Assembly: GCF_002288265.1 (NCBI RefSeq) | Contig: NZ_CP016778.1 | Coordinates: 372,001 to 436,000 of the forward strand | Source: Candidatus Planktophila versatilis | GTDB taxonomy: Bacteria > Actinomycetota > Actinomycetes > Nanopelagicales > Nanopelagicaceae | DNA: 64,000 nt | Direction: 5' to 3' | Shown: in pieces, positions 1-64,000 of the stretch | Layout: each line of letters opens with the position of its first letter | Numbering within the stretch: position 1 is the first letter of the stretch | Made by a program: the position numbers and the translations under genes | The notes under the pieces: model-generated | Databases searched by the model: none | Told to the model about the DNA's origin: nothing | What the model saw: only the letters and a program-made list of their open reading frames with translations

Positions 1-108
1 CTCACCGCAGATGACGTAGTTCGACACCGACTTATTGGTGACATTGTGAAGGCATATGATGCTTACGATGCAACCAAATCGGCTCCTCGTTCACTTCGTA
101 GCAACTAA
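1..108 (+). CDS. phoH: PhoH-family ATPase, C-terminal end only
   Basis: The window opens inside a reading frame that ends at TAA 106-108. The 35 visible residues, including DDVVRHRLIGDIVKAYD, match the C-terminal tail of actinobacterial PhoH-like P-loop NTPases. The stop lies 8 bases before ybeY, and phoH-ybeY-corC is a widely conserved order, which supports the call. The Walker motifs are outside the window, so the assignment rests on the tail and the neighbours. PhoH-like proteins are ATP-binding RNA-associated proteins whose exact role is unclear. Confidence 0.7.
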   Translation, partial: LTADDVVRHRLIGDIVKAYDAYDATKSAPRSLRSN

Positions 109-116
109 GTCCTGTC

Positions 117-551
117 ATGAGCGTTGAGTTAACAAATCGTTCTGGGGCTTTGGTGCCAGAAAAGCAGATGCATTCACTGCTTGATTTTGGTATCACCTAT
201 ATGGAACTTCATCCGGATTGCGCCATCTCTCTCACCTTCGTTGATGTCACCGAGATGGAAGAGCTCAACATCAAATGGATGGATGAATCTGGACCGACCG
301 ATGTGCTCTCTTTTCCCATGGATCTTCCAGAACATGATGGTGAGATTGTGACTCTTGGTGACATTGTTATTGCACCAGCTGTTGCAGCTAAGCAAGCAAA
401 AGATGCCGGTCACAGCACTGAAGCAGAAATCTATATCCTTGCTACCCATGGCCTGCTTCATATCCTTGGTTATGACCACGCAGATCCTGATGAAGAGAAA
501 GTAATGTTTGCCCTGCAAGAGAAGATTGTGAAGGAGTGGTCACAGAAGTGA
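117..551 (+). CDS. ybeY: Endoribonuclease YbeY (16S rRNA maturation)
   Basis: 144 residues, a normal length for YbeY. The zinc signature H-x3-H-x5-H is complete: H111, H115 and H121 in HGLLHILGYDH. The family is a single-strand-specific metallo-endoribonuclease that takes part in 16S rRNA 3' processing and ribosome quality control in the cytoplasm. Conserved upstream parts such as TDVLSFPMD (about residue 61) are also present. ATG 117 follows the phoH stop by 8 bases. The stop overlaps the GTG start of the next gene (GTGA at 548-551), so translation is probably coupled in a phoH-ybeY-corC operon. Confidence 0.95.
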   Translation: MSVELTNRSGALVPEKQMHSLLDFGITYMELHPDCAISLTFVDVTEMEELNIKWMDESGPTDVLSFPMDLPEHDGEIVTLGDIVIAPAVAAKQAKDAGHSTEAEIYILATHGLLHILGYDHADPDEEKVMFALQEKIVKEWSQK

Positions 552-1471
552 ACCAAGTTCGAAAGAGCATCAGCCTTGCCCTGGCATTTATCTACACCCC
601 GATTGCTAAGAGTGTGATTGCACTCGGTAATCTCATTACTCCCGATAAAGGATTTAAGTGGGGCCTATTTACCAACGAGAACGAGTTCCGAGAACTGATG
701 GATCACGCCCACGTTCAAGGCCTGGTGGAATCTGATGAACACGAGATGCTACAAAATGTATTTGAACTAGGTGACACCTTGGTGCGCGAACTGATGGTCC
801 ACCGCACAGATATGGTCTGGATAGAACGAGATAAATCACTGCGGCAAGCACTTTCATTGGCGCTGCGCTCTGGGTATTCACGTATTCCAGTCACCGGTGA
901 AAACATCGATAACGTGATTGGTATTGCCTATGTGAAAGATTTAGCTAAGCGCGCCTTAGATCACCATGAGGCAGAGACCACCGAAAAAGTAGAGCAGCAT
1001 ATGCGCCCTGCTGTCTTTGTTCCAGAAAATAAAGAGGCGGCAGAGCTCTTAAAAGAGATGCAGCGCGATCAGATTCACTTAGCAATCGTGGTCGATGAAT
1101 ACGGTGGCACCGCAGGCATTATTACGATTGAAGATATTATTGAGGAAATCGTGGGCGAGATTGCCGATGAATATGACGATGGCATTGAAGAGTTTAATTG
1201 GATATCAGAGACAAAAGCGCGCGCCAAGGCTTCGATGCATATTGAAGATTTAGCCGATGAACTTAAAATTGAGATGGACCGCGACGAGTTTGAAGATGTA
1301 GATACGGTGGGTGGATATATGGCTGAAAAACTTGGCCGCGTTCCGATCGCTGGTTCGACCATCAACTTACATGGTTACTCCATTACCTCTGAGCGCCCCT
1401 TAGGTCGCCGTCGCCGAATTAGCTCAGTTATTATTGAGCGGCTGGATAAGGAGGTTGATGAGCATGAATAA
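548..1471 (+). CDS. CorC/HlyC-type CBS-pair protein without the DUF21 membrane domain
   Basis: About 307 residues: a tandem CBS pair (about residues 60-200, with SGYSRIPVTG and IVVDEYGGTAGIITIEDI) followed by a CorC_HlyC transporter-associated domain. Most actinobacterial relatives carry an N-terminal DUF21 membrane region; here only one hydrophobic stretch precedes the CBS pair, so the protein resembles short CorC (YbeX) of E. coli, which also sits beside ybeY. Family members are linked to magnesium/cobalt efflux. I chose GTG 548 because AAGGAG (531-536) lies 11 bases upstream and GTGA overlaps the ybeY stop; GTG 536 is in frame but overlaps that Shine-Dalgarno sequence. Confidence 0.8.
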   Translation: MNQVRKSISLALAFIYTPIAKSVIALGNLITPDKGFKWGLFTNENEFRELMDHAHVQGLVESDEHEMLQNVFELGDTLVRELMVHRTDMVWIERDKSLRQALSLALRSGYSRIPVTGENIDNVIGIAYVKDLAKRALDHHEAETTEKVEQHMRPAVFVPENKEAAELLKEMQRDQIHLAIVVDEYGGTAGIITIEDIIEEIVGEIADEYDDGIEEFNWISETKARAKASMHIEDLADELKIEMDRDEFEDVDTVGGYMAEKLGRVPIAGSTINLHGYSITSERPLGRRRRISSVIIERLDKEVDEHE

Positions 1472-1775
1472 TCCAGAAGATGCAAAGCTGGTCACCCTTG
1501 CCACATCAACTCTTGCTCGCAGTGGAGCAGAACAAGCGGCAGCGCTGCGTGATTCAACCGGGCGCACCTATGTGGCAGTCAATGTCACATCACCATCACT
1601 GAACCTCGATGCCTTTGAAGCTGTGCTCACAGTTGCCCTCGCATCTGGAATTTCTGGAATTGAAAGCGTGGTGGCAACTGGATCAAGGCCTGAAAATGTG
1701 AAGGCAATTAAAGACTTCACACCAAGTGCGACCGTATTTTTCGTTGCAGTGAGCGGAGAAGTTATCTCGCTTTAG
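1464..1775 (+). CDS. Cytidine deaminase-like protein of the actinobacterial corC locus
   Basis: 103 residues from ATG 1464, preceded by AAGGAGG at 1448-1454, 9 bases away. The in-frame ATG at 1458 would be only 3 bases from that site. The sequence (EDAKLVTLATSTLARSG near the start, TGRTYVAVNV at about 33-42) resembles the short cytidine deaminase-like proteins that actinobacteria encode after corC. I see no HAE or PCxxC zinc-binding motif, so it is probably not an active deaminase. It overlaps corC by 8 bases. The era GTPase gene that often follows in actinobacteria is not here. Confidence 0.65.
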   Translation: MNNPEDAKLVTLATSTLARSGAEQAAALRDSTGRTYVAVNVTSPSLNLDAFEAVLTVALASGISGIESVVATGSRPENVKAIKDFTPSATVFFVAVSGEVISL

Positions 1776-1808
1776 GCATCTGGCGCTAGGAAAAGATAAG
1801 ATTGTCCA

Positions 1809-2597
1809 ATGCGCGTCGTTCGATTTACTCCTCAACCTGATGCTGGACTAGGAAACGACCCACTCTTTGGAATCCTGGAAGATGATGATCAGATAACAAT
1901 CATTTCCGGAGATCCGATTTATCACGGTATTCAAAAAACGGCAGCAAGAGTGGAGCTGGCAAAGGTGCGACTGTTGGCCCCGGTCATCCCGCGCTCAAAG
2001 ATTGTCTGCGTGGGAAAGAACTATGCCGACCACGCCGCTGAAATGGGCAGTGAAGTTCCGACAGAACCCATCATCTTCTTAAAACCAAATACATCAGTCA
2101 TTGGCCCCGGCGACACCATCGTCTGGCCGGCGATGGCGCCAACGATTGATTACGAAGCAGAGCTGGCAATTGTTATTGGTCGAGTGTGTAAAGAGGTTCC
2201 GAAGGAGCGCGTGAAAGATGTGATCTTTGGCTACACCTTGGCAAATGATGTAACTACGCGTGAGCTACAAAAGCGCGATGGCCAATGGACTCGTGCTAAA
2301 TCATTCGACACATTCTGTCCTTTAGGTCCATGGATTGAAACTGAGTTTGTGCCTGGTACCCAGCGCATCTCACTGACTGTTAATGGTGAAATCAAGCAAG
2401 ATGCATCAATTTCACAGATGATGTTCGGTATTGAAGATATCGTCCACTTTGTTACCCAAGTGATGACCTTGCTACCTGGAGATGTGATCATTACTGGAAC
2501 ACCTGCTGGAATTGGTCCGCTACCTGAGAAATCTACCGTCACAGTTTCTATTGAAGGCCTGGGCGAGTTAACAAATAAAGTGAGTGCGCGCCCATGA
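1809..2597 (+). CDS. Fumarylacetoacetate hydrolase (FAH) family protein
   Basis: 262 residues with a short N-terminal part and the FAH fold from about residue 60 (KIVCVGKNYADHAAEM). Metal-binding acidic residues occur in DYEAELAIVIG (about residue 115) and in the following GYTLANDVTTRELQ block; the C-terminal GDVIITGTPAGIG motif is intact. The family hydrolyses C-C bonds or isomerises/decarboxylates 2-oxo acids using Mg2+ or Mn2+; the substrate cannot be read from sequence. The gene overlaps gltX by 4 bases (ATGA). An FAH gene upstream of gltX is common in actinobacteria, so this may be a housekeeping metabolite-repair enzyme. Confidence 0.88.
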   Translation: MRVVRFTPQPDAGLGNDPLFGILEDDDQITIISGDPIYHGIQKTAARVELAKVRLLAPVIPRSKIVCVGKNYADHAAEMGSEVPTEPIIFLKPNTSVIGPGDTIVWPAMAPTIDYEAELAIVIGRVCKEVPKERVKDVIFGYTLANDVTTRELQKRDGQWTRAKSFDTFCPLGPWIETEFVPGTQRISLTVNGEIKQDASISQMMFGIEDIVHFVTQVMTLLPGDVIITGTPAGIGPLPEKSTVTVSIEGLGELTNKVSARP

Positions 2598-4057
2598 GTA
2601 CAAAGAGAGCAGTCAAAGTTCGCTTTGCGCCATCGCCAACGGGTGATTTGCACGTTGGAAATATTCGCACCGCACTCTTTGATTGGGCATATGCCCGTCA
2701 CACCGGCGGCACATTCTTATTCCGAATTGAAGATACCGACACCACTCGCGTTACCGATGAATATATTCAGGCAGCCATCGACACACTTAAATGGCTTGGC
2801 TTGCAATGGGATGAAGGTCCAGAAGTAGGTGGAGTTAATGGCCCTTACCTGCAATCACAGCGACTTGATATCTATGCCGAGTGGGCGCAGAAGTTTCTTA
2901 CCCAAGGCGATGCCTATCACTGCTACTGCTCACCAGATGAATTAGAAGCGGTGCGTGAAGGACAGCGCAAAGCAAATGTGGCACCGGGCTATAACGGACA
3001 CTGCCGCGACTTAACTGCCGAGCAGATTGCCGCCTTTAAGGCGCAGGGCCGAGAAGCGGTAGTGCGTATGCGGATGCCTGATGGCAGCACCACCTTTACT
3101 GATGAGATTCGCGGAGATGTCACCTTCGATCATAAGTTTGTGCCGGACTTTGTCTTGGTGCGCGCAGATGGTTCACCTCTTTATACACTCGCCGTTGCTA
3201 TCGATGACATCCTCATGGGTGTTACACATGTACTGCGCGGAGAAGATTTACTTTCATCAACCCCGCGCCAGATTCGCGTCTATCAAGCGATGGGCGTTAA
3301 GTTAGAAGATTACCCAGTCTTTGCCCACCTTCCCTTTGTGATGGGCCAAGATAACGCCAAGCTCTCTAAGCGAAATGGTGAAGTATCTATCGCCTGGTAT
3401 CGCGAACAAGGTTATTTGCCAGAAGCAATCTGTAATTACCTAGCACTGCTTGGTTGGTCACCTGGCGATGATCGCGAAAATATCACTATGAAAGAACTCA
3501 CCGAGCTTTTTACTGTGGAAAAGGTGCATTCATCACCTGCTCGCTTTGATATGAAAAAGCTGGAGGCGATTAACGGCGATAAAATCCGAGCGCTCTCACT
3601 CGAAGAGTTCACCACCTGGACCCTGCCCTTCTTGATAAAAGCCAACGTGATTGCCGGAAGTGCTGAAGAAATCGAGCTAGTAAAGCAGGCGCTACCTCTA
3701 ATTCAAGAGCGCATCGTTAAGCTTGATGAGGCGCCAGCGCTGCTACGTTTTCTTTTTGTGAAAGAGTTTGCAGTCGACCCAGATGCGGTGGCAAAGATTA
3801 GCGATGATGCAGCCAAAGATATTCTTAAGCGCTCAAAGAAAGAGCTAGAAGCCTTGGCTGATTGGAACCACGAATCGATTGAAGGTGCTCTGCGCACCTC
3901 GCTGATCGAGGAGTTGGGACTCAAGCCACGTATTGCATTTACCGCACTTCGTATTGCAACAACAGGTAGCACCATCTCCCCACCTTTATTTGAATCGATG
4001 GAGTTACTTGGTAAAGAGGCCTGCCTGACTCGTATTTCTGCAGCTCTGGCTCTGTAA
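2594..4057 (+). CDS. gltX: Glutamyl-tRNA synthetase
   Basis: 487 residues, typical of bacterial GluRS. The class I signature HIGH appears as HVGN at residues 20-23 in PSPTGDLHVGNIRTALF, and KMSKS as KLSKR at 256-260. A cysteine-rich patch (HCYCSPDE, about residue 110) fits the zinc-binding insertion. The enzyme charges tRNA-Glu; in bacteria without GlnRS it also mischarges tRNA-Gln for GatCAB to amidate. The gene is translationally coupled to the preceding FAH gene, and tRNA-Gln and tRNA-Glu follow directly, so the enzyme and its presumed substrates are encoded together. Confidence 0.97.
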   Translation: MSTKRAVKVRFAPSPTGDLHVGNIRTALFDWAYARHTGGTFLFRIEDTDTTRVTDEYIQAAIDTLKWLGLQWDEGPEVGGVNGPYLQSQRLDIYAEWAQKFLTQGDAYHCYCSPDELEAVREGQRKANVAPGYNGHCRDLTAEQIAAFKAQGREAVVRMRMPDGSTTFTDEIRGDVTFDHKFVPDFVLVRADGSPLYTLAVAIDDILMGVTHVLRGEDLLSSTPRQIRVYQAMGVKLEDYPVFAHLPFVMGQDNAKLSKRNGEVSIAWYREQGYLPEAICNYLALLGWSPGDDRENITMKELTELFTVEKVHSSPARFDMKKLEAINGDKIRALSLEEFTTWTLPFLIKANVIAGSAEEIELVKQALPLIQERIVKLDEAPALLRFLFVKEFAVDPDAVAKISDDAAKDILKRSKKELEALADWNHESIEGALRTSLIEELGLKPRIAFTALRIATTGSTISPPLFESMELLGKEACLTRISAALAL

Positions 4058-4115
4058 TTTCTGCCGTGATGGTGGGGTAAACTTCTCACCTTGCCACAAG
4101 GAGAAAAATCAATAT

Positions 4116-4187
4116 TGGGGTATGGGGTAATTGGCAGCCCTGCTGATTCTGGTTCAGTAAGTCTAGGTTCGAGTCCTGGTACCCCAG
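4116..4187 (+). tRNA. tRNA-Gln (CTG)
   Basis: 72 nt cloverleaf. The acceptor stem TGGGGTA (4116-4122) pairs with TACCCCA (4180-4186) and the discriminator is G. The anticodon loop is TTCTGGT, giving anticodon CTG; the T arm has TTCGAGT. The 3' CCA is not encoded (the sequence continues CTA). It lies 58 bases after the gltX stop. Confidence 0.93.
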
Positions 4188-4229
4188 CTAATACAACTAA
4201 ATATGTTTGTCCTAGTTATTTTTTGGCAC

Positions 4230-4302
4230 GGCCCCGTCGTCTAGCGGCCTAGGACTCTGGCTTCTCAAGTCAGCTACGAGGGTTCGAATCCCTTCGGGGC
4301 TA
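4230..4302 (+). tRNA. tRNA-Glu (CTC)
   Basis: 73 nt cloverleaf. The acceptor GGCCCCG (4230-4236) pairs with CGGGGCT (4295-4301), with a G-T wobble at the first pair. The anticodon stem CTGGC/GTCAG closes loop TTCTCAA, anticodon CTC. T loop TTCGAAT. CCA is not encoded. It lies 42 bases after tRNA-Gln. Confidence 0.93.
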
Positions 4303-4332
4303 CAGTAAGGCACTAACATCTACGGAGATGAG

Positions 4333-5730
4333 ATGGCATTGGCGATAACAGCGCGCGTTGACCTTAACGCCGAACAAGTTGCTGCTCTCTCATTGCTGGT
4401 GAGTGGGCGAATCTCACAAAATCAATCTGTGCTTGATGCACATGGGCGCGATGAATCAGCATTCCCGCCAGTGCAACCATCGGCGGTCGTCACCGTTAAA
4501 TCCACTGAAGAAGTTTCAAAGGTCCTTGCTTATTGCAATCAAGAGAAAATTCCGGTTGTCGCATTCGGTGTTGGCTCTTCCTTAGAGGGACACGTCCTGC
4601 CACTCTTTGGCGGAATTTCACTGGATCTAAGTGAGATGGATCAGATTCTTGCCATTTCTCCGGATGACTTGACCGTCAAAGTACAAGCGGGCGTCAAGCG
4701 TATGGCGCTTAATAAGAAGTTATCTTCCGAAGGCTTGTTCTTCTCGGTAGATCCTGGCGCCGATGCCACTATCGGTGGAATGGCATCAACTGGAGCAGCT
4801 GGAACAACGACAGTGCGTTATGGCTCCATGCGAGAAAACGTCTTAAAGCTCACTGCAGTACTTGCAGATGGAACGATTTTAGAAGTGGGGCGCGAGACCC
4901 GAAAGCTCTCCGCTGGCTATGACCTTACTCGTCTGATTGTTGGCTCCGAAGGAACGTTAGCGGTCATTACCGAAATTACCTTACGTCTCTTTGGAATTCC
5001 AGAGAAGATGGCTTCTGCCGTTTCTTGCTTTGCCTCCCTGGAAGATGGCGTGCAAGCAGCGATTGCGATTGTGCGATCAGGTGTTGCCATCGCGCGCTGT
5101 GAATTTCTTGATGCGCAGTCGATTAGGAATGTAAATCACCACGACGGAATATCTCTTCAGGAAGCGCCCACATTGCTCTTTGAATTTCATGGTTCTCCGC
5201 GTGGTGTGGAAGAAGATGCACAATTGGTGCAAGAAATCACCAGTGAATTTGGTGGAACTGACTTTAAGTGGACGACCGAAGAGGGCGAACGAAGAAAATT
5301 ATGGCAAGCGCGTCATAATGCCTATTGGGCAGGAATTGCAGCACACCCAGGAAAGCGTGGCATCAGTACTGACGCCGCTGTTCCACTGTCAAAACTGGCA
5401 CAAGCTGTTGCGGTATCAGAGAAGTTACTCAAGGAATCTGGTTTCCCCTTCTCAATTCTGGGACATGTGGCAGATGGTAATTTCCACTCGTTTATCATTA
5501 CCGATCCCACAAAGCCAGAAGAGTTAGAACAGATACGTGAACTCACCCACGAGATGACTTCTCAGATTATTGCAATGGGGGGCACGTGTACGGGCGAACA
5601 TGGAATCGGTGCCGGCAAGATTGATTCATTGGTAGAAGAAGCGGGTGCGGCTTCGGTTGCGGTGATGCGCGCGATTAAGGCCACCCTTGACCCCAACGGC
5701 ATTTTGAATCCTGGAAAGATATTTAGCTAA
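4333..5730 (+). CDS. FAD-linked 2-hydroxyacid oxidase/dehydrogenase (GlcD / D-lactate dehydrogenase type)
   Basis: 465 residues. An N-terminal FAD-binding PCMH domain (about 40-220; VAFGVGSSLEGHVLP and DPGADATIGGMASTGAAG) is followed by the FAD-oxidase C-terminal domain ending in GTCTGEHGIGAGK (about residue 420) and LDPNGILNPGK. This is the layout of D-lactate dehydrogenase (cytochrome) and glycolate oxidase GlcD. Such enzymes oxidise D-2-hydroxyacids and pass electrons to the respiratory chain or O2. There are no adjacent glcE/glcF genes, so a stand-alone D-lactate-type dehydrogenase is more likely. Probably transcribed with the FAH gene 45 bases downstream. Confidence 0.88.
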   Translation: MALAITARVDLNAEQVAALSLLVSGRISQNQSVLDAHGRDESAFPPVQPSAVVTVKSTEEVSKVLAYCNQEKIPVVAFGVGSSLEGHVLPLFGGISLDLSEMDQILAISPDDLTVKVQAGVKRMALNKKLSSEGLFFSVDPGADATIGGMASTGAAGTTTVRYGSMRENVLKLTAVLADGTILEVGRETRKLSAGYDLTRLIVGSEGTLAVITEITLRLFGIPEKMASAVSCFASLEDGVQAAIAIVRSGVAIARCEFLDAQSIRNVNHHDGISLQEAPTLLFEFHGSPRGVEEDAQLVQEITSEFGGTDFKWTTEEGERRKLWQARHNAYWAGIAAHPGKRGISTDAAVPLSKLAQAVAVSEKLLKESGFPFSILGHVADGNFHSFIITDPTKPEELEQIRELTHEMTSQIIAMGGTCTGEHGIGAGKIDSLVEEAGAASVAVMRAIKATLDPNGILNPGKIFS

Positions 5731-5775
5731 TTTTATTTTCTAGGTTTTTTGAAAGTGTTGATGTAGAGTAAAAGT

Positions 5776-6624
5776 ATGAAGATAGCAAGATTTGGTAAAA
5801 TTGGTTCAGAGCGCCCAGCGGTAATGATCAGCGATAACAGGGCTGTCTATGTCGATTCTCTGATTAAAGATTGGAATCGAGATGAGCTTGAAGCCGGGGC
5901 GCTTAAAAAAGTGCGCGCTGCAGATCTCTCCCTCCTTGAACCATTTGATATTGCAGGCCTGCGTATTGGCAGCCCCGTAGCACGCCCCACCAAGCTCATT
6001 TGCATTGGACTTAACTATGCGCGCCATGCCGCTGAATCAGGAATGACTCCACCACCAGAGCCGGTTGTATTCATGAAGGCACCCGATTGTTTAGTAGGAC
6101 CCAATGACGACATCGTTATTCCACCGAATTCAACAGCTACTGATTACGAAGTAGAACTTGCAATTGTGATTGGAAAGCGCGCACTGTATTTAAAGAGTGA
6201 AAGCGAAGCTCGCGACTACATTCTTGGATACTCCATAGGTCAAGATGTCAGCGAACGCCACTGGCAAATTGAGCGGGCCGGACAATGGGTTAAGGGTAAA
6301 TCTTTTCCAACCTATAACCCGATGGGTCCTTTCATTGTTACCGGCGATGAGTTCGAACCCGATGATGTGCGCGTGTATTGCACAATCGATGGCGAGAAGC
6401 GCCAAGATTCACGCACTAGCGATCTAATTTTCGGAATCAGCCACATTGTTTGGTATGTCAGCCAATTTATGGAGCTACATCCAGGAGATATCATCAACAC
6501 TGGAACTCCAGAAGGTGTGGGATTTGGCTTTAAGCCACCTAAGTACCTACGTGCAGGCCAAGAAGTGATTACTGGTATTGAGGGCATTGGTGAAATTCGC
6601 TCAAAGACTGTGGCGCACAGCTAA
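5776..6624 (+). CDS. FAH family hydrolase (ureidoglycolate lyase / HHDD isomerase-like)
   Basis: 282 residues with an N-terminal domain (about 1-60) and the FAH fold: KLICIGLNYARHAAESG (about 75), DYEVELAIVIGKRA (about 123), GYSIGQDVSERHWQ and GDIINTGTPEGVG (about 238). The last motif and the general length match the subgroup that includes ureidoglycolate lyase and 2-hydroxyhepta-2,4-diene-1,7-dioate isomerase. The precise substrate is not readable. It follows a 2-hydroxyacid dehydrogenase, suggesting breakdown of an oxo- or hydroxy-acid. It is a second FAH paralogue, not a close copy of the one at 1809. Confidence 0.85.
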   Translation: MKIARFGKIGSERPAVMISDNRAVYVDSLIKDWNRDELEAGALKKVRAADLSLLEPFDIAGLRIGSPVARPTKLICIGLNYARHAAESGMTPPPEPVVFMKAPDCLVGPNDDIVIPPNSTATDYEVELAIVIGKRALYLKSESEARDYILGYSIGQDVSERHWQIERAGQWVKGKSFPTYNPMGPFIVTGDEFEPDDVRVYCTIDGEKRQDSRTSDLIFGISHIVWYVSQFMELHPGDIINTGTPEGVGFGFKPPKYLRAGQEVITGIEGIGEIRSKTVAHS

Positions 6625-6629
6625 CTCAT

Positions 6630-7181
6630 TTACAGCTGGGCAACACGAGTCTTTGCAATAGCTACCAATAACTTGGCATCGACATCCCAATCAACGGGAA
6701 CCTGAATCGTCTTCTTATTTACTTTGTATTCTGTGAGCTTAGGTGCGAACTTAGCGATGATTCCATCACCCCACGGACCAATTAAAAGATGGTTTTTCAA
6801 TACTGAAACACCCAGAATGTAATCTTCGCCCAACTTCAGCATTGGGTGATTCCAGGCAATGACGACTTTCATTTCGGGGTAGTGGTTCTGTATTGCTTTA
6901 AAGATTGCCTTCACCGTCTTCTTCTTCACCGCATCGTGCGGCTCAAGATAACTTGTCAGAGTCGTAAACCGCTTTGAAGTACTCGAACCGCGGTGGGACA
7001 TGACCACTGCATTAGCGTGTGCCTGACTAAAGCCATGCTCTTGCCGCAAGTAGGCAATCTGGGCTGGATATTTATAAGCGTCCAGATCTTTAAGGCGCGC
7101 AAACCAATAAGACATCGGCTGTCCATACTTCTTCTCTATTGCAGGAAAGAAAGCGGAGCGATCTCCGGACTGTGTTGCCAT
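6630..7181 (-). CDS. DUF4287 / DUF1801 domain protein
   Basis: 183 residues. The N-terminal part (KKYGQPMSYWFARLKDLD, about 14-31, then YLRQEHGFSQAHANAVVMSHRG) matches DUF4287; the second half (TVKAIFKAIQNHYPEMKVVIAW, then LKLGEDYILGVSVLKNHLLIG) matches DUF1801, the fold of the YdhG-type iron chaperones. No catalytic motif is known. Its function in the cell is unclear. It is convergent with the FAH gene, with 5 bases between the stops, and the next gene on its strand starts 10 bases downstream of its start region. Confidence 0.75.
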   Translation of the reverse strand: MATQSGDRSAFFPAIEKKYGQPMSYWFARLKDLDAYKYPAQIAYLRQEHGFSQAHANAVVMSHRGSSTSKRFTTLTSYLEPHDAVKKKTVKAIFKAIQNHYPEMKVVIAWNHPMLKLGEDYILGVSVLKNHLLIGPWGDGIIAKFAPKLTEYKVNKKTIQVPVDWDVDAKLLVAIAKTRVAQL

Positions 7182-7190
7182 AAGTGAACT

Positions 7191-7700
7191 CTAGCGCTGA
7201 GACTTATGCCGATCAGCCATCATATCCATCAGCGCAAAGAGCACTCCGGAGACAACGAATGTCATATGAATACCAATGCGCCATCCTTCACGCTTGGCAT
7301 CAAAAGTACCTTCTTGCATAAAGTCTTTGAGAAGTTCAATGACTGAGATTGCAACCAATGAACCAATGAGCTTGATCTTGAGGCCGCTGAAATCAACGTG
7401 ACCCATCCAGTGTGGACGATCTTCAGAGCCTTCCGCAATTGCCATCTTCGAAACAAAGTTTTCATACCCAGCAAAGAGCACGATGATGATCAAGTTGGCC
7501 AGTAGCACTGTGTCGAGAAGTTCAAGTACTTCAAGAGTTACTTCTCCGGTTGTGAGATCTGTCAGGTGAGTCATCATGTGCCAGAAGGCGTCAAAGAAGC
7601 GGAACAAGATTGGTACTAGGGCAAGTGCGAGTCCTAAATACAGGGGAGCAAGCATCCAGCGACTGGCAAAGATAATCTTTTCAATCAATCTTTCTAACAT
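7191..7700 (-). CDS. UPF0114 (YqhA-type) membrane protein
   Basis: 169 residues from ATG 7700, which has GGAGG 10 bases upstream on the minus strand; an in-frame extension to 7763 would add 21 residues with no membrane character. The start MLERLIEKIIFASRWMLAPL, the following hydrophobic helices and VDFSGLKIKLIGSLVAIS (about 93-110) are characteristic of UPF0114/YqhA inner-membrane proteins. Three to four membrane helices are visible. The family's function is not established. Confidence 0.82.
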   Translation of the reverse strand: MLERLIEKIIFASRWMLAPLYLGLALALVPILFRFFDAFWHMMTHLTDLTTGEVTLEVLELLDTVLLANLIIIVLFAGYENFVSKMAIAEGSEDRPHWMGHVDFSGLKIKLIGSLVAISVIELLKDFMQEGTFDAKREGWRIGIHMTFVVSGVLFALMDMMADRHKSQR

Positions 7701-7863
7701 CTTCACATGACCTCCGAGTTGGCTCGCCCTCGAGTGAAGGCATGCCGAAATTATTACAGCCACCTACCCGACTTCTTGGGAAAAAGGGCAACATGGCTTA
7801 CTAATATTTCCTGAGAATCCCTTTTCCACGAGAAACCATGCTCACTCTGCCGTCGAAAGTGAA

Positions 7864-8211
7864 CTACGGCAGCCGCACCACCTTCTGCACTATCTCTTCG
7901 GCAGTTGCCGTAGCACCTAACTCAACGCTGACGTTGGTAGCAAAGCCGCGCAGTGTGGCCTCTGACAACAAGACCATCTGCGCTGCAATATCTGTCATCC
8001 AATAAAAAGCGCCCGGACCCACTTGTTCAATCAGCTCAGCTGCTTTCTCAAGTGCTTCATCACTGAATTTTTCAGAATCATTGCGATTATCAGCTAGAAC
8101 TCGTAAGAGATATGCACGAATATCGGTGGCATCACGGCGCACCTGTTGATGTCGATCGAGGATTTCAGTTAACTCACGATCCATCGCCTTATGTCGAAAC
8201 CAGTTGAACAT
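7864..8211 (-). CDS. Hypothetical protein, 115 residues, largely helical
   Basis: I do not recognise this protein. It starts MFNWFRHKAMDRELTEILDRHQQ, is rich in charged residues alternating with Ala/Leu and looks fully alpha-helical, with no signal peptide and no membrane segment. It lies between two membrane-protein genes on separate strands. ATG 8211 is preceded by an ordinary intergenic stretch. The long clean frame and the ordinary codon use are the reasons for calling it. Confidence 0.6.
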   Translation of the reverse strand: MFNWFRHKAMDRELTEILDRHQQVRRDATDIRAYLLRVLADNRNDSEKFSDEALEKAAELIEQVGPGAFYWMTDIAAQMVLLSEATLRGFATNVSVELGATATAEEIVQKVVRLP

Positions 8212-8263
8212 GAGCTGACTCTAAATCTGGGCACTGACATCAGGTCAGAACTATGCTCTGCCC

Positions 8264-8653
8264 ATGACACTGGCAACCCGCGCCCTGGCAGCGATGCTGC
8301 TCATCGCTGGTATTGCCCACTTCATCGCTCCTAAATCACTTGATGCCATCGTTCCGGCATTCCTACCTGGTGGCCCACGCCTCTGGACATACTTAAGTGG
8401 CGCGGCCGAGATTGCAATCGGGCTGGCGCTCCTAGCGCCACTCTCAATGAAAATCGGCACAATATCTATTCGATTACTTGCTGCCTATGCCGCACTCTTT
8501 CTCTTTATCGCCGTCTATCCTGCCAATATCAAGATGGCTATCGATTGGCGTGATCGCCCGATGCCTTATCCACTCATCGCTTTCGCACGGCTACCTCTGC
8601 AATTTGGATTGTTCTATTGGGCGTGGTCAATAATTAAAGCGTTAAAGCGGTAG
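8264..8653 (+). CDS. DoxX-like four-helix membrane protein
   Basis: 129 residues with four hydrophobic helices: residues 5-25 ([17 protein letters not shown]), 41-62, 67-86 and 107-127. The pattern AGIAHFIAP followed by [23 protein letters not shown] matches the DoxX-like family, whose members sit in the cytoplasmic membrane and are often linked to redox or detoxification functions. Substrate and partners are unknown. The next gene begins 8 bases downstream, so it is probably co-transcribed with the small redox genes that follow. Confidence 0.75.
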
Positions 8654-8661
8654 CTATAGAT

Positions 8662-8799
8662 ATGAAAGCAAAGACCAAGAACGGATTTGCCCCCAAAGTC
8701 TGCCTTCGTTGCAATCTGGAATTTGAATGGCGAAAGAAGTGGGCTCGCGATTGGGAGAATGTGAAGTATTGTTCCGAGAAATGTAAAGCAGGTAAGTAG
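8662..8799 (+). CDS. DUF2256 small zinc-ribbon protein
   Basis: 45 residues: a basic N-terminus, then [14 protein letters not shown] and, near the end, YCSEKCK. The two CxxC-type pairs (C-x2-C and C-x3-C) with the [12 protein letters not shown] spacer are the hallmark of DUF2256 proteins. Members often occur next to cryptochrome/photolyase genes, and here an Fe-S photolyase gene lies 0.6 kb away. Function unknown; metal binding is an inference from the cysteines. It begins 8 bases after the DoxX-like gene. Confidence 0.75.
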
Positions 8800-8854
8800 C
8801 TGTAGTATCGGCCAGTAGTGAATCAGGAAAGACTAATTAGGGAAGAAGGAAATC

Positions 8855-9004
8855 ATGGGAGCTTGTCAGTGCGGTCACACCAGAGATGAAGAGAAGAATT
8901 GCGATGGAACACATAAGGTCGTAAAGGCCGTCAAAGAAGATTTAGCTGTGAAGTTAGAGGCTGCTGGCTTTCCACACGCCTCTGAATTTGTGAAGAATAA
9001 CTAA
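8855..9004 (+). CDS. Small CDGSH-type iron-sulfur protein
   Basis: 49 residues with ACQCGHTRDEEKNCDGTH at residues 3-20. This fits the CDGSH ligand pattern C-x-C-x2-T-x7-C-D-G-T-H, with three Cys and one His to hold a 2Fe-2S cluster; the proline usually found two residues before CDG is missing. It carries a single CDGSH unit and a short helical tail. ATG 8855 is preceded by GGAAGAAGGA at a normal distance. Single-domain CDGSH proteins act in redox or iron homeostasis; the role here is not known. Confidence 0.72.
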   Translation: MGACQCGHTRDEEKNCDGTHKVVKAVKEDLAVKLEAAGFPHASEFVKNN

Positions 9005-9025
9005 AGCCCTTTTCGCTGGGCCATC

Positions 9026-9379
9026 ATGGGAGCTCATGAAATAACAGTTATCTATGATGGCCAGTGTCAGTTATGCCAGAACTCTATTTCTTGGGTAGGT
9101 AAGAAATTAGTAATTACCGCTCTAGATTTTCACAGTACAGACCTCGCTCAATTCCAATTGAGCACAGAGCAATGTTCGCGTGAGGTCTTTGTGATCACCG
9201 AAGGCAAGCGTTATAGCGGTGCGCAAGCAGTTGCCTTCTTGCTTAAAGTGCGAGGAAACACGGTTCTCGCAACACTGCTTACTATTTCTGGCCCCGTTGG
9301 TCGCACTGGCTATCGCTGGGTTGCCGGCAACAGAAACTCATGGCCGGTCAAGGCTCTTTCCAGGATTTTAGAAAACTAA
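9026..9379 (+). CDS. DCC (DUF393) family thiol-disulfide-like protein
   Basis: 117 residues beginning MGAHEITVIYDGQCQLCQNS; the DxxCxxC signature (D11, C14, C17) defines the DCC/DUF393 family, which has a predicted thioredoxin-like fold. The rest of the domain is complete, including the AVAFLLK stretch near residue 70 and the C-terminal GYRWVAGNRN. It is 21 bases after the CDGSH gene and its end overlaps the end of the convergent photolyase gene by 4 bases. The likely role is cytoplasmic redox chemistry, unproven. Confidence 0.8.
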   Translation: MGAHEITVIYDGQCQLCQNSISWVGKKLVITALDFHSTDLAQFQLSTEQCSREVFVITEGKRYSGAQAVAFLLKVRGNTVLATLLTISGPVGRTGYRWVAGNRNSWPVKALSRILEN

Positions 9380-10866
9380 ATCGTCCCTTGCTCTAAGCCT
9401 TTGAGTACTTCTTGTGCGCGCAGCTTAAGTTCTGGCAGATCACTTAAGCGATTGAGTCCATACACCTGTTGGCTCATGCGATGGTTTTTAGCAAAAGTTT
9501 CTTTATGACGGTCGAGAAAATCCCAATACAAAGTCGTAAAGGGACATGCCTTAGCGCCGACTCGTAACTTTGGGTCATAGACGCATGGTTTGCAGTAGTT
9601 AGACATACGAGAGATATAAGCACCGCCTGCGGCATAAGGCTTAGTCATCATCTTTCCGCCATCTGCATGAACTCCCATACCAATCACATTGGGCACCATC
9701 ACCCATTCGGTGGCATCGATAAATACTTCGCGCATCCAATCAAGGAATTCCTGCGGGTTTGTGCCGGTGACTAGCGCTAAGTTGGAGAGCACCATCAGCC
9801 GTGGAATGTGATGCACCCAGGCGCGATCTTGGATATCGCCCACTATCTCTTTCATGCAATTCATCTGCGTGGCAGACGGGTCAGAAAAGAGTGGCAGTAG
9901 CTTTCTGGTGGCAGCTAACTGATTGTTGTTGCGGTAATCAGGGCCTAGAAACCAATACATGCCATTGACATACTCACGCCAGCCAATGAGTTGGCGGATG
10001 AAACCTTCAGCTGATGCAATCGGAATGGAACCTGTCTTAAATGCCTTCATCGCAGCGTGAATGACTTCACTTGGATGCAAGAGGCCATTGTTGAGATAAG
10101 GAGAGAGAAGTGAATGATGCAGCGCCCAGTTATCAGTAGTCATGGCATCTTCTAGCGGGCCAAATTCGGCGAAGTGATTGTCAATAAAGTTCTTGAGCAC
10201 TTTGAGGGCGCCTGTGCGAGTCGTGGCCCAGGTTGTTGTTGGCGTGTGAGAAAGCTCGGCAGCCACTTCTAAATCAATCTCATCTCGCTTATGTTCTAGA
10301 TAATCCGGCCCCTCATATTTCTTAGGTGGCGGCAGCCGATTCTCTTTATCAAAATTCCAGGCGCCACCTTCAGGCTCTTTGCCATCCATCAGAACATTTA
10401 GCCGGGTGCGCTGCTTGCGATAGAAGTTCTCCATCAAATATGACTTTTGCTCATCAGCCCATTGTGCAAAGAGCGGGCGAGGAGTTAAGAAGAAATCATT
10501 GTCAATAAATTCCGCGCCATAGCCTTGAAGCGCTTCATACTGCCTAAAGGAGCTGGGCTCGGCGCAGATGACGGCAAGTGCTGCATATTTCTCTGCAATC
10601 TCTTTCAAGCCATCGATCGTGGTCGGCGCTTTGATGTATTTGACGGTGAAACCTTCGGTCTCTAATGATTGTGCAAAGTGGCGAGCGCTAGAGATAAGAA
10701 AGAAGAGCCGCTCTTGATGCCAGTTGCGCCCAGTTGTCATGCGGGCACTTTCGACCATGACAATCAGATCAGTGGCTGGGTCGGCCTCTTTTAAGGCGCC
10801 AAAGTTGCGGTGCAGATGGTCGAAAGGGATATAGATAATCCGCTTATATGCATCAGCTCTCGACAT
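9376..10866 (-). CDS. Fe-S cluster bacterial photolyase/cryptochrome (PhrB/CryB type)
   Basis: 496 residues: N-terminal Rossmann domain (about 1-130), then the helical FAD domain. Cysteines C337, C425, C428 and C441 have exactly the spacing (88, 3, 13) of the 4Fe-4S ligands of Agrobacterium PhrB (C350, C438, C441, C454). The helical domain carries GFIRQLIGWREYVNGMYW (289-306) and the ATEWVMVPNVIGMG stretch (385-398). Characterised members repair (6-4) photoproducts with FAD and use 6,7-dimethyl-8-ribityllumazine as antenna; the enzyme making that pigment, RibH, is encoded at 55905. Convergent with the small redox gene group. Confidence 0.93.
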   Translation of the reverse strand: MSRADAYKRIIYIPFDHLHRNFGALKEADPATDLIVMVESARMTTGRNWHQERLFFLISSARHFAQSLETEGFTVKYIKAPTTIDGLKEIAEKYAALAVICAEPSSFRQYEALQGYGAEFIDNDFFLTPRPLFAQWADEQKSYLMENFYRKQRTRLNVLMDGKEPEGGAWNFDKENRLPPPKKYEGPDYLEHKRDEIDLEVAAELSHTPTTTWATTRTGALKVLKNFIDNHFAEFGPLEDAMTTDNWALHHSLLSPYLNNGLLHPSEVIHAAMKAFKTGSIPIASAEGFIRQLIGWREYVNGMYWFLGPDYRNNNQLAATRKLLPLFSDPSATQMNCMKEIVGDIQDRAWVHHIPRLMVLSNLALVTGTNPQEFLDWMREVFIDATEWVMVPNVIGMGVHADGGKMMTKPYAAGGAYISRMSNYCKPCVYDPKLRVGAKACPFTTLYWDFLDRHKETFAKNHRMSQQVYGLNRLSDLPELKLRAQEVLKGLEQGTI

Positions 10867-10968
10867 GAGGGCAATGGTAGGTCAGTGCGCTTCAGGAGTT
10901 TAATTACACTCCAGTGGGTTGTCCTGCCAGAATCAACATAGATTCACTGCTGAACATATACTCGCGCA

Positions 10969-11991
10969 ATGAAAATCAAGAGCGCGATTGCTGGAAGTTT
11001 ACCCAAGCCTCATTGGCTAGCTGAATCTGAGCAATTGTGGGCGCCCTGGAGATTAGAGGGTGAAGAGCTCCGGGAAGCTAAAAATGATGCGATGACTATC
11101 GCTGTGGCAAACCAATTACGCGCAGGCATCGATGTCATTGGCGATGGCGAACAGAGCCGCCAACACTTTGTGACTACATTTGTGGAAAATCAAAGTGGTA
11201 TTGATTTTAAGAATAAGAAGACTATGCGTATTAGAGATCGCTATGACGCACTTGTGCCCGTCGTAGTAGATCAAATTCATCGGGAGCGCTCAGTCTTTGT
11301 TGAAGATGCAAAATTCCTGCGCACGCTGACCGAAAAGACCCTGAAGTTCACCCTGCCTGGGCCGATGACGATTATCGACACCCTCTTTGATCAACACTAT
11401 GGAAGCCGGGAGAAGTTGGCATTCGCCTTCGCTGAGATTCTAAATGCTGAGGCAAAGGAGTTAGTTGCCGCTGGAATCGACATTATTCAATTTGATGAAC
11501 CAGCTTTCAACGTCTTCTTTGACGATGTTCACAATTGGGGTGTGGCAGCACTTGAGCGGGCAGCAGCTGGACTGAGCAGTAAAACAGCAGTGCATATTTG
11601 TTATGGCTATGGCATAGAGGCCAATATCAAGTGGAAGAACACCCTCGGTGATGAGTGGCGCCAATACGAGAAGATCTTTCCCATGTTGGCCCAGAGCTCA
11701 ATTGACCAAGTGAGCCTGGAGTGCCAAAACTCGAAAGTGCCGATGGAGTTAATAGAGATATTGCGAGGCAAGGAGATTATGGTCGGTGCCATCGATGTTG
11801 CCAGCAACACGGTAGAAAGTGCCGAAGATGTGGCAAAGGTCTTGCGTGAGGCACTTAAATATGTGGATGCTGAGAATTTGTTAGCGTGTACAAATTGCGG
11901 AATGGTCCCACTTACAAGAGATGTGGCCAATGGCAAATTACAAGCGTTAGCAGCGGGCACGACTCTGATCAATAAGGAGTTGGGCCTCTAA
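10969..11991 (+). CDS. Short MetE-like (core) methionine synthase family protein
   Basis: 340 residues, the size of a single MetE C-terminal barrel without the N-terminal duplicate. Zinc/thiolate ligands are in place: H209 and C211 (HICYGY), E251 (LECQ) and C310 (TNCGM). The start IKSAIAGSLPKPHWLAE and FDEPAF at about 175 are also typical. Such core-MetE proteins transfer methyl groups to homocysteine without polyglutamyl folate, taking them from a corrinoid or another donor. Which MesA-MesD type this is, I cannot say; no corrinoid protein gene is adjacent. A role in methionine synthesis is likely but not certain. Confidence 0.75.
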   Translation: MKIKSAIAGSLPKPHWLAESEQLWAPWRLEGEELREAKNDAMTIAVANQLRAGIDVIGDGEQSRQHFVTTFVENQSGIDFKNKKTMRIRDRYDALVPVVVDQIHRERSVFVEDAKFLRTLTEKTLKFTLPGPMTIIDTLFDQHYGSREKLAFAFAEILNAEAKELVAAGIDIIQFDEPAFNVFFDDVHNWGVAALERAAAGLSSKTAVHICYGYGIEANIKWKNTLGDEWRQYEKIFPMLAQSSIDQVSLECQNSKVPMELIEILRGKEIMVGAIDVASNTVESAEDVAKVLREALKYVDAENLLACTNCGMVPLTRDVANGKLQALAAGTTLINKELGL

Positions 11992-12051
11992 CTCACTCAA
12001 GGCCCACTCTTCGAACGAGCAAAACCAAGAATCTTCAGGTAGCGTTTTCCC

Positions 12052-12882
12052 ATGCGCAAACTGCTCATCACAGTGCTGGTATTAGCCTTCATGGCAAGTG
12101 CACCCGCCTATGCGCATCAACCAGTTGATTTACTTAAAACAGATACCACTGCTGCAAAAGGCCCACTCCTAGTTGATGGAACTATTTCATATGCAGTTCG
12201 CGCAGCCTTTAGCAAGGCAGGAGAGAAGAAAGGCTTTCGGGCAGCTTTTGCCCAAGGAGATGGCCTAAGCGTTGAATATCTCATTGTTGATAAGAAACCA
12301 GAGAACACTCTTCGCCCAACTCAACTACCTACTCTTGTGATGACTAGTCCCAAAGGAACATCGCTTACGCTCAAGTTCACCGAGCGGACAAAGTTCCCCT
12401 ACAGTGGAGTTAATTACCTCTACCTTGCCAGATATCAGGCGGTAGCAGAAGCCGGTGAATATAGCTTTCTAGTGAGCGCCAAAAGAAAAGCTTCCATCAT
12501 TCTATCTGTGGGAGTAAAAGAGATACCTGGTGAAGTATTGCGTGGCCCAAAACCAACACCTTCCGTAACTCCGGCTCCTGCTACAACACCAACACCGACA
12601 CCAAGTGCAGCTGCAACATCAACTCCAGCACCAGCACCAACAAAGACCGGCTACACCATGGCACAAGTGCGTGCCAATAACTCTGCCAGCAACTGCTGGT
12701 CTGTTATCGATGATTCTGTCTATGACTTAACTAATTGGATTAAATCCCACCCAGGTGGATCTGGTGCAATCGTTGGTCTTTGTGGCACTGATGGAAGTGG
12801 CGCATTTTCATCAAAGCATGGCAATCAGTCACGTCCTGCGGCCCAGCTCAGTTCCTATCGTTTGGGACCACTAGAGAAGTAA
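12052..12882 (+). CDS. Secreted protein with C-terminal cytochrome b5-like heme domain
   Basis: 276 residues. An N-terminal signal peptide (1-21, cleavage near AYA-HQ), an unassigned beta-rich domain (about 25-160), a Pro/Thr/Ala linker (about 166-198) and a cytochrome b5-like domain (about 200-270). The b5 core is recognisable from CWSVIDDSVYDLTNWIKSHP, with HPGG (H233) and a second histidine H256 in SKHGN as axial ligands. The arrangement suggests an exported heme electron-transfer protein tethered by a flexible linker. The N-terminal domain has no motif I recognise. A bidirectional terminator lies 46 bases after the stop. Confidence 0.8.
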   Translation: MRKLLITVLVLAFMASAPAYAHQPVDLLKTDTTAAKGPLLVDGTISYAVRAAFSKAGEKKGFRAAFAQGDGLSVEYLIVDKKPENTLRPTQLPTLVMTSPKGTSLTLKFTERTKFPYSGVNYLYLARYQAVAEAGEYSFLVSAKRKASIILSVGVKEIPGEVLRGPKPTPSVTPAPATTPTPTPSAAATSTPAPAPTKTGYTMAQVRANNSASNCWSVIDDSVYDLTNWIKSHPGGSGAIVGLCGTDGSGAFSSKHGNQSRPAAQLSSYRLGPLEK

Positions 12883-12928
12883 TCTTTCTTTTATCCCTTC
12901 TCACCAAGACTCCAAGCAAAGAACGGAA

Positions 12929-12958
12929 AAAGACCCCACCATTTCTGATGAGGTCTTT
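12929..12958. terminator. Hairpin terminator after the cytochrome b5 gene
   Basis: AAAGACC (12929-12935) pairs with GGTCTTT (12952-12958) around a 16-base loop region; A-rich on the left and T-rich on the right, so it can serve as a Rho-independent terminator for transcripts from the left. Confidence 0.55.
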
Positions 12959-13076
12959 ATCTTGTAGCTCAGTGTTTGAAACAACTCCCTTAACGCAATT
13001 GAAGGCTATCAGGCTTACCTGACGAATAGCCCTCCAGAAATTGCACCCCGCTCCAATCTGTAATTGGATTGCCCAC

Positions 13077-13913
13077 ATGCCAGAGCTACCCGAGGTTGAA
13101 ACAGTACGCAGGGGATTGGCTCATTTTCTGATTGGCTACCGATTCAAAAGCGCTGCCGGTCTACATCCCCGAGTACTAAAGCCAGCATCGCTGCAACCAC
13201 TTACTGCTGTTGTTGGCGCACAGATTAAGAGCATTAATCGCCGCGGAAAGTTCTTATGGTTTGAACTCGATCGCGAGCTCGCACTGGTTGCCCACTTAGG
13301 AATGTCGGGTCAGTTTCTTGTGGCACGTAAAGATCGCCCAGCGCCAGGTCATGTGCGGGCGCACTTTGAGTTAAGTAAAGGTTTCAAAAAGCAGGAGCTG
13401 CTCTTTAGTGATCAGCGCACCTTTGGTTGGCTATCGGTAGAGCAGTTAACCGATGGCATTCCACAATCTGCCCGCCACATCGCACTAGATCCCTTTGCTG
13501 CCGCCTTTGATCGCAGCGCGGTCATAGCCAGAATGAAAGCTCGCAAAGCAGCCATTAAGAGTGTGATCCTGAACCAAGAGATTATGAGCGGGGTCGGCAA
13601 TATCTATGCCGATGAATCCTTATGGCGAGCAAAGATTCACCCAGAGATCCCCGCATGTGATTTAAGTGTGAAGAAGATTGGCTCACTAGTAGATGCGGCC
13701 GTGCAAGTGATGGCAGAGGCGGTAGAAGTAGGCGGCACCTCTTTTGATGCCATGTATATCAACGTCAATGGTGAGAGCGGATTCTTTGAAACATCCTTAG
13801 CTGCTTACGGCCAAGAAGGTGAGCCGTGTCCGCGCTGTGGTCGGGGGATTAGAAGGATTGCTTTTGGTAATAGGTCATCACATTTTTGTCCGAAGTGTCA
13901 GGTGCGGACCTAG
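13077..13913 (+). CDS. mutM: Formamidopyrimidine-DNA glycosylase (MutM/Fpg)
   Basis: 278 residues from ATG 13077. Processed MutM must begin with Pro, and MPELPEVETVRRG supplies P2 (Schiff base) and E3, so the in-frame upstream extension to 13041 is not used. The helix-two-turn-helix (KSVILNQEIMSGVGNIYADE, about 162-181) and the C-terminal zinc finger (CPRCGRG and FCPKCQ) are complete. The enzyme removes 8-oxoguanine and nicks abasic sites. The last 168 bases before the final codons recur in a broken copy at 25388-25555; the last 42 of these (13863-13904) are identical. Confidence 0.97.
   Translation: MPELPEVETVRRGLAHFLIGYRFKSAAGLHPRVLKPASLQPLTAVVGAQIKSINRRGKFLWFELDRELALVAHLGMSGQFLVARKDRPAPGHVRAHFELSKGFKKQELLFSDQRTFGWLSVEQLTDGIPQSARHIALDPFAAAFDRSAVIARMKARKAAIKSVILNQEIMSGVGNIYADESLWRAKIHPEIPACDLSVKKIGSLVDAAVQVMAEAVEVGGTSFDAMYINVNGESGFFETSLAAYGQEGEPCPRCGRGIRRIAFGNRSSHFCPKCQVRT
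13863..13904 (+). repeat. 42-bp direct repeat, left copy (inside mutM 3' end)
   Basis: Identical base for base to 25514-25555. It lies 9 bases before the mutM stop codon. With the right copy it brackets catabolic cluster A (about 11.65 kb), as expected of a recombination or attachment core. Confidence 0.85.
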
Positions 13914-14069
13914 CCTTAGAGCGCACCCCTTCGTTTTAAAGCGCCCAGGCGCCATGAGTAGCGCTACGGTGGCTGCCCTACATGCCCAATCCGAACCTGC
14001 ATCTATCCTGACCAAATACCCGTAGTCTTTTGAAAATAGTAGATAGTTGATAAAAAAGTTGGAAACCTC

Positions 14070-14100
14070 TTGACTCATACGCGGGGCTGAGGGTTAGAGT
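14070..14100 (+). promoter_or_regulatory. Putative promoter of cluster A importer
   Basis: TTGACT (14070-14075) and TAGAGT (14095-14100) are 19 bases apart; reading the -10 as GTTAGA gives 17. The start codon is about 33 bases downstream with AAGGGAAAGG as ribosome site. Position is plausible; no direct proof. Confidence 0.4.
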
Positions 14101-14132
14101 AACGATTCCACACTAAGGGAAAGGTCGTCTCT

Positions 14133-15272
14133 GTGAAAAAATATAGATCAATTATTGGCATCGGGGTTGTGCTAACACTATTAGCGCTAACCGGTTGCAG
14201 TTCAGGTTCGTCAGATGAAAATGCAGGTTCTACAGAAGAGGCTGGAGCGTATACCCCGGTTCTTAAAAGTGGAATTCCAGGAGCGCTCCTACCTGAGGAA
14301 CTTAAGCTCTGGAAATATGATTTTGCAACAGCTAAGTACACACCTACAGAAGGCGATGCTAAGTCTTATGTAGTTAACCTAGTTAAGCCAGATAAGACTT
14401 TTACCCTTGCACACATGGATGGTTGGGCAACAAATCCATTTGCTATCCCGATCGCGAAGGGTATTGCCAAGCTCGCTAAAGATCTTGGTTTGAAACTTAT
14501 TTACTGCGATGCAGAGTTCAAGCCCGAGAAAGCAATTTCATGTGCTGAGATTCTTGCAAGTCAGAAGCCTGATTTTGTCATTGCCGGAAACTGGCAAGGC
14601 GGCGCGGCTGCAGCAATCATGGCTATTTTTGACAAGGCCAAGATTCCAGCAGCCTCAATTGATGTTTCGCATCCAAATGCAATTTTCTTCGGTGCTAGTA
14701 ACTATGCCTCTGGAGTTGTTGGAGGAAAAGCAGCCGGAGAGTATGCAAAAGCAACCTGGGACTGTAAGGATGTTTGGGTCTTCATGGGAGAGAACCTAGA
14801 AGAGGGTGAAGCAGCAGATTTGCGGCTCGTCGGATTCGCTGATGGAGTACAAGAAGTTTGCGGTGCATTGCCTGCTGATCGGATACAACGTATGCGACTA
14901 TCTGCTGGAACAGCAGATCAAGCAATTACAGTGACGACAGACTGGTTAACTGCACACCCAGAAGCTAAACATATTCTCTCAGGGACAATCGATGATGAGC
15001 GAGCAAATGGTATGGCTAAAGCGTTTGCTGCTACCAAGAGAGATGGAATGGTCGTCGGTCAAGGTTGCGACTCTGTCGGCATTGCAGTCGTAAAAATGGC
15101 TCCTGCATCAGAGAATAGATTCTTAGGATGCGCGGCCTATTACCCTGAAAAATATGGTGACTACCTAGTCAGCATTGCACTAGATGTTATGGCTGGAAAA
15201 GCTGTTCCACAGGAAATACATATGGAACACTCATTCCTAGACCATGACACGATTGGCACCGTATACAAGTGA
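14133..15272 (+). CDS. Sugar ABC importer, substrate-binding lipoprotein (RbsB/Peripla_BP_4 type)
   Basis: 379 residues starting at GTG 14133. Residues 1-22 form a lipoprotein signal ending in the lipobox LTGC, so the mature protein is lipid-anchored at Cys22. The rest is a type I periplasmic-binding fold (TFTLAHMDGWATNPFAIPIA at about 89, then GNWQGGAAAAIMAIFDKAKI at about 152). It begins a four-gene run with ATPase and permease genes that overlap by 4 bases. The neighbouring rhamnose-type mutarotase suggests a deoxyhexose or related sugar, an inference. Several cysteine pairs occur in the mature part. Confidence 0.88.
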   Translation: MKKYRSIIGIGVVLTLLALTGCSSGSSDENAGSTEEAGAYTPVLKSGIPGALLPEELKLWKYDFATAKYTPTEGDAKSYVVNLVKPDKTFTLAHMDGWATNPFAIPIAKGIAKLAKDLGLKLIYCDAEFKPEKAISCAEILASQKPDFVIAGNWQGGAAAAIMAIFDKAKIPAASIDVSHPNAIFFGASNYASGVVGGKAAGEYAKATWDCKDVWVFMGENLEEGEAADLRLVGFADGVQEVCGALPADRIQRMRLSAGTADQAITVTTDWLTAHPEAKHILSGTIDDERANGMAKAFAATKRDGMVVGQGCDSVGIAVVKMAPASENRFLGCAAYYPEKYGDYLVSIALDVMAGKAVPQEIHMEHSFLDHDTIGTVYK

Positions 15273-16027
15273 CAGAACACCCGATACTTAGGACTGCTAA
15301 CCTCTCAAAAAGTTTTGGGAGTGTTAGCGTCCTAAGTTCAATCGACTTCCACGTTGACCCCAATGAATCTTTAGGATTGATTGGGGACAACGGGGCGGGC
15401 AAATCTACCCTTGTGAAAATTATTGCCGGTGTTTATGCACCTTCTGGTGGAGAAATCTTCTTGAATGGCAAGCCGGTGACATTTAAAAATCCACAAGATG
15501 CCCGAGCTGCAGGAATAGAAATTATCTACCAAGATTTGGCCCTATGTAATGATCTTGATGTTGCTTCAAACATTTTCCTTGGCAGAGAATCTACGAAAAA
15601 CATAGGCATTGCTCGATTGCTAGATCGTCACGGCATGATGCAAGAAGCGAGAGCGGCTCTGGCAGAACTAGGGGCTGATATCGCTCCAGATCAGCTAGTG
15701 GGTTCGATGTCCGGTGGACAGCGGCAACTTGTGTCGGTGGCCAGGGCGCTCCAGTTCGCTCCCAAGCTTCTACTTATGGATGAACCGACAGCAGCGCTAT
15801 CAAATACAAAGATTCATCTTTTATTGGATCTAGTGAAGAATCTCAAGAAAAAGGGAATTTCGGTCGTCTTTATTAGTCACCGATTTACAGATCTCATATC
15901 TGTTTGTGACCGCATTGTGGCAATGAGGGAAGGCAAAATTAGTGCCGAGATTAAACCTGCCGATACTAAACCCTCTGATTTGATGTCAATTATGCAAACG
16001 GCTTTGAGTGGCGAGGAGATCTTGTGA
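15269..16027 (+). CDS. Sugar ABC importer, ATPase subunit (single domain, FrcA-like)
   Basis: 252 residues with one nucleotide-binding domain: Walker A GDNGAGKST (about 37-45), signature MSGGQRQ (about 149), Walker B LLLMDEPTA (about 168) and the switch histidine in FISHR. Ribose-type RbsA proteins carry two such domains; this one resembles the single-domain FrcA/XylG-like subset, so the transporter would use a homodimer. It overlaps the binding-protein gene and the permease gene by 4 bases each. Confidence 0.92.
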   Translation: MTEHPILRTANLSKSFGSVSVLSSIDFHVDPNESLGLIGDNGAGKSTLVKIIAGVYAPSGGEIFLNGKPVTFKNPQDARAAGIEIIYQDLALCNDLDVASNIFLGRESTKNIGIARLLDRHGMMQEARAALAELGADIAPDQLVGSMSGGQRQLVSVARALQFAPKLLLMDEPTAALSNTKIHLLLDLVKNLKKKGISVVFISHRFTDLISVCDRIVAMREGKISAEIKPADTKPSDLMSIMQTALSGEEIL

Positions 16028-17025
16028 GGATGAACACTGCAGCGCTCAATAAATTTGAGAAGTCAGCAAAAATCTTTCGGTCAATTAAGAAGTTCTTGGG
16101 CCCAACAGGCTTTGGTCTCCTCGTTGCCTTAATCCTAGAACTGATTATTTTTGCAAGCCTATCTCCGTATTTCTTAAATTCGACCAATTTTTCCAATATC
16201 GGCCGAGCAATGGTCATTATTGGCATCGGCTCTATTGGAGCAACAATTGTAATTATCTCTGGTGGCTTTGACCTTTCCGTTGGATCAGTGATGGCAGCTT
16301 CTGGAATGCTTGCTGCCTTTGTGATTAATCAAGGTCAATCCAACCTAGTTGGTGTAGTACTGGCCCTAATGCTTGGCTGCGTCATTGGATTACTCAATGG
16401 TTTTGTCATCGGCTACCTCCGAATCAATCCCTTAATCGCAACGCTAGCGATGCTCTCTATCGTAAGGGGCTTGGCATACATCATCAGTGGTGGAGATGCT
16501 GTGGTTGTTTCTAACTCTTCCTTCCTAGCAATTGGCACAGATTCTCTTTTTGGCATTCCCTTAACGGTCTGGATCTTTATCACTCTCTTTTTAAGTGTCG
16601 GATTCCTCATGCCACGAACACACTTTGGCAGGTATGTGTACGCCATCGGATCTAACTCTAGAGCGGCTCGACTAGCAGGTATTTTTGTTAATCGATGGAC
16701 TCTGGTTTTTTATGCATTCTCTGGCACCACTGCCGCATTGGCCGGATACGTCACGGTAGCTCGTACAGGTCAGGCTGAGCCAAGTGCAAATATCGGAGCA
16801 GAACTAGACATGATCACGGCTGTAATTCTTGGAGGAACAAGTCTGAGTGGTGGCAAAGGAAGGCTCTTTGGAACCTTTTTAGCGATAGTCGTTCTAGCAA
16901 TTTTAACTAATGGACTTATTCTGATCGGTGTACCTTCTTATTGGCAACTCCCAGTGAAAGGTTGTGTCCTAATGGGTGCAATCATCTGGGGAGAACTGCA
17001 TAATGCCTCCCGTGATAAGTCATAA
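16024..17025 (+). CDS. Sugar ABC importer, permease (RbsC/FrcC family)
   Basis: 333 residues, with about nine hydrophobic segments. GGFDLSVGSVMAASGMLAAF (about 80-99) and ILGGTSLSGGKGRLFGTFLA (near 270) are the conserved blocks of the branched-chain/ribose permease family. GTG 16024 overlaps the ATPase stop. It is the only permease of the cluster A sugar importer, so it should act as a homodimer. Confidence 0.9.
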   Translation: MRMNTAALNKFEKSAKIFRSIKKFLGPTGFGLLVALILELIIFASLSPYFLNSTNFSNIGRAMVIIGIGSIGATIVIISGGFDLSVGSVMAASGMLAAFVINQGQSNLVGVVLALMLGCVIGLLNGFVIGYLRINPLIATLAMLSIVRGLAYIISGGDAVVVSNSSFLAIGTDSLFGIPLTVWIFITLFLSVGFLMPRTHFGRYVYAIGSNSRAARLAGIFVNRWTLVFYAFSGTTAALAGYVTVARTGQAEPSANIGAELDMITAVILGGTSLSGGKGRLFGTFLAIVVLAILTNGLILIGVPSYWQLPVKGCVLMGAIIWGELHNASRDKS

Positions 17026-17358
17026 ATGATGGAAAGATTATGTTTTCTTATTCATTTGTTTGACGATGCTGGAGCAGAATACGACCAAAGACACGATGAT
17101 ATTTGGCCAGAAATGGAGGAAGCTGTTGCCGCCGCTGGCTTTAGAAATTACTCACTATTTAGATTGGGAAACCTTGCTGTGGGCTATGCCGAATGCGAGC
17201 CAGATATCGAGACGGTTTTAATTAAAATGGCTACTTTCGATGTTGAGCATAAGTGGAATGCTTCACTAGTACATGTTATTAAAAATGCCGCTGGTGAAAA
17301 TGGCGGCTTGATCAATGTGCCTGAGGTGTGGCACCTTAAAGTGAAGAATTCAAAATAA
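17026..17358 (+). CDS. L-rhamnose mutarotase-family protein
   Basis: 110 residues. The RhaM signature is visible as YDQRHDDIWPEMEEA (about 19-33, with the catalytic His) and near the end PEVWHL. The family interconverts alpha and beta anomers of L-rhamnose, and relatives serve L-fucose and similar 6-deoxy sugars. ATG 17026 directly abuts the permease stop, and the next gene overlaps its stop by one base, so the mutarotase belongs to the importer operon. The context suggests the imported sugar is an aldose oxidised by a non-phosphorylating route. Confidence 0.85.
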   Translation: MMERLCFLIHLFDDAGAEYDQRHDDIWPEMEEAVAAAGFRNYSLFRLGNLAVGYAECEPDIETVLIKMATFDVEHKWNASLVHVIKNAAGENGGLINVPEVWHLKVKNSK

Positions 17359-18422
17359 TGAGCAAGATTCGCGCAGGTGTCATCGGTGCTGGCTCCTGGG
17401 CAGCAGTCGCTCATTTGCCCGCTTTGCGGGATCGAGATGATGTTGAGATAGTTGCAGTGTGTCGAAAAGGTGACCAATTGCTCGCCAGCCTAAAGCAGGA
17501 ATTTTCAGTAGGCATCGCCTCCGAGGATTACATGGATGTAGTAAATCAAGAGCTGGATGTAATCATCGTCGCTTCCCCGCCCAACCTTCATCATGAGCAT
17601 GCAGCGGCCGCCCTTCGTTCTGGGGCCCACGTACTATGCGAAAAACCAATGACAATTTCTGCAGCACAGAGCTGGGATCTAGTGAAAATTGCGAAGGAAG
17701 TGAAGCGAGAACTTCTCGTTGGATTTAGTTGGAACTACATGCCAATGGTTCAGCAAGCCTATGAACAGCTCCAACGTAAGAACATCGGCGAACTAGAACA
17801 AATGAGTATGCAAATGGCTACCCAAACTCGCGAGTTGTTGGCCAACCTCGGACCATATCCGGGAGCTTCTACTGAACAAGTTCCTGAGCAAGAAACCTGG
17901 ACCAATCCAAAGAACTCCGGCGGCGGTTATGGTCAGGCACAGTTATCTCATGCCCTCGGCTTAGCTTTTCGCCTGCAACCACAACGAGTCTCTGAAGCCT
18001 TTGCCTTTATGAGTTCGCCACGGAATGCACCCGTTGAACTCCATGATGCAATTTCCTACAAGTTCTCTAATGGCGCCATCGGCACACTCTCGGGTGGATC
18101 TAGCCATATGGGTGCATGGCAGAACAAGGACGAATTACAGGTACGAGCCATTGGCGATCAAGGACAATTCTTAATAGATCTCCATCGCGAATGTGCTTAT
18201 TTTTGGTATGTCGATGGAACAGAGATAAATATGAAACTACCGCCAAATGCCGGAGCAGTAGATAACTTTGCCGCCGCAAATGCGCTAGTTGATGTCGCGC
18301 TAGGAAACTTAGAGGCAAATCGCGCGCCGGGCGAGCTGGGTGCACTGACAGTGGAGGCCTTAGAGCTTGCCTACCAAAGTGCATCACTTGGCAAAATTGC
18401 CATCGCGCAAGAAAAGCACTGA
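17358..18422 (+). CDS. Gfo/Idh/MocA-family NAD(P)-dependent dehydrogenase
   Basis: 354 residues. The Rossmann motif is GVIGAGSWAAVAHLPAL (about 6-22) and the family EKP signature is CEKPMTISAAQSW (about 94). The C-terminal Gfo/Idh substrate domain follows. Relatives oxidise sugars, inositols or sugar derivatives; in this operon, between a mutarotase and an acid-sugar dehydratase, oxidation of the aldose to the lactone is a sensible inference. The stop overlaps the next start (TGATG). Confidence 0.85.
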   Translation: MSKIRAGVIGAGSWAAVAHLPALRDRDDVEIVAVCRKGDQLLASLKQEFSVGIASEDYMDVVNQELDVIIVASPPNLHHEHAAAALRSGAHVLCEKPMTISAAQSWDLVKIAKEVKRELLVGFSWNYMPMVQQAYEQLQRKNIGELEQMSMQMATQTRELLANLGPYPGASTEQVPEQETWTNPKNSGGGYGQAQLSHALGLAFRLQPQRVSEAFAFMSSPRNAPVELHDAISYKFSNGAIGTLSGGSSHMGAWQNKDELQVRAIGDQGQFLIDLHRECAYFWYVDGTEINMKLPPNAGAVDNFAAANALVDVALGNLEANRAPGELGALTVEALELAYQSASLGKIAIAQEKH

Positions 18423-19528
18423 TGAAAATTACTGAGATAAAAAGTGCCATCTATGAGATGGAGCCATCTAACTCAGATGATTTTCGTTACACCCGCATTC
18501 GCATCACCCAAGTCTTTACTGACGAAGGAGTTACTGGGTATGGATTTTGTGATGTTGACAATCAATCGCTCATCAAAGAAATCAAACCAGCTTTAATTGG
18601 TAAAGATCCCCGAGATATCATTGAAATTCTTGGCGCCGGCCTGCTCAAAGGATCTGCTAGCTTGGAAAATGCCTTGTGGGATATATCTGGCAAAGTCGCG
18701 GGAGTTCCCGTGCGCAATCTTTTAGGTTCGACAAAAGAATCAATGGATTATTACCTTACCTGTGTGTGGCCGGGTAAAGATGATCAGTCACACCTTTCAC
18801 CTGATCAACAGGCAGAGCAAATTGCCCTGTATTACGGAATGGGCCATAAAAAGTTTAAGTTTCGCAGCTGGCGAGAAAATGCATTAGATGATGTCGAAGT
18901 AGTCAGAAAAATTCGCGAATTGGTGGGCGGCCGAGACAAAATAGAATTGATGATTGACCGCACTGCTCATTACCCCGGATGGGTTTGGAGTTATAAAGAG
19001 GCACTTGATGCTGCAATGAGATTCCAAGAATTAGATGTAACTTGGCTGGAGGAGCCATTTGCTCAAGATGATCTAGATTCCTATCGGCGCTTGGCCGAGG
19101 AGGTCGATATATCTATTACCGGTGGTGAGTGGACATCTGATTTATCAATTTTTCTCGAATACATCTCCACTAGAGCAGTGGACATCATTCAGCCTGATGT
19201 TTGTATTGCTGGTGGCATCTGGCCAACACGGTTGGTGGGAGCGCTGGCCCAGGCTCACGGTACTGAATGTATTCTGCATGGCACCAACGGCCCAGATTTA
19301 GCGGCATCTTTACAAGTTGCAGCAACTATTCCAAGTTGTCGGATGATGGAAGTTGCACTTGTTTTCCCTCCTCTCACGCCAGAAGAGATGTACTCACCCC
19401 TGAAACGGATTCTAAATAGCGATTATTTATTTAAGTTTGAAAAAGGCAAAATTATCTTGCCAACAGCGCCTGGTCTTGGAGTTGAGATTAACGAGGATGC
19501 ACTCGCAAAATGCAAAATTGTTGGTTAG
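18422..19528 (+). CDS. Enolase-superfamily acid-sugar dehydratase (mandelate racemase group)
   Basis: 368 residues. N-terminal capping domain (VFTDEGVTGYGFCD at about 31) and barrel domain with KFKFR (144-148), metal ligands D179 (LMIDR), the EEP block near 210 and E236 (GGEW), and a late HGTNG motif. Members dehydrate sugar acids such as L-fuconate or L-rhamnonate to 2-keto-3-deoxy acids. The substrate is not fixed by sequence. Final gene of the plus-strand cluster A operon; the next gene converges on it. Confidence 0.83.
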   Translation: MKITEIKSAIYEMEPSNSDDFRYTRIRITQVFTDEGVTGYGFCDVDNQSLIKEIKPALIGKDPRDIIEILGAGLLKGSASLENALWDISGKVAGVPVRNLLGSTKESMDYYLTCVWPGKDDQSHLSPDQQAEQIALYYGMGHKKFKFRSWRENALDDVEVVRKIRELVGGRDKIELMIDRTAHYPGWVWSYKEALDAAMRFQELDVTWLEEPFAQDDLDSYRRLAEEVDISITGGEWTSDLSIFLEYISTRAVDIIQPDVCIAGGIWPTRLVGALAQAHGTECILHGTNGPDLAASLQVAATIPSCRMMEVALVFPPLTPEEMYSPLKRILNSDYLFKFEKGKIILPTAPGLGVEINEDALAKCKIVG

Positions 19529-19575
19529 ATCAGTAGGCTATTTAGTAATGTCGCGAGTCTTAGCCCCAGTTTGTG

Positions 19576-20373
19576 CTAATTCTTAGCGACTGCCGGCATA
19601 TAACCTAAATGAGCTCCACCATCTACATCTAGCGCGCAGCCGGTAAGAAATGCTGCTTCATCTGAAATAAAGAAAGTAATAGTCTTTGTGACATCAGCTT
19701 CAGTGGGATTGCGCCCCAATGGAAAGGCAGCAGCTGCCGCAGATTTAACTTGCTCTACAGTTAAATTCCCAGCTTGAGATTTCCAATTTGCTACTTGTTG
19801 GCCCATTCCTGTGGTTGGAACTCCCACGGGACAGACGCAATTGACCGTGACTTGAGAAGGCGCCAATTCGATTGCAGATGATTCAATCAAACCAATAAGA
19901 CCAAATTTTGAGGCGCAGTAGGCTTGAACTTGAGCATAGCCTCGTTTGCCAGCATCTGAAGAAATTGCAACTATTCGTCCTCGACCGCTATCAATGAGGT
20001 ATTTAGACGCGGCTTGAATGGCAAAGAATGCACCCTTTAGGTTTACATCAAGGGTGAGATCCCAATCTGCTTCACTGACTTCATTCATTGGCTTGATATG
20101 TATAACGCCAGCGGAAATCACCAAGGTGTCCAATCCCTTGAACTCCTTATTTGCACGCTCGACTGCAGCTATGAGCTCTGCCTGATTCCTGACATCAGCT
20201 TCAATAGAGATTGCATTCGAGCCTAACTCCTTTACCGCTAAGGCTAGATTCGGAGCCGAGTTATCAACCAGGGCAACTTTGGCACCCGCAGAGATCATTT
20301 CCCGAGCGATATCAAGCCCGAAGCCGGAAGCGCCCCCAGTGATGAGAACCTTTCGGTTTGTTGCGATGGTCAT
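19576..20373 (-). CDS. Short-chain dehydrogenase/reductase (SDR)
   Basis: 265 residues with the classical SDR motifs: TGGASGFG at about 12-19, the catalytic Ser (VAISSDAG, about 138) and YCASK (about 151-155). Such enzymes in acid-sugar clusters often oxidise a 2-keto-3-deoxy acid or an open-chain sugar, for example in the L-fucose and L-rhamnose diketo-hydrolase routes. It is 22 bases downstream of the minus-strand enolase-superfamily gene and probably in one operon with it. Confidence 0.87.
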   Translation of the reverse strand: MTIATNRKVLITGGASGFGLDIAREMISAGAKVALVDNSAPNLALAVKELGSNAISIEADVRNQAELIAAVERANKEFKGLDTLVISAGVIHIKPMNEVSEADWDLTLDVNLKGAFFAIQAASKYLIDSGRGRIVAISSDAGKRGYAQVQAYCASKFGLIGLIESSAIELAPSQVTVNCVCPVGVPTTGMGQQVANWKSQAGNLTVEQVKSAAAAAFPLGRNPTEADVTKTITFFISDEAAFLTGCALDVDGGAHLGYMPAVAKN

Positions 20374-20394
20374 GTTTTGATCCCCTTTGTGGAG

Positions 20395-21525
20395 TTAGCC
20401 TTGGTAGAGATACTTCTTTACTGCTTTTTCATCGATGGTTATACCCAAACCAGGAGTGTTGGGTACAGCAATCCAGCCATCTTTTTGTTCAATGGGGTTC
20501 TCAACTAATTCATGTTGCATAGGAGATGGTGCTGGCTTTAGCTCAAAGACCTCTCCATTTGTGGAGGCCGCATAGACGTGAAGTGAGGCGGCAGTATTGA
20601 TTGCACTGGACCAAGAATGAGGGACAAAACGCACTCTTTGGGTGAGGGCATCATCAACGATAGCTTTCATTCCGCTAATTCCTTCAACCCGTCCTGGATC
20701 TACCAAGATAATATCAATGGCCTTACTACGCACTAAGCGTTGATAGTCATGCAAAGTCCAGCAGCGTTCTCCAGTGGCAAGGGCAGTGGGAACTCTTGAC
20801 TTCATTTGTCGATAGCCGTCATGATCGTCGTGATGTAGCGCATCTTCAAACCAGGTCAGATTTACTTCTAGTAAATCTTCCGCCATTGTGGCAGCGTGAC
20901 TTGCACTCCATTTTGCAAGAGCAGAGACATCTATCGCCATTCCCATATCTGGGCCAATTGCCTCGCGGACAGTACGCGCAACTTTCATATCTCGAACTCG
21001 GTTTGTTCCAAATCCCGCTTCCGGAACTTGCCCCCAACCACCCTTAACGGCGGAGAACCCACGTTCGCGATAGCTAGTGAACTCCTCTTGCAAGGCTCCT
21101 AAATCCAGAGTATTCAGAATCACTGAAGCACAAGATGGAACTCTCTCCATTAACGTTCCACCAAGCATTGCTGAAACCGGAAGTCCGGCAGCTTTGCCCG
21201 CAATATCCCAGAGAGCTATATCTAGGGCTGAGATTGCAAAAGAGACAATGCCTCCATGCCCATGCCAGTAAGCATGATTTCGCATTTTTTGCCAGAGACG
21301 ACCTACTTGAGTTCCATCTTCTCCCATTAAGAGTTTGGCAAATCCTGCATCAATAATTGTTTTTACGGCCAGTGCGGCTTCAGGCCACTGCGAAATACAT
21401 TCTCCCCATCCGACGATTCCGTCAGAGGTTTCAATGCGAGTCAGCGTTACATATCTGATCTTGTTGTCATTGTTTGGCTCCGGGTATTGCATCGGAAATG
21501 CCTCAACTCGAACTATCTTATTCAT
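20395..21525 (-). CDS. Second enolase-superfamily acid-sugar dehydratase
   Basis: 376 residues. The capping domain shows GIVGWGEC and AISALDIALWDIAGKAAG (about 107-124). The barrel holds the metal ligands in MAIDVSA, WFEDALH and ATGERCW, with histidine in FVPHSWSS. Unlike the dehydratase at 18422, it has the common AISALDIALWDI block and a C-terminal PNTPGLGI tail. The pair suggests handling of more than one sugar acid, or a dehydratase plus an epimerase. Encoded on the opposite strand, together with the SDR. Confidence 0.85.
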   Translation of the reverse strand: MNKIVRVEAFPMQYPEPNNDNKIRYVTLTRIETSDGIVGWGECISQWPEAALAVKTIIDAGFAKLLMGEDGTQVGRLWQKMRNHAYWHGHGGIVSFAISALDIALWDIAGKAAGLPVSAMLGGTLMERVPSCASVILNTLDLGALQEEFTSYRERGFSAVKGGWGQVPEAGFGTNRVRDMKVARTVREAIGPDMGMAIDVSALAKWSASHAATMAEDLLEVNLTWFEDALHHDDHDGYRQMKSRVPTALATGERCWTLHDYQRLVRSKAIDIILVDPGRVEGISGMKAIVDDALTQRVRFVPHSWSSAINTAASLHVYAASTNGEVFELKPAPSPMQHELVENPIEQKDGWIAVPNTPGLGITIDEKAVKKYLYQG

Positions 21526-21595
21526 TTACCAACCTCCATTCTGAGCCCTTAAGTGCTTTACAAACTTATTTAACGTCTACCTAGATCCACATGCC

Positions 21596-22351
21596 TTAAT
21601 CAGTGTGCGATAGTACTGAAGCCAAGAATGACTTCGTCCGCTCGTTTTGAGGATTGTCAAAGAATTCCGCTGGATTATTCTCTTCCACAATCCTACCTGC
21701 GTCCATAAAAATCACACGATCTGCAACTTGGCGAACGAAGCCCATCTCGTGGGTAACGATTAGCATCGTCATTCCTGCTTCAGATAGCTTTCGAAGTACG
21801 CCTAAAACTTCTCCCACTAATTCAGGGTCAAGCGCGCTTGTCACTTCGTCAAATAACATGACATCAGGTTTCATGGCAAGAGCACGAGCAATCGCCACCC
21901 TTTGCTGTTGGCCACCGGATAACTGTTCAGGAAATTGATCCCGCTTTTCTGCTAATCCAACAGATTCTAGAAGTGCTATAGCTTCCTCACGGAACTCTTT
22001 TTCATTCAGACCCAGCACATGTTTTGGACCTGCAACAACATTTTGTAAAACGGACATATGTGGAAAAAGGTTGAAATGTTGAAAGACCATCCCGACCTTG
22101 CTGCGAGTAGCAGATATCTCGGTCTCTGAGAAACCCTTTCCAGACTCATCTCGGTAAGCTAACTTTGCATTGATACGAATCGTGCCGCTGGTGGGGAATT
22201 CCAAGTTATTGATGCAGCGAAGTAAGGTTGATTTACCACTACCAGATGGGCCGATAATGCCTAAAACTTGACCTTTATCAATTGTCAAGCAAATATCCTT
22301 TAAGACCTCATCTTTTCCGAAACTTTTGCAGAGGTTATCTATTTTGATCAT
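21596..22351 (-). CDS. Polar amino acid-type ABC importer, ATPase (GlnQ family)
   Basis: 251 residues. Walker A is GPSGSGKST (about 34-42), signature [17 protein letters not shown] (about 140), Walker [13 protein letters not shown]. The Asp-Glu-Val form of Walker B and the length fit the GlnQ/HisP family. Overlaps the permease gene by 4 bases on the minus strand. Confidence 0.92.
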
Positions 22352-23076
22352 CGCTTTTCTCCTCCGGCAATCAGAGTTTCTTCAGAAGATGTCACAACGC
22401 CTCTAGAGGCGTAACCCTTTTTCATTCTCTTCTCTAAGTAGTCAACTAATTTGACTCCAGGAAAACCTACGGCAAAATAAAGCAGAAAAACCATTGTATA
22501 AATGGTGAAATAATCATAAGTCTCAGCCGCGTAAATCTGACCTCTGAACATCATCTCCTGAACTGTGACGACAGAAAGCAGAGAAGTATCTTTCATTAAG
22601 GAGACCATATAATTACAAAGCGCGGGGATGATTGTTCTAATTGCTTGCGGCATGATGACACGCACCATAATTACTCTATTGCGCATACCTAAGGCCTTTG
22701 CAGCATCAGTCTGCCCCTTGGGGACAGCTTCGATAGCTCCTCTATACACTTCACATAAGTAAGCGGTGTAATGCAGGGTTAAAGCGAGGATACCAGCAGG
22801 TAGAGGCGGAATCTCCATTCCGAAAAAAGGCAAAACAAAGTAGATATAAACTAGCTGAAGCAGAAAAGGCGTTGATCTAAAAACCTGAACATAGGCTCCG
22901 AGCGAGAGCCGAAGAGCTCTACTCTTTGATTTCCGGCCAAATGCCACTAGTACCCCAAGAGTTAAACTAAAAATTCCACAAAGTAATGTCACTAAGAGAG
23001 TAATAAGCAAACCTGTCAGGATGGTCGGTAGCGCATCTAAAGCTATTTCAGGTTTTATTAAATCAAAAAATTCCAA
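22348..23076 (-). CDS. Polar amino acid-type ABC importer, permease (HisM/GlnP family)
   Basis: 242 residues with five or six membrane segments. The [20 protein letters not shown] stretch (about 68-87) and the cytoplasmic [16 protein letters not shown] loop (near 137) are diagnostic for family-3 importer permeases. It lies between the binding-protein gene and the ATPase gene, and a strong hairpin separates it from the former. No second permease gene is seen, so a homodimer is likely. Confidence 0.92.
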
Positions 23077-23121
23077 GATTTCCCCATCTCTAGATATCGT
23101 CAGAATGCGTGAGATTGAAAG

Positions 23122-23153
23122 AACCAGCCACAGGCTTGCGCCTGTGGCTGGTT
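23122..23153 (-). terminator. Strong hairpin between binding-protein and permease genes
   Basis: AACCAGCCACAGGC (23122-23135) and its exact complement (23140-23153) form a 14-bp stem with a 4-base loop. On the transcribed minus strand it lies after the binding-protein stop and before the permease, with no long T run. It probably stabilises the upstream message or partly attenuates, raising binding protein relative to membrane parts. Confidence 0.75.
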
Positions 23154-23160
23154 ACTATCT

Positions 23161-24126
23161 TTAGAACGACGGATTGTGCTCTGGTTCGAAGATATTCTCA
23201 GATGCTGCGAAGCCATGCTTTTCGAGAATTCGACCAATCACACCGTGCATAATCAGTTCACCAAGTGCTCTTGAATATGCCATATTGAGCGTGCAGTCTT
23301 GGAAACGGGTACCGTAACGAGCGTAGTTTGCCCACACTGCGGACGGAACATCTTTCATTCCCTTAAGTATTTGTACTTCCGCTTTAGGGTTTTCAGTGAT
23401 GAAGACGACGCTTGGTGGTTCGGCCTCAACTACTGCGTCAATGCGACCAGCTGCAAGTGCGGCAAATTGCAATGCTCCGGTTGTAAACTGACTCACATCA
23501 GCAATCTTGGCATCCTTTGCCCATGCTGAGGCTTGTGTTCCAGCGACAACGCCCAATTTGATACCAGGCTTGGTCAGATCTGCCCAAGCTTTAATACCCT
23601 TTGGATTTCCCTTTTGTGCAACAACAACAGTTGCATACCACCATGCTGGAGCGGTAAATGCAAAGTTCTTGTATCGATCTGGGTTACCGTGGATATTTCC
23701 ACCAATAATGTCAATCTTCTTTGAAAGAAGACTTGGAACCATTTCTGGCCACTGGAGTACCACGGACTTAACATTTTTAATACCGAGGTATTTCGCAACT
23801 GCCATGTTTATGTCCCAATCGACACCAGTAGTCTCTTTGCCTGATTGGATATTAAAGAATGGAATGTCTTGGTAAATTCCAAGTTTTAATCCACGGCTCA
23901 TCACTCTTTTTAAGGAGGTATCGGAACAGGCCATATCTGGGCTTGAATTGGCTTCAATATCCCATCCAAGCTTTTTAAAATACTCTTTATCTGGCTGTAC
24001 TGCGGCTGGAGCATCGGTAGCAGCTTGGGCGATCGTAGGGGAGAGCCCTACTACCAAACCTATAGTTGCAAATCCGATGATTGCCGTTTTAGCGAATTTA
24101 TTTTGAGCAAGAAATTTCATTTTCAT
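23161..24126 (-). CDS. Family-3 substrate-binding protein of the cluster A importer
   Basis: 321 residues. The first 36 include a basic start, a hydrophobic core and AQA before TDAPA, a Sec signal peptide. The mature part is a type II binding fold (SRGLKLGIYQDIPF, then GVDWDINMAVAKYLGIKNVK), typical of polar amino acid/opine binding proteins. GTAAGGAAAGGG precedes ATG 24126. As the neighbours are acid-sugar enzymes, the ligand may be an acidic sugar or an amino-sugar acid instead of an amino acid; this is an inference. Confidence 0.88.
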   Translation of the reverse strand: MKMKFLAQNKFAKTAIIGFATIGLVVGLSPTIAQAATDAPAAVQPDKEYFKKLGWDIEANSSPDMACSDTSLKRVMSRGLKLGIYQDIPFFNIQSGKETTGVDWDINMAVAKYLGIKNVKSVVLQWPEMVPSLLSKKIDIIGGNIHGNPDRYKNFAFTAPAWWYATVVVAQKGNPKGIKAWADLTKPGIKLGVVAGTQASAWAKDAKIADVSQFTTGALQFAALAAGRIDAVVEAEPPSVVFITENPKAEVQILKGMKDVPSAVWANYARYGTRFQDCTLNMAYSRALGELIMHGVIGRILEKHGFAASENIFEPEHNPSF

Positions 24127-24696
24127 TTTTACCCTTTCCTTACTTTGAAGTTAGTAGATTCCCGAGAGCAACACATGTGACATCGAGCCAAACCAAGACC
24201 GGTGTCACCTCTTCTATCCAAGAGGGGACTCAGATCGATAGGTGGAAGGAGATTCGCAGATTATCTATAATCTGTCAATAAGATTTAGCTGGATTTGCCC
24301 TACATAATTCTGACGAAAAACTGCCCAAATACCCGAGGCCAGGCTCGCGGCTACGCATGGAGCCAGGCACAAAGGGGGCTGGAGGGCAGAACTTGAACCT
24401 GTAAGCGCTGTCCATACTTTGGTAGCAGTCACAACAGATACCGGCGTAGTAGGAGTTATTTTCATGGGCTATTTATTCAGTTGCGGGGGATCTGCCACTC
24501 AGGCAATTAGCGGAATAGATATCACACACGTTGCTAGCGATGCGTATTGGCTAGGCAACTTGCGCTGGGCAATTAATGCATCCCGAGCGTCGTCAGATTC
24601 CAACCCTGTGCCGATAGCAGGCTTGAATTAGATGGAGGGTGGTCAGAAAAAATTGGCGATAAGTCGTTTCTTTAGTCAACCTGGTAGAGTAAAAAG
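24127..24696. other. 570-bp region with no intact gene; possible decayed enolase-superfamily fragment
   Basis: No convincing gene fits here. In the plus frame ending at TAG 24629-24631 the stretch from about 24400 reads VAVTTDTGVVGV and later AISGIDI, phrases that occur at the start of enolase-superfamily proteins (compare AISALDIALWDI in the neighbour at 20395), but the parts are shortened and out of proportion. It may be a remnant of a third such gene; this is weak. The left part would hold the promoter of the importer gene starting at 24126, the right part that of the regulator gene at 24697. Confidence 0.3.
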
Positions 24697-25368
24697 GTGT
24701 CTACCGATTTCTTCAAATTATCTAGTGGTAACAACCTATCCCAGCGCACCCATGTCGCGCACATGTTGCGTGAGGCAATTGTTTCAGGAAAGTTAAAGCC
24801 TGGCACGCAACTAAAGCAGAATGAAGTAGGTAAGAAGTTTGAATGTAGCCCAGGCCCAGTTCGTGAGGCGATGCGCGATCTTGAGAGCGAAGGGCTAATT
24901 GAGCATTTTCCGAATCGTGGAGTCTTTGTCACTCAAATTACCAAAGAAGAATATCTTGAGATGTTACTGCCAGCCCGTGTAGTTTTGGAAAAATTTGCTT
25001 TGAAACACGCGGCGAAGAAATTCACCCCAGAAGTCATTGAGACACTCAATGAGCAAATTGAGATTATGCGTAAAGGTGCTAAAAAGAAAGATATTGACTC
25101 AGTAAATGAGGCTGATATGAAATTTCACATGATAGTGATGCAAACTGCAGCGACGCAGCAGACTTTCCATTTATGGAAAAGTGTCATGTCACGGATTCGT
25201 TTAGAGCTTTATCGAGTCGGCCCACACCCAATCCTTACCGAACAAGCTCCTAATCACACCCAGTTATTGGCGGCGATACTTAACGGTGATGTGAAGCAAC
25301 TATATAAAGAAATTGAGTGGCACTGTATAGGAGCTGTCTCTGATCCTTTGAAGAAAGATTTCAAGTAG
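24697..25368 (+). CDS. GntR-family regulator (FCD/FadR subgroup) of cluster A
   Basis: 223 residues from GTG 24697. N-terminal winged helix (residues 18-80: REAIVSGKLKPGTQLKQNEV, then CSPGPVREAMRDLESEGLIE) and an all-helical FCD ligand domain with acidic/His metal positions (ADMKFHMIVMQ at about 144; HTQLLAAI near 193). Such regulators bind sugar acids or related carboxylates and control adjacent operons. It is divergent from the minus-strand importer, so it probably governs cluster A. Its stop is 10 bases before the mutM remnant. Confidence 0.88.
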   Translation: MSTDFFKLSSGNNLSQRTHVAHMLREAIVSGKLKPGTQLKQNEVGKKFECSPGPVREAMRDLESEGLIEHFPNRGVFVTQITKEEYLEMLLPARVVLEKFALKHAAKKFTPEVIETLNEQIEIMRKGAKKKDIDSVNEADMKFHMIVMQTAATQQTFHLWKSVMSRIRLELYRVGPHPILTEQAPNHTQLLAAILNGDVKQLYKEIEWHCIGAVSDPLKKDFK

Positions 25369-25378
25369 AAAGTAAGGA

Positions 25379-25564
25379 ACTGGGTTCACCTCATTTGATG
25401 CGCTCTATATCAACGTCAATGGCGAGAGTGGATTCTTTGAAACATCCCTAGCTGCCTATGGCCAAGAAGGTGAGCCATGTCCACGGTGTGGTCGGGGGAT
25501 TAGAAGAATTGCCTTTGGTAATAGGTCATCACATTTTTGTCCGAAGTGTCAGGTGACGAGCTAA
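25379..25564 (+). pseudogene. Truncated second copy of the mutM 3' end
   Basis: This stretch encodes the last 58 or so residues of MutM, from [17 protein letters not shown] through the zinc finger to QVTS and TAA 25562-25564, without start or upstream domains. From 25388 to 25513 it aligns without gaps to 13737-13862 and differs at 14 of 126 positions, nearly all silent (one Met to Leu change); from 25514 to 25555 it is identical over 42 bases. Only the last three codons then differ. It is a broken copy from a related mutM allele, not a separate gene, and its stop overlaps the dhaL-like stop by 4 bases. Confidence 0.93.
25514..25555 (+). repeat. 42-bp direct repeat, right copy
   Basis: Identical to 13863-13904 in mutM. 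The sequences differ again right after it (TGCGGACC in the left copy context, TGACGAGC here), placing a sharp right-hand boundary. Confidence 0.85.
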
Positions 25565-26223
25565 TCCCCATTCTTGCTAAAAAAATCTATTGAGTTAGCG
25601 AGAGTTTCAAAAAGAGCAGTCATAGACGTTGCTCCTGGGTCTATATGACCGATACTTCTTTCGCCTTGATAACTTCCTCGACCTTTTCTAGCTTCCATTT
25701 GTGCCGTCTTTGCGCATCCAAGTTCAGCGGCTTGGTGTGCTTTAGTAAATGCCCCTAATAGATCTTCTGAGTTTTTAACACTAGTAATGAGAGAACTTAC
25801 CGCTGGATTTAGCGCGTCTACTAATGTTTTATCACCTGGTTTCGCTCGACCCAGTTCCATAATCCCCTCGAGTGCAGATTCAAATGCCTGCGACATGGTG
25901 TTCAAATTTGCAGTAGCTCTATTTGCCGTAACATCACTGAGCCGAAGAAACAGAGTTCCGTAGAGTGCTCCACTTGCACCACCGACTGAATTTATAATCG
26001 TCATCCCTGCGAATTCAAAAAACTCACCCAATGATTTAGATTGAGGTCCTTTGAAAGCTTCTAGGAGCGCCCTGGCCCCGTTGGAGATATTTGAACCATG
26101 TTCGCCATCACCAACTGCAGCATCTAACTCGTTAAGGTAGTCCTCTAGCTCAATTACAGCTTCGCAGAAATCATTTAACCAATTTTGTGCAATTGGTATC
26201 GATACCTCTGTAACCATAGTCAT
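25561..26223 (-). CDS. dhaL: DhaL-like kinase subunit (ATP-binding part of a dihydroxyacetone-type kinase)
   Basis: 220 residues. The Mg-ATP site [13 protein letters not shown] (33-45) matches the LD-x-x-x-GD-x-DHG site of DhaL, but the third Asp is Glu41. The [10 protein letters not shown] loop (near 79-88) and [20 protein letters not shown] (near 182) are conserved. DhaL holds ATP and phosphorylates the ketone bound by DhaK. It is coupled to the dhaK-like gene (4-base overlap). No phosphotransferase component DhaM is present, which fits an ATP-using rather than PEP-using kinase. The stop abuts the mutM remnant. Confidence 0.88.
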
Positions 26224-27206
26224 TTACCCCATCTCAACGCTGGCGTGTCTATCGGTGAATCATAAAGTTCAAGCAATTCTTCATCTGCAACTAAGAACGT
26301 CGCAATGACTCCAAAGGAATCTAAGGAAGTGATAAAATTACCAACAAGTGAGCGAACTGCCTTCGTTCCAACGCTTTCAAGCTTCTCTTGGATAATTCCC
26401 GACAAGGTATAAAGTTCAATAGATGGTGTTGAACCTAAGCCACTAAGTAGAAGAATAATCTTCTTGCCAAAAGCTAGTTCCAGCTCTAACGCCGGTTGCT
26501 CAATTAAAATCTCGGCAATCTTGTTAGCAGAAACCATTTTTGACCTTGAGTGTCCGCGATCTCCTCCAATACCAACCCCGATATCAAATTCATCTTCTGG
26601 CATCTCAAAATTTGGATGACCAACTTTAGGGGTCGTGCATGAGTTGAAGGCAACTCCAAAAGAACGTGAGTTTGCAACTACTTTTTTAGCTATTGAGGTT
26701 ACTTGGGCTAAATTGTATCCGCGTTGCGCTGCGGCTCCGGCTATTTTTTCAACAAGAATTGTCGCACCGAGCCCACGACGCCGATCAAACTGCGAAATAG
26801 GAAATGAACAATCATCATTTACAAGGACCTTGGATATTTCAATACCTTTTCGCTTCATGATTTCGGCAGAGAGCCCGAAATTCATCACCTCGCCACCAAA
26901 GTTCTTGATTATGTAGAGGACGCCCTTTCCACTATCTGCCCTCTCGGTGGCAGCCATGATTTGTGCTGGCACAGGGGATGTGAAAATTTCTCCTGGGCAA
27001 GCTGCATCGAGACCGCCGAACCCTACATAGCCACTATGCATCGGCTCGCAGCCTGAACCCCCACCGGATATGAGTCCAACTTTCGGTTGAGTCGGGAGCA
27101 ATTTTCTCTGGACAATGCGCGCCTCGGAATTGAACTCAATTACCTCGGGGTGGGAGGCCGCGAGGCCACGCAGATACTCATTCACCACGGATTCAGGTGC
27201 ATTCAT
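26220..27206 (-). CDS. dhaK: DhaK-like ketose-binding subunit with substituted active-site residues
   Basis: 328 residues, full length, ending [12 protein letters not shown] as in DhaK. Compared with E. coli DhaK, the active-site residues are changed: the His of GGGSGHEP is Cys53 (GGGSGCEP), Asp109 is Glu106 (GGEVMNF), and the His that binds the ketone covalently (GVGIHGEPG) is Gly214 (GVGIGGDRG); His219 lies five residues later. Surrounding blocks are intact. It pairs with the DhaL-like gene and is divergent from the importer. It may phosphorylate a different sugar by another mechanism, or act as a sensor. Standard dihydroxyacetone kinase activity is unlikely. Confidence 0.82.
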   Translation of the reverse strand: MNAPESVVNEYLRGLAASHPEVIEFNSEARIVQRKLLPTQPKVGLISGGGSGCEPMHSGYVGFGGLDAACPGEIFTSPVPAQIMAATERADSGKGVLYIIKNFGGEVMNFGLSAEIMKRKGIEISKVLVNDDCSFPISQFDRRRGLGATILVEKIAGAAAQRGYNLAQVTSIAKKVVANSRSFGVAFNSCTTPKVGHPNFEMPEDEFDIGVGIGGDRGHSRSKMVSANKIAEILIEQPALELELAFGKKIILLLSGLGSTPSIELYTLSGIIQEKLESVGTKAVRSLVGNFITSLDSFGVIATFLVADEELLELYDSPIDTPALRWGK

Positions 27207-27252
27207 TATTTTCTTGATCGGATTTCCTCCATTATGCCTCGGGCAAGCCCCC

Positions 27253-27295
27253 TTGACAAAGAGGGATTTTCGCCTAGGTTAGTGGTCTGAAGACC
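27253..27295 (+). promoter_or_regulatory. Putative promoter and operator between dhaK-like and importer genes
   Basis: TTGACA (27253-27258) and TAGGTT (27275-27280) with a 16-base spacer, followed at 27284-27295 by the perfect palindrome GGTCTGAAGACC, positioned over the likely start point. Such a site fits a repressor of the GntR type; the cluster B regulator is encoded at 32238. Inferred, not proven. Confidence 0.45.
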
Positions 27296-27338
27296 TGATG
27301 ACAAGAACTTCTGAACTATTTGGACTGGGGGAGAAACG

Positions 27339-28943
27339 ATGCGCGAAAGTGCTTTTGCCGATGTTTCCTCCTCAAAAGCGGGCTCTCCGATACTAAAAAT
27401 GTCCTCGATTTCAAAGCGATATCAGGGTGTTCAAGCTTTGGATAACGTCGACTTGGATGTGCGAAGCGGCGAAATTCATGCGCTCCTGGGGGGTAACGGC
27501 GCCGGAAAGTCGACCCTGCTCAAGATTCTTTCTGGGCTAACTGCCCCGGATGAGGGAATCATCTATTTTCAAGGTCAGCGCGTCGAAATTGAATCACCAC
27601 GAAGCGCCCAAGAACTGGGTATTTCCATGATTCATCAGGAGCTCTCGATCATCCCTGACTTGAGCGTTCTTGAGAATATTTTCCTCGGTCAAGAGAGCCT
27701 GATAACACAACGTAAAAGCTGGACTCCGTGGGTGAACCGCCGCGAAATGGCCAAAAAGGTCCGCAGGGTTGCCACCGAGTTTGGAATTACCGAAGACGAG
27801 CTTTGGCGCCCTGCGGGTGAGTTCGGTGCGTTGAAAAAGAGATCTATCGAAATTGTAAAAGCTCTCGTAGTCCAACCAAAAATTCTTATTCTTGACGAGC
27901 CCACATCCGGTCTAGAAGGGCATGAAAAAGAATTGCTTTTTGGGCACATGCGAAGCCTTCAGCGTCTTGGTGTGGCACTCATTTGGGTTACGCATCATTT
28001 AGATGAAGTATTTGGTCTTGCTGATACCGCAACAATTATGCGTGATGGTAAAAGCATTGCCCAAACATCGATTGAAGGCCTAAATCTTAACGACTTGATT
28101 TCGCTCATGTTTGGATCACAAGCGGCTGCTCTCATAGAGCAACCAAAAGTTGGGAGAGCTGCAGGAAAGACTGGCAGCGAGAATCGCTTTAAGACTCTAG
28201 AAGTAGAGGGTTTCAAGCGAGAGGGAGTTCTGAAAAATATTTCATTCGACCTCTGGGATGGTGAAATTCTGGGCATTGCTGGATTAGCAGGCGCTGGGCG
28301 CACAGAGCTGATGAGAGCACTTATGGGAATAGACAAGCTCGATAGTGGGTCTATAAACATTTTTGGGAAAATTGAAAAAATTGGGCACCCAGAGAAAGCC
28401 TACGAACTTGGAATTGCCATGGTTCCAGAAGATCGAAAGGTTCTTGGCATCCTCTCTGAATTCTCCATCGAGAAGAGTATTTCAATTTCTAAGTTAGTGA
28501 ATGTATTGAAGAGCGGCTGGTTGAGTGCAAAGAAAGAGAAGGATTTGGCGTCAGAGTTTATTTCTAAGTTTTCAATTAAGACACCTAACTCTCGCGAGAA
28601 GATTCGTAATCTCAGTGGTGGAAACCAGCAGAAAGTAATTATATCTCGATGCTTGAATACAAATCCAAGAATTTTGATCTTTGATGAACCAACACAGGGA
28701 ATCGATATCGCCTCAAAAGTTGAAGTCCACAAGCTCATTCGTGAATTAGCAGCTGGAGGAAAATCAGTTATCGTTATTGCCTCTGAGTTAAATGAGTTGA
28801 TTCGACTGAGCGATCGCATCATTATTCTCCGCGAAGGGTCAATTGTTGGCGAAATAGAATCTGTACCTGAAAAAATTCAAATCAGTGGATACGAATTAGT
28901 CGAGCAGGACATCCTGCATCAGAGTTCAAGAGTCAAAGTATGA
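27339..28943 (+). CDS. Sugar ABC importer ATPase, two-domain (RbsA type)
   Basis: 534 residues with two ATPase domains. Domain 1: Walker A GGNGAGKST (about 50-58), Walker B ILILDEPTSGLEG. Domain 2 (from about 290): degenerate first loop GLAGAGRTEL, signature LSGGNQQK (about 427), Walker B LIFDEPTQGID. The first-domain signature position reads FGALKKRS instead of LSxGQ, so only one site is probably catalytic, as is common in RbsA-like proteins. It opens the plus-strand importer operon of cluster B and overlaps the next permease by 4 bases. Confidence 0.93.
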   Translation: MRESAFADVSSSKAGSPILKMSSISKRYQGVQALDNVDLDVRSGEIHALLGGNGAGKSTLLKILSGLTAPDEGIIYFQGQRVEIESPRSAQELGISMIHQELSIIPDLSVLENIFLGQESLITQRKSWTPWVNRREMAKKVRRVATEFGITEDELWRPAGEFGALKKRSIEIVKALVVQPKILILDEPTSGLEGHEKELLFGHMRSLQRLGVALIWVTHHLDEVFGLADTATIMRDGKSIAQTSIEGLNLNDLISLMFGSQAAALIEQPKVGRAAGKTGSENRFKTLEVEGFKREGVLKNISFDLWDGEILGIAGLAGAGRTELMRALMGIDKLDSGSINIFGKIEKIGHPEKAYELGIAMVPEDRKVLGILSEFSIEKSISISKLVNVLKSGWLSAKKEKDLASEFISKFSIKTPNSREKIRNLSGGNQQKVIISRCLNTNPRILIFDEPTQGIDIASKVEVHKLIRELAAGGKSVIVIASELNELIRLSDRIIILREGSIVGEIESVPEKIQISGYELVEQDILHQSSRVKV

Positions 28944-29959
28944 GAAGTCAATCAAAGTTCTCCAAGATTATTGCAATAGAAGGCGTCGTTATTCTCGCTG
29001 CATTTGTTTTGATGGTCATCTTCTTCTCTTTGAAAGCTGAGTCATTCCTAATTCCTGATTCGATTAGATACTACATCAATGAAGCGGTGCCAATTTTCAT
29101 CATTATTGTCGGATTAACATTTGTAATTATTGCTGGCGGGATTGATTTATCAATTGGATCTGTACTCGGATTAAGTGCTGGTACATCATTGATGGTTTCT
29201 ATGTGGGGATGGCCATTTTGGATGGCTGTAATTGTTGGTGTCTTGACCGGCCTGGCTTTCGGCCTTCTCAACGCCGTAATCATCACAATTTTTAGGGTCA
29301 ATGACTTCATAGTTACTTTGGGAACTCTCTATATAGCAGCAGGGGCGCTCACTGTTCTCACAGATAACATTCAACTGATTGGAACCGAAGACACTAACTT
29401 TCAACGTATTTCTGATATGAGTTTCTTGGGTCTCACTAGTTCCATTTGGATTGCACTGGTAATTATTGTGGTGGCCGAGTTGGTTCTGCTCAAGTCACCT
29501 TTTGGACGCCGAATTTTTGCTACAGGTATTGGAGAGGTCCCGGCGCTGATTTCTGGAATCAACACCCAACGGACCAAATTTGGTGCCTACTTGATATCTG
29601 GTGGTTTGGCTGGTTTTGGAGGCGTCCTTTTAGCATCCCACTTAAATTCAGTGCAATCAGGCTTAGCCGGAGGTTATGAACTCACAGCGATAGCAGGTGC
29701 GGTACTTGGTGGCATTTCACTCGCTGGCGGACGCGGCAGTGTATGGCGAGCAATCGTAGGAGCTCTATTCCTAACAACACTGAATCAAGGTTTGCTGCTC
29801 ATGGGAATAAATCCACTGATATTCCAAATTGTTACAGGCCTTTGCATCCTGGTTGGAGTTGTCATAGATCGAGGAGTTTTCAAATTTGCGCTTACTTTCT
29901 CGACGCAAACACGAGAAGTGAATGCTCAACCCCTTGATGGCAAGAAGGTTTCATCATGA
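28940..29959 (+). CDS. Sugar ABC importer permease 1 (RbsC family)
   Basis: 339 residues, eight to ten membrane helices. Conserved blocks are IIAGGIDLSIGSVLGLSAGT (near 60) and AVLGGISLAGGRGSVWRAIV (near 255). It overlaps the ATPase gene and the second permease gene by 4 bases each. The two permeases would form a heterodimer with the two-domain ATPase, as in AI-2 and rhamnose importers. Confidence 0.9.
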   Translation: MRSQSKFSKIIAIEGVVILAAFVLMVIFFSLKAESFLIPDSIRYYINEAVPIFIIIVGLTFVIIAGGIDLSIGSVLGLSAGTSLMVSMWGWPFWMAVIVGVLTGLAFGLLNAVIITIFRVNDFIVTLGTLYIAAGALTVLTDNIQLIGTEDTNFQRISDMSFLGLTSSIWIALVIIVVAELVLLKSPFGRRIFATGIGEVPALISGINTQRTKFGAYLISGGLAGFGGVLLASHLNSVQSGLAGGYELTAIAGAVLGGISLAGGRGSVWRAIVGALFLTTLNQGLLLMGINPLIFQIVTGLCILVGVVIDRGVFKFALTFSTQTREVNAQPLDGKKVSS

Positions 29960-30966
29960 CACTCAATATTGCAGCAAGTAATTCATCAAAGTCCATACAG
30001 AATCGTATTTTGCAAGATCCTTCATTTGGAATTGTTGCACTCCTTGTCGTGGCAATAATTGCAATGACAGTTCTAGAACCAAGCTTTGCGACAGGCGGGA
30101 ACGTCACAAACATCATCAACGCAATGATGACCGTAAGCTTTTTAGCTATTGGAATGACAGTCGTACTAATTGCAGGCGGACTTGATCTTTCTGTAGGTTC
30201 GACAATGGCAGTAACCGCAGGCGTTGCCGGAAAGTTCATATCTTATGGAATGCCTATGGGTGTCGCCTTTATGTGGTCGCTAGCCATTGGTGTGGGAATT
30301 GGGTTAATCAATGGGTTGCTAATCACAAAGCTAGGGATACCTGATTTCATTGCAACTTTGGCCACGCTAGGAATTGGACAAGGGGTTATTTTGCTTTGGA
30401 CCCAGGGTGTTCCAATTCTAGGTTATATGAATGATGCCTATTACTACATCGGAGGACTTAAGAAGATAGCTGGTCCGATATCAATTCCGATGATTGTTGT
30501 TGTTGTGATTTCGATAGTGATGGCAATTATTTTGAAGCGCACTAAGTTTGGGCTCAAATTATACGCAGTCGGGAGCTCACCAATCTCGGCTCGAAATGCT
30601 GGAGTCAATGTCGATGCAATCAAGATTTCTGCCTATGCCATCAGCGGATTACTCGCCGCGATTGCAGGAATACACATTGCTGGTCGCACGACAACGATCC
30701 CGCCGCTGATTGGCAAAGGTTATGAGATAAGTGCGATTGCAGCTGCTGTTATTGGCGGAGCTTCACTCCTAGGTGGCAAAGGAAGGGTGATTGGTGCGCT
30801 AATTGGTGCGCTAACTCTGACTTTAACTCGAAATGTTATCAATTTGATTGGAATTGAATCGAGTTGGCAATCCATTGTTACTGGTTCGGTTCTTATTGGA
30901 GCCGTACTGGCTAATCGAGCATCAAGTGAATTCAGCCGCAAAAGACTCAGGCGAGAGAAGACCTGA
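29956..30966 (+). CDS. Sugar ABC importer permease 2 (RbsC family)
   Basis: 336 residues with the same family blocks, LIAGGLDLSVGSTMAVTAGV (near 73) and AVIGGASLLGGKGRVIGALI (near 265). It is not closely similar to permease 1 outside these. Two hairpins lie between its stop and the substrate-binding protein gene. Confidence 0.9.
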   Translation: MTLNIAASNSSKSIQNRILQDPSFGIVALLVVAIIAMTVLEPSFATGGNVTNIINAMMTVSFLAIGMTVVLIAGGLDLSVGSTMAVTAGVAGKFISYGMPMGVAFMWSLAIGVGIGLINGLLITKLGIPDFIATLATLGIGQGVILLWTQGVPILGYMNDAYYYIGGLKKIAGPISIPMIVVVVISIVMAIILKRTKFGLKLYAVGSSPISARNAGVNVDAIKISAYAISGLLAAIAGIHIAGRTTTIPPLIGKGYEISAIAAAVIGGASLLGGKGRVIGALIGALTLTLTRNVINLIGIESSWQSIVTGSVLIGAVLANRASSEFSRKRLRREKT

Positions 30967-30982
30967 AAAAACAGAAAATAGG

Positions 30983-31036
30983 TTTTGTTTGGTTTTTTAC
31001 CAAACAAAAATCAGATTAATCAACTGGGATTAATCT
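30983..31036 (+). terminator. Two successive hairpins before the binding-protein gene
   Basis: TTTTGTTTGG (30983-30992) pairs with CCAAACAAAA (31000-31009) around a T-rich loop; then AGATTAATC (31013-31021) pairs with GATTAATCT (31028-31036). The binding-protein gene starts 29 bases later. They may protect the 5' end of a shorter, abundant binding-protein message. Confidence 0.6.
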
Positions 31037-31064
31037 GAGAGATTAAGTAGTTGGGGAGTATGGA

Positions 31065-32198
31065 ATGGATGAAAACGTTGGAATGGGGAGAGATACAGAT
31101 TTTTCTCGTCGCTCGATACTACGTACCTCGGCACTAGTCGGTGCCGGAATTGGAGCAGCACAACTACTGGGTGCTTCTCCTGCCGTAGCATTAGGTGGGA
31201 CTACTAATGCTTCGCTAGATAAGGCAATCAAAGCTATGGTTAAGGGACGCACAATAAAGGTAGGTTTTACACCGCCTGTATTGTCTGAAAACTTTACACA
31301 GATTGAAAGTGCTGCTTGGCGCAAGATGGCTGAGTTTGAAAAGCGCTTTGGAGTCAAGTGGGTTTGGGAACGCCAAGCACCAGTTGGTGACTTCAATGCA
31401 GTTCAGGGAACTCTAGGAATCGTTCAGTCCTGGATCAGCCGTCGATTTGACGCCATTGCAGTATGTACTGGTGCCAACTTCGCGACCGTACAAGATCTCT
31501 ACAAAACCGCAAACTCAAAGGGACTTCAGGTTTTCCAATTCAACCAGCCTGCAGAGCTGTACCCAGAAGCTGAGCTTGAGACAGTTGCAAATATCGGCTA
31601 CGACAATCGTTGGCAGTCCGGTTACCTAGCAGGAACATACTTGGCAAATGCCTTGGGTGGAAAAGGAAAGATCCTTCAAATATGGGGACCTTCCGGCTCA
31701 GATTGGACTCGCGGCCGTAGAATTGGTTTCGACAAAGCCCTTAAAGAAAATCCTGGAATTAAAGTTGTCGGAGAAGCCGATGGCGGATACGTCCGCGACA
31801 AGGGATTCACTGCAGCACAGGACCTTTTGACTAAGTATCCTGATGTGAACGCCATCTACGGCGAAAATGAGGAAATGGCACTCGGTGCTTCTCAAGCAAT
31901 CGATGCAGCTGGCCTCAAGCACTGGAATGGAAAGACCGGTATTTTGACTATTGGCGCTGACGGTCTCATTTCTGGATTCAAAGCAATCGCTGAAGGAAAG
32001 CTAACTGCCACAGTTGATATTGGTGGAATCGACCAGGGACAAAACCTGATTGAAACTATTTTTTCAACTGTTGCACTCGGTCAGTCAGTTACTCAAATTA
32101 TTAACAACCCAACACAGGTTGTGGATAAGACAAACTACAAATGGCACCAGGCTTATGCGCAGTGGGCACTTGACACACCACGTAAGTATGGCAAGTAA
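31065..32198 (+). CDS. Sugar-binding protein of cluster B importer, Tat-exported
   Basis: 377 residues with an N-terminal twin-arginine signal: FSRRSILR at 14-21 followed by a hydrophobic core ending ASPAVA-LG. The mature protein is a type I binding fold of the Peripla_BP_4 family (IKVGFTPPVLSENFTQIE at 65-82; GADGLISGFKAI near 302). Export through Tat implies folding before export, unlike the lipoprotein of cluster A. Ligand unknown; the neighbours point to a sugar or polyol that is oxidised to an acid inside the cell. Confidence 0.88.
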   Translation: MDENVGMGRDTDFSRRSILRTSALVGAGIGAAQLLGASPAVALGGTTNASLDKAIKAMVKGRTIKVGFTPPVLSENFTQIESAAWRKMAEFEKRFGVKWVWERQAPVGDFNAVQGTLGIVQSWISRRFDAIAVCTGANFATVQDLYKTANSKGLQVFQFNQPAELYPEAELETVANIGYDNRWQSGYLAGTYLANALGGKGKILQIWGPSGSDWTRGRRIGFDKALKENPGIKVVGEADGGYVRDKGFTAAQDLLTKYPDVNAIYGENEEMALGASQAIDAAGLKHWNGKTGILTIGADGLISGFKAIAEGKLTATVDIGGIDQGQNLIETIFSTVALGQSVTQIINNPTQVVDKTNYKWHQAYAQWALDTPRKYGK

Positions 32199-32237
32199 GA
32201 CAACTTAACCTAGAAAATCGAATTCAAGGAGGAAAAA

Positions 32238-32981
32238 ATGACAACAGAGAAAAAAGGGGTTATACCCGTCAAGCAATTGAAGCTCTCTGATGCTGTCGCT
32301 GTCCAACTTGAAAGCTTGGTTCGATCTGGCCACTTTGGTGCCGAGGGTAAATTTCCTTCCGAACGCGATTTAGCAGAACAGTTCGGTGTCGGTCGCAGCA
32401 GTATGCGAGAAGCGATCAGCAAATTGGAAACCCTCGGCATCATTGTGCGCACACAAGGTGTTGGAACTTTTGTTCTAGATGTGAGTGAGCAATCTCAGAA
32501 AAGCATGTCATTGCTTTCTGCAGGAGAAGTCACAGCTCTTGAACTATTCAATGTTCGTTACGCAGTTGAACCCGATGGTGCCGCTATGGCAGCAAATCGT
32601 CGCACAGCAAAGGATATCCAGGAGCTGAAAGCAATCTTGAAGCAAGCGGAAGTTCCTGGAATCTCGGGGAAGGAATTTGTGAAACTCGACTCTGAATTCC
32701 ATAGTTTGATTGCCGAAGCAACAAGGAATCGTCTATTTATTCAGATTTATAAGCAGATTGCCCCTCATCACGTGATTTACTCCGAAAAAGTAATTTCATT
32801 TGAAAACCGCAAGACTCTCGCTCACCAAGGTCACCTTCGAATCCTGGAAGCCATCATCGCTCAAGATGACAAACTTGCCAAGAAGGAAGCCTATGCCCAC
32901 TTGAAATGGGCTGAAAAAGACCTAGTGAAAGAAATCAATAGGTTAGAAGCAAAGAAGTCAAAAACTAAAAAAAGCAATTAA
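32238..32981 (+). CDS. GntR-family regulator (FCD/FadR subgroup) of cluster B
   Basis: 247 residues: winged helix at about 14-80 (SERDLAEQFGVGRSSMREAI, then KLETLGIIVRTQGVGTFV) and helical FCD domain with probable metal-binding positions in DSEFHSLIAEATRN (near 154) and HQGHLRILEAI (near 196). AAGGAGG lies 5-7 bases before the ATG. A likely target is the palindrome at 27284 and the promoters of the surrounding operons. It is only 39 bases after the binding-protein gene, so it is probably part of the same transcript. Confidence 0.88.
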   Translation: MTTEKKGVIPVKQLKLSDAVAVQLESLVRSGHFGAEGKFPSERDLAEQFGVGRSSMREAISKLETLGIIVRTQGVGTFVLDVSEQSQKSMSLLSAGEVTALELFNVRYAVEPDGAAMAANRRTAKDIQELKAILKQAEVPGISGKEFVKLDSEFHSLIAEATRNRLFIQIYKQIAPHHVIYSEKVISFENRKTLAHQGHLRILEAIIAQDDKLAKKEAYAHLKWAEKDLVKEINRLEAKKSKTKKSN

Positions 32982-33008
32982 TCATCAATTACTCAATAAG
33001 GAGAAAAA

Positions 33009-33704
33009 ATGTCATCACTAGATTTCACATATAAGAACATCGACAAGTACATCAACCGTTCCAACATGATCGTTGACAAAATCAATCCCAAAAAGTCTCT
33101 TCTACTCGTTCTTGATATGCAGCACGCGTGCGTAACAAGAGGTGGAGCTATGTACATCCCAAGCATTGGCGGCGCTCCAGAGGGTGCAGATGTTGTTCAG
33201 CCAGTACTTAATGTCTTAAATGCTTGCCGCAAAGTTGGCATTCCAGTGGTCTGGTCAATGTGGGGCTTGCGTGAAGATGGCAAAGATGCCGGCTATGCAG
33301 ATAAGAAGTGGGGCGTTGATTTGATGAACTTCCCAGGTTCTTGGGGTCACGGTGGAGATGAATTAGATTCAAACCTCGTTCCGCTTCCAGGTGAGCCAAT
33401 CATGAAGAAGCACCGTTTCTCATCATTCTACGGAACGGCACTCAACGAATACATGAAGCGTGCAGGCGCTGACACATTGATCATCGCAGGTGTATCTACC
33501 GCAAATTGTATGCTCACAACTGCAATTGATGGAGCTAACCAAGATATCAAGGTAATTTGCTTGGCAGATACCACAAGTGCAATCCCGGCATCACTTGAGA
33601 ACCAACCTGATGGTTATGGACAGCATTGGGAAGCACTTCGAAACATTCAGGCAAATCACGGTGATGTTCGCCTAAGTACCGAGATTCTTCCACAGCTCGT
33701 TTAA
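33009..33704 (+). CDS. Isochorismatase-family cysteine hydrolase
   Basis: 231 residues with the triad Asp36 (LLLVLDMQHACV), Lys134 (MKKHRFSSFYG) and Cys167 (GVSTANCMLTT), including the cis-peptide region GVSTANC. The fold covers amidases, nicotinamidases and isochorismatases; this one is not close to any that I can name. RBS AAGGAG at -9. The gene is 28 bases after the regulator and 50 before the DJ-1-like gene. Its role in a sugar cluster is unclear, perhaps hydrolysis of an amide or ester intermediate. Confidence 0.85.
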   Translation: MSSLDFTYKNIDKYINRSNMIVDKINPKKSLLLVLDMQHACVTRGGAMYIPSIGGAPEGADVVQPVLNVLNACRKVGIPVVWSMWGLREDGKDAGYADKKWGVDLMNFPGSWGHGGDELDSNLVPLPGEPIMKKHRFSSFYGTALNEYMKRAGADTLIIAGVSTANCMLTTAIDGANQDIKVICLADTTSAIPASLENQPDGYGQHWEALRNIQANHGDVRLSTEILPQLV

Positions 33705-33753
33705 TAAGTAGCCAATTCACAACTCACTCAAAAACAGTTGAAAGGAACAAAAC

Positions 33754-34278
33754 ATGAGCATTCAAGGCAAAAGAATTGCATTGATGATTGAAGACGAGTA
33801 CCAAATCCTAGAAGGTTGGTACCCGTATCTTCGGTTGACCGAAGCAGGAGCAAAGGTGACTGTCATTGGTAGCGGTACCAAGACGTCATACCTGAGCAAA
33901 GAGGAATATCCAATGGATGCAGATGCTTCTGCTTCGGATGTTTCACCTAACGACTTTGATGGGGTAATTGTTCCTGGTGGATTTGCACCAGACAACATGC
34001 GCCTTCACAAGCCCATGATCAATTTGGTCAAGGGAATTTATGATCAAGGCAAGATGACTGCCGCCATCTGCCATGGTGGATGGATTTTGGCTTCTGCCGG
34101 CGCGGTGAAAGGTCGACGAGTAACTGGTTATGCGCCGATTGAAGACGACGTTGTTAATGCAGGTGGAATTTGGGTATCTGATCAAGCGGCTGTTGTAGAT
34201 GGAAATGTAATCACATCTAGAACACCACCAGATCTGCCAGCTTTCACAAAAGCAATCATCGGGTACTTCGAGAAGTAA
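33754..34278 (+). CDS. DJ-1/PfpI family protein
   Basis: 174 residues. The nucleophile elbow is AAICHGGW with C106 and H107, and the glutamate position near the start is in EDEYQ (13-17). It is the PfpI-type length. Family functions include peptidase, glyoxalase/deglycase and hydratase. Placed between an isochorismatase-like and a GMC oxidoreductase gene, it may detoxify or hydrate a reactive carbonyl intermediate (inference). Confidence 0.87.
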   Translation: MSIQGKRIALMIEDEYQILEGWYPYLRLTEAGAKVTVIGSGTKTSYLSKEEYPMDADASASDVSPNDFDGVIVPGGFAPDNMRLHKPMINLVKGIYDQGKMTAAICHGGWILASAGAVKGRRVTGYAPIEDDVVNAGGIWVSDQAAVVDGNVITSRTPPDLPAFTKAIIGYFEK

Positions 34279-34296
34279 GTCAGAAAGGATTTCAGA

Positions 34297-35967
34297 ATGA
34301 CACCGAAAATCAAGCCAGCACCAGTAGACGTCGTAATCGTCGGCTTAGGTGCAAATGGTGGAACAGCTGCAAAAGTATTGAGTGAAGCAGGTTTGAAGGT
34401 TGTCGGTCTTGAGCGCGGTCCATGGCTCAAGAACGATAAGCACTATTCAGGCGATGAGTTGAAGTTTGTTAACAGAAACTACATGTGGCCTGATTCAAAG
34501 CTAACTCCTCGTACCGTGCGTCGTAGCGAGACTGAAGTTGCAGAGCCTTATCCATTTTCAATGACCCCTCAGCTCGTCGGTGGCGGAACAAATCACTGGG
34601 CAGGATGGGTACCGCGGCCGCGTGAATCTGACTTCATGCTCCGGTCTTTACATGGCGATGTTGATGGAGCGAGTTTGGTGGATTGGCCATTTCGCTACGA
34701 TCACCTAGAGCCCTATTTAACAAAGGTTGAATGGGAGTTTGGTGTATCAGGTATTGCTGGTGCAGATAAGACCGAACCTTTCAGAAGCAAGCCTTATCCA
34801 AGCATGCCTTTGCCTCCAACTCGATGGGGGAGGAAGTTCTACGATGCATGTAACAAGATGGGAATTAATGCTTTCCCAATCCCACATGCAAGCGTGACTA
34901 ATGGCCACAAGGGTCGCAATCCGTTTAACCGCACTAGTTTTTGGAATCAATATGGAGATCCAAGTGGTGCTCGTTCAAACACTGCAACGACCTTTATTCC
35001 AGAGGCAATTGCGACAGGTAATTTCGAACTTAGATCAGAAGCTTTCGTCCGCGAAGTCGTAGTTGGCAAAGATGGTAAGGCTACTGGCGTTATCTACGTT
35101 GATGAAGATGGTGCTGAGATTCAGCAAGATGCAAAGGTTGTAATTCTCACTTTGGGAGCTATTGAATCTGCGCGCCTTATGTTGATGTCAAAGTCTTCAA
35201 AATTCCCAGAAGGAATTGCCAACTCATCCGGTCTCGTTGGAAAGAATGCAACATTCCACGAGTACCTGTTCGCAATCGGATTTTTCGATAAAGATATCGA
35301 TGATCCTGTATATGGATGGGCCGGAAATTATATTAGTGGCGGAACAATGGACTTCTACGAGACCGACGAGAGCCGTGGATATATTGGTGGAAGCATCACT
35401 GCAGCTTCGCAGACATGTCACCCAATTAACATGGTCTTCCCTGGTCGTCCGCTTTGGGGTCAAGCTCTCAAGGATTCTGACAGAACCTTCTTTAGCCATG
35501 CGATGAAGATTGGTCTCATTCTGCACGACTTACCACAAGAGTCTAATCGTGTTGACCTCGATCCTAACGTTAAGGATTACATGGGTCTTCCAGTAGCTCG
35601 CATTACTCACAAGGCGCATGCAAATGACGTCGCAATGGGTAAGTGGCAAGTTGATAAAAACGTTGAAATTCTTGAGATGGCAGGAGCTCGAAAGACAATC
35701 CCTGTTTATCTTGATCAAATGACGGGAAATACTTGTCACCAACACGGTACTGCGCGCATGGGATTTGATCCTGCGAAGTCAGTACTTAATGAATGGTGCC
35801 AGTCCCATGATGTCGAGAATCTCTTTGTTCTAGACGGATCAGGATTCCCAACTGCAACAGGCGTGAATCCAACTCTAACAATGATGGCTAATGCTTGGAG
35901 ATGCTCAGATTACATTGCTGACTATTACCTCAAGGGACGCGAAATGCGTCTAGAGCAACCGAAGTAA
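34297..35967 (+). CDS. GMC-family FAD oxidoreductase (sugar/polyol dehydrogenase large subunit)
   Basis: 556 residues. N-terminal FAD-binding VIVGLGANGGTAAKVLSEAG (residues 10-29), then GGGTNHWAGW (95-104), and the C-terminal NTCHQHGTARMG (near 475, containing the catalytic His) and GVNPTLTMMANAWR (near 525). The layout matches the large subunit of gluconate 2-dehydrogenase/glucoside 3-dehydrogenase-type enzymes. No signal peptide is seen, so it is cytoplasmic or uses a partner. The gene for a gluconate 2-dehydrogenase subunit 3-like partner follows 22 bases later; no cytochrome c subunit is adjacent. Confidence 0.9.
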   Translation: MTPKIKPAPVDVVIVGLGANGGTAAKVLSEAGLKVVGLERGPWLKNDKHYSGDELKFVNRNYMWPDSKLTPRTVRRSETEVAEPYPFSMTPQLVGGGTNHWAGWVPRPRESDFMLRSLHGDVDGASLVDWPFRYDHLEPYLTKVEWEFGVSGIAGADKTEPFRSKPYPSMPLPPTRWGRKFYDACNKMGINAFPIPHASVTNGHKGRNPFNRTSFWNQYGDPSGARSNTATTFIPEAIATGNFELRSEAFVREVVVGKDGKATGVIYVDEDGAEIQQDAKVVILTLGAIESARLMLMSKSSKFPEGIANSSGLVGKNATFHEYLFAIGFFDKDIDDPVYGWAGNYISGGTMDFYETDESRGYIGGSITAASQTCHPINMVFPGRPLWGQALKDSDRTFFSHAMKIGLILHDLPQESNRVDLDPNVKDYMGLPVARITHKAHANDVAMGKWQVDKNVEILEMAGARKTIPVYLDQMTGNTCHQHGTARMGFDPAKSVLNEWCQSHDVENLFVLDGSGFPTATGVNPTLTMMANAWRCSDYIADYYLKGREMRLEQPK

Positions 35968-35989
35968 GAATCCAAAGAAAGGAAAAATA

Positions 35990-36727
35990 ATGAGTTCAAA
36001 AGCAGACTGGAAGACGATTCTCGAACCTGTCAATCCAGATTCAAATGAGCCGCTCTTTTTTACAACGCACGAGTGGGATACAGTCGAAGCTATTGCTGCG
36101 CGAATTATCCCTACCGATCATGACCCGGGTGCCAAAGAAGCAAGAGCTGTTGTCTTTATCGATCGCTACCTATCGGGCATTAGTTATATTTTTGCATCGG
36201 CAGATGGCAGTGGATTCTTGGAAATTGATGGCAAGCACGCACATTCATGGCGCGCTCGTATCAGTGACTTGCAGAAAGTTTACCGAGAGGGGTTGCTTGT
36301 AGTTGACGAAGTCAGCATGAGCACTTATTCAAAGAAGTTTGTTGCTCTCGATAACGAGTCTCAAGACGCAGTTCTTGTGAAGGTATCTGGTCAGCCAAAA
36401 CCTGGAGCTGTAAATCTTGGAACTACAGAACCTGCAACAACATTCTTTCAGTTTGTATCAGATGATGGTCTTCCTTTCTGGCCGGCAATCTGCCTCCATG
36501 TTAAGCAAGGTTTTTATGCAGATCCTGTCTACGGGGGAAATAAGAATCATATGGGGTGGAAAGTCATTGGCTTCGATGGGCCAGAGAGCCTAAAGGACAC
36601 CATGGATGGTACTTACACAACCGCAGATAAATTCACAGGTGATTACAACTGGGGAGAATTGATTCCAGTACTAGCTAACCAAAGTGATTTTCCGGTACCA
36701 GTGAAGTCTGAAGGCATGTACAACTAA
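35990..36727 (+). CDS. Gluconate 2-dehydrogenase subunit 3-like protein
   Basis: 245 residues. FFTTHEWDTVEAIAARIIPT (about 23-42) is the typical start of the subunit 3 family; PFWPAICLHVKQGFYADPVYGG and MGWKVIGFDGP are the conserved C-terminal part. In known enzymes the small subunit supports folding and Tat export of the GMC flavoprotein. Here there is no twin-arginine signal at the N-terminus. It should form a complex with the GMC protein encoded upstream. Confidence 0.87.
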   Translation: MSSKADWKTILEPVNPDSNEPLFFTTHEWDTVEAIAARIIPTDHDPGAKEARAVVFIDRYLSGISYIFASADGSGFLEIDGKHAHSWRARISDLQKVYREGLLVVDEVSMSTYSKKFVALDNESQDAVLVKVSGQPKPGAVNLGTTEPATTFFQFVSDDGLPFWPAICLHVKQGFYADPVYGGNKNHMGWKVIGFDGPESLKDTMDGTYTTADKFTGDYNWGELIPVLANQSDFPVPVKSEGMYN

Positions 36728-36827
36728 TGAGTAATTTTTACGAACCTTTACATTCGATTACGGAATTGAATCTGTAGAGCACGCTAGGCCTTGAGGAATT
36801 ATCAATGATGAATTGGAGAAGTAGAGA

Positions 36828-37958
36828 ATGAAGATCGAAAGCGTTGTAGCTTACCCAGTTGGCCTCCCACTGGAGGAAAATCTTCAATGGGGCGCCATGT
36901 CGGTAAGCACAAAAGGTGGCATAGTCGTTGAGGTGAAGACCGACGAAGGATTAATTGGAGTAGGTGAGGCTGGATTTTCATCTGAATACTTCTCGACAGT
37001 TGGACCGCTTATTAATGATCAATTAGGACCACTCATTATCGGCCGTGACCCGCAAGATATATCTGCACTTTGGCATGACATGATGCGATCAACACATATG
37101 TGGGGTAGAAGGGGTATTGAAACCTACGCCCTCAGTGGAATAGATATTGCATTATGGGATTTGTTCGGCAAGATTACTTCACAGCCTGTCCATCGCCTTC
37201 TTGGAACAGCACAAAATTCGGTGCGTGCGTATTATGCGCCATCATTTAAGCACCCTGATATGGCGATTAAAGAAGCAATTCAGGCGACTGAACTGGGATA
37301 TACAGCAATTAAATTGCGCATTGATGGGAATTTGAAGAGCGCCGTCAGCTTAGTCTCGCAAGTGAGAACAGCTGTTGGTAATTCAATTGATCTTATGGTT
37401 GATGCGAATATGTGTTATGACCGCAGAGGTGCGCTAGCGCTTGCAAAGGAATTTCAAGACCTTGACGTTTTTTGGCTGGAGGAGCCGATTATGTCGCGCA
37501 GTCTTTCACAATACATCAATGATCATTCATGGCTAGCCGATCGAGTGGATTTACCGTTAGCTGGCGGTGAAAGCTTGCTCACTCGCTACGAGTACATCGA
37601 CCTTATGGCCAAGCTTCCATTTGATTACATCCAACCAGATGCGGCAAGCGTTGGTGGCATTTCAGAGCTTAAGCGAATTGGTGACATGTCTAGTTCTTGG
37701 AATCTCAAGTTGGTTCCACATATCGGTTGTTCTTCAGGAACTGGCATTGGATTAGCTGCAGCGCTTAACGTAATTTTGAGTTGTGATAATGCGCCACTCA
37801 TCGAAGTTGATGCTTACGGGGGATTAGGTTGGGAAGGATTCCTTACCAATCCGCTAAATGTTAAGGATGGACAATTAATCTCTAACAATCAACCAGGAAT
37901 TGGCGTAACTCTGGCACCTAGTGGGCGCGAACAGTTCAGTTTGCTGCCTCGAGTCTAA
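36828..37958 (+). CDS. Enolase-superfamily acid-sugar dehydratase of cluster B
   Basis: 376 residues. Capping domain with VKTDEGLIGVGEAG (36-49) and ALSGIDIALWDLFGK (104-118); barrel with AIKLRID (K-x-R), metal ligands in VDANMCY, EEPI and GGES, and QPDAASVGG with PHIGCSSG for the His-Asp dyad. This is the mandelate racemase layout of acid-sugar dehydratases such as galactonate dehydratase. It would turn an aldonate into a 2-keto-3-deoxy acid for the aldolase and kinase encoded next. About 100 bases with no gene precede it, so a separate promoter is possible. Confidence 0.87.
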   Translation: MKIESVVAYPVGLPLEENLQWGAMSVSTKGGIVVEVKTDEGLIGVGEAGFSSEYFSTVGPLINDQLGPLIIGRDPQDISALWHDMMRSTHMWGRRGIETYALSGIDIALWDLFGKITSQPVHRLLGTAQNSVRAYYAPSFKHPDMAIKEAIQATELGYTAIKLRIDGNLKSAVSLVSQVRTAVGNSIDLMVDANMCYDRRGALALAKEFQDLDVFWLEEPIMSRSLSQYINDHSWLADRVDLPLAGGESLLTRYEYIDLMAKLPFDYIQPDAASVGGISELKRIGDMSSSWNLKLVPHIGCSSGTGIGLAAALNVILSCDNAPLIEVDAYGGLGWEGFLTNPLNVKDGQLISNNQPGIGVTLAPSGREQFSLLPRV

Positions 37959-37960
37959 AT

Positions 37961-38620
37961 ATGGCTAATCTGAGCATGAATAAGCCTGGTAGATCAATGT
38001 TCGCTATTGCAAAACAAAAGCTAATGCCGGTCGTCATTATCAATGATGTCAGCCAAGCTGAGCCGCTTCGGGAGGCGCTAAAGCAAGGTGGCATTTTCAC
38101 GGCAGAAGTAACTCTGCGGACACCTAATGCGCTCAGAATTATTCAGATAATGTCAGAAGATCCAGATTTTTGTGTTGGTGCAGGGACAGTGTTATCTCCA
38201 GGAGATGCCGATAAGGCTCAATCTGCAGGAGCTCAATTTGTGGTTTCTCCGGGCCTGAGTATTGCAGTTGTCGATGAATGTGATCGAGCCGCTATGCCAT
38301 ATTTCCCTGGAGTCTCCACCCCCACTGAAATTCAGAGAGCACGCGACTTAGGATTTAATGAGCTGAAATTCTTTCCTGCCGAGGCACTGGGGGGTGCGCA
38401 ATATTTGAAGGCAGTAGTGGCTCCTTTCCATGATATGAAGTTCATTCCGACAGGTGGAATTAATCTTACAAATGTCGATTCATATCTTGCGGTACCTCAA
38501 GTTCTAGCTGTAGGTGGATCGTGGATTGTCAGTGAAAAACTCTTGGTAGCTGGAGATTTTTCAGCAATTACTTCTTTAACTCGTGAAGCAGTTGCTCAGA
38601 TGAATTCGCACTCTAGTTAA
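37961..38620 (+). CDS. KDPG/KHG-type aldolase (Eda family)
   Basis: 219 residues. Schiff-base Lys136 (ELKFFPAE), Glu49 (AEVTLRTP), the CVGAGTVLSPGDADKA segment (71-86) and phosphate-site FIPTGGIN are all present, so the enzyme should cleave a 2-keto-3-deoxy-6-phospho-aldonate into pyruvate and a phosphotriose. It begins 2 bases after the dehydratase stop and is followed by a PfkB kinase, together forming a complete dehydratase-aldolase-kinase unit. Confidence 0.9.
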   Translation: MANLSMNKPGRSMFAIAKQKLMPVVIINDVSQAEPLREALKQGGIFTAEVTLRTPNALRIIQIMSEDPDFCVGAGTVLSPGDADKAQSAGAQFVVSPGLSIAVVDECDRAAMPYFPGVSTPTEIQRARDLGFNELKFFPAEALGGAQYLKAVVAPFHDMKFIPTGGINLTNVDSYLAVPQVLAVGGSWIVSEKLLVAGDFSAITSLTREAVAQMNSHSS

Positions 38621-38622
38621 GT

Positions 38623-39741
38623 TTGGGGCCACACTTGAAGAACATCTTGGATATCAAATCTGCTGAGGAATGTGAATTTGCTGCTCTCGCCCTGGGTGAG
38701 GTCATGCTCCGCCTCGACCCTGGAAACACTCGCATTCGCACTGCTAGACGATTTGACGCATGGGAAGGCGGGGGAGAATACAACGTTATTCGCGGACTCC
38801 GAAAAGTTTTTGGGTATAAAACTGCAATAGTTACATCTCTGGCACAGAACGACGTTGGGCTTCTGATTGAGGATTTGATTCTTCAAGGCGGAGTTGACTC
38901 CCGCTTTGTTAAGTGGGAAAAATATGACGGAGTAGGCCGTAAAGTGAGAAATGGCTTGAATTTCACCGAGCGTGGTTTTGGTGTCAGAGGAGCTCTCGGC
39001 GTTTCAGATCGCGGTCACACTGCGGTCTCACAGCTGAAAAAAGGTGATGTTGACTGGGAACATATTTTTGGTGAATTAGGTGTTCGCTGGTTTCACACGG
39101 GTGGAATCTTTGCCGCTCTTTCGGATTCAACGCCAGATGTAGTAGAAGAAGCGATGATTTCGGCTCGGAAGCATGGCACGATTATTTCTTACGACCTGAA
39201 TTTTCGGCCAAGCCTTTGGCAGGATATAGGTGGAAAAGCTAAGGCCCAGGAAGTAAACCGAAGGCTCGCTAAGTATGTAGATGTCATGATTGGTAATGAG
39301 GAAGACTTTATTGAGGCACTTGGTTTTTCGGTAAAGGGTATGGACGCCAATTTTACCAATCTAGAAATTGATGGATTTCAAACAATGATTCTTGATGCAG
39401 TAAATGACTTTCCAAATTTTAAGGTGATTGCAACCACCTTACGTTCTGTGAATTCAGCCAGCGATAATGATTGGTCAGCAATTGCGTGGTCGCGAGAAAC
39501 AGGCTTGGTTCAGTCGAGAAAATGGAAGAGTCTAGAAATCTGGGATCGCGTTGGCGGCGGCGATAGCTTCGCGTCCGGTTTGGTTTTTGGATTGATATCC
39601 GAGCAAACCTTGCAAGAGTCGGTGAATCTTGGGGCGGCACATGGAGCAATAGCTATGACAACTCCGGGTGATACGTCAATGGCTAGTCGCTCCGAAGTTG
39701 AAAAGCTTGCTGGTGGTGGAAGCGCGCGAGTCCAACGCTGA
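38623..39741 (+). CDS. PfkB-family sugar kinase (2-keto-3-deoxygluconate kinase-like)
   Basis: 372 residues if read from TTG 38623; TTG 38635 is another start, and the GGGG before it could serve as a weak ribosome site. PfkB motifs: GGGEYNVIRGLRKVFG near residue 48 and the anion-hole/catalytic-base motif RVGGGDSFASGL near 305. With the aldolase and dehydratase this predicts phosphorylation of 2-keto-3-deoxygluconate or its galacto epimer. At 372 residues it is longer than typical KDG kinase (about 310). The last gene of cluster B. Confidence 0.87.
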   Translation: MGPHLKNILDIKSAEECEFAALALGEVMLRLDPGNTRIRTARRFDAWEGGGEYNVIRGLRKVFGYKTAIVTSLAQNDVGLLIEDLILQGGVDSRFVKWEKYDGVGRKVRNGLNFTERGFGVRGALGVSDRGHTAVSQLKKGDVDWEHIFGELGVRWFHTGGIFAALSDSTPDVVEEAMISARKHGTIISYDLNFRPSLWQDIGGKAKAQEVNRRLAKYVDVMIGNEEDFIEALGFSVKGMDANFTNLEIDGFQTMILDAVNDFPNFKVIATTLRSVNSASDNDWSAIAWSRETGLVQSRKWKSLEIWDRVGGGDSFASGLVFGLISEQTLQESVNLGAAHGAIAMTTPGDTSMASRSEVEKLAGGGSARVQR

Positions 39742-39799
39742 CTTAAAAGGGAAGTAAACTGCAAGGTAAAGCTCGAAAACTCACCTCAAATCAGCCCAC

Positions 39800-40537
39800 T
39801 CACCACTCCCAGTAATACACACCATCACATTTAAGAATCTTTGAGCACATGGCATCAATCATCTTCGCCCCGTTGTACTGCTCTACTTTTGAAATCCAGC
39901 TGACTGTACCAATCACAAAGCCCTCGTTATCAACAAGTGGTCCTCCGCTATTGCCCTGTGAAACGTTGGCGGTAAAGAGAATCTCACTCTCATTTGTATT
40001 CAGGACAGCACCGAAAGTAACTGAACCTTCATAGGCATCAGCACTTCCGGAAGTCATTACCCAATAGCCTGGATATGGCGGGTTCTCTGAAATCTTCAGT
40101 GATGGCACCTTCAAATCAGAGACAATCACTGCTAAATCATTTTCTTTATCTAAAGTCACAATGCGCGCAGCAACCGGCTTCTTATATGCCCGGGCAACAC
40201 TTAAGTACTTCTCTTTACCAATACAGTCCGCCACCACATGATGATTGGTGATGTATACCTGCTTGTAATCTTTATAGGCAGCCTCTTTCAAAGTAACCGC
40301 CCACGCCGAACCAATGCCTTCCTCACCCGGTAGGTCGCAGAAGACTGAAACAGTGGATCTACGTGTATCGGCTACAACTCCTCCCACATCTCGCGGCTGC
40401 ACATATCCATCATCCTGTGGATTAGTCACTTGATACTGACCAGAGGGTCCCCAGGCTAAGAAGAAGGCGCCCATCGCAAAGGGAGCAACAACAATCAGAA
40501 TTGCGGCAATGAACTTGGTGGCAGGTGATTCAGTCAT
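39800..40537 (-). CDS. Membrane-anchored trypsin-like serine protease
   Basis: 245 residues. One hydrophobic segment (about 10-28) acts as an uncleaved anchor; the outer domain carries the triad H100 (ITNHHVVADC), D134 (ENDLAV) and S197 (SQGNSGGP), with GSAWAV before the His. This is the trypsin-like (S1/HtrA-like) arrangement without a PDZ domain. Likely role is cleavage of extracytoplasmic proteins; substrate unknown. It is convergent with the cluster B kinase gene and seems to mark the return to core genes. Confidence 0.85.
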   Translation of the reverse strand: MTESPATKFIAAILIVVAPFAMGAFFLAWGPSGQYQVTNPQDDGYVQPRDVGGVVADTRRSTVSVFCDLPGEEGIGSAWAVTLKEAAYKDYKQVYITNHHVVADCIGKEKYLSVARAYKKPVAARIVTLDKENDLAVIVSDLKVPSLKISENPPYPGYWVMTSGSADAYEGSVTFGAVLNTNESEILFTANVSQGNSGGPLVDNEGFVIGTVSWISKVEQYNGAKMIDAMCSKILKCDGVYYWEW

Positions 40538-40683
40538 AGCCTCAGCCTAGGTGTGGGGACTGACAATGAAGGGTAAAACGTAGGCAAGAACTAGGCGAGT
40601 ACATCCTGCTGATAAACAATAGGCAGGCGTGGACTGCCATCTGGCACCCATTGCAGTAACATCGAAGGGGATAAGGGAGAAGA

Positions 40684-40992
40684 ATGAGTCAAAATCTATT
40701 TATGTGTGTACGGTTTAAAGCCAAACCAGAGCGAAGAGATGAACTTCAGGCCCGTTTGCTGGAAATGGTGGAGATTACAGTCAAAGAAGAAGGTTGTCTT
40801 TTCTATGATCTTCACGTCGATCGAGACGATGAGAGCATTTTCTATTTCTTTGAAGGCTGGGCGAGCCAAGGTGCACACGATATCCATGGGCAAACCGCTC
40901 ATGTGCAGGCCCTAGTTGCTGACGCACCTGGATTAACAGTCGATGGCATACGTTTAGAGTTCATGCATAAGATTTCGCCGACCAGTCATTAA
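40684..40992 (+). CDS. Antibiotic biosynthesis monooxygenase (ABM, YgiN-like) protein
   Basis: 102 residues with the ferredoxin-like ABM fold: VRFKAKPERRDELQARLLEM (8-27), EEGCLFYDLHVDRDD and FFEGWAS with a C-terminal HVQALVADAPGL. GGGGATAAGGGAGAAG precedes ATG 40684. Members are cofactor-less quinol monooxygenases or unknown small enzymes. No pathway neighbours help. Confidence 0.87.
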   Translation: MSQNLFMCVRFKAKPERRDELQARLLEMVEITVKEEGCLFYDLHVDRDDESIFYFFEGWASQGAHDIHGQTAHVQALVADAPGLTVDGIRLEFMHKISPTSH

Positions 40993-41033
40993 GAAGCTAC
41001 GCAAGATAAGTTCGCATTGCTACCATTTTGCCC

Positions 41034-42185
41034 ATGAAGCCAGTGCTTGTAATCGCTTTAGTTCTTAGCATTGCCATTCCACCCACCTCCGCCTCAGCTG
41101 CTGCTTCGATTAAGCCAGGTGCTGAATGCAAGAAACTGAATCAAGTAGCAACCTCTTCTGTCGTGAAATACATCTGCCTACAAAGCGGTAAGAAGCTCAG
41201 CTGGAGCTCACAAGCAGCTAATTATGAGAAGACTAAGTTAAAGGCGTATGCGCAAATCCGCGCAGGGGCAGATTCTGGAAACCTCGATAACGTCGAGCTG
41301 GTTTATCACATCAGCAGTAGCTTTCCAAAGGATCTTAAGCAGCTCTACACCGCCCAAGTGGAGTATGCCTCCAAACTCTATGGCTCACTCTTTGCTAAAA
41401 AAGAGGTAGTTAATATCTACATGTATACCGAGAAAGATGAAAAATACTTACGCACCCAACCGATCTTGGCTGAATTTCTAGATGAGCATCTTCCTTGGTT
41501 TCAAGCTTGGCGCCAAGGCAAGGATCAAGAACATAACCTCGGACTGGCAGCGTGGTTTAAGGAGGGCCCTCCTGGAGTCCTAGCAGGTCACGCCGGTGTT
41601 CTAGCCTCAAGCAAGGCATCTGCCAAAACGATGCGTAAGTATGCAATTCAAGTGATGCCGCATGAGTATTGGCATGTAGTTCAGGATTACTTCTTCAAAC
41701 CTACATTTGAAGATAAATTCCAAGCAAGAGCCGATAAGAGTTTAGATGGCCTAGATTTCTACACCCTGCACTTCCCAACCACCTTCCGAGAAGGCTCGGC
41801 AAACACCATCTCCTTTGCTATGGCTGCTAATACCAAGAAAGAGTATCTAGAGCTATACCGCTATTTCATCACTGAGTTAAAGAGTTACAGCCATCTAAAG
41901 CTCATCCCAACGCTAACTTCAACGCAGAGCGTTGAAAAAGCCTTGAAGAAGATTGAAGATAGGCGCACATTTTCAGAAGCCCATGAGGCTTCATATCCAC
42001 TTGGTTCACTGCTCTATGAATGGGTAATCGCCGAGTATGGATTTGCTGCCTATAAGAAGATTCTGGAAAACCAGATGACTGGTGAAACCTTTGAAGACAA
42101 CATCCAGGCATCCTTAGGCATGTCAGTTGCTGAGTTATATAAGAAGGCAGCGCCTCATATCCTGGCGGCGTTTAGCGGGCGGTAG
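41034..42185 (+). CDS. Secreted HExxH protein, putative gluzincin-like metallopeptidase
   Basis: 383 residues from ATG 41034 (TTG 41028 is in frame upstream). Signal peptide 1-24 (ASA-AASI). A short domain, PGAECKKLNQVATSSVVKYI at 28-47, precedes the catalytic part. The zinc-binding HEYWH (210-214) sits in PHEYWHVVQD, with E253 (FREGS) as a candidate third ligand, the geometry of gluzincins. Not assigned to a named peptidase family. It probably acts outside the membrane. Confidence 0.7.
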   Translation: MKPVLVIALVLSIAIPPTSASAAASIKPGAECKKLNQVATSSVVKYICLQSGKKLSWSSQAANYEKTKLKAYAQIRAGADSGNLDNVELVYHISSSFPKDLKQLYTAQVEYASKLYGSLFAKKEVVNIYMYTEKDEKYLRTQPILAEFLDEHLPWFQAWRQGKDQEHNLGLAAWFKEGPPGVLAGHAGVLASSKASAKTMRKYAIQVMPHEYWHVVQDYFFKPTFEDKFQARADKSLDGLDFYTLHFPTTFREGSANTISFAMAANTKKEYLELYRYFITELKSYSHLKLIPTLTSTQSVEKALKKIEDRRTFSEAHEASYPLGSLLYEWVIAEYGFAAYKKILENQMTGETFEDNIQASLGMSVAELYKKAAPHILAAFSGR

Positions 42186-42209
42186 TAAAGAGTTATTAGG
42201 ATTAGAGTC

Positions 42210-43538
42210 ATGAAGAGCCGGGAAATGGATTATTCAAAGGACTCGGCAGAATCAATCTATAGTCATGCTCTGAAATTAACTGATAACTCCCTGTCTGATT
42301 TGGTCGATTTACCTCGTGACTTGGAAAACTTAAAAGACAGAGGACAACTTGGAACTCTGATTGAAAAATACTACTTTCGAAATAACCCTCCAAATGACCA
42401 TAGTCCGGATTTCCCAGATGCGGGAGTAGAGCTCAAAGTAACTGGCGTCGTAAAGCACAAGTCTGGAAAATATGTTGCTAAAGAGCGACTCGTGTTAACC
42501 ATGATTAATTACAATCACATAGTAAAAGAATCTTGGGAGTCTAATTCACTTTACAACAAATGCAAGAGAATGTTAATCCTATTTTATCTTTACGGTCGTG
42601 AAATTCCGGTAGTTGATAGAAAATTTGTGTTGAAACCTCTTATGTATGAGATTCCCGAGGCTGATTTGCCAGTGATTAAATCCGATTGGGAAAAAATCCA
42701 AATGAAAGTTCTTGCAGGAAAAGCTCATGAATTATCTGAAGGAGACACTTTTTATCTAGGGGCCTGTCGAAAAGGTTCTGGAGGTGCCAAAGAAAAGCTC
42801 AAGTCTCAGCCATATTCGGCAACAGGAGCTCCAGGTAGGGCATTCTCCTTTAAGCAAGGCTACTTAACTAGACTGATATCAGATTCACAACAAGATGTTT
42901 ACTTGGGTGTCACAGCTCAACTTTCCATAGAAGAAGCTACGAGTTTGAAGTTTGCGCCATATATGGGAATGAGCATTGCTGATTTGTCGCTAAGACTTAA
43001 TCACCACAAGCGAAGTAAGAATCATAAGAACTTTCATAGGGAAATCGCAACTAAAATTCTCGCAAATGATGGAACTTCAGTTAGTGAATTGGTAAAGGCT
43101 GGAATCGAAATGAAGACAGTTCGACTACAAGTAAATGGCAAGCCCAAAGAGTCGATGTCATTCCCCGCCTTTGACTTTCTTAAAATAGGAACTGAAATCT
43201 GGGAGGAATCCTCATTCTTTGAAAAAGTTGAACGCAAATTCCTCTTTGTCGTATTCAAGATTGACATTAATGGCGTAGAAAAATTGGAAAAGGTTGGCTA
43301 CTGGAATATGCCCTATGAAGACAGGTTAGAAGCCGAGCGAGTTTGGAAGGATACTCAAAGAAGGGTTTCAATTAACGCTCATGACTTACCGAGCCTGAAG
43401 GAAAGCCACGTCGCGCATGTCCGTCCGAAGGCAAAAGATGGGAGTGATAAAGGCTTGACTCCTCAAGGGGATTATCGGACCAAACAGTGTTTTTGGTTAA
43501 ACGCGTCATATATCGCGAATGTGGTTTCTACTATTTAG
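42210..43538 (+). CDS. Sau3AI/MutH-family restriction endonuclease
   Basis: 442 residues. The N-terminal nuclease domain carries GQLGTLIE (45-52, E52), D67 and GVELKVTG (72-79; E74, K76), which match MutH E56, D70, E77 and K79. The C-terminal half is a second, MutH-like non-catalytic domain as in Sau3AI. Sau3AI cuts at GATC; specificity for GATC is inferred. ATG 42210 lies 25 bases after the preceding stop. The gene overlaps the cognate methyltransferase tail to tail by 8 bases. Confidence 0.88.
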   Translation: MKSREMDYSKDSAESIYSHALKLTDNSLSDLVDLPRDLENLKDRGQLGTLIEKYYFRNNPPNDHSPDFPDAGVELKVTGVVKHKSGKYVAKERLVLTMINYNHIVKESWESNSLYNKCKRMLILFYLYGREIPVVDRKFVLKPLMYEIPEADLPVIKSDWEKIQMKVLAGKAHELSEGDTFYLGACRKGSGGAKEKLKSQPYSATGAPGRAFSFKQGYLTRLISDSQQDVYLGVTAQLSIEEATSLKFAPYMGMSIADLSLRLNHHKRSKNHKNFHREIATKILANDGTSVSELVKAGIEMKTVRLQVNGKPKESMSFPAFDFLKIGTEIWEESSFFEKVERKFLFVVFKIDINGVEKLEKVGYWNMPYEDRLEAERVWKDTQRRVSINAHDLPSLKESHVAHVRPKAKDGSDKGLTPQGDYRTKQCFWLNASYIANVVSTI

Positions 43539-44787
43539 TGCTGATGTCCGCCGCGATGACTTTCCCGACTTTTTCAATTAAGCCAATAACTAGTGCGTTG
43601 CCCATAAAGAAGGCTCTCTTCGCATCCGAGACCGTTTTCCCGTCAGAGGCTTTGAGGCTCCAGTTGTCAGGAAATCCATTTAATCTCTCAAGCTCAATCG
43701 GTGTGAGTCTTCGATAACCATTCTTTGTTTTGATTATGTGCTTGAACCGTGAAGGAGTGGTACCACCTTCACCAGTAAGAATAGTTCGACTGGGGTTTGT
43801 TAATAGGTCCGGGAAAGCCATCTTCCCCTCGGCGTAGTTGTATGTCACCCCACTAGCTTTATGAGTGCGCTCAATGCTTTTTGCGCCCTTTAAGTATTTC
43901 CATTCTTTCAGCCTCTTTTCCTCAACCCAATATTCACCTGGGACTTCGGAGTCAGATTGCAATACATCGCCTAGAACCTCAACGCTGCCGGACAATTTTG
44001 CCTGGGTTTTTACAGTGTATGCAATTCCATCAATCAAGACTCCTGCATTGAGGAATGGACTCTTTTCCTTGCCCTTGTTGAAACGTGAGCTAATTTCGTC
44101 TGCATCCTGCACAAGGTCAATCTCAACTAAATCTTCCATGAATTTCTCAATCGGGAGTGCGCGAGCCAGGATGCCTTTTTTCGCAATCAGATCATGGGGG
44201 TTCAAATTCTTGGTCGATTTATTCCTGGTTGCAACAATGAAGACTCGGATACGGCGTTGCGGAAATCCATACTCAGCTGCATTTACTACCCGCCATTCAA
44301 TTGTGTAACCCTCATCCCCGAGGGTTTTGAGCATCACAGCAAAATCTCGACCACGTTGATTTGATGGAGATTTCAATAGCCGATCAACATTTTCTAAGAA
44401 AATGAATTTTGGTTTTTGACCATTGACTAACCGAAGAATTTCCCACCAAAGAACACCCTTCTTACCTTTCAGGCCCTTAGAAGAGTTCAAAGTTTTCGCT
44501 ACTGAATAGTCTTGGCAGGGAAAACCACCAACTAGGAGATCTATGTTTTTTGGCAAAGACTTTACTTTTGCAATGTCAGTATTCGCATGGCCATCTTCGC
44601 CAAATTGTGCAACATAAACATCGGAAGCGTGCTGTACTTTTGTTGCAGGTTCCCATTGATTTGAGAAAGTTGTTTTCCAACCTGCTCGCGCTAGGCCAAT
44701 ACGAAAGCCACCCACGCCTGCAAAGAGTTCAGCTACATTGCCAACAGGGTTGGTGGGTTCTTTATAACCTTTAGATTTATATGCCAC
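43531..44787 (-). CDS. C5-cytosine DNA methyltransferase of the restriction-modification pair
   Basis: 418 residues. Motif I FAGVGGFRIGLARAGW (22-37), catalytic motif IV GGFPCQDYS (C91), motif VI ENV (near 134), motif VIII RVVNAAEYGFPQRRIRVFI and C-terminal RRLTPIELERLNGFPDNW. The variable target-recognition region is about residues 240-340. M.Sau3AI also methylates C5 in GATC, which fits. It should protect host DNA from the convergent endonuclease. AGGCAATACGTGGC lies upstream, a weak ribosome site. Confidence 0.9.
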   Translation of the reverse strand: MAYKSKGYKEPTNPVGNVAELFAGVGGFRIGLARAGWKTTFSNQWEPATKVQHASDVYVAQFGEDGHANTDIAKVKSLPKNIDLLVGGFPCQDYSVAKTLNSSKGLKGKKGVLWWEILRLVNGQKPKFIFLENVDRLLKSPSNQRGRDFAVMLKTLGDEGYTIEWRVVNAAEYGFPQRRIRVFIVATRNKSTKNLNPHDLIAKKGILARALPIEKFMEDLVEIDLVQDADEISSRFNKGKEKSPFLNAGVLIDGIAYTVKTQAKLSGSVEVLGDVLQSDSEVPGEYWVEEKRLKEWKYLKGAKSIERTHKASGVTYNYAEGKMAFPDLLTNPSRTILTGEGGTTPSRFKHIIKTKNGYRRLTPIELERLNGFPDNWSLKASDGKTVSDAKRAFFMGNALVIGLIEKVGKVIAADISTK

Positions 44788-44857
44788 GTATTGCCTCCGG
44801 GCTGAAGCATAGGAAGAAGCACTGACATGGTGTGGGATCGACGCGCATACGGTTCAA

Positions 44858-45532
44858 CTATTCGGTTATTGAAACAACCCCACCCAACACCGGCTTCACC
44901 GCATCCGCCTCTTTCTCCAGCTTATGCAACTCATCTAATAGCGGTCCATAGCCTTTCTCATTGACGACCGTTGCAGCGCCTAGGAATCTATTGAATTCTC
45001 GCCCTGTTCTCACACTAAAGCGCACTCCTGATGTCTTTTGTCGGTTTGAGACGCTTAGGAAGTAATCAGATTCATCATCTGTGGTGGAGGCCATTAGGAG
45101 TTTGTCGAAGTCCCATTCCCGAGTGTGGTTGGGGCCAGTGAAGATGAGCCGCTCGGTGGTGAGCATGACAACGCCTTGATCCTTATCCATCTGTTGCTCT
45201 TCACCAGGTACTACTTGTCCGCGCATCGCACCCACGCGAAAGCGAATGCCAGCACCTACCGGGATGCTGACCCCGGAGGAGCCACCAACGTATTGAGATG
45301 GTGTGCGACCTGTTTCATGAAAGATGCCTGTTGCAGACCAGAGTGTGTGTTCACCAGGTTTTTGCATCAGTGAGTTAGGCACTGAGTCTTCACCTTTGGA
45401 TGCTGCAGTAAAGACGGTGATGAGTTTGGTAAGGATTGCGCGATCATCTTCCCAGTCGGCAAGTGCTGCGCTGTGTGCTTTAGCGGCAGCTGTTGCTGCC
45501 CGCTTTGCTTTGAAATCTGCGAAGAAGCCCAT
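44858..45532 (-). CDS. Hypothetical protein with PH/GRAM-like C-terminal domain
   Basis: 224 residues. N-terminal 50 residues are helical and Ala/Lys-rich (FKAKRAATAAAKAHSAALAD). The central part (SGVSIPVGAGIRFRVGAMRG, about 87-106) and GVVMLTTERLIFTG with WDFDKL (125-151) resemble the bacterial PH-like/GRAM domains that read MLTxxRLxF. No signal peptide. I cannot name it more closely. Its start is upstream of the structured intergenic region at 45533-46165. Confidence 0.6.
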   Translation of the reverse strand: MGFFADFKAKRAATAAAKAHSAALADWEDDRAILTKLITVFTAASKGEDSVPNSLMQKPGEHTLWSATGIFHETGRTPSQYVGGSSGVSIPVGAGIRFRVGAMRGQVVPGEEQQMDKDQGVVMLTTERLIFTGPNHTREWDFDKLLMASTTDDESDYFLSVSNRQKTSGVRFSVRTGREFNRFLGAATVVNEKGYGPLLDELHKLEKEADAVKPVLGGVVSITE

Positions 45533-45565
45533 GGGGTAAGGGTAGTGACTGGCAGTGACATTTAG

Positions 45566-45637
45566 GGAACTAACAAGGCCTAGCGGATTCCTCGGATTAC
45601 TCCGAGGCTTAATCGCTAGGCCTTGGCCGTTGGTTCC
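45566..45637. repeat. 72-nt nested inverted repeat
   Basis: GGAACTAAC (45566-45574) pairs with GTTGGTTCC (45629-45637, one G-T wobble), AAGGCCTAGCG (45575-45585) with CGCTAGGCCTT exactly, and CCTCGG with CCGAGG at the tip. No T run follows, and it lies upstream of the gene at 45532, so it is not an ordinary terminator. Confidence 0.7.
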
Positions 45638-46013
45638 AACTCCACATCTGGCAGATCAGAGTGAAACTCTCTTATCCGCTTCAGGCTATCTATTTTCATA
45701 ACCGCAACTAGTTGAGTAACGCTGCCTCAACTCCAGGGCTGATTGACCAGGCCAGCAGTGTGGTTTAAAGAGCCAATTCCGTGCGATGAATTTCGGAACT
45801 ATCTGAACTCTATGAAGTCAGAGATGTAATGACAATTAATAGAGCACTATTTTACTAAATATATTTCTTACAAATACTTAGAGTAATTAGTTTGCATACA
45901 GATATTACGGTCTGTAAATTAGCGCTATTTAGCCTGTGCTACCTTAATGACATGCTAATTCGCTAGGTTGGTAACCTGAATTGCAAGGCGAATTGACATT
46001 GGAGGTGAGGAGT

Positions 46014-46044
46014 AAAAAACCCGCAGATTACTCTGCGGGTTTTT
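46014..46044. terminator. Terminator-like hairpin, copy 1
   Basis: AAAAACCCGCAGA and TCTGCGGGTTTTT form a 13-bp perfect stem around TTAC. Nearly the same as the hairpin at 46290-46322, one base differing in the loop. Confidence 0.75.
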
Positions 46045-46046
46045 CT

Positions 46047-46083
46047 CTGTAGCTCGCGCTAGAGAGCACCGCTCTGACGTTGC
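46047..46083 (+). pseudogene. Remnant of a tRNA like the one at 46166
   Basis: CTGTAGCTC, then AGCACCGCTCTG and GTTGCAG occur in the same order as in the tRNA at 46166-46239, with the D loop altered, about ten bases missing from the anticodon-variable part and no T arm. A decayed or truncated tandem copy. Confidence 0.6.
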
Positions 46084-46165
46084 AGTCAATATAGCACCTG
46101 AGTTATCAACAGATTGGCTTTGATAAAAAAATCTGCGGGCAAGATCAAACTTATTATCCGCAGGT

Positions 46166-46239
46166 GGCCCTGTAGCTCAACGGATGGAGCACCGCTCTGG
46201 CGTAGACGGAGGTTGCAGGTTCGAATCCTGTCAGGGTCA
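46166..46239 (+). tRNA. tRNA with Arg-like body and irregular anticodon arm
   Basis: 74 nt. Acceptor GGCCCTG (46166-46172) pairs with CAGGGTC (46232-46238, one G-T), discriminator A. D stem GCTC/GAGC and T arm GCAGG-TTCGAAT-CCTGT are normal. The D loop AACGGATG has A20, an Arg identity element, but ends in G instead of A21. The anticodon arm, CCGCT/GACGG, has a C-A mismatch and an 8-base loop CTGGCGTA. Read with one extra G, the anticodon is GCG (Arg); read conventionally it is GGC (Ala), but the Ala G3-T70 pair is absent. It may be a pseudogene or a specialised tRNA. Confidence 0.6.
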
Positions 46240-46250
46240 TGAATATAAAG

Positions 46251-46282
46251 AAAGGCTCCGCTTACGTCGCGGAGCCTTTTTT
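46251..46282 (+). terminator. Rho-independent terminator after the tRNA
   Basis: AAAGGCTCCGC and GCGGAGCCTTT flank the loop TTACGTC, followed by a T run. Positioned 11 bases after the tRNA. Confidence 0.85.
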
Positions 46283-46289
46283 GTTGCAG

Positions 46290-46322
46290 TAAAAAACCCG
46301 CAGATCACTCTGCGGGTTTTTC
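46290..46322. terminator. Terminator-like hairpin, copy 2
   Basis: AAAAACCCGCAGA TCAC TCTGCGGGTTTTT, a duplicate of 46014-46044. It also faces the small minus-strand gene ending at 46333 and would terminate that transcript. Confidence 0.8.
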
Positions 46323-46332
46323 TATGAAGCCC

Positions 46333-46455
46333 TTATTCGAAATCTCCACCACGACCGGTCAAGCGCTCTCGCTTTTTGGAAGGTCTATCTGCTCGCGTGA
46401 CAAGAAAGAGAACTGCCACGGAGTAGATAGCAATGAGCGCTAGACCAATACGCAT
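46333..46455 (-). CDS. Small membrane protein, 40 residues
   Basis: ATG 46455 is 3 bases downstream of the stop of the next minus-strand gene, so translation is likely coupled. The protein has one hydrophobic helix at residues 3-19 (IGLALIAIYSVAVLFLV) followed by a basic tail (RPSKKRERLTGRGGDFE). It ends 10 bases before the terminator at 46290-46322. No family recognised. The coupling and clean membrane-plus-basic pattern support it as real. Confidence 0.55.
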   Translation of the reverse strand: MRIGLALIAIYSVAVLFLVTRADRPSKKRERLTGRGGDFE

Positions 46456-46458
46456 TAT

Positions 46459-46833
46459 TTAGCCTAGAACTGCCCAGACAACGAGTGCGAAGATTCCTAG
46501 CCCAAGTCCAACGATGGCGATAGCTGAAAGTGAGAGCAGACCACGTGAGTCAGCAATCTTCTTTGAGAGCGCGCTCTGTTCAGATGCTGACTTGAGATCA
46601 GTCAGAAGTGCTTCAGCCTCACGCACAGCGGCGTATTGCGAAATGATGGCCAGGATTCCAGTTGCGGCAGCTACACCGATAGTGAGGTATTTAGCGCCAT
46701 CTGAGGCGTTTTCAAAGGCGCCGATTGCAGCTAAGACAAAGATGCCGATCAGAACTAGTGCTGGTGCTACCTGTGCCTGAATGATCTGTGCGCGCTTTTG
46801 ATTCCATAATCCAATTAAGTCTTGAGCCTTCAT
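46459..46833 (-). CDS. Hypothetical membrane protein, 124 residues
   Basis: Starts at ATG 46833, with GGGGGAG 6 bases upstream; an in-frame extension to 46902 gives an unlikely N-terminus. Hydrophobic segments at about 24-39, 47-65 and 98-122, with a helical amphipathic stretch (YAAVREAEALLTDLKSASEQ) between. It looks like a three-helix inner-membrane protein. No family recognised. Coupled to the small gene downstream. Confidence 0.65.
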   Translation of the reverse strand: MKAQDLIGLWNQKRAQIIQAQVAPALVLIGIFVLAAIGAFENASDGAKYLTIGVAAATGILAIISQYAAVREAEALLTDLKSASEQSALSKKIADSRGLLSLSAIAIVGLGLGIFALVVWAVLG

Positions 46834-46983
46834 AGGTAACTCCCCCTTGTTGAGAAAACTACAGAACTTACTGTAGCGGCGCCCAGAATAGGGCAGTGGC
46901 ATGGCCTGCGCGAGCGGAACGCGTGAACCAAAGGTAAAAACTTAACCCCGTCACTAGACCTCAAGATGAGGTCTAGTTAAGAG

Positions 46984-47613
46984 TCAGATAGAGCGCAGTA
47001 CTGCGGTGACTTTTCCTAATACTTCACACGCGTCACCATCGATGGGAGCAAAGTCGCTATTGGCAGGAAGTAACCAGATGTGGCCACCCTTGCGCGAGAA
47101 GGTCTTGACGGTGGCTTCGCCATCAATCATCGCCGCCACGATCTCGCCATTGTTGGCATCTTTTTGTTGGCGAATAACAACATAGTCACCATCGCAGATG
47201 GCGGCATCAATCATTGATTCACCTTTGACTTGCAACATGAAGAGATCACCTTTGCCGACAAGTGATTCCGGTAGTGGCATGGTGGCCTCTACTTGTTGAT
47301 CTGCCGTAATGGGAATACCGGCAGCGATTGCGCCAACCAGTGGAATAAAGCGGGTCTTATCTGTGTGGGCGCCGGCGCCGGTGAGGTGCTCAGGTAGGAC
47401 TACTTCCATGGCCCGCCCGCGGTTCTCATCGCGGCGGATGAAGCCCTTCTCTTCCAAGATATCGAGTTGGTATTTGACCGATGCGGGGGAGTTAAGGCCG
47501 GCGGCATCGCCAATTTCTCGCATGGAGGGGGCATATCCCTGGGATTCGGATGAGGTCTTGATGAATTCAAGGATGGTGATCTGGCGAGCTGAGAGCTCGG
47601 GCTTTGTGGTCAT
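46984..47613 (-). CDS. lexA: SOS regulator LexA
   Basis: 209 residues from ATG 47613 (GGAAGA 8 bases upstream); ATG 47619 is an alternative, and a longer frame to 47796 is rejected since it would run through the operator. N-terminal winged helix (about 8-70: [20 protein letters not shown], then [14 protein letters not shown]), self-cleavage at A98-G99 (AAGIP), catalytic dyad S133 (GESM) and K170 (EATVKTF). It represses the SOS genes and is inactivated through RecA. The intergenic operator is shared with the divergent LysM gene. Confidence 0.96.
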
Positions 47614-47644
47614 ACACATATTCTTCCACAGGTTGGGGATAAAT

Positions 47645-47660
47645 TCAAACAAATGTTCGA
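47645..47660. promoter_or_regulatory. Partial SOS box near lexA
   Basis: TCAAACAAATGTTCGA: right half matches GTTCGA, left half has one difference from TCGAAC. A second, weaker LexA site nearer lexA. Confidence 0.55.
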
Positions 47661-47703
47661 AAATAACTTGCAGGTGTCGGTGGGGGCAGGTATGGTTTAC
47701 CCA

Positions 47704-47719
47704 TCGAACAAGTGTTCGA
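47704..47719. promoter_or_regulatory. SOS box (LexA operator)
   Basis: TCGAACAAGTGTTCGA is a perfect match to the actinobacterial and Bacillus-type LexA site TCGAAC-N4-GTTCGA. It lies between lexA and the divergent LysM gene and should control both. Confidence 0.92.
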
Positions 47720-47761
47720 AAACCTTCCCCAAGGTTTAAGCAGTAGCAGGAGCTGAGAACC

Positions 47762-48139
47762 ATGAGCGCTATAACCCTTACCCACTCTAAAGTCATTGAT
47801 AGGCAAGGCTTTTACGCAAGTAACGCTAACTTCCCTCCGTCCGGCACCCAGTTAAATCGCCGTGGTCGCCTAGCTCGCACACTCGTGGTGCTCTCTCTTG
47901 CCATCGTTTTAGCATCCCTTGTCAGCGCCAAAGCTGGGGCTGGCACCGAGGTAGTTCCGGCCGCTGCCGGCTCATTTATCACCATCACTGTGGCTCCCGG
48001 TGAGACCTTGTGGTCACTAGCCGCCCGCGTTGAGCATGATGGGGATCTGCGCTCGCTGGTCTCAGAGATTGTTTCAGTCAACTCACTTGCATCAGTTGAT
48101 CTCACAGCTGGCCAGAAGATCCGCATCCCGCTGAAGTAG
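47762..48139 (+). CDS. LysM-domain protein divergent from lexA (YneA/DivS-like)
   Basis: 125 residues. A cytoplasmic N-terminus (about 1-38), one membrane helix (about 39-57, [17 protein letters not shown]) and an external LysM domain (72-124: [20 protein letters not shown], ending [10 protein letters not shown]). The place opposite lexA, the SOS box and the layout match YneA of Bacillus, DivS of Corynebacterium and ChiZ of Mycobacterium, which delay division during DNA damage. A division-inhibitor function is inferred. CAGGAG precedes the ATG. Confidence 0.85.
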
Positions 48140-48155
48140 GTGCTAACCTTTACCT

Positions 48156-48467
48156 ATGGTTTCTAAGGTAAAGAGTAAGAAGAAAGTTTCTGCACCGAAA
48201 ACTCGAGCCGGTCGTACATCCACAAGTCGTATTAGTTCTAAGAACCAAGTGACCATACCCGTAGATATCCTGCGAGCTATTGGATTACAGGCAGGAGATG
48301 ATGTGGAATTTGCAATCAATAACGCAGGTGTCATTGCGATTACTCCGAAAGAGCAGGGCGTCGGAAAGCAGCATAAAATAATGGCTTTAGTGGGGGATAT
48401 GACTGAGTATTACGATGGATTTGATCTTGCAGCAGAGCGTGGGTCATGGGATCCGCAGTGGAAGTAA
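48156..48467 (+). CDS. AbrB/SpoVT-type antitoxin (VapB-like)
   Basis: 103 residues. A basic, disordered N-terminus (KSKKKVSAPKTRAG) precedes the swapped-hairpin DNA-binding domain SKNQVTIPVDILRAIGLQ (28-45). The C-terminal part ends EYYDGFDLAAERGSWDP, a likely toxin-binding tail. It overlaps the PIN-domain gene, the usual antitoxin-toxin layout, and should repress its own operon and neutralise the toxin. Confidence 0.83.
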   Translation: MVSKVKSKKKVSAPKTRAGRTSTSRISSKNQVTIPVDILRAIGLQAGDDVEFAINNAGVIAITPKEQGVGKQHKIMALVGDMTEYYDGFDLAAERGSWDPQWK

Positions 48468-48844
48468 TTCTTCTTGATACATCTGTCGTCATTGCACTTC
48501 GAAAAAAGAACGACGTTCATCATCAGGTTGCCGTTGAATCACTTGAGCGCTACCGAGGCAAAGTTGCGATTTCTACAATCACGCTAACTGAAAGCTTGAT
48601 TCAACCGATGCAGCAGTCAGGGGCGATCGGCCGTGAATTGGCCTTAGCGATTACTAATTCACTCGACCACATCTATGACTTCACCGCCGCTATGGCGATC
48701 GAGGCAGCCGAGATTCGATCCCAGGGCAAGCTGACCATGGCCGATGCCATGATCTCGGCAACGGCTGGCGCCCATCAGGCCCAGCTCTGGACCCTAGATG
48801 CCAAGCTCGCCAAGGCTCACAAAGGCGCTCGCCTGCTGGCATAA
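48446..48844 (+). CDS. PIN-domain toxin (VapC-like ribonuclease)
   Basis: 132 residues from ATG 48446; GTG 48458 (start MEVILLDTS) is equally likely, with GGGA 6 bases upstream. PIN residues: D11 (LLDTSVV), E47 or E50 near ISTITLTESL, D98 (TMADAMISATA) and D117 (LWTLDAKLAK). VapC toxins are Mg2+-dependent RNases that cleave tRNA or rRNA. It overlaps the antitoxin gene by 22 bases. Confidence 0.87.
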   Translation: MGSAVEVILLDTSVVIALRKKNDVHHQVAVESLERYRGKVAISTITLTESLIQPMQQSGAIGRELALAITNSLDHIYDFTAAMAIEAAEIRSQGKLTMADAMISATAGAHQAQLWTLDAKLAKAHKGARLLA

Positions 48845-49043
48845 GGCTCATCCAGGTGCGACACGCGAAAGAGATCAGCGCTTCATCCTGCAGAGTCTCA
48901 AGAAATACTTTATAGTTCCCACTAGATGTAGGGGTCGAAAGCAATAAAACTTCCATAAGTAGTGTTTTTACGGTAGTTTTACCAATTCGCTAATACATGC
49001 ATTTATTGGAAATTCTAGGTATTTCGAAGGGAGACACGCCGAG

Positions 49044-49580
49044 ATGATTTGCCCGTTCTGCAGACACGATGATTCCAGAGTCGTTGACTCTCGTCCGGTC
49101 GTTGATGGCACAGAAATCCGCCGCCGCCGGGAATGCCCTAAGTGTGGTCAGCGCTTTTCCACCCAAGAGGTGGCACTGCTTAACATCATTAAGCGATCAG
49201 GGGCCACTGAGCCATTTAGCCGCGAGAAGGTTCTTGTCGGCGTGCGCAAGGCATGCCAAGGTCGCCCAGTAGATGAAGATGATTTGGTTTTACTTGCCCA
49301 GCGAGTTGAAGAGACCCTTCGCGGAACCGGGCAAGCAGAAATTGAAGCTCAAGAGGTAGGAATGGCAATTCTTGCGCCACTACGCGAACTCGATGAGGTG
49401 GCCTACCTCCGATACGCATCCGTGTACCGTAACTTTGCCTCCCTTGAAGATTTTGAAGGTGAGATAGCACTTCTCCGCGCACTACCTTCAAATGCACGAC
49501 AGGCAACACCAGCATCACAAGCATCACAAGTAAGAACACCAGAAAAAACATCATCACTTAATCAGAAGACGGGGAAATAA
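49044..49580 (+). CDS. nrdR: Transcriptional repressor NrdR
   Basis: 178 residues. Zinc ribbon C3-C6 and C31-C34 ([20 protein letters not shown]) and an ATP-cone (about 48-138, [20 protein letters not shown]). The last 25 residues are a Ser/Thr/Gln-rich tail beyond the usual end of about 150. NrdR senses ATP/dATP and represses ribonucleotide reductase genes. It lies 3 bases before nrdJ, so regulator and target are one operon; I did not find a clear NrdR box upstream. Confidence 0.96.
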
Positions 49581-49583
49581 CAC

Positions 49584-52421
49584 ATGTCAGAGACGGTCAT
49601 CAACCGACCAGCATCGAAGTTTAAGACAGGCAAAGGTCTTACTATCGATCGTATTTACACAACAGAAGGCCTTCACCCATATGACCAGGTCACATGGGAT
49701 CGCCGCGATGTTGTGCAACAGAATTGGAAGACAGGCGAAGTTGTTTTCGAACAACGCGGTGTTGAGTTTGCAGACTTTTGGTCAGTAAATGCTTCAACTA
49801 TCGTAACGACCAAGTACTTCCGCGGAGCAGTCGGTGCTGAGAATCGTGAATGGTCTCTTAAGCAAGTTATTGATCGCGTAGTTTTAACATATACAAAAGC
49901 TGGAAAAGAGTATGGATACTTTGCAACTGAGAAAGATGCAACAATTTTCGAGCACGAACTTACCTACATGCTCTTGCATCAGATCTTCTCATTTAACTCC
50001 CCAGTCTGGTTTAACGTAGGAACTGCCTCCCCGCAGCAAGTTTCTGCCTGCTTTATCTTGTCTGTTGATGACACGATGGAATCAATTCTTAACTGGTATC
50101 GCGAAGAAGGAATGATCTTTAAGGGTGGCTCTGGTGCTGGTCTTAACCTTTCCCGTATTCGTTCATCAAAGGAATTACTTAAGTCAGGTGGAACCGCATC
50201 TGGTCCCGTCTCATTTATGCGCGGTGCTGATGCCTCAGCTGGAACAATCAAGTCTGGTGGCGCCACCCGTCGCGCGGCCAAGATGGTTGTCCTAGATGTG
50301 GATCACCCAGATATCGAAGAATTTATCGAGACCAAGGTTTCAGAGGAGCAGAAGATTCGCGCCCTGCGCGATGCTGGCTTTGATATGGACTTGGGTGGAA
50401 AAGACATCATCTCTGTTCAATATCAGAATGCAAATAACTCAGTGCGCCTTTCCGATAAATTCATGAGCGCAGTAGAAAAGGGCGAGCAGTTTGGTTTAGT
50501 TGGCCGCTCAACTGGTGAAGTCATTGAAACCGTAGATGCGCGCGCACTCTTTACCAAGATTGCCGAAGCAGCATGGGCATGTGCTGATCCGGGAATTCAA
50601 TTTGATGACACCATCAATGATTGGCATACCAACCCAGAGACAGGGCGCATTAACGCGTCAAACCCTTGCTCTGAGTACATGTCACTAGATAACTCATCAT
50701 GTAACTTGGCTTCACTTAACTTGATGAAGTTCCTGAAATCAGATGGTTCATTTGATGCCAAGACATTTGGAAAAGCTTCCGAGATGATCATCACTGCGAT
50801 GGATATCTCAATTTGTTTCGCAGATTTCCCAACAGCGCCAATTGGTGAGACCACTCGCGCATATCGCCAGCTCGGAATCGGTTATGCAAACCTTGGTGCA
50901 CTCCTTATGGCATCAGGTCTTGCCTATGACTCAGAAGGTGGCCGCGCACTTGCTGGTTCCATCACTTCACTTCTAACTGGCATCACATACAAGCGCTCAG
51001 CAGAACTTGCTGGCATTGTTGGGCCATACGATGGCTTTGCCCGTAATGCATCTGCCCACACTCGCGTCATGCGCAAGCATGCTGCAGCATCATCTGCAGC
51101 TAAGCAAGAGACAACTCTTGATATCGATGTCTGGACCGAAGCGAACAAAGCATGGGATGCATGTCTTGCAACCGGTGATAAGAACGGATGGCGCAATGCG
51201 CAGATCTCAGTTCTAGCACCAACTGGAACAATTGGTCTGATGATGGATTGCGATACAACAGGTATCGAACCTGACTTCTCACTAGTGAAGTTTAAGAAGC
51301 TAGTTGGCGGCGGTTCCATGCAGATTGTGAACCAGACCGTTCCAGCAGCACTTCGCAAGCTTGGCTACACAGATGAGACCAGCGAAGCGATCGTTGAATT
51401 CATTGCTGCAAATGGTCACGTCATTGATGCACCAGGACTTAAGCCGGAGCACTATGAAGTATTTGACTGCGCACTTGGTGCGCGCTCAATTGCGCCAATG
51501 GGCCACGTGCGCATGATGGCTGCCTGCCAGCCATTCCTATCAGGTGCTATCTCAAAGACAGTGAACCTGCCAGAGGAAGCAACTGTGGAAGAAGTGGAAG
51601 AAGTTCACTTCCAAGCATGGAAGATGGGCATTAAAGCACTCGCGGTCTATCGCGATAACTGCAAAGTCGGTCAGCCACTTTCTGATGGCAAGGCGAAGAA
51701 GAAGGATGCACCGATAGAAGCAATTGCTGAACCAGTTCGTAAGCGTCTTCCTAAGTCACGTCCATCTACAACAACATCGTTCTCAGTCGGAGGCGCCGAG
51801 GGTTACATGACCGCTGGTGCATACGCTGATGGCGCACTTGGTGAAGTCTTCTTAAAGCTTGGCAAGCAAGGATCAACTCTTGCCGGCGTCATGGATGCTT
51901 TCTCAATCGCAGTATCTATCGGACTTCAATACGGAGTTCCATTAGAGACATTCGTTGAGAAGTTCACCAACCTTCGCTTCGAGCCAGCAGGCATGACAGA
52001 TGATGCAGATATTCGCATGGCGCAATCCATGATGGATTACATCTTCCGTCGCTTGGCACTTGATTACCTGCCATTTGAACAACGTTCAGCAATGGGTCTC
52101 TACACCGCATCAGAGCGGGCAGCAGCCCTTGATAACGGTGGCGAATACGCACCAATTGCGAGTGCTGATACCCCAAAAGCACCTGCGGCTGTGGCGGCTC
52201 CTGCGGCTGTAAAAGCTGAAGCGCCAAAGCCGGTAGCGGTAAAGATTGAAGCAGCACCAGCACAACCACTTGCATCAACTATCGGTTCATCATCTGATCT
52301 CCTAGAGTCAATGGGAATCAAATCTGATGCACCGCTATGTATGACATGTGGTGTCAAGATGCGTATGTCAGGTGCTTGCTTTGTATGCGAAGGATGCGGA
52401 AACACATCTGGTTGCAGTTAA
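49584..52421 (+). CDS. nrdJ: Vitamin B12-dependent ribonucleotide reductase (class II)
   Basis: 945 residues. Active-site markers: VSACFILSVDDTMESI (about 151), the GGSGAGLNLSRIRSS loop (about 181-195), NPCSEYMSLDNSSCNLASLN (about 361) with the CSE cysteine and glutamate, and APTGTIGLMMDCDTTGIEPD (about 545). A Pro/Ala-rich linker leads to a C-terminal zinc ribbon (CMTCGVKMRMSGACFVCEGC). It makes all dNTPs with adenosylcobalamin and does not need O2. It has no N-terminal ATP-cone, so control is through NrdR. Terminator follows. Confidence 0.97.
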   Translation: MSETVINRPASKFKTGKGLTIDRIYTTEGLHPYDQVTWDRRDVVQQNWKTGEVVFEQRGVEFADFWSVNASTIVTTKYFRGAVGAENREWSLKQVIDRVVLTYTKAGKEYGYFATEKDATIFEHELTYMLLHQIFSFNSPVWFNVGTASPQQVSACFILSVDDTMESILNWYREEGMIFKGGSGAGLNLSRIRSSKELLKSGGTASGPVSFMRGADASAGTIKSGGATRRAAKMVVLDVDHPDIEEFIETKVSEEQKIRALRDAGFDMDLGGKDIISVQYQNANNSVRLSDKFMSAVEKGEQFGLVGRSTGEVIETVDARALFTKIAEAAWACADPGIQFDDTINDWHTNPETGRINASNPCSEYMSLDNSSCNLASLNLMKFLKSDGSFDAKTFGKASEMIITAMDISICFADFPTAPIGETTRAYRQLGIGYANLGALLMASGLAYDSEGGRALAGSITSLLTGITYKRSAELAGIVGPYDGFARNASAHTRVMRKHAAASSAAKQETTLDIDVWTEANKAWDACLATGDKNGWRNAQISVLAPTGTIGLMMDCDTTGIEPDFSLVKFKKLVGGGSMQIVNQTVPAALRKLGYTDETSEAIVEFIAANGHVIDAPGLKPEHYEVFDCALGARSIAPMGHVRMMAACQPFLSGAISKTVNLPEEATVEEVEEVHFQAWKMGIKALAVYRDNCKVGQPLSDGKAKKKDAPIEAIAEPVRKRLPKSRPSTTTSFSVGGAEGYMTAGAYADGALGEVFLKLGKQGSTLAGVMDAFSIAVSIGLQYGVPLETFVEKFTNLRFEPAGMTDDADIRMAQSMMDYIFRRLALDYLPFEQRSAMGLYTASERAAALDNGGEYAPIASADTPKAPAAVAAPAAVKAEAPKPVAVKIEAAPAQPLASTIGSSSDLLESMGIKSDAPLCMTCGVKMRMSGACFVCEGCGNTSGCS

Positions 52422-52440
52422 TTCTTGTCCAACCCCGTTC

Positions 52441-52474
52441 AAAGGCCCCGTTGAGAAATCAGCGGGGCTTTTGC
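52441..52474 (+). terminator. Terminator after nrdJ
   Basis: AAAGGCCCCGTTGA pairs with TCAGCGGGGCTTTT around GAAA; the stem is G/C rich and T run follows. Confidence 0.88.
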
Positions 52475-52489
52475 ATTACGCAGAGTAAG

Positions 52490-52525
52490 AAAATCCCTCG
52501 ACTTGATTACAAGTTGGGGGATTTC
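52490..52525. terminator. Second long hairpin after nrdJ
   Basis: AAATCCCTCGACTTG (52491-52505) pairs over 15 bp (two G-T) with 52510-52524 around ATTA, then TCTCTTT. Bidirectional terminator for nrdJ and the facing minus-strand small gene. Confidence 0.65.
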
Positions 52526-52641
52526 TCTTTGAAAACCCAATTCTTCTTCACCAGATAATTCATCAATCTCTCTTACAGTCTTACTATGAGAAACGAAGAA
52601 ACCGCTAAGGAAAATATCCAAAGCGGCTCTTCGGCTTCGGA

Positions 52642-52755
52642 CTACGAAGTATCGAAGAGCTCGTCGCCGTCACGTCGAGCCCTCTGATATTCCAATAATT
52701 GGAGCATCAGATCGCAAGCCGCAATCAGCACCGAGAGCAGTTCAATTACTTTCAT
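52642..52755 (-). CDS. Candidate small protein, 37 residues, strong ribosome-binding site
   Basis: ATG 52755 is preceded by AAAGGAGG with a 4-base spacer, stronger than most sites in the window. The peptide MKVIELLSVLIAACDLML begins with a hydrophobic or amphipathic helix, then QLLEYQRARRDGDELFDTS. A minus-strand transcript would end at the hairpin 52490-52525. Function unknown; it may be a small regulatory or membrane protein. The region between nrdJ and the riboswitch holds nothing else that I can support. Confidence 0.45.
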   Translation of the reverse strand: MKVIELLSVLIAACDLMLQLLEYQRARRDGDELFDTS

Positions 52756-52949
52756 AGAACCTCCTTTCTCACCCGCTCATCGCGGGAAACTCTGTTGGGG
52801 AAGTCATAAATGACGGATCCGAACAGAGCGAAAGAAGTTGAAGCGTGCGCAAGGTAGTGATTTGTGGCTCGAGCAAACGCGGTTCCCCAGGGGTCTGTGG
52901 ATTCCTGGGGTTCTGTGTAAAAGTCGAAAGGCGCTAGAATTACGGTGTT

Positions 52950-53072
52950 GTTATCGGGGTCGATGTAATTTCGAACCGGCGGTTATAGTCCGCGACCCGC
53001 ACACATCCAGTGGGCGGTTGACTCAGTGAAACTCTGAGACCGACGGTTAAAGTCCGGATGAGAGATAACAGC
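52950..53072 (+). promoter_or_regulatory. FMN riboswitch (RFN element)
   Basis: The conserved blocks are in order: ATCGGGGTCGATG (start), CGAACCGGCGGTTATAGTCC, GCGACCCGC, a variable arm, then GACTCAGTGAAACTCTGAGA, CCGACGGTTAAAGTCCGGAT and GAGAGATAAC. These match the RFN aptamer. The ribD start codon is only 15 bases after, so FMN binding probably blocks translation of ribD. This places the rib operon under feedback control by flavin. Confidence 0.95.
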
Positions 53073-53086
53073 GGAATCGGTGCACC

Positions 53087-54085
53087 ATGTTTATCGATGA
53101 CGCCTACGCGCATCTATGCTCGCTCAGCCGTGCCGGCTTGGGTGGCACATACCCCAACCCAAATGTTGCAGCTGCTATCTATAGCGCCGGCGGAAAACTT
53201 ATCGCCGATGGTTTTCATAACCGCGCGCAATCTGCCGATCACGCCGAAGTTGTTGCACTCAAAAAAGCAGGGGCTGCAGCGCGCGGTGCCACGATGGTTA
53301 TCTCACTTGAACCATGTGCTCATACCGGAACAACTCCGCCCTGTGCGCAAGCAATTATTGATGCCGGAATCTCACAAGTTACTTATGCCATTACTGATCC
53401 CAACCCGATTGCCGCTGGGGGAGCGCAACTTCTCACCGCTGCCGGCATCACGGTGGAACATCAGAAGAGTGCCGAACTGGAATTCATCCAACGAGCATGG
53501 CTGACTAAGCAGCTACTAGGTCGCCCGCTGATGATCTGGAAAGTTGCTATGACACTTGATAGCAAAGTAGCGGCAAGTGATGGAACTTCGCAATGGATTA
53601 GTGGGTCCGAATCTAGGGATGACGTGCAGGTGCTACGCGCGCAATCTGATGCCATTGTGATTGGAACAAATACCGCAATCATTGATAACCCTCATTTAGT
53701 ACCTCGCGGCCATGCTGCTCGTCCAGTTCGCATTGTGTGCGGAGAACAAGTGGTGCCACCTACCCACAATGTTTTTGATGATCAAGCTCGCACCATTACT
53801 GTGAAATCAAAGTCGATTCCAGAGCTGATGAAGGTGTTAAGCGATGAAGGATTTAACCAAGTATTAGTTGAAGCAGGTCCCACACTGGGCTCTGCCCTGA
53901 TGGCAACTGGAAATATCGATGAACTCATTATCTATCAGGCACCAAAGCTACTTGGCGCGGGTAAAGAATTTGTCAGCCATCTCGGTATTTCCACGCTGGC
54001 AGATCACATTGGCTTGGAGCTGATCTCAGCTGCGCAATTTGGTAGCGATACCAAATCCCATTACCGAATTGTGAAGGGGCGCTAA
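53087..54085 (+). CDS. ribD: Bifunctional riboflavin deaminase/reductase RibD
   Basis: 332 residues. N-terminal deaminase domain with zinc ligands H52 (DHAE), C77 and C86 ([14 protein letters not shown]) and [12 protein letters not shown] before them; C-terminal reductase domain (from about 145, [20 protein letters not shown]) with [12 protein letters not shown]. It carries out the two middle steps from the ring-opened pyrimidine to the ribitylamino-uracil phosphate. Start codon directly follows the riboswitch and has no good Shine-Dalgarno match; next gene starts at the base after the stop. Confidence 0.96.
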
Positions 54086-54697
54086 ATGTTTACTGGTCTT
54101 ATTACAGAACTTGGCACCGTGCAAGGCATTACTCGCGGTGAAAGCTCAGCCGTCTTTACTATCACCGCACCACAGTCGGTAGCCGGCCTTGGCCTTGGCG
54201 ACTCAATTGCCGTAAATGGTGTGTGTCTGACCGCTTCTTCAATTACCGGTGATAGCTTCACCGCAGATGTCATGGTGCAGACGCTTAAGCTGACATCACT
54301 GTCTGAATTAGAAGTGGGTTCACCTGTGAACCTAGAGCTGGCGGCAAAGCTTGATATGCGCATGGGTGGACATATTGTGCAGGGGCATGTCGATGGTGTG
54401 GCCACAGTTGTTGCGCTGACTCCCGGTGAAAAATGGGCGCAGTTAGATCTCACGGTGCCAGCAGCATTAATGAAGTATGTAGTTGCCCAAGGCTCGATCA
54501 CACTCGATGGTGTGTCACTGACGGTGGGCGCACTTGATGATGCCACTAATAGTGTGAGCGTCTGGCTGATTCCAGAGACGCTAGCCAAGACAAACTTGTC
54601 CGCAAAGAAAGCTGGCGGACTTGTGAACGTGGAGGTAGATGTTCTGGCCAAGTATGTCGAGCGACTACTGAAGAAAGGTGTTGCCGGTGGAAATTAA
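54086..54697 (+). CDS. ribE: Riboflavin synthase (alpha subunit)
   Basis: 203 residues: two lumazine-binding repeats, the first starting MFTGLITELGTVQGI and the second near residue 98 (HIVQGHVDGVATVVAL). GVCLTASSI and GVSLTVGAL are the matching segments of the repeats. It joins two lumazines to form riboflavin. The start directly follows the ribD stop, and the end overlaps ribBA by 11 bases. Confidence 0.96.
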   Translation: MFTGLITELGTVQGITRGESSAVFTITAPQSVAGLGLGDSIAVNGVCLTASSITGDSFTADVMVQTLKLTSLSELEVGSPVNLELAAKLDMRMGGHIVQGHVDGVATVVALTPGEKWAQLDLTVPAALMKYVVAQGSITLDGVSLTVGALDDATNSVSVWLIPETLAKTNLSAKKAGGLVNVEVDVLAKYVERLLKKGVAGGN

Positions 54698-55904
54698 CTT
54701 TGCCGATAGCCTAGATCGATTTAGACGTGGTGAGATGATCATTGTTGTAGATGATCACGAGCGCGAAAATGAGGGCGACCTCATTATGTTGGCCGAGTAT
54801 GCAACGGCTGAGAAAACTGCCTTCATGGTGCGCCATACAACCGGCATTCTCTGTGTTGCAATTACGAGCGAGCAAGCACGTCGTTTGCACCTTCCTTATA
54901 TGGTCGAACAGAACCAAGATGTGCGAAAGACCGCCTTTACCGTCTCAGTTGATCTGGCCCAAGGAATCACTACTGGAGTCAGCGCACAAGAGCGCACCGC
55001 AACAATTCGCGCACTGGGTAGCGCCAGATCACTACCAACAGATTTCATTCGCCCCGGACATATTTTTCCACTGATTGCTAACGGTCAAGGGCTAGCTGCA
55101 CGCAAGGGACATACTGAAGCCGGTGTGGCACTTGCCGAACTCACCGGTTCTTATCCGGCGGCGCTGCTCTCAGAGATTGTGGCAGCAGATGGTTCGATGG
55201 CGCGCGGCCAAGAGCTACTTGATTTTGCACACGAGCACCAAATTCCAATCGTTTCAATTGCCGATATCTATGAATATCAGATCAAGTTAGAACATGTTCC
55301 AACGCTGGTGAACTATCCGGCTTATGATTTTGAGTGGGTCAAGGTTCAGTTGCGAAACGCTGAGTGGGATATTGCAACTTATCCATCACTGAAGCACCGC
55401 GAACAAGTAGTGATGCGCTATGGCCGAGAAGATAAAGTGCCGATGGTGCGCATTCACTCGGAATGCTTCACCGGCGATGTGGTGCACTCACAGCGCTGTG
55501 ATTGTGGACAACAGCTTGATGCTGCAATTGCTGCCATTGAAGCCTATGGCTGCGGATACATTATCTATATGCGCGATCACGAAGGTCGCGGCATTGGGCT
55601 GACTGAAAAACTTAAGTCCTATACCTTGCAAGATCAGGGGCTGGACACAGTCGATGCCAATTTGGAGCTGGGCCATGTCATCGATTCTCGTGATTGGTCT
55701 GAGGCAATAGCCATCTTAAAAAACCTCAAGGTGAACTCAGTGAAGTTACTGACTAATAACCCAGAGAAGATAGCTGCGGTCACAGAATGTGGAATCACCT
55801 GCGAGCAGGTCTCCCTTGCCATTGAAAGTAATGAATACAACGAGAAGTACCTATCTACTAAGCGTGATCGCCTTGGACATAGGCGCACCCAAGGGAGTAA
55901 ATAA
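54687..55904 (+). CDS. ribBA: Bifunctional DHBP synthase / GTP cyclohydrolase II (RibBA)
   Basis: 405 residues from GTG 54687, with AAAGG at 54674-54678; GTG 54678 in frame is an alternative. RibB domain: VVDDHERENEGDLIM (about 22-36) and RPGHIFPLIA; RibA domain (from about 205): HSECFTGDVVHSQRCDCGQQ holds the zinc cysteines, and RDHEGRGIGL the catalytic loop. The protein provides both precursors for riboflavin. The next gene starts one base after the stop. Confidence 0.96.
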   Translation: MEINFADSLDRFRRGEMIIVVDDHERENEGDLIMLAEYATAEKTAFMVRHTTGILCVAITSEQARRLHLPYMVEQNQDVRKTAFTVSVDLAQGITTGVSAQERTATIRALGSARSLPTDFIRPGHIFPLIANGQGLAARKGHTEAGVALAELTGSYPAALLSEIVAADGSMARGQELLDFAHEHQIPIVSIADIYEYQIKLEHVPTLVNYPAYDFEWVKVQLRNAEWDIATYPSLKHREQVVMRYGREDKVPMVRIHSECFTGDVVHSQRCDCGQQLDAAIAAIEAYGCGYIIYMRDHEGRGIGLTEKLKSYTLQDQGLDTVDANLELGHVIDSRDWSEAIAILKNLKVNSVKLLTNNPEKIAAVTECGITCEQVSLAIESNEYNEKYLSTKRDRLGHRRTQGSK

Positions 55905-56360
55905 ATGGCCGGTAACGCACCTGCAATCACAGTTCCGCAACTACCCAAGGCAAAGGTGGCAATCATCTCTTCCTCCTGGCATCTAGATATTTGTAGTGAT
56001 CTAGTCGCCGGTGCCACACGTGCGCTGGAAGCGGCCCAGGTGAAGAAGATTAAGACCATCTATGTCCCAGGTTCTTTTGAGATTCCGTTGGCCGCCCAGA
56101 AGATGTTTGAAAAAGGTTATGACGCAGTGGTTGCGGTGGGGCTAGTACTCAAAGGTGAAACCCCACACTTTGATTATGTCTGCCAAGGTGTCACCCAAGG
56201 TGTGATTGATGTGCAATTAAAATGGTCAAAGCCGATTGGTTACGGTGTGCTCATGTGTGAAAACCTCGAGCAAGCTATTGCGCGCTCGGGGCGCCCAGGC
56301 AGCAAAGAAGATAAGGGATACGACAGCGCTATTGCAGCGCTGACACTGCTTACGCTCTAG
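55905..56360 (+). CDS. ribH: 6,7-dimethyl-8-ribityllumazine synthase
   Basis: 151 residues. SSWHLDICSDLVAGATRAL (about 25-43), VPGSFEIPLAAQKM (55-68), VLKGETPHFDYVC (83-95, with the catalytic His) and VLMCENLEQA (112-121). The product, lumazine, is the riboflavin precursor and also an antenna pigment of Fe-S photolyases like the one encoded at 9376. Last gene of the rib operon. Confidence 0.97.
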   Translation: MAGNAPAITVPQLPKAKVAIISSSWHLDICSDLVAGATRALEAAQVKKIKTIYVPGSFEIPLAAQKMFEKGYDAVVAVGLVLKGETPHFDYVCQGVTQGVIDVQLKWSKPIGYGVLMCENLEQAIARSGRPGSKEDKGYDSAIAALTLLTL

Positions 56361-56452
56361 CGCAAAAGGCGTCACCGCTTGAAATTTCTTCGCGCGGAGC
56401 CTACATTTGCGTCCCCACGGCGGGAAAACTTTTAGGAAAAGGAAAAGGAACA

Positions 56453-57505
56453 ATGAAAGCATCAGTACTTCATAAATACGACGAGTCTCTTACTGCAAGT
56501 AACTGGGTCACATATGAGGATGTTCCAGATCCAAAGATTACTAAGCCAACAGATGTGCTGGTAAAGATTGGTGGCGCCGGCGTTTGCCGCACCGACTTGC
56601 ACGTGATTGAAGGTCAATGGCGTTCACGTATGGATCCAGATGGCAAGACCCTACTTCCATACATCATGGGCCATGAGAACGCTGGCTGGGTGGAAGAAGT
56701 TGGTTCCGAAGTTGTTGGCCTTAAAAAAGGTGATCCAGTAATTTTGCACCCACGTCTATCTTCTGGTTTTGAAATTGAGCACCGCCGCGGTGAAGATATG
56801 CACGGCACTGGAACTTTTCCGGGAGTAAGTGAGAACGGTGGCTACGCCGAAGCACTAGTCACCAGCGTTCGTAACATTGTTGCACTCCCTAAATCACTCG
56901 CCCCTAAGGCAGTTGCTGCCTATGCCGATGCTGGACTTACCGCTTATCACGTTGCTAAGAAAGCATCTCGCACCCTGTTACCAGGTCAGTTTGTGGTTGC
57001 AATTGGTGCAGGTGGACTTGGCCACATTGGAATTCAATGCCTGAAGGCAATGTGCGCAGCTGAAATTATTGTGGTCGACATGTCAGATATGGCGCTTAAG
57101 TTGGCGAAAGAGAGCGGGGCCGATCACGTCATTAAGGCTGATGGCAATGAAGTGGAAGCTGTTCTGCAGCTGACAAAGGGCTTCGGCGCGGAAGCGGTAA
57201 TCGACTTCGTGGGTGAGAAGGGTTCAATCAAGAAGGGTCTAGCAATGACTCGCGCACTTGGTAACTACTACATCGTTGGTTACGGTGAAGATATCCAGAT
57301 TTCAGCGCTCGATCTCATTACAACTGAGCGCAATATCGTCGGTAACTTGGTGGGAACATGGGCAGATCTCAACGAGCTCATGTCCTTGGCTGAGCGTGGA
57401 TTAGTTCACCTCTCCACCGTGGAGTATGCGCTAAAGGATGCCGATCAGGCGCTACATGATCTCAACGCTGGCAAGGTTAAGGGTCGCGCAATTCTGGTTC
57501 CTTAA
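56453..57505 (+). CDS. Zinc-dependent alcohol dehydrogenase (MDR family, NAD-type)
   Basis: 350 residues. Zinc ligands: Cys in GVCRTDLHVIEGQW (about 45) and GHENAGWVEEVG (about 71-82); the structural-zinc cysteines are missing from the LHPRLSSGFEIEHRRGEDMH region. NAD-binding AIGAGGLGHIGIQCLKA (about 183-199). The layout is that of bacterial NAD-dependent alcohol dehydrogenases of the AdhA/arabinose-type group; the substrate is unknown. GGAAAAGGAACA precedes the ATG. Confidence 0.9.
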   Translation: MKASVLHKYDESLTASNWVTYEDVPDPKITKPTDVLVKIGGAGVCRTDLHVIEGQWRSRMDPDGKTLLPYIMGHENAGWVEEVGSEVVGLKKGDPVILHPRLSSGFEIEHRRGEDMHGTGTFPGVSENGGYAEALVTSVRNIVALPKSLAPKAVAAYADAGLTAYHVAKKASRTLLPGQFVVAIGAGGLGHIGIQCLKAMCAAEIIVVDMSDMALKLAKESGADHVIKADGNEVEAVLQLTKGFGAEAVIDFVGEKGSIKKGLAMTRALGNYYIVGYGEDIQISALDLITTERNIVGNLVGTWADLNELMSLAERGLVHLSTVEYALKDADQALHDLNAGKVKGRAILVP

Positions 57506-57592
57506 TATCAAAGTTAAGAAACCCTAAAGAAGTTCTAAGTAATACCTTGTAAAGTCTCGGAAGACCACCTCATCGAAGGAGATGAACTGCCA

Positions 57593-58567
57593 GTGAAAAA
57601 GATTGAAATCGCGCAGTTCGGTGGCTCCGAGACTTTGCAATTGGTAGATGCACCTATCGCTACCCCTGCAGGGACCCAGCTATTGGTGAAGGTGGCAGCC
57701 GCTGGTGTTAATTTCGTAGATATCTATCAACGCAATGGAAATCCCGTTTATGGCATGACTACGCCATATACCCCAGGCATGGAAGGCGCTGGAGTTGTCG
57801 AAGCGGTGGGTAGCGATGTTAAGACAATCAAAGTTGGCGATCGCGTGGCCTGGACCTGGGCGCTGGGAAGTTACGCCGAATTTGCAATTGTGGAAGAGGC
57901 AAAAGCGGCAATCGTTCCGCAGGGCCTTGAGTTAGAAGAGGTTGCAGCATTTATGTTGCAGGGAATTACTGGCCATTACCTCACCAACTCCACTTATGAA
58001 ATTAAGGCAGGGGATATCGCACTTGTGCATGCTGCCGCAGGCGGCACCGGAAGTTTGATTGCACAACTAATTCTTCTTAAAGGTGGAACCGTCATTGGTA
58101 CGACATCCACCGAAGCTAAGGAAGCAACTGTTCGAGCACTAGGTGTGCAACATGTGATTCGCTATGACAAAGAAGATTTCGTGGAAGAAGTAAAGAAAAT
58201 TACCGGTGGCCGCGGAGTAGATGTTGTCTATGACGGAGTGGGTGCGAAAACTTTTGATCAATCACTTCTCTGTCTCAAGCCTCGGGGCATGATGGTGCTC
58301 TTTGGCGCAGCAAGTGGCGCGGTTCCACCATTTGAAATTATGCGATTGAATTCTTCTGGCTCTCTCTTTCTTACCAGGCCAACACTTGCCCATTACGTGG
58401 CAGATGCCGCCGAATTTAAGGGGCGCTGCGATGCGATCTTTGATTTATTACTCAAAGGCAAGTTAACGGTGCGCATCGATAAGCGCTACGCCCTGGGCGA
58501 TGCGCATAAGGCGCATGATGATTTAGCTAGCGGCAAGACCAGCGGCAAGCTCATCCTCGTTCCCTAG
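57593..58567 (+). CDS. NADPH:quinone oxidoreductase (zeta-crystallin type MDR)
   Basis: 324 residues from GTG 57593. FVDIYQRNGNPVYG (about 41), PYTPGMEGAGVVEAVG (about 60-75), then the nucleotide-binding VHAAAGGTGSLIAQL (about 145-159). No zinc ligands, as in the QOR family. Members reduce quinones or alkenals with NADPH, a cytoplasmic detoxification role. RBS GAAGGAGATG is 8-12 bases upstream. Confidence 0.92.
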   Translation: MKKIEIAQFGGSETLQLVDAPIATPAGTQLLVKVAAAGVNFVDIYQRNGNPVYGMTTPYTPGMEGAGVVEAVGSDVKTIKVGDRVAWTWALGSYAEFAIVEEAKAAIVPQGLELEEVAAFMLQGITGHYLTNSTYEIKAGDIALVHAAAGGTGSLIAQLILLKGGTVIGTTSTEAKEATVRALGVQHVIRYDKEDFVEEVKKITGGRGVDVVYDGVGAKTFDQSLLCLKPRGMMVLFGAASGAVPPFEIMRLNSSGSLFLTRPTLAHYVADAAEFKGRCDAIFDLLLKGKLTVRIDKRYALGDAHKAHDDLASGKTSGKLILVP

Positions 58568-58578
58568 CGCAAGCTGCC

Positions 58579-58622
58579 GTGTTATCAAATTGTTATAGAA
58601 ATCGTGTTACCAAACCGTTATA
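58579..58622 (+). promoter_or_regulatory. Two direct repeats upstream of the glycerol-type importer
   Basis: GTGTTATCAAATTGTTATA (58579-58597) and GTGTTACCAAACCGTTATA (58604-58622), 25 bases from start to start, a spacing near two helical turns. A regulator-binding site for the operon that starts at 58852 is likely; the rest of the 284-base gap shows no gene. Confidence 0.5.
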
Positions 58623-58851
58623 AAGGCCACTGCACAAGCGTTACAGGGTGATAGCCGATGATCATTCCTCACGATTTCAAACTACCCAAAATATGAATTC
58701 TGCGTAATATTCGGATGCTGCAAAAGTTGCGAGGGAACTTCGGGGGAAATCTCGGGGAGAAGCTTGTGAAACTTGGAAGCGAAATTTCATCTGATTATCT
58801 TCAGATGAGTTTTAAACAACACTCTCAAGAAATATTCCTGAAAGGAATTTT

Positions 58852-60465
58852 ATGTTCACAAAGAAAGTAAAGACTCTACTTGCCGTAGCGCTTCCAATTG
58901 CGCTTGCTGCATCAGTAGTAGTAATTGCACCTGCATCAGCAGGTGGCACTCTTACTCGTACACCAGGCCAAGAAGTTTCATACAAGGCATACGGTGCTGA
59001 GTACGCAAATGTTGCAACCACAGCTGATGGAGATGACGCTTGCTCTTGGTATGAGACATCAAAGAAGGATTACTCAGGTAAGACTCTTCGTGTCCTCACT
59101 CACGCGATCCCTAACATGGGTAAGCCAACAGCGCTTCACGCTAAGCAGTTCGAAGAGCTAACAGGTGGAAAAGTTGAAGTTGAGCACGTCTCATTCGGTG
59201 ACCTCTACGCTAAGCAGCTTCGTTCATACCAGACAGATACAAACCAGTACGACGTTGTATTCAATGGTTCATACCAGATTGGTGATTTCCACTCTTACTA
59301 CGCAAAGGTTCCAGATTCAGTAACCAAGGGCAAAGGTTCACTTGCAACCCTTACACCTCTTTACAAGGAACTTTACAAGTGGGATGGCGAGACCAAGCTC
59401 TTCGGTATCGACGCTGATCGTCACTTCCTCAAGTACCGTACAGATGTCTACGAGAATGCAGCAGCCAAGGCTTTCTACAAGTCAAAGACTGGCAAAGAGC
59501 TTGCAGTTCCAAAGACATGGAAGGAATACAACCTTCACGCAAAGACATTCAATGGCTACAAGGCAGCAGGTCAGCCAGCAGGAGTTAAGTTCACTGGAAC
59601 AACAGAAATCACTCAAAAGGGTGGCCTCATGTTCGGTGCATTTATCGACCGCGTTGCACCATATGCAAAGAATCCAAACGTTAAGGGTGGATTCTGGTTC
59701 GATGAAAACATGGTTCCACAGGTCAACAACCCAGGCTTCGTTGCTGGTCTAACTGACTTCGTTGAAGCAACCAAGTTCATGCCAGTCGGTGGAAAGAACT
59801 TCGACCTTTCAAAGGAAATTGAATCCTTTGGACGTGGAGATTCACTTCTTTCTTACACATGGGATGATGCATGGTCAAAGTCAAATGAGCCAACAAGCCC
59901 AATCAAGAACAAGGTAAAGGCTGCACCTCTTCCAGGAGCTGAAAAAGTCTGGAACCGTGTGACAAAGAAGTGGGATACACCTAAGGGTGGAGTCAACTAC
60001 GCGCCATACATCGCATGGGGTTGGTCATCAGCAGTAACAGCTGCATCACCTTCAAAGGCGATGGCATTTGATTACCTCTGCTTCTGGGCAAATAAGGCGA
60101 ACCACAAGCTCGATCTCACCATCGGTGACATGGGCGTAAACCCTTCACGTACAGAAGACTTCACATCTGACTTCTGGGTAAAGGAAATGAACTGGGGCAA
60201 GCCAGCAGTAGATTCATGGCTCGGAACAATGCAGAACTACGAGAAGAACACCAACCGTGTGTTCGACCTCCGCGTTCCTGGCGTTTCTGACTACATGACA
60301 GCTATGGAAAATGCAGTTGCAAAGGCCCTTGCAGGTCAAGCAACACCACAAAAGGCACTCGATGAGGCTGCTAAAGAGTGGAATGCAATTACAAAGCGTG
60401 TAGGTATCACTAAGGTGAAGTCTGCATACCAGAACGTAATTGCGCTTGAAGATAACATCAAGTAA
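58852..60465 (+). CDS. Substrate-binding protein of a glycerol-type ABC importer
   Basis: 537 residues, longer than most family-1 binding proteins (about 420) and near GlpV of rhizobial glycerol importers (about 570). Signal peptide 1-30 (ALAASVVVIAPASA). The mature part is a type II fold: GKTLRVLTHAIPNMGKPTAL (about 75), FGRGDSLLSYTWDDAWSKSN (about 323). Codon choice is strongly biased to common codons, as in an abundant protein. A strong hairpin separates it from the permease genes. Confidence 0.87.
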   Translation: MFTKKVKTLLAVALPIALAASVVVIAPASAGGTLTRTPGQEVSYKAYGAEYANVATTADGDDACSWYETSKKDYSGKTLRVLTHAIPNMGKPTALHAKQFEELTGGKVEVEHVSFGDLYAKQLRSYQTDTNQYDVVFNGSYQIGDFHSYYAKVPDSVTKGKGSLATLTPLYKELYKWDGETKLFGIDADRHFLKYRTDVYENAAAKAFYKSKTGKELAVPKTWKEYNLHAKTFNGYKAAGQPAGVKFTGTTEITQKGGLMFGAFIDRVAPYAKNPNVKGGFWFDENMVPQVNNPGFVAGLTDFVEATKFMPVGGKNFDLSKEIESFGRGDSLLSYTWDDAWSKSNEPTSPIKNKVKAAPLPGAEKVWNRVTKKWDTPKGGVNYAPYIAWGWSSAVTAASPSKAMAFDYLCFWANKANHKLDLTIGDMGVNPSRTEDFTSDFWVKEMNWGKPAVDSWLGTMQNYEKNTNRVFDLRVPGVSDYMTAMENAVAKALAGQATPQKALDEAAKEWNAITKRVGITKVKSAYQNVIALEDNIK

Positions 60466-60479
60466 GTAACTCGTTCGAA

Positions 60480-60516
60480 GGTGTCGCGCGGTCAGATTTT
60501 TTGGCCGCGCGACACC
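60480..60516 (+). terminator. Strong hairpin between binding-protein and permease genes
   Basis: GGTGTCGCGCGG (60480-60491) and its exact complement (60505-60516) give a 12-bp G/C-rich stem around a T-rich loop. It should lower expression of the membrane and ATPase genes relative to the binding protein. Confidence 0.8.
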
Positions 60517-60592
60517 CATGAGTTTTGCATAATGACCCGGGTAATGGTTTTATTGCCCCTTAATTAGCGGGCAGAAGTGGAGCAGGATCTCA

Positions 60593-61462
60593 GTGAAAAA
60601 AGGTTACCCACGGTTCTTTCTTCTTCCAGGCTTGCTCTTGCTTATCGCAATTATTATCTTCCCGCTTCTCTTCACGATTCGTGTGACTTTTTCAAGCTGG
60701 AACGTTTCCCAATCTGGACTTAATTTTATTGGCGGGGAAAACTGGGGCGAGATGGTCCGTGACACCCGTTATTGGGGCTCACTACTTAGACTTTTCTATC
60801 TCTCATTTTTAACGGTAGCAATTCAGTATGTCCTCGGCTTTGCCATCGCGCTCTTCGCTTGGAAAGGAATAGCAGCGCGCCGCTTCTACCGAGTTCTCTG
60901 GTTGGTTCCAATGATGACAACACCATCACTTATGGCAATCATCTGGCGTTCGATCTTCACCGAAGATATTGGTGCACTCAATGGACTTCTCACCCGTGTT
61001 GGCCTCAGTCCAGTTAACTGGCTCACCGAAAGTGGACCCGCGAACATTGCAATCACTATCGTCGAAGTCTGGCAGTGGACTCCATTTATGTTCTTGATTC
61101 TTTTGGCCGGACTTCTTAGCTTGCCGAAAGAACCATTTATGGCAGCGGCGATTGATGGCGCTAGTGCGTGGAAGACATTTGCGCGGGTAACTTTCCCAAT
61201 GATGGCGCCAATCAGTATTGGTGCAATCATGATTCGTTTAATTGATGCCTCAAAGATCTTCGACTCCGTCTTTACTATGACGCGAGGTGGTCCTGGAAAT
61301 GCAACTGAAACACCAGCGGCCTATATCTTCCAGCGCAGCTTGCAGGATTTCCAGATTGCCTACGGTTCCACCCTGGCACTGATGTATTTGATTCTCGCAA
61401 TCTTGACGCTGACTATTATCGGAAAAGTCTTTGCCCGTCTATCGAAGCCTCGGGGGATCTAA
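60593..61462 (+). CDS. ABC importer permease 1 (GlpP-like, MalF/UgpA family)
   Basis: 289 residues from GTG 60593, six membrane helices (first at 8-28). The cytoplasmic EAA loop is EPFMAAAIDGASAWKTFARVTFP (near 182-204). It starts the permease/ATPase half of the operon; permease 2 follows 3 bases later. Confidence 0.92.
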   Translation: MKKGYPRFFLLPGLLLLIAIIIFPLLFTIRVTFSSWNVSQSGLNFIGGENWGEMVRDTRYWGSLLRLFYLSFLTVAIQYVLGFAIALFAWKGIAARRFYRVLWLVPMMTTPSLMAIIWRSIFTEDIGALNGLLTRVGLSPVNWLTESGPANIAITIVEVWQWTPFMFLILLAGLLSLPKEPFMAAAIDGASAWKTFARVTFPMMAPISIGAIMIRLIDASKIFDSVFTMTRGGPGNATETPAAYIFQRSLQDFQIAYGSTLALMYLILAILTLTIIGKVFARLSKPRGI

Positions 61463-61465
61463 CTG

Positions 61466-62302
61466 ATGTATAAAGTCTTAAAGGCAACCTTCATCACTAT
61501 CTGGAGCCTCTTCGTTCTCTTCCCAATCATGTGGGCGATTACGACTAGCTTTAAGCCAGAGTCTGCCGTAGTAAATGGCGCAACCTTTATTCCATTCTTG
61601 GAGTTTCAACCAAGTCTGATTGGTTGGAAAGCAATCCTTCCTGGTCCAGATTCACTGACAAATCTGCTGACACCAACGTTAAACAGCTTTATCGTCACCG
61701 CAGGTGCTACTGCAATCTCACTGATCTTCGGATCATTGGCCGCCTACGGACTCTCTCGCTTCACCTACGGCTGGAAGAACTACAGCAACGCTGACATCAT
61801 CTTCTTCTTCGTCTCCCAGCGCATCATGCCGCCGGTAGTTCTCGCTATTCCATTCTTCCTCTTGCTCAAAGAGCTTAAGCTACTTGATACCCACCTCGGA
61901 TTAATCCTGGTTCTTACTTCTGGCTTGATGCCGATTGTGGTCTGGTTGATGGTTGATTTCTTTAACGCACTTCCACGCGAAATCGATGAGATGGCGATGT
62001 TAGAAGGATGTAATCCAATCCAAGCTTTCTTTAGAACCATCCTGCCGCTATCAAAGCCAGGTCTGACTGTCGCTGGCATGTTCTGCGTCATCTTTGGCTG
62101 GAACGATATCTTCTTCGCACTCACACTGACCGCAACAAAGGTGCTTACCTTGCCAGTTGCTGTCATCGCCCTGAACGGCACTGTGACGCCTTATTGGATC
62201 CTGGCCGCCTCTACTGTCTTCTCAATTATTCCGTTGGTCGGGTTAGCCTTTGTGATTGAACGATTCTTATCTCGTGGAAACCTTGGCGGAGCTGTTCGAT
62301 GA
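61466..62302 (+). CDS. ABC importer permease 2 (GlpQ-like, MalG/UgpE family)
   Basis: 278 residues with six helices. The EAA loop appears as LPREIDEMAMLEGCNPIQAF (near 172-191), followed by ILPLSKPG. It ends 10 bases before the likely GTG start of the ATPase gene. With permease 1 it makes the membrane channel. Confidence 0.92.
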   Translation: MYKVLKATFITIWSLFVLFPIMWAITTSFKPESAVVNGATFIPFLEFQPSLIGWKAILPGPDSLTNLLTPTLNSFIVTAGATAISLIFGSLAAYGLSRFTYGWKNYSNADIIFFFVSQRIMPPVVLAIPFFLLLKELKLLDTHLGLILVLTSGLMPIVVWLMVDFFNALPREIDEMAMLEGCNPIQAFFRTILPLSKPGLTVAGMFCVIFGWNDIFFALTLTATKVLTLPVAVIALNGTVTPYWILAASTVFSIIPLVGLAFVIERFLSRGNLGGAVR

Positions 62303-62312
62303 AAGGTATCAA

Positions 62313-63392
62313 GTGTCTTTAATACTTAAAAACGTCTCGGTAACTACCGAAAAAGAAGGCGTGATCCTGGACGATATCTCCTTTGAATTTAAGCCTGGCC
62401 GTATCTATATCCTGATTGGACGTACTACATCGGGCAAGACCTCGCTAATGCGCGCCATCGCTGGGCTTTTGCCTATCGATAGCGGTCAAATCACCATGAA
62501 TGGTGAAGATTTTGAGGATAAGCCAATCTGGGAACGCGATGTTGCCGTGGTCTATCAGCAGTTTATTAACTATCCCAACAAGTCAGTTCTGCAAAATGTT
62601 GAGTTCCCGTTACTTCGTAAAGGGCTTAAGAAGTCAGAGGCGCGCGAAGTCGCACTTGCTTCGATCAATAAAGTTGGGCTCAGTGACTACCTTGATCGCA
62701 AACCAGCACAACTATCAGGTGGTCAGCAGCAGCGGGTGGCGCTAGCTCGTTCCCTTTCTCGTCAATCTCACATCATGTTACTTGATGAGCCACTGATGAA
62801 CCTCGACTACAAGCTACGCGAACAACTTCGAGTTGAATTTAAGGAAATATTTAATTCTCAAAAAGATGCCGTAACAATCTATGCCACGACCGAACCTCCG
62901 GAGGCGCTCATTCTCGGCGCTGAGATCTTGGTGATGCACGAGGGTCGAATCATTCAATACGGCAGCCCAACAGAGGTCTATGAGCAGCCACAGTCGACCA
63001 CAGTGGCGCGTGTAATCAGCGATCCTCCGATGAGCATCTTGCCAGTCTCACTCTCTGCCGGAGAAATTCGTTTTGGTGATGGTTATTCGCAACCAATTCC
63101 GGCGAAGATGAAGAACTTTAAAGAAGGTCATTATCAAGTTGGTATCCGGGCAAATGACATTGTCAGTGCAAAATCGGGTGGCGAAAAGGGAACCATCTCC
63201 TTGGTAGAAGTCTCTGGTTCTGAGACCCTGGTCTATGTTGATACGCCAGCCGGTGAAGTAGTTCTTCAAATGGAAGGTATCCACGACGTAAAAGTCGGTG
63301 AATCAATCTCGATTGAACTCCCGGGCAACCGCTTATTCCTATTCGAAACTAATGGGGCGCTCTGTGTCTCACCAGATAGCGCAGGGGAGTAA
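62313..63392 (+). CDS. ABC importer ATPase 1 (GlpS-like)
   Basis: 359 residues from GTG 62313 with GAAAGG just upstream; a longer frame from 62256 would overlap the permease. Walker A IGRTTSGKTSLMRAIAGLLP (about 34-53), Q-loop, signature [16 protein letters not shown] (about 137), Walker B IMLLDEPLMNLDY; the C-terminal MalK-like regulatory domain runs from about 235. The Walker B is regular, and the switch position in the TTEPPEALILG part lacks the usual His (THDQ), reading ATTEPPEA. It pairs with a different ATPase encoded next. Confidence 0.9.
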   Translation: MSLILKNVSVTTEKEGVILDDISFEFKPGRIYILIGRTTSGKTSLMRAIAGLLPIDSGQITMNGEDFEDKPIWERDVAVVYQQFINYPNKSVLQNVEFPLLRKGLKKSEAREVALASINKVGLSDYLDRKPAQLSGGQQQRVALARSLSRQSHIMLLDEPLMNLDYKLREQLRVEFKEIFNSQKDAVTIYATTEPPEALILGAEILVMHEGRIIQYGSPTEVYEQPQSTTVARVISDPPMSILPVSLSAGEIRFGDGYSQPIPAKMKNFKEGHYQVGIRANDIVSAKSGGEKGTISLVEVSGSETLVYVDTPAGEVVLQMEGIHDVKVGESISIELPGNRLFLFETNGALCVSPDSAGE

Positions 63393-63394
63393 CG

Positions 63395-64000
63395 ATGGCT
63401 AAAATTACGCTCTCAAATATTGGGCATTCATATAATAAGGATAAGGATCAATCAACCTGGGCACTTAAGCCACTTGATATGGTCTGGGAGTCCGGTAAGA
63501 CCTATGCCCTCCTCGGTCCTTCTGGCTGCGGCAAGACCACCATTCTTAACACCATCTCAGGTCTGGTAACCCCGCACCAGGGCCGTTTACTTTTCGATGA
63601 TCAAGATGTTACTGATATTCCTACGGCGCAACGAAATATTGCGCAAGTCTTTCAATTCCCAACCATTTACAGATCTATGTCGGTATTTGAAAATCTCTCA
63701 TTCCCATTGGTCTGCCGCGGCTGGAAGCCCGAGAAGATTAAGGCGCGAGTGCATGAGATTGCTGAGATCCTAGAGATCACAGATAAGTTGGGACGCTCAG
63801 CGGTCAAGCTCGGCGCCGATGAGAAGCAGTTGATCTCACTGGGTCGCGGTTTGGTCCGCGATGACGTGAGTGCGCTACTAATGGATGAACCGCTCACAGT
63901 GATTGACCCACAATCTAAGTTTGAGCTACGTAAGAAGATCAAGGCTATTAATAAGATCAATAACTTGACCGTTATCTATGTGACCCACGATCAGTATGAG
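63395..64000 (+). CDS. ABC importer ATPase 2 (GlpT-like), 5' part
   Basis: 202 residues are in the window; the gene runs off the end. Walker A LGPSGCGKTT (about 43-52) and Walker B ALLMDEPLTVIDP are regular, with THDQYE as switch. The signature is LGADEKQLISLGRGL in place of LSGGQ, like the LTADAKQ form seen in GlpT of rhizobial glycerol importers. Together with ATPase 1, which has a good signature but an altered switch, it forms a heterodimer with one complete site. This supports a glycerol or related polyol as substrate. Confidence 0.9.
   Translation, partial: MAKITLSNIGHSYNKDKDQSTWALKPLDMVWESGKTYALLGPSGCGKTTILNTISGLVTPHQGRLLFDDQDVTDIPTAQRNIAQVFQFPTIYRSMSVFENLSFPLVCRGWKPEKIKARVHEIAEILEITDKLGRSAVKLGADEKQLISLGRGLVRDDVSALLMDEPLTVIDPQSKFELRKKIKAINKINNLTVIYVTHDQYE

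Follow-up and report, generated by a model that had tools for sequence, protein, structure and literature searches.

A relative of dihydroxyacetone kinase lacking both active-site histidines is linked to a ribose-type importer and may phosphorylate its substrate without a covalent bond

DhaK is the classic example of a kinase that holds its substrate through a covalent bond to a histidine. In a 2011 study of the E. coli enzyme, His56 reportedly aids formation of the hemiaminal bond and Asp109 serves as the base. The Lactococcus paralogue DhaQ, which has a TetR partner (DhaS), keeps the covalent histidine. Dihydroxyacetone kinases of both kinds bind their substrate to histidine as a hemiaminal and transfer phosphate directly from the nucleotide (PMC6429413), and in the phosphotransferase system (PTS)-type DhaL of E. 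coli a cap slows the exchange of ADP (PMC9136124). Here we analyse a window of 64,000 nucleotides from Candidatus Planktophila versatilis (NZ_CP016778.1, positions 372,001 to 436,000; a complete one-contig genome of 1.33 Mb), in which an earlier note, made from the letters alone, had drawn attention to a DhaK-like protein without the active-site histidines. Among the open-licence titles and abstract starts that our searches listed, none dealt with DhaKs lacking these residues.

The DhaK-like protein (328 aa; 26220..27206, minus strand) is encoded by an open reading frame with an ATG start and no internal stops. Alignment to the solved E. coli DhaK confirmed the three replacements given in the earlier note, with Cys53 at the position of His56, Glu106 at that of Asp109 and Gly214 at that of His218. 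The bond-forming histidine (His218 in E. coli) is thus missing, being Gly or Ser in all 18 distinct members of the group described below, and where a dihydroxyacetone kinase has His56 and Asp109 the window protein has Cys53 and Glu106. The fold-defining blocks and the C-terminus are intact, as had been claimed: Pfam Dak1 (PF02733) matches with 342.4 bits (cut-off 31.4) over profile positions 1–313, the whole profile, and the C-terminus is complete in the alignment to E. coli DhaK. Scores fall below the cut-offs of the DhaK equivalog model TIGR02363 (356.7 bits, cut-off 406.25), of the DhaQ coactivator model TIGR02362 (222 bits, cut-off 413.25) and of TIGR02361 for one-chain ATP-dependent dihydroxyacetone kinases (265.9 and 130.4 bits, cut-off 574.95); the DhaK-like and DhaL-like proteins are separate open reading frames, not fused as in TIGR02361 proteins. 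In an AlphaFold model made with the 18 aligned members (mean pLDDT 86, pTM 0.89; TM 0.93 to 3pnk) the predicted fold is the DhaK fold of E. coli. The block 51–60, which contains Cys53, has a mean pLDDT of 47, and the model is therefore uninformative on the exact geometry of the site.

Sequencing error at the three sites, which the earlier note had named as a way in which its reading would fail, is very unlikely, as four orthologues from other genomes (82–95% identity) carry the same three residues. Comparison with the two nearest of these gave dS 0.27 with dN 0.023 and dS 0.40 with dN 0.025 (the remaining two are saturated at silent sites); judged by these values the DhaK-like gene is under purifying selection, and the low dN relative to dS led us to reject a decaying pseudogene.

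The earlier note had proposed building a tree of DhaK homologues and looking for a clade that shares Cys/Glu/Gly. Such a clade exists, and it divides into two sub-groups, with Gly and Ser respectively at the third site. The 105 distinct homologues in our tree comprise 87 with His/Asp/His, 10 with Cys/Glu/Gly and 8 with Cys/Glu/Ser, and no mixed residue set was seen among them; L168, a further sequence outside the 105, was read from residue 55 on only. With the three site columns excluded, the 18 Cys/Glu members form one clade apart from the His/Asp/His DhaKs, with SH-aLRT support of 98 in the 105-row tree, 100/98 in a 48-row tree (all 18 members and 30 hand-chosen rows of the 87 with His/Asp/His), and 100/99 after removal of the two long rows (L097 and E. 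coli). Support for the sub-groups is 100/99 for the Gly members and just 78/73 for the Ser members. The trees were midpoint-rooted, and we therefore infer the direction of the residue change; drawn in this way, the Cys/Glu group lies inside the His/Asp/His DhaKs and adjoins those of Actinomycetota. Columns 146 and 297 separate the 18 members completely from 58 near His/Asp/His rows, which have Val, Thr or Ile at column 146 (Leu or Met in the members) and Met at column 297 (Ser, Gln or Thr in the members). Because the identical change marks a whole clade, itself under purifying selection, we also rejected simple decay of a redundant copy.

Members of this clade are rare. We scanned a species-level genome collection with two peptide patterns, one containing Cys53 and one containing Glu106, a design that is blind to members with other letters at both positions. 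Of the 122 stretches that matched a pattern, 17 were confirmed as loci of this type, every one with Cys and Glu at the first two sites and either Gly or Ser at the third. Six of these had been picked up by the Cys pattern alone, and each of the six carries Glu106 and Gly or Ser at 214 too. These loci span Actinomycetota and Alphaproteobacteria: four are actinobacterial metagenome-assembled genomes (MAGs) that hold the genes of the window's family again, ten are other Actinomycetota (Micromonospora, two Nocardioides, an actinobacterial MAG, Aeromicrobium, two Cryobacterium, Arthrobacter and two Pseudonocardia), and three are Pseudomonadota (Mameliella, Pseudorhodobacter and Rhodobacter), which we take to belong to the Alphaproteobacteria. 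Several are MAGs, with names from record titles, and some duplicate loci found in other searches (L085–L088 hold the genes of L003–L006, L090 those of L032 and L093 those of L033). Within the window's family (296 genomes), 33 genomes had a Dak1 match, at 34 places; the 30 loci read comprise 5 with Cys/Glu/Gly and 25 with His/Asp/His, and the four other places have at most 43% identity. A class search found a Dak1 match in 158 of 394 genomes, with one Cys/Glu/Gly and one Cys/Glu/Ser among 28 new loci read, and a phylum search found one in 103 of 396 genomes, all 25 new loci read being His/Asp/His. Searches at a strict E-value returned nothing besides the centre in the family of Mameliella (248 genomes, centred on L096), and just the centre and the known L097 genome in that of Nocardioides (198 genomes, centred on L091). 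DhaK relatives on plasmids (659 records) all have less than 60% identity, as do those of the importer binding protein described below (976 records; about 27–31% among the 40 matches listed). A viral origin was rejected: a scan of viral_contigs with the single protein returned 32 stretches that matched a pattern, none of them a relative. Neither the DhaK-like protein nor the importer binding protein was found in G257, a complete genome of the same species, and the block is therefore variable within the species.

The gene for the DhaL-like nucleotide subunit (220 aa; 25561..26223, minus strand) overlaps that of the DhaK-like protein by 4 bases. Its product scores above the cut-off of TIGR02365 (199.7 bits, cut-off 138.3) and aligns without gaps to the PTS-type DhaL of E. 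coli. The E. coli Mg2+ segment, LDREIGDADHGL, supplies three aspartates (D30, D35 and D37); the window protein has Asp34, Asp39 and, at the position of D37, Glu41, in agreement with the earlier claim of a nucleotide site kept with one Asp-to-Glu change. We know of no tested precedent for Glu in place of Asp at this site. In the window and throughout the rest of the Gly sub-group the site holds two Asp and then a Glu, and the Ser sub-group has three Asp: all nine Gly-type proteins read carry the motif GDGEH, and all eight Ser-type ones GDADH (L089, with masked bases, is left out of the count); the change in DhaL therefore accompanies the Gly form of DhaK. Within DhaK itself, Gly214, Asp216, Arg217 and Arg119 are invariant in the 10 Gly members and absent from the 8 Ser members. 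These four residues co-occur with the Asp-to-Glu change in DhaL. A DhaL gene lies downstream on the same strand in all 17 loci, and the nucleotide-site motifs are kept in the loci read, with the DhaL of L097 departing at some conserved motifs; a further short locus, L037, gave no DhaL match.

Divergent from DhaKL, across an intergenic region (27207..27338), the plus strand encodes an ABC ATPase with two ABC domains (RbsA type; 27339..28943), two permeases (BPD_transp_2, RbsC type; 28940..29959 and 29956..30966) and a sugar-binding protein (Peripla_BP_4; 31065..32198) with what by eye is a twin-arginine-like start. This combination is that of a ribose-type importer, presumably of the CUT2 class, and the solved relatives of the binding protein are distant and of ribose type. 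The link to a sugar importer that the earlier note had remarked on is genuine and conserved, since an orthologous ribose-type importer, recognised by its binding protein or ATPase, adjoins DhaKL in all 17 loci. An orthologue of the binding protein is present in 16 of them (49–95% identity), the 17th (L087) being a cut contig of 4.3 kb, and the ATPase has a long match in 16. Among 34 control DhaK loci, by comparison, the binding protein was found at at least 40% identity in none, a long ATPase match in three, a permease match in four and a match to the DhaM-HPr-EI query (see below) in 11. The controls were chosen by hand (20 taken among the top-scoring matches of the class and phylum searches and 14 from genomes of clade members, with residues checked), and four lie on short contigs of 5.5, 9, 10.8 and 12.7 kb. 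Neighbours were counted by tblastn, with the window proteins and six proteins of other loci as queries, and the counts are minimum values at cut contigs. In the window's family of 296 genomes, an orthologue of the binding protein (at least 89% identity) is present in exactly the five genomes that have a Cys/Glu DhaK. One genome without a Cys/Glu DhaK, G148, has the importer with a binding protein of 52% identity, together with the GMC protein, small subunit and hydrolase described below, and at the place expected for DhaKL it has a divergent xylose isomerase (632 bits, cut-off 447), an arrangement that hints at an aldose substrate. At this locus (L132, 3737–17292) the importer relative adjoins xylose isomerase, mutarotase-like and ROK-type genes, not DhaKL.

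The plus strand continues with genes whose homologues recur at part of the 17 loci: a GntR/FCD regulator (32238..32981; 10 loci), an isochorismatase-like hydrolase (33009..33704; seven), a DJ-1/PfpI family protein (33754..34278; nine), a GMC oxidoreductase (34297..35967; nine) whose nearest solved relatives, fructose and glucose dehydrogenases, score alike, a Gluconate_2-dh3 small subunit (35990..36727; eight) and an enolase-superfamily protein of the mandelate racemase type (Pfam MR_MLE; 36828..37958; eight), which is likely a sugar acid dehydratase and scores below the cut-offs of all NCBIfam dehydratase models. They are followed by a KHG/KDPG aldolase (37961..38620; TIGR01182, 233.9 bits, cut-off 156) and a PfkB-family kinase (38623..39741), which KDG-kinase models match below cut-off. 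The families suggest a route from sugar through lactone, acid and 2-keto-3-deoxy acid to pyruvate. No lactonase was seen in the window's own block; a likely lactonase of the metallo-beta-lactamase fold occurs in four of the nine scan loci of Gly type, and five of the eight of Ser type have an SMP-30 protein. With GMC oxidoreductase, dehydratase, PfkB kinase and aldolase beside it, this near-complete oxidative route could allow use of the sugar without DhaKL. In the Pseudonocardia loci we found no homologues of the window's sugar-acid enzymes. Elsewhere in the window, 17358–21525 encodes two more dehydratase-like proteins of the enolase superfamily, accompanied by an SDR and a Gfo/Idh-type oxidoreductase, so that three enolase-superfamily genes lie within 20 kb; at 42210–44787 a MutH-domain gene and a convergent C5-cytosine methyltransferase gene, with overlapping ends, likely form a restriction-modification pair.

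The source of phosphate appears to differ among members. In both Pseudonocardia loci (L099 and L100, at about 11650–14120) a DhaM-HPr-EI fusion (EIIA-man/HPr/EI) directly follows DhaL, which points to a PEP donor chain and a working phosphotransferase; a second DhaM-HPr-EI gene lies beside an ordinary DhaKL in the one of the two Pseudonocardia genomes examined for it (L171, 4288–6774). The DhaM and EI of a PTS-dependent system are thus present in Pseudonocardia, and in the window genome neither an EIIA-man nor an EI domain was found (PF03610 and PF05524, zero matches). Neither was found in the Micromonospora genome, the Nocardioides genome has EI and lacks EIIA-man, the four Ser-type genomes tested have both, and in Cryobacterium and Arthrobacter an EIIA-man gene adjoins an ordinary DhaKL. 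Since neither domain turned up in the window genome, the expected donor in this organism is ATP. The window DhaL nevertheless aligns without gaps to the PTS type although no PTS parts were found, and for this reason it could turn over slowly, with slow nucleotide exchange, or not at all, or may have a regulatory role.

What the sequences show directly is the set of residues, the clade, and the conservation of both DhaL and the importer; we infer kinase activity, non-covalent binding, a role for Glu106, the phosphate donors and supply of the substrate by the importer. On balance we favour, by sequence comparison, the view that the DhaK-like/DhaL pair is a kinase that does without hemiaminal chemistry and phosphorylates an importer-supplied, non-covalently held substrate. 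It would be a two-subunit member of the dihydroxyacetone-kinase superfamily in which covalent substrate chemistry has been lost and non-covalent binding has taken its place, and its substrate would be the sugar delivered by the ribose-type importer or an early derivative of that sugar. Replacement of His56 by Cys and of His218 by Gly or Ser would remove both the carbonyl-bonding residue and the helper in bond formation, and without the two imidazoles the site could accommodate a substrate that is larger or cyclic. Glu106, which keeps an acid at position 109, should still accept the proton from the phosphorylated hydroxyl, and DhaL would deliver the phosphate, from ATP in the window organism and from PEP via DhaM-HPr-EI in Pseudonocardia. 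The Fak system offers a precedent for such a DhaL-type kinase working on a substrate enclosed by a different protein (PMC9136124). Weighing against this view are the gapless alignment of the window DhaL to the PTS type, the Glu at its Mg2+ site, the departures in the DhaL of L097, the oxidative route encoded beside DhaKL, the importer of G148 that comes without such a DhaK, and the three genomes with a single Dak1 gene. A fuller version, to which we hold only tentatively, is that the clade as a whole exchanged the hemiaminal for a Cys/Glu/Gly-or-Ser site and took up a new class of substrate, held non-covalently or by a Cys53 anchor, with a switch of donor (Pseudonocardia using PEP through a DhaM dedicated to the pair, the Gly sub-group using ATP, with the coupled Asp-to-Glu change in DhaL). 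The earlier note is thus partly supported. Its suggestion of a new mechanism on a different substrate holds as far as the loss of the covalent step, which the sequence implies: with both histidines lost, another substrate is probably phosphorylated without a covalent bond. The mechanism itself is our reconstruction. Between the kinase and the sensor that it had offered as alternatives, the kinase is favoured by the presence of DhaL in 17 of 17 loci and of DhaM-HPr-EI in two, and the analogy to DhaQ has become weaker.

A DhaQ-like sensor is the less likely of the two, and we regard it as unlikely. Here the DhaK-like protein would bind the imported sugar without catalysis and, with DhaL, signal to the GntR regulator or the importer, much as DhaQ acts with DhaS. 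The loss of both histidines fits such a role, as do the GntR homologues at 10 of the 17 loci and the pairing of a DhaL that resembles the PTS type with a genome in which no EI or EIIA-man domain was found. DhaL has, however, kept its nucleotide-site motifs in the loci read (less well in L097), a DhaM-HPr-EI dedicated to two of the loci is hard to explain without phosphate transfer, and DhaQ itself, the model of which the window protein matches with 222 bits against a cut-off of 413, retains the covalent histidine.

It is less probable again that the pair is still a dihydroxyacetone or glyceraldehyde kinase that has merely shed the covalent step. The group sits among true DhaKs in the tree, and the adjoining aldolase could yield a triose if it acted on unphosphorylated acids. 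The window, Micromonospora and Nocardioides genomes each yielded a single Dak1 gene, so that in these three a triose role could still fall to the Cys/Glu protein. Against this, a separate His/Asp/His gene is retained in eight of ten other genomes tested (24 Dak1 places, all read, with L168 covered as above), where the Cys/Glu DhaK is therefore no decayed sole copy; the change at the site is complete and coupled; and the importer binding protein is missing from all 34 control loci.

Slightly more doubtful than a triose kinase is the proposal that Cys53 is a new covalent anchor, forming a hemithioacetal with an aldehyde or ketone substrate and so keeping the covalent principle with a different nucleophile. 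All 18 distinct members have Cys53, in contrast to the third site, where Gly and Ser both occur, but conservation is no proof of reactivity, and the scan patterns demanded Cys or Glu. Moreover, position 56 of E. coli DhaK is presumably not the bond-forming residue, and the title of PDB entry 3pnq describes a structure of H56N E. coli DhaK with dihydroxyacetone, which we take to be non-covalent there. An acyl-phosphate kinase, in which DhaL would phosphorylate the carboxylate of a sugar acid bound to the DhaK-like protein, is very improbable: FakA, which acts in this way on fatty acids bound to FakB, gives the precedent of a DhaL-type kinase whose substrate sits in a distantly related fold (PMC9136124), sugar-acid enzymes adjoin DhaKL and an invariant Asp216-Arg217 lies beside the site in the Gly sub-group alone, but homologues of those enzymes were not found in the Pseudonocardia loci and the similarity to FakB/DegV is weak (TM 0.4–0.5).

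Should the favoured reading, a kinase without hemiaminal chemistry, be correct, a natural clade in which fold, partner and acid persist after the loss of both histidines would illustrate how a covalent mechanism is abandoned. The clade would also mark an uncharacterised sugar route in several free-living bacterial lineages, and its genes are likely named dihydroxyacetone kinase by similarity, perhaps wrongly.

Of the known systems, the DhaKL pairs of L163, L165 and L168 resemble the window locus in adjoining the two-domain ATPase and permeases of ribose-type importers, but have no orthologue of the window binding protein, and their DhaKs, perhaps erythrulose-type kinases, are 32–35% identical to that of the window and keep the Asp and the bonding His (position 53 of L168 lies outside the part read). 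These three loci lie in Cryobacterium and Arthrobacter genomes. The fatty acid kinase FakA/FakB likewise combines a DhaL-type kinase with a second protein, related in fold, that binds the substrate (PMC9136124); FakB, however, is a DegV protein with distant similarity only, and FakA has three domains. Lactococcus DhaQ (TIGR02362, PDB 2iu4) is likewise a DhaK paralogue of the same fold, but the window protein scores far below the DhaQ cut-off and is paired with a DhaL; among the regulators of the window cluster, those tested belong to the GntR family. Closest are the PTS-dependent DhaK/DhaL of E. coli and L. lactis, with which the window pair has in common the fold, the length, the gene pair, most DhaL motifs and the C-terminus, and from which it differs in the loss of His218 and His56, in Glu at the place of Asp109, in a genome without a match to EIIA-man or EI, and in the ribose-type importer that adjoins it.
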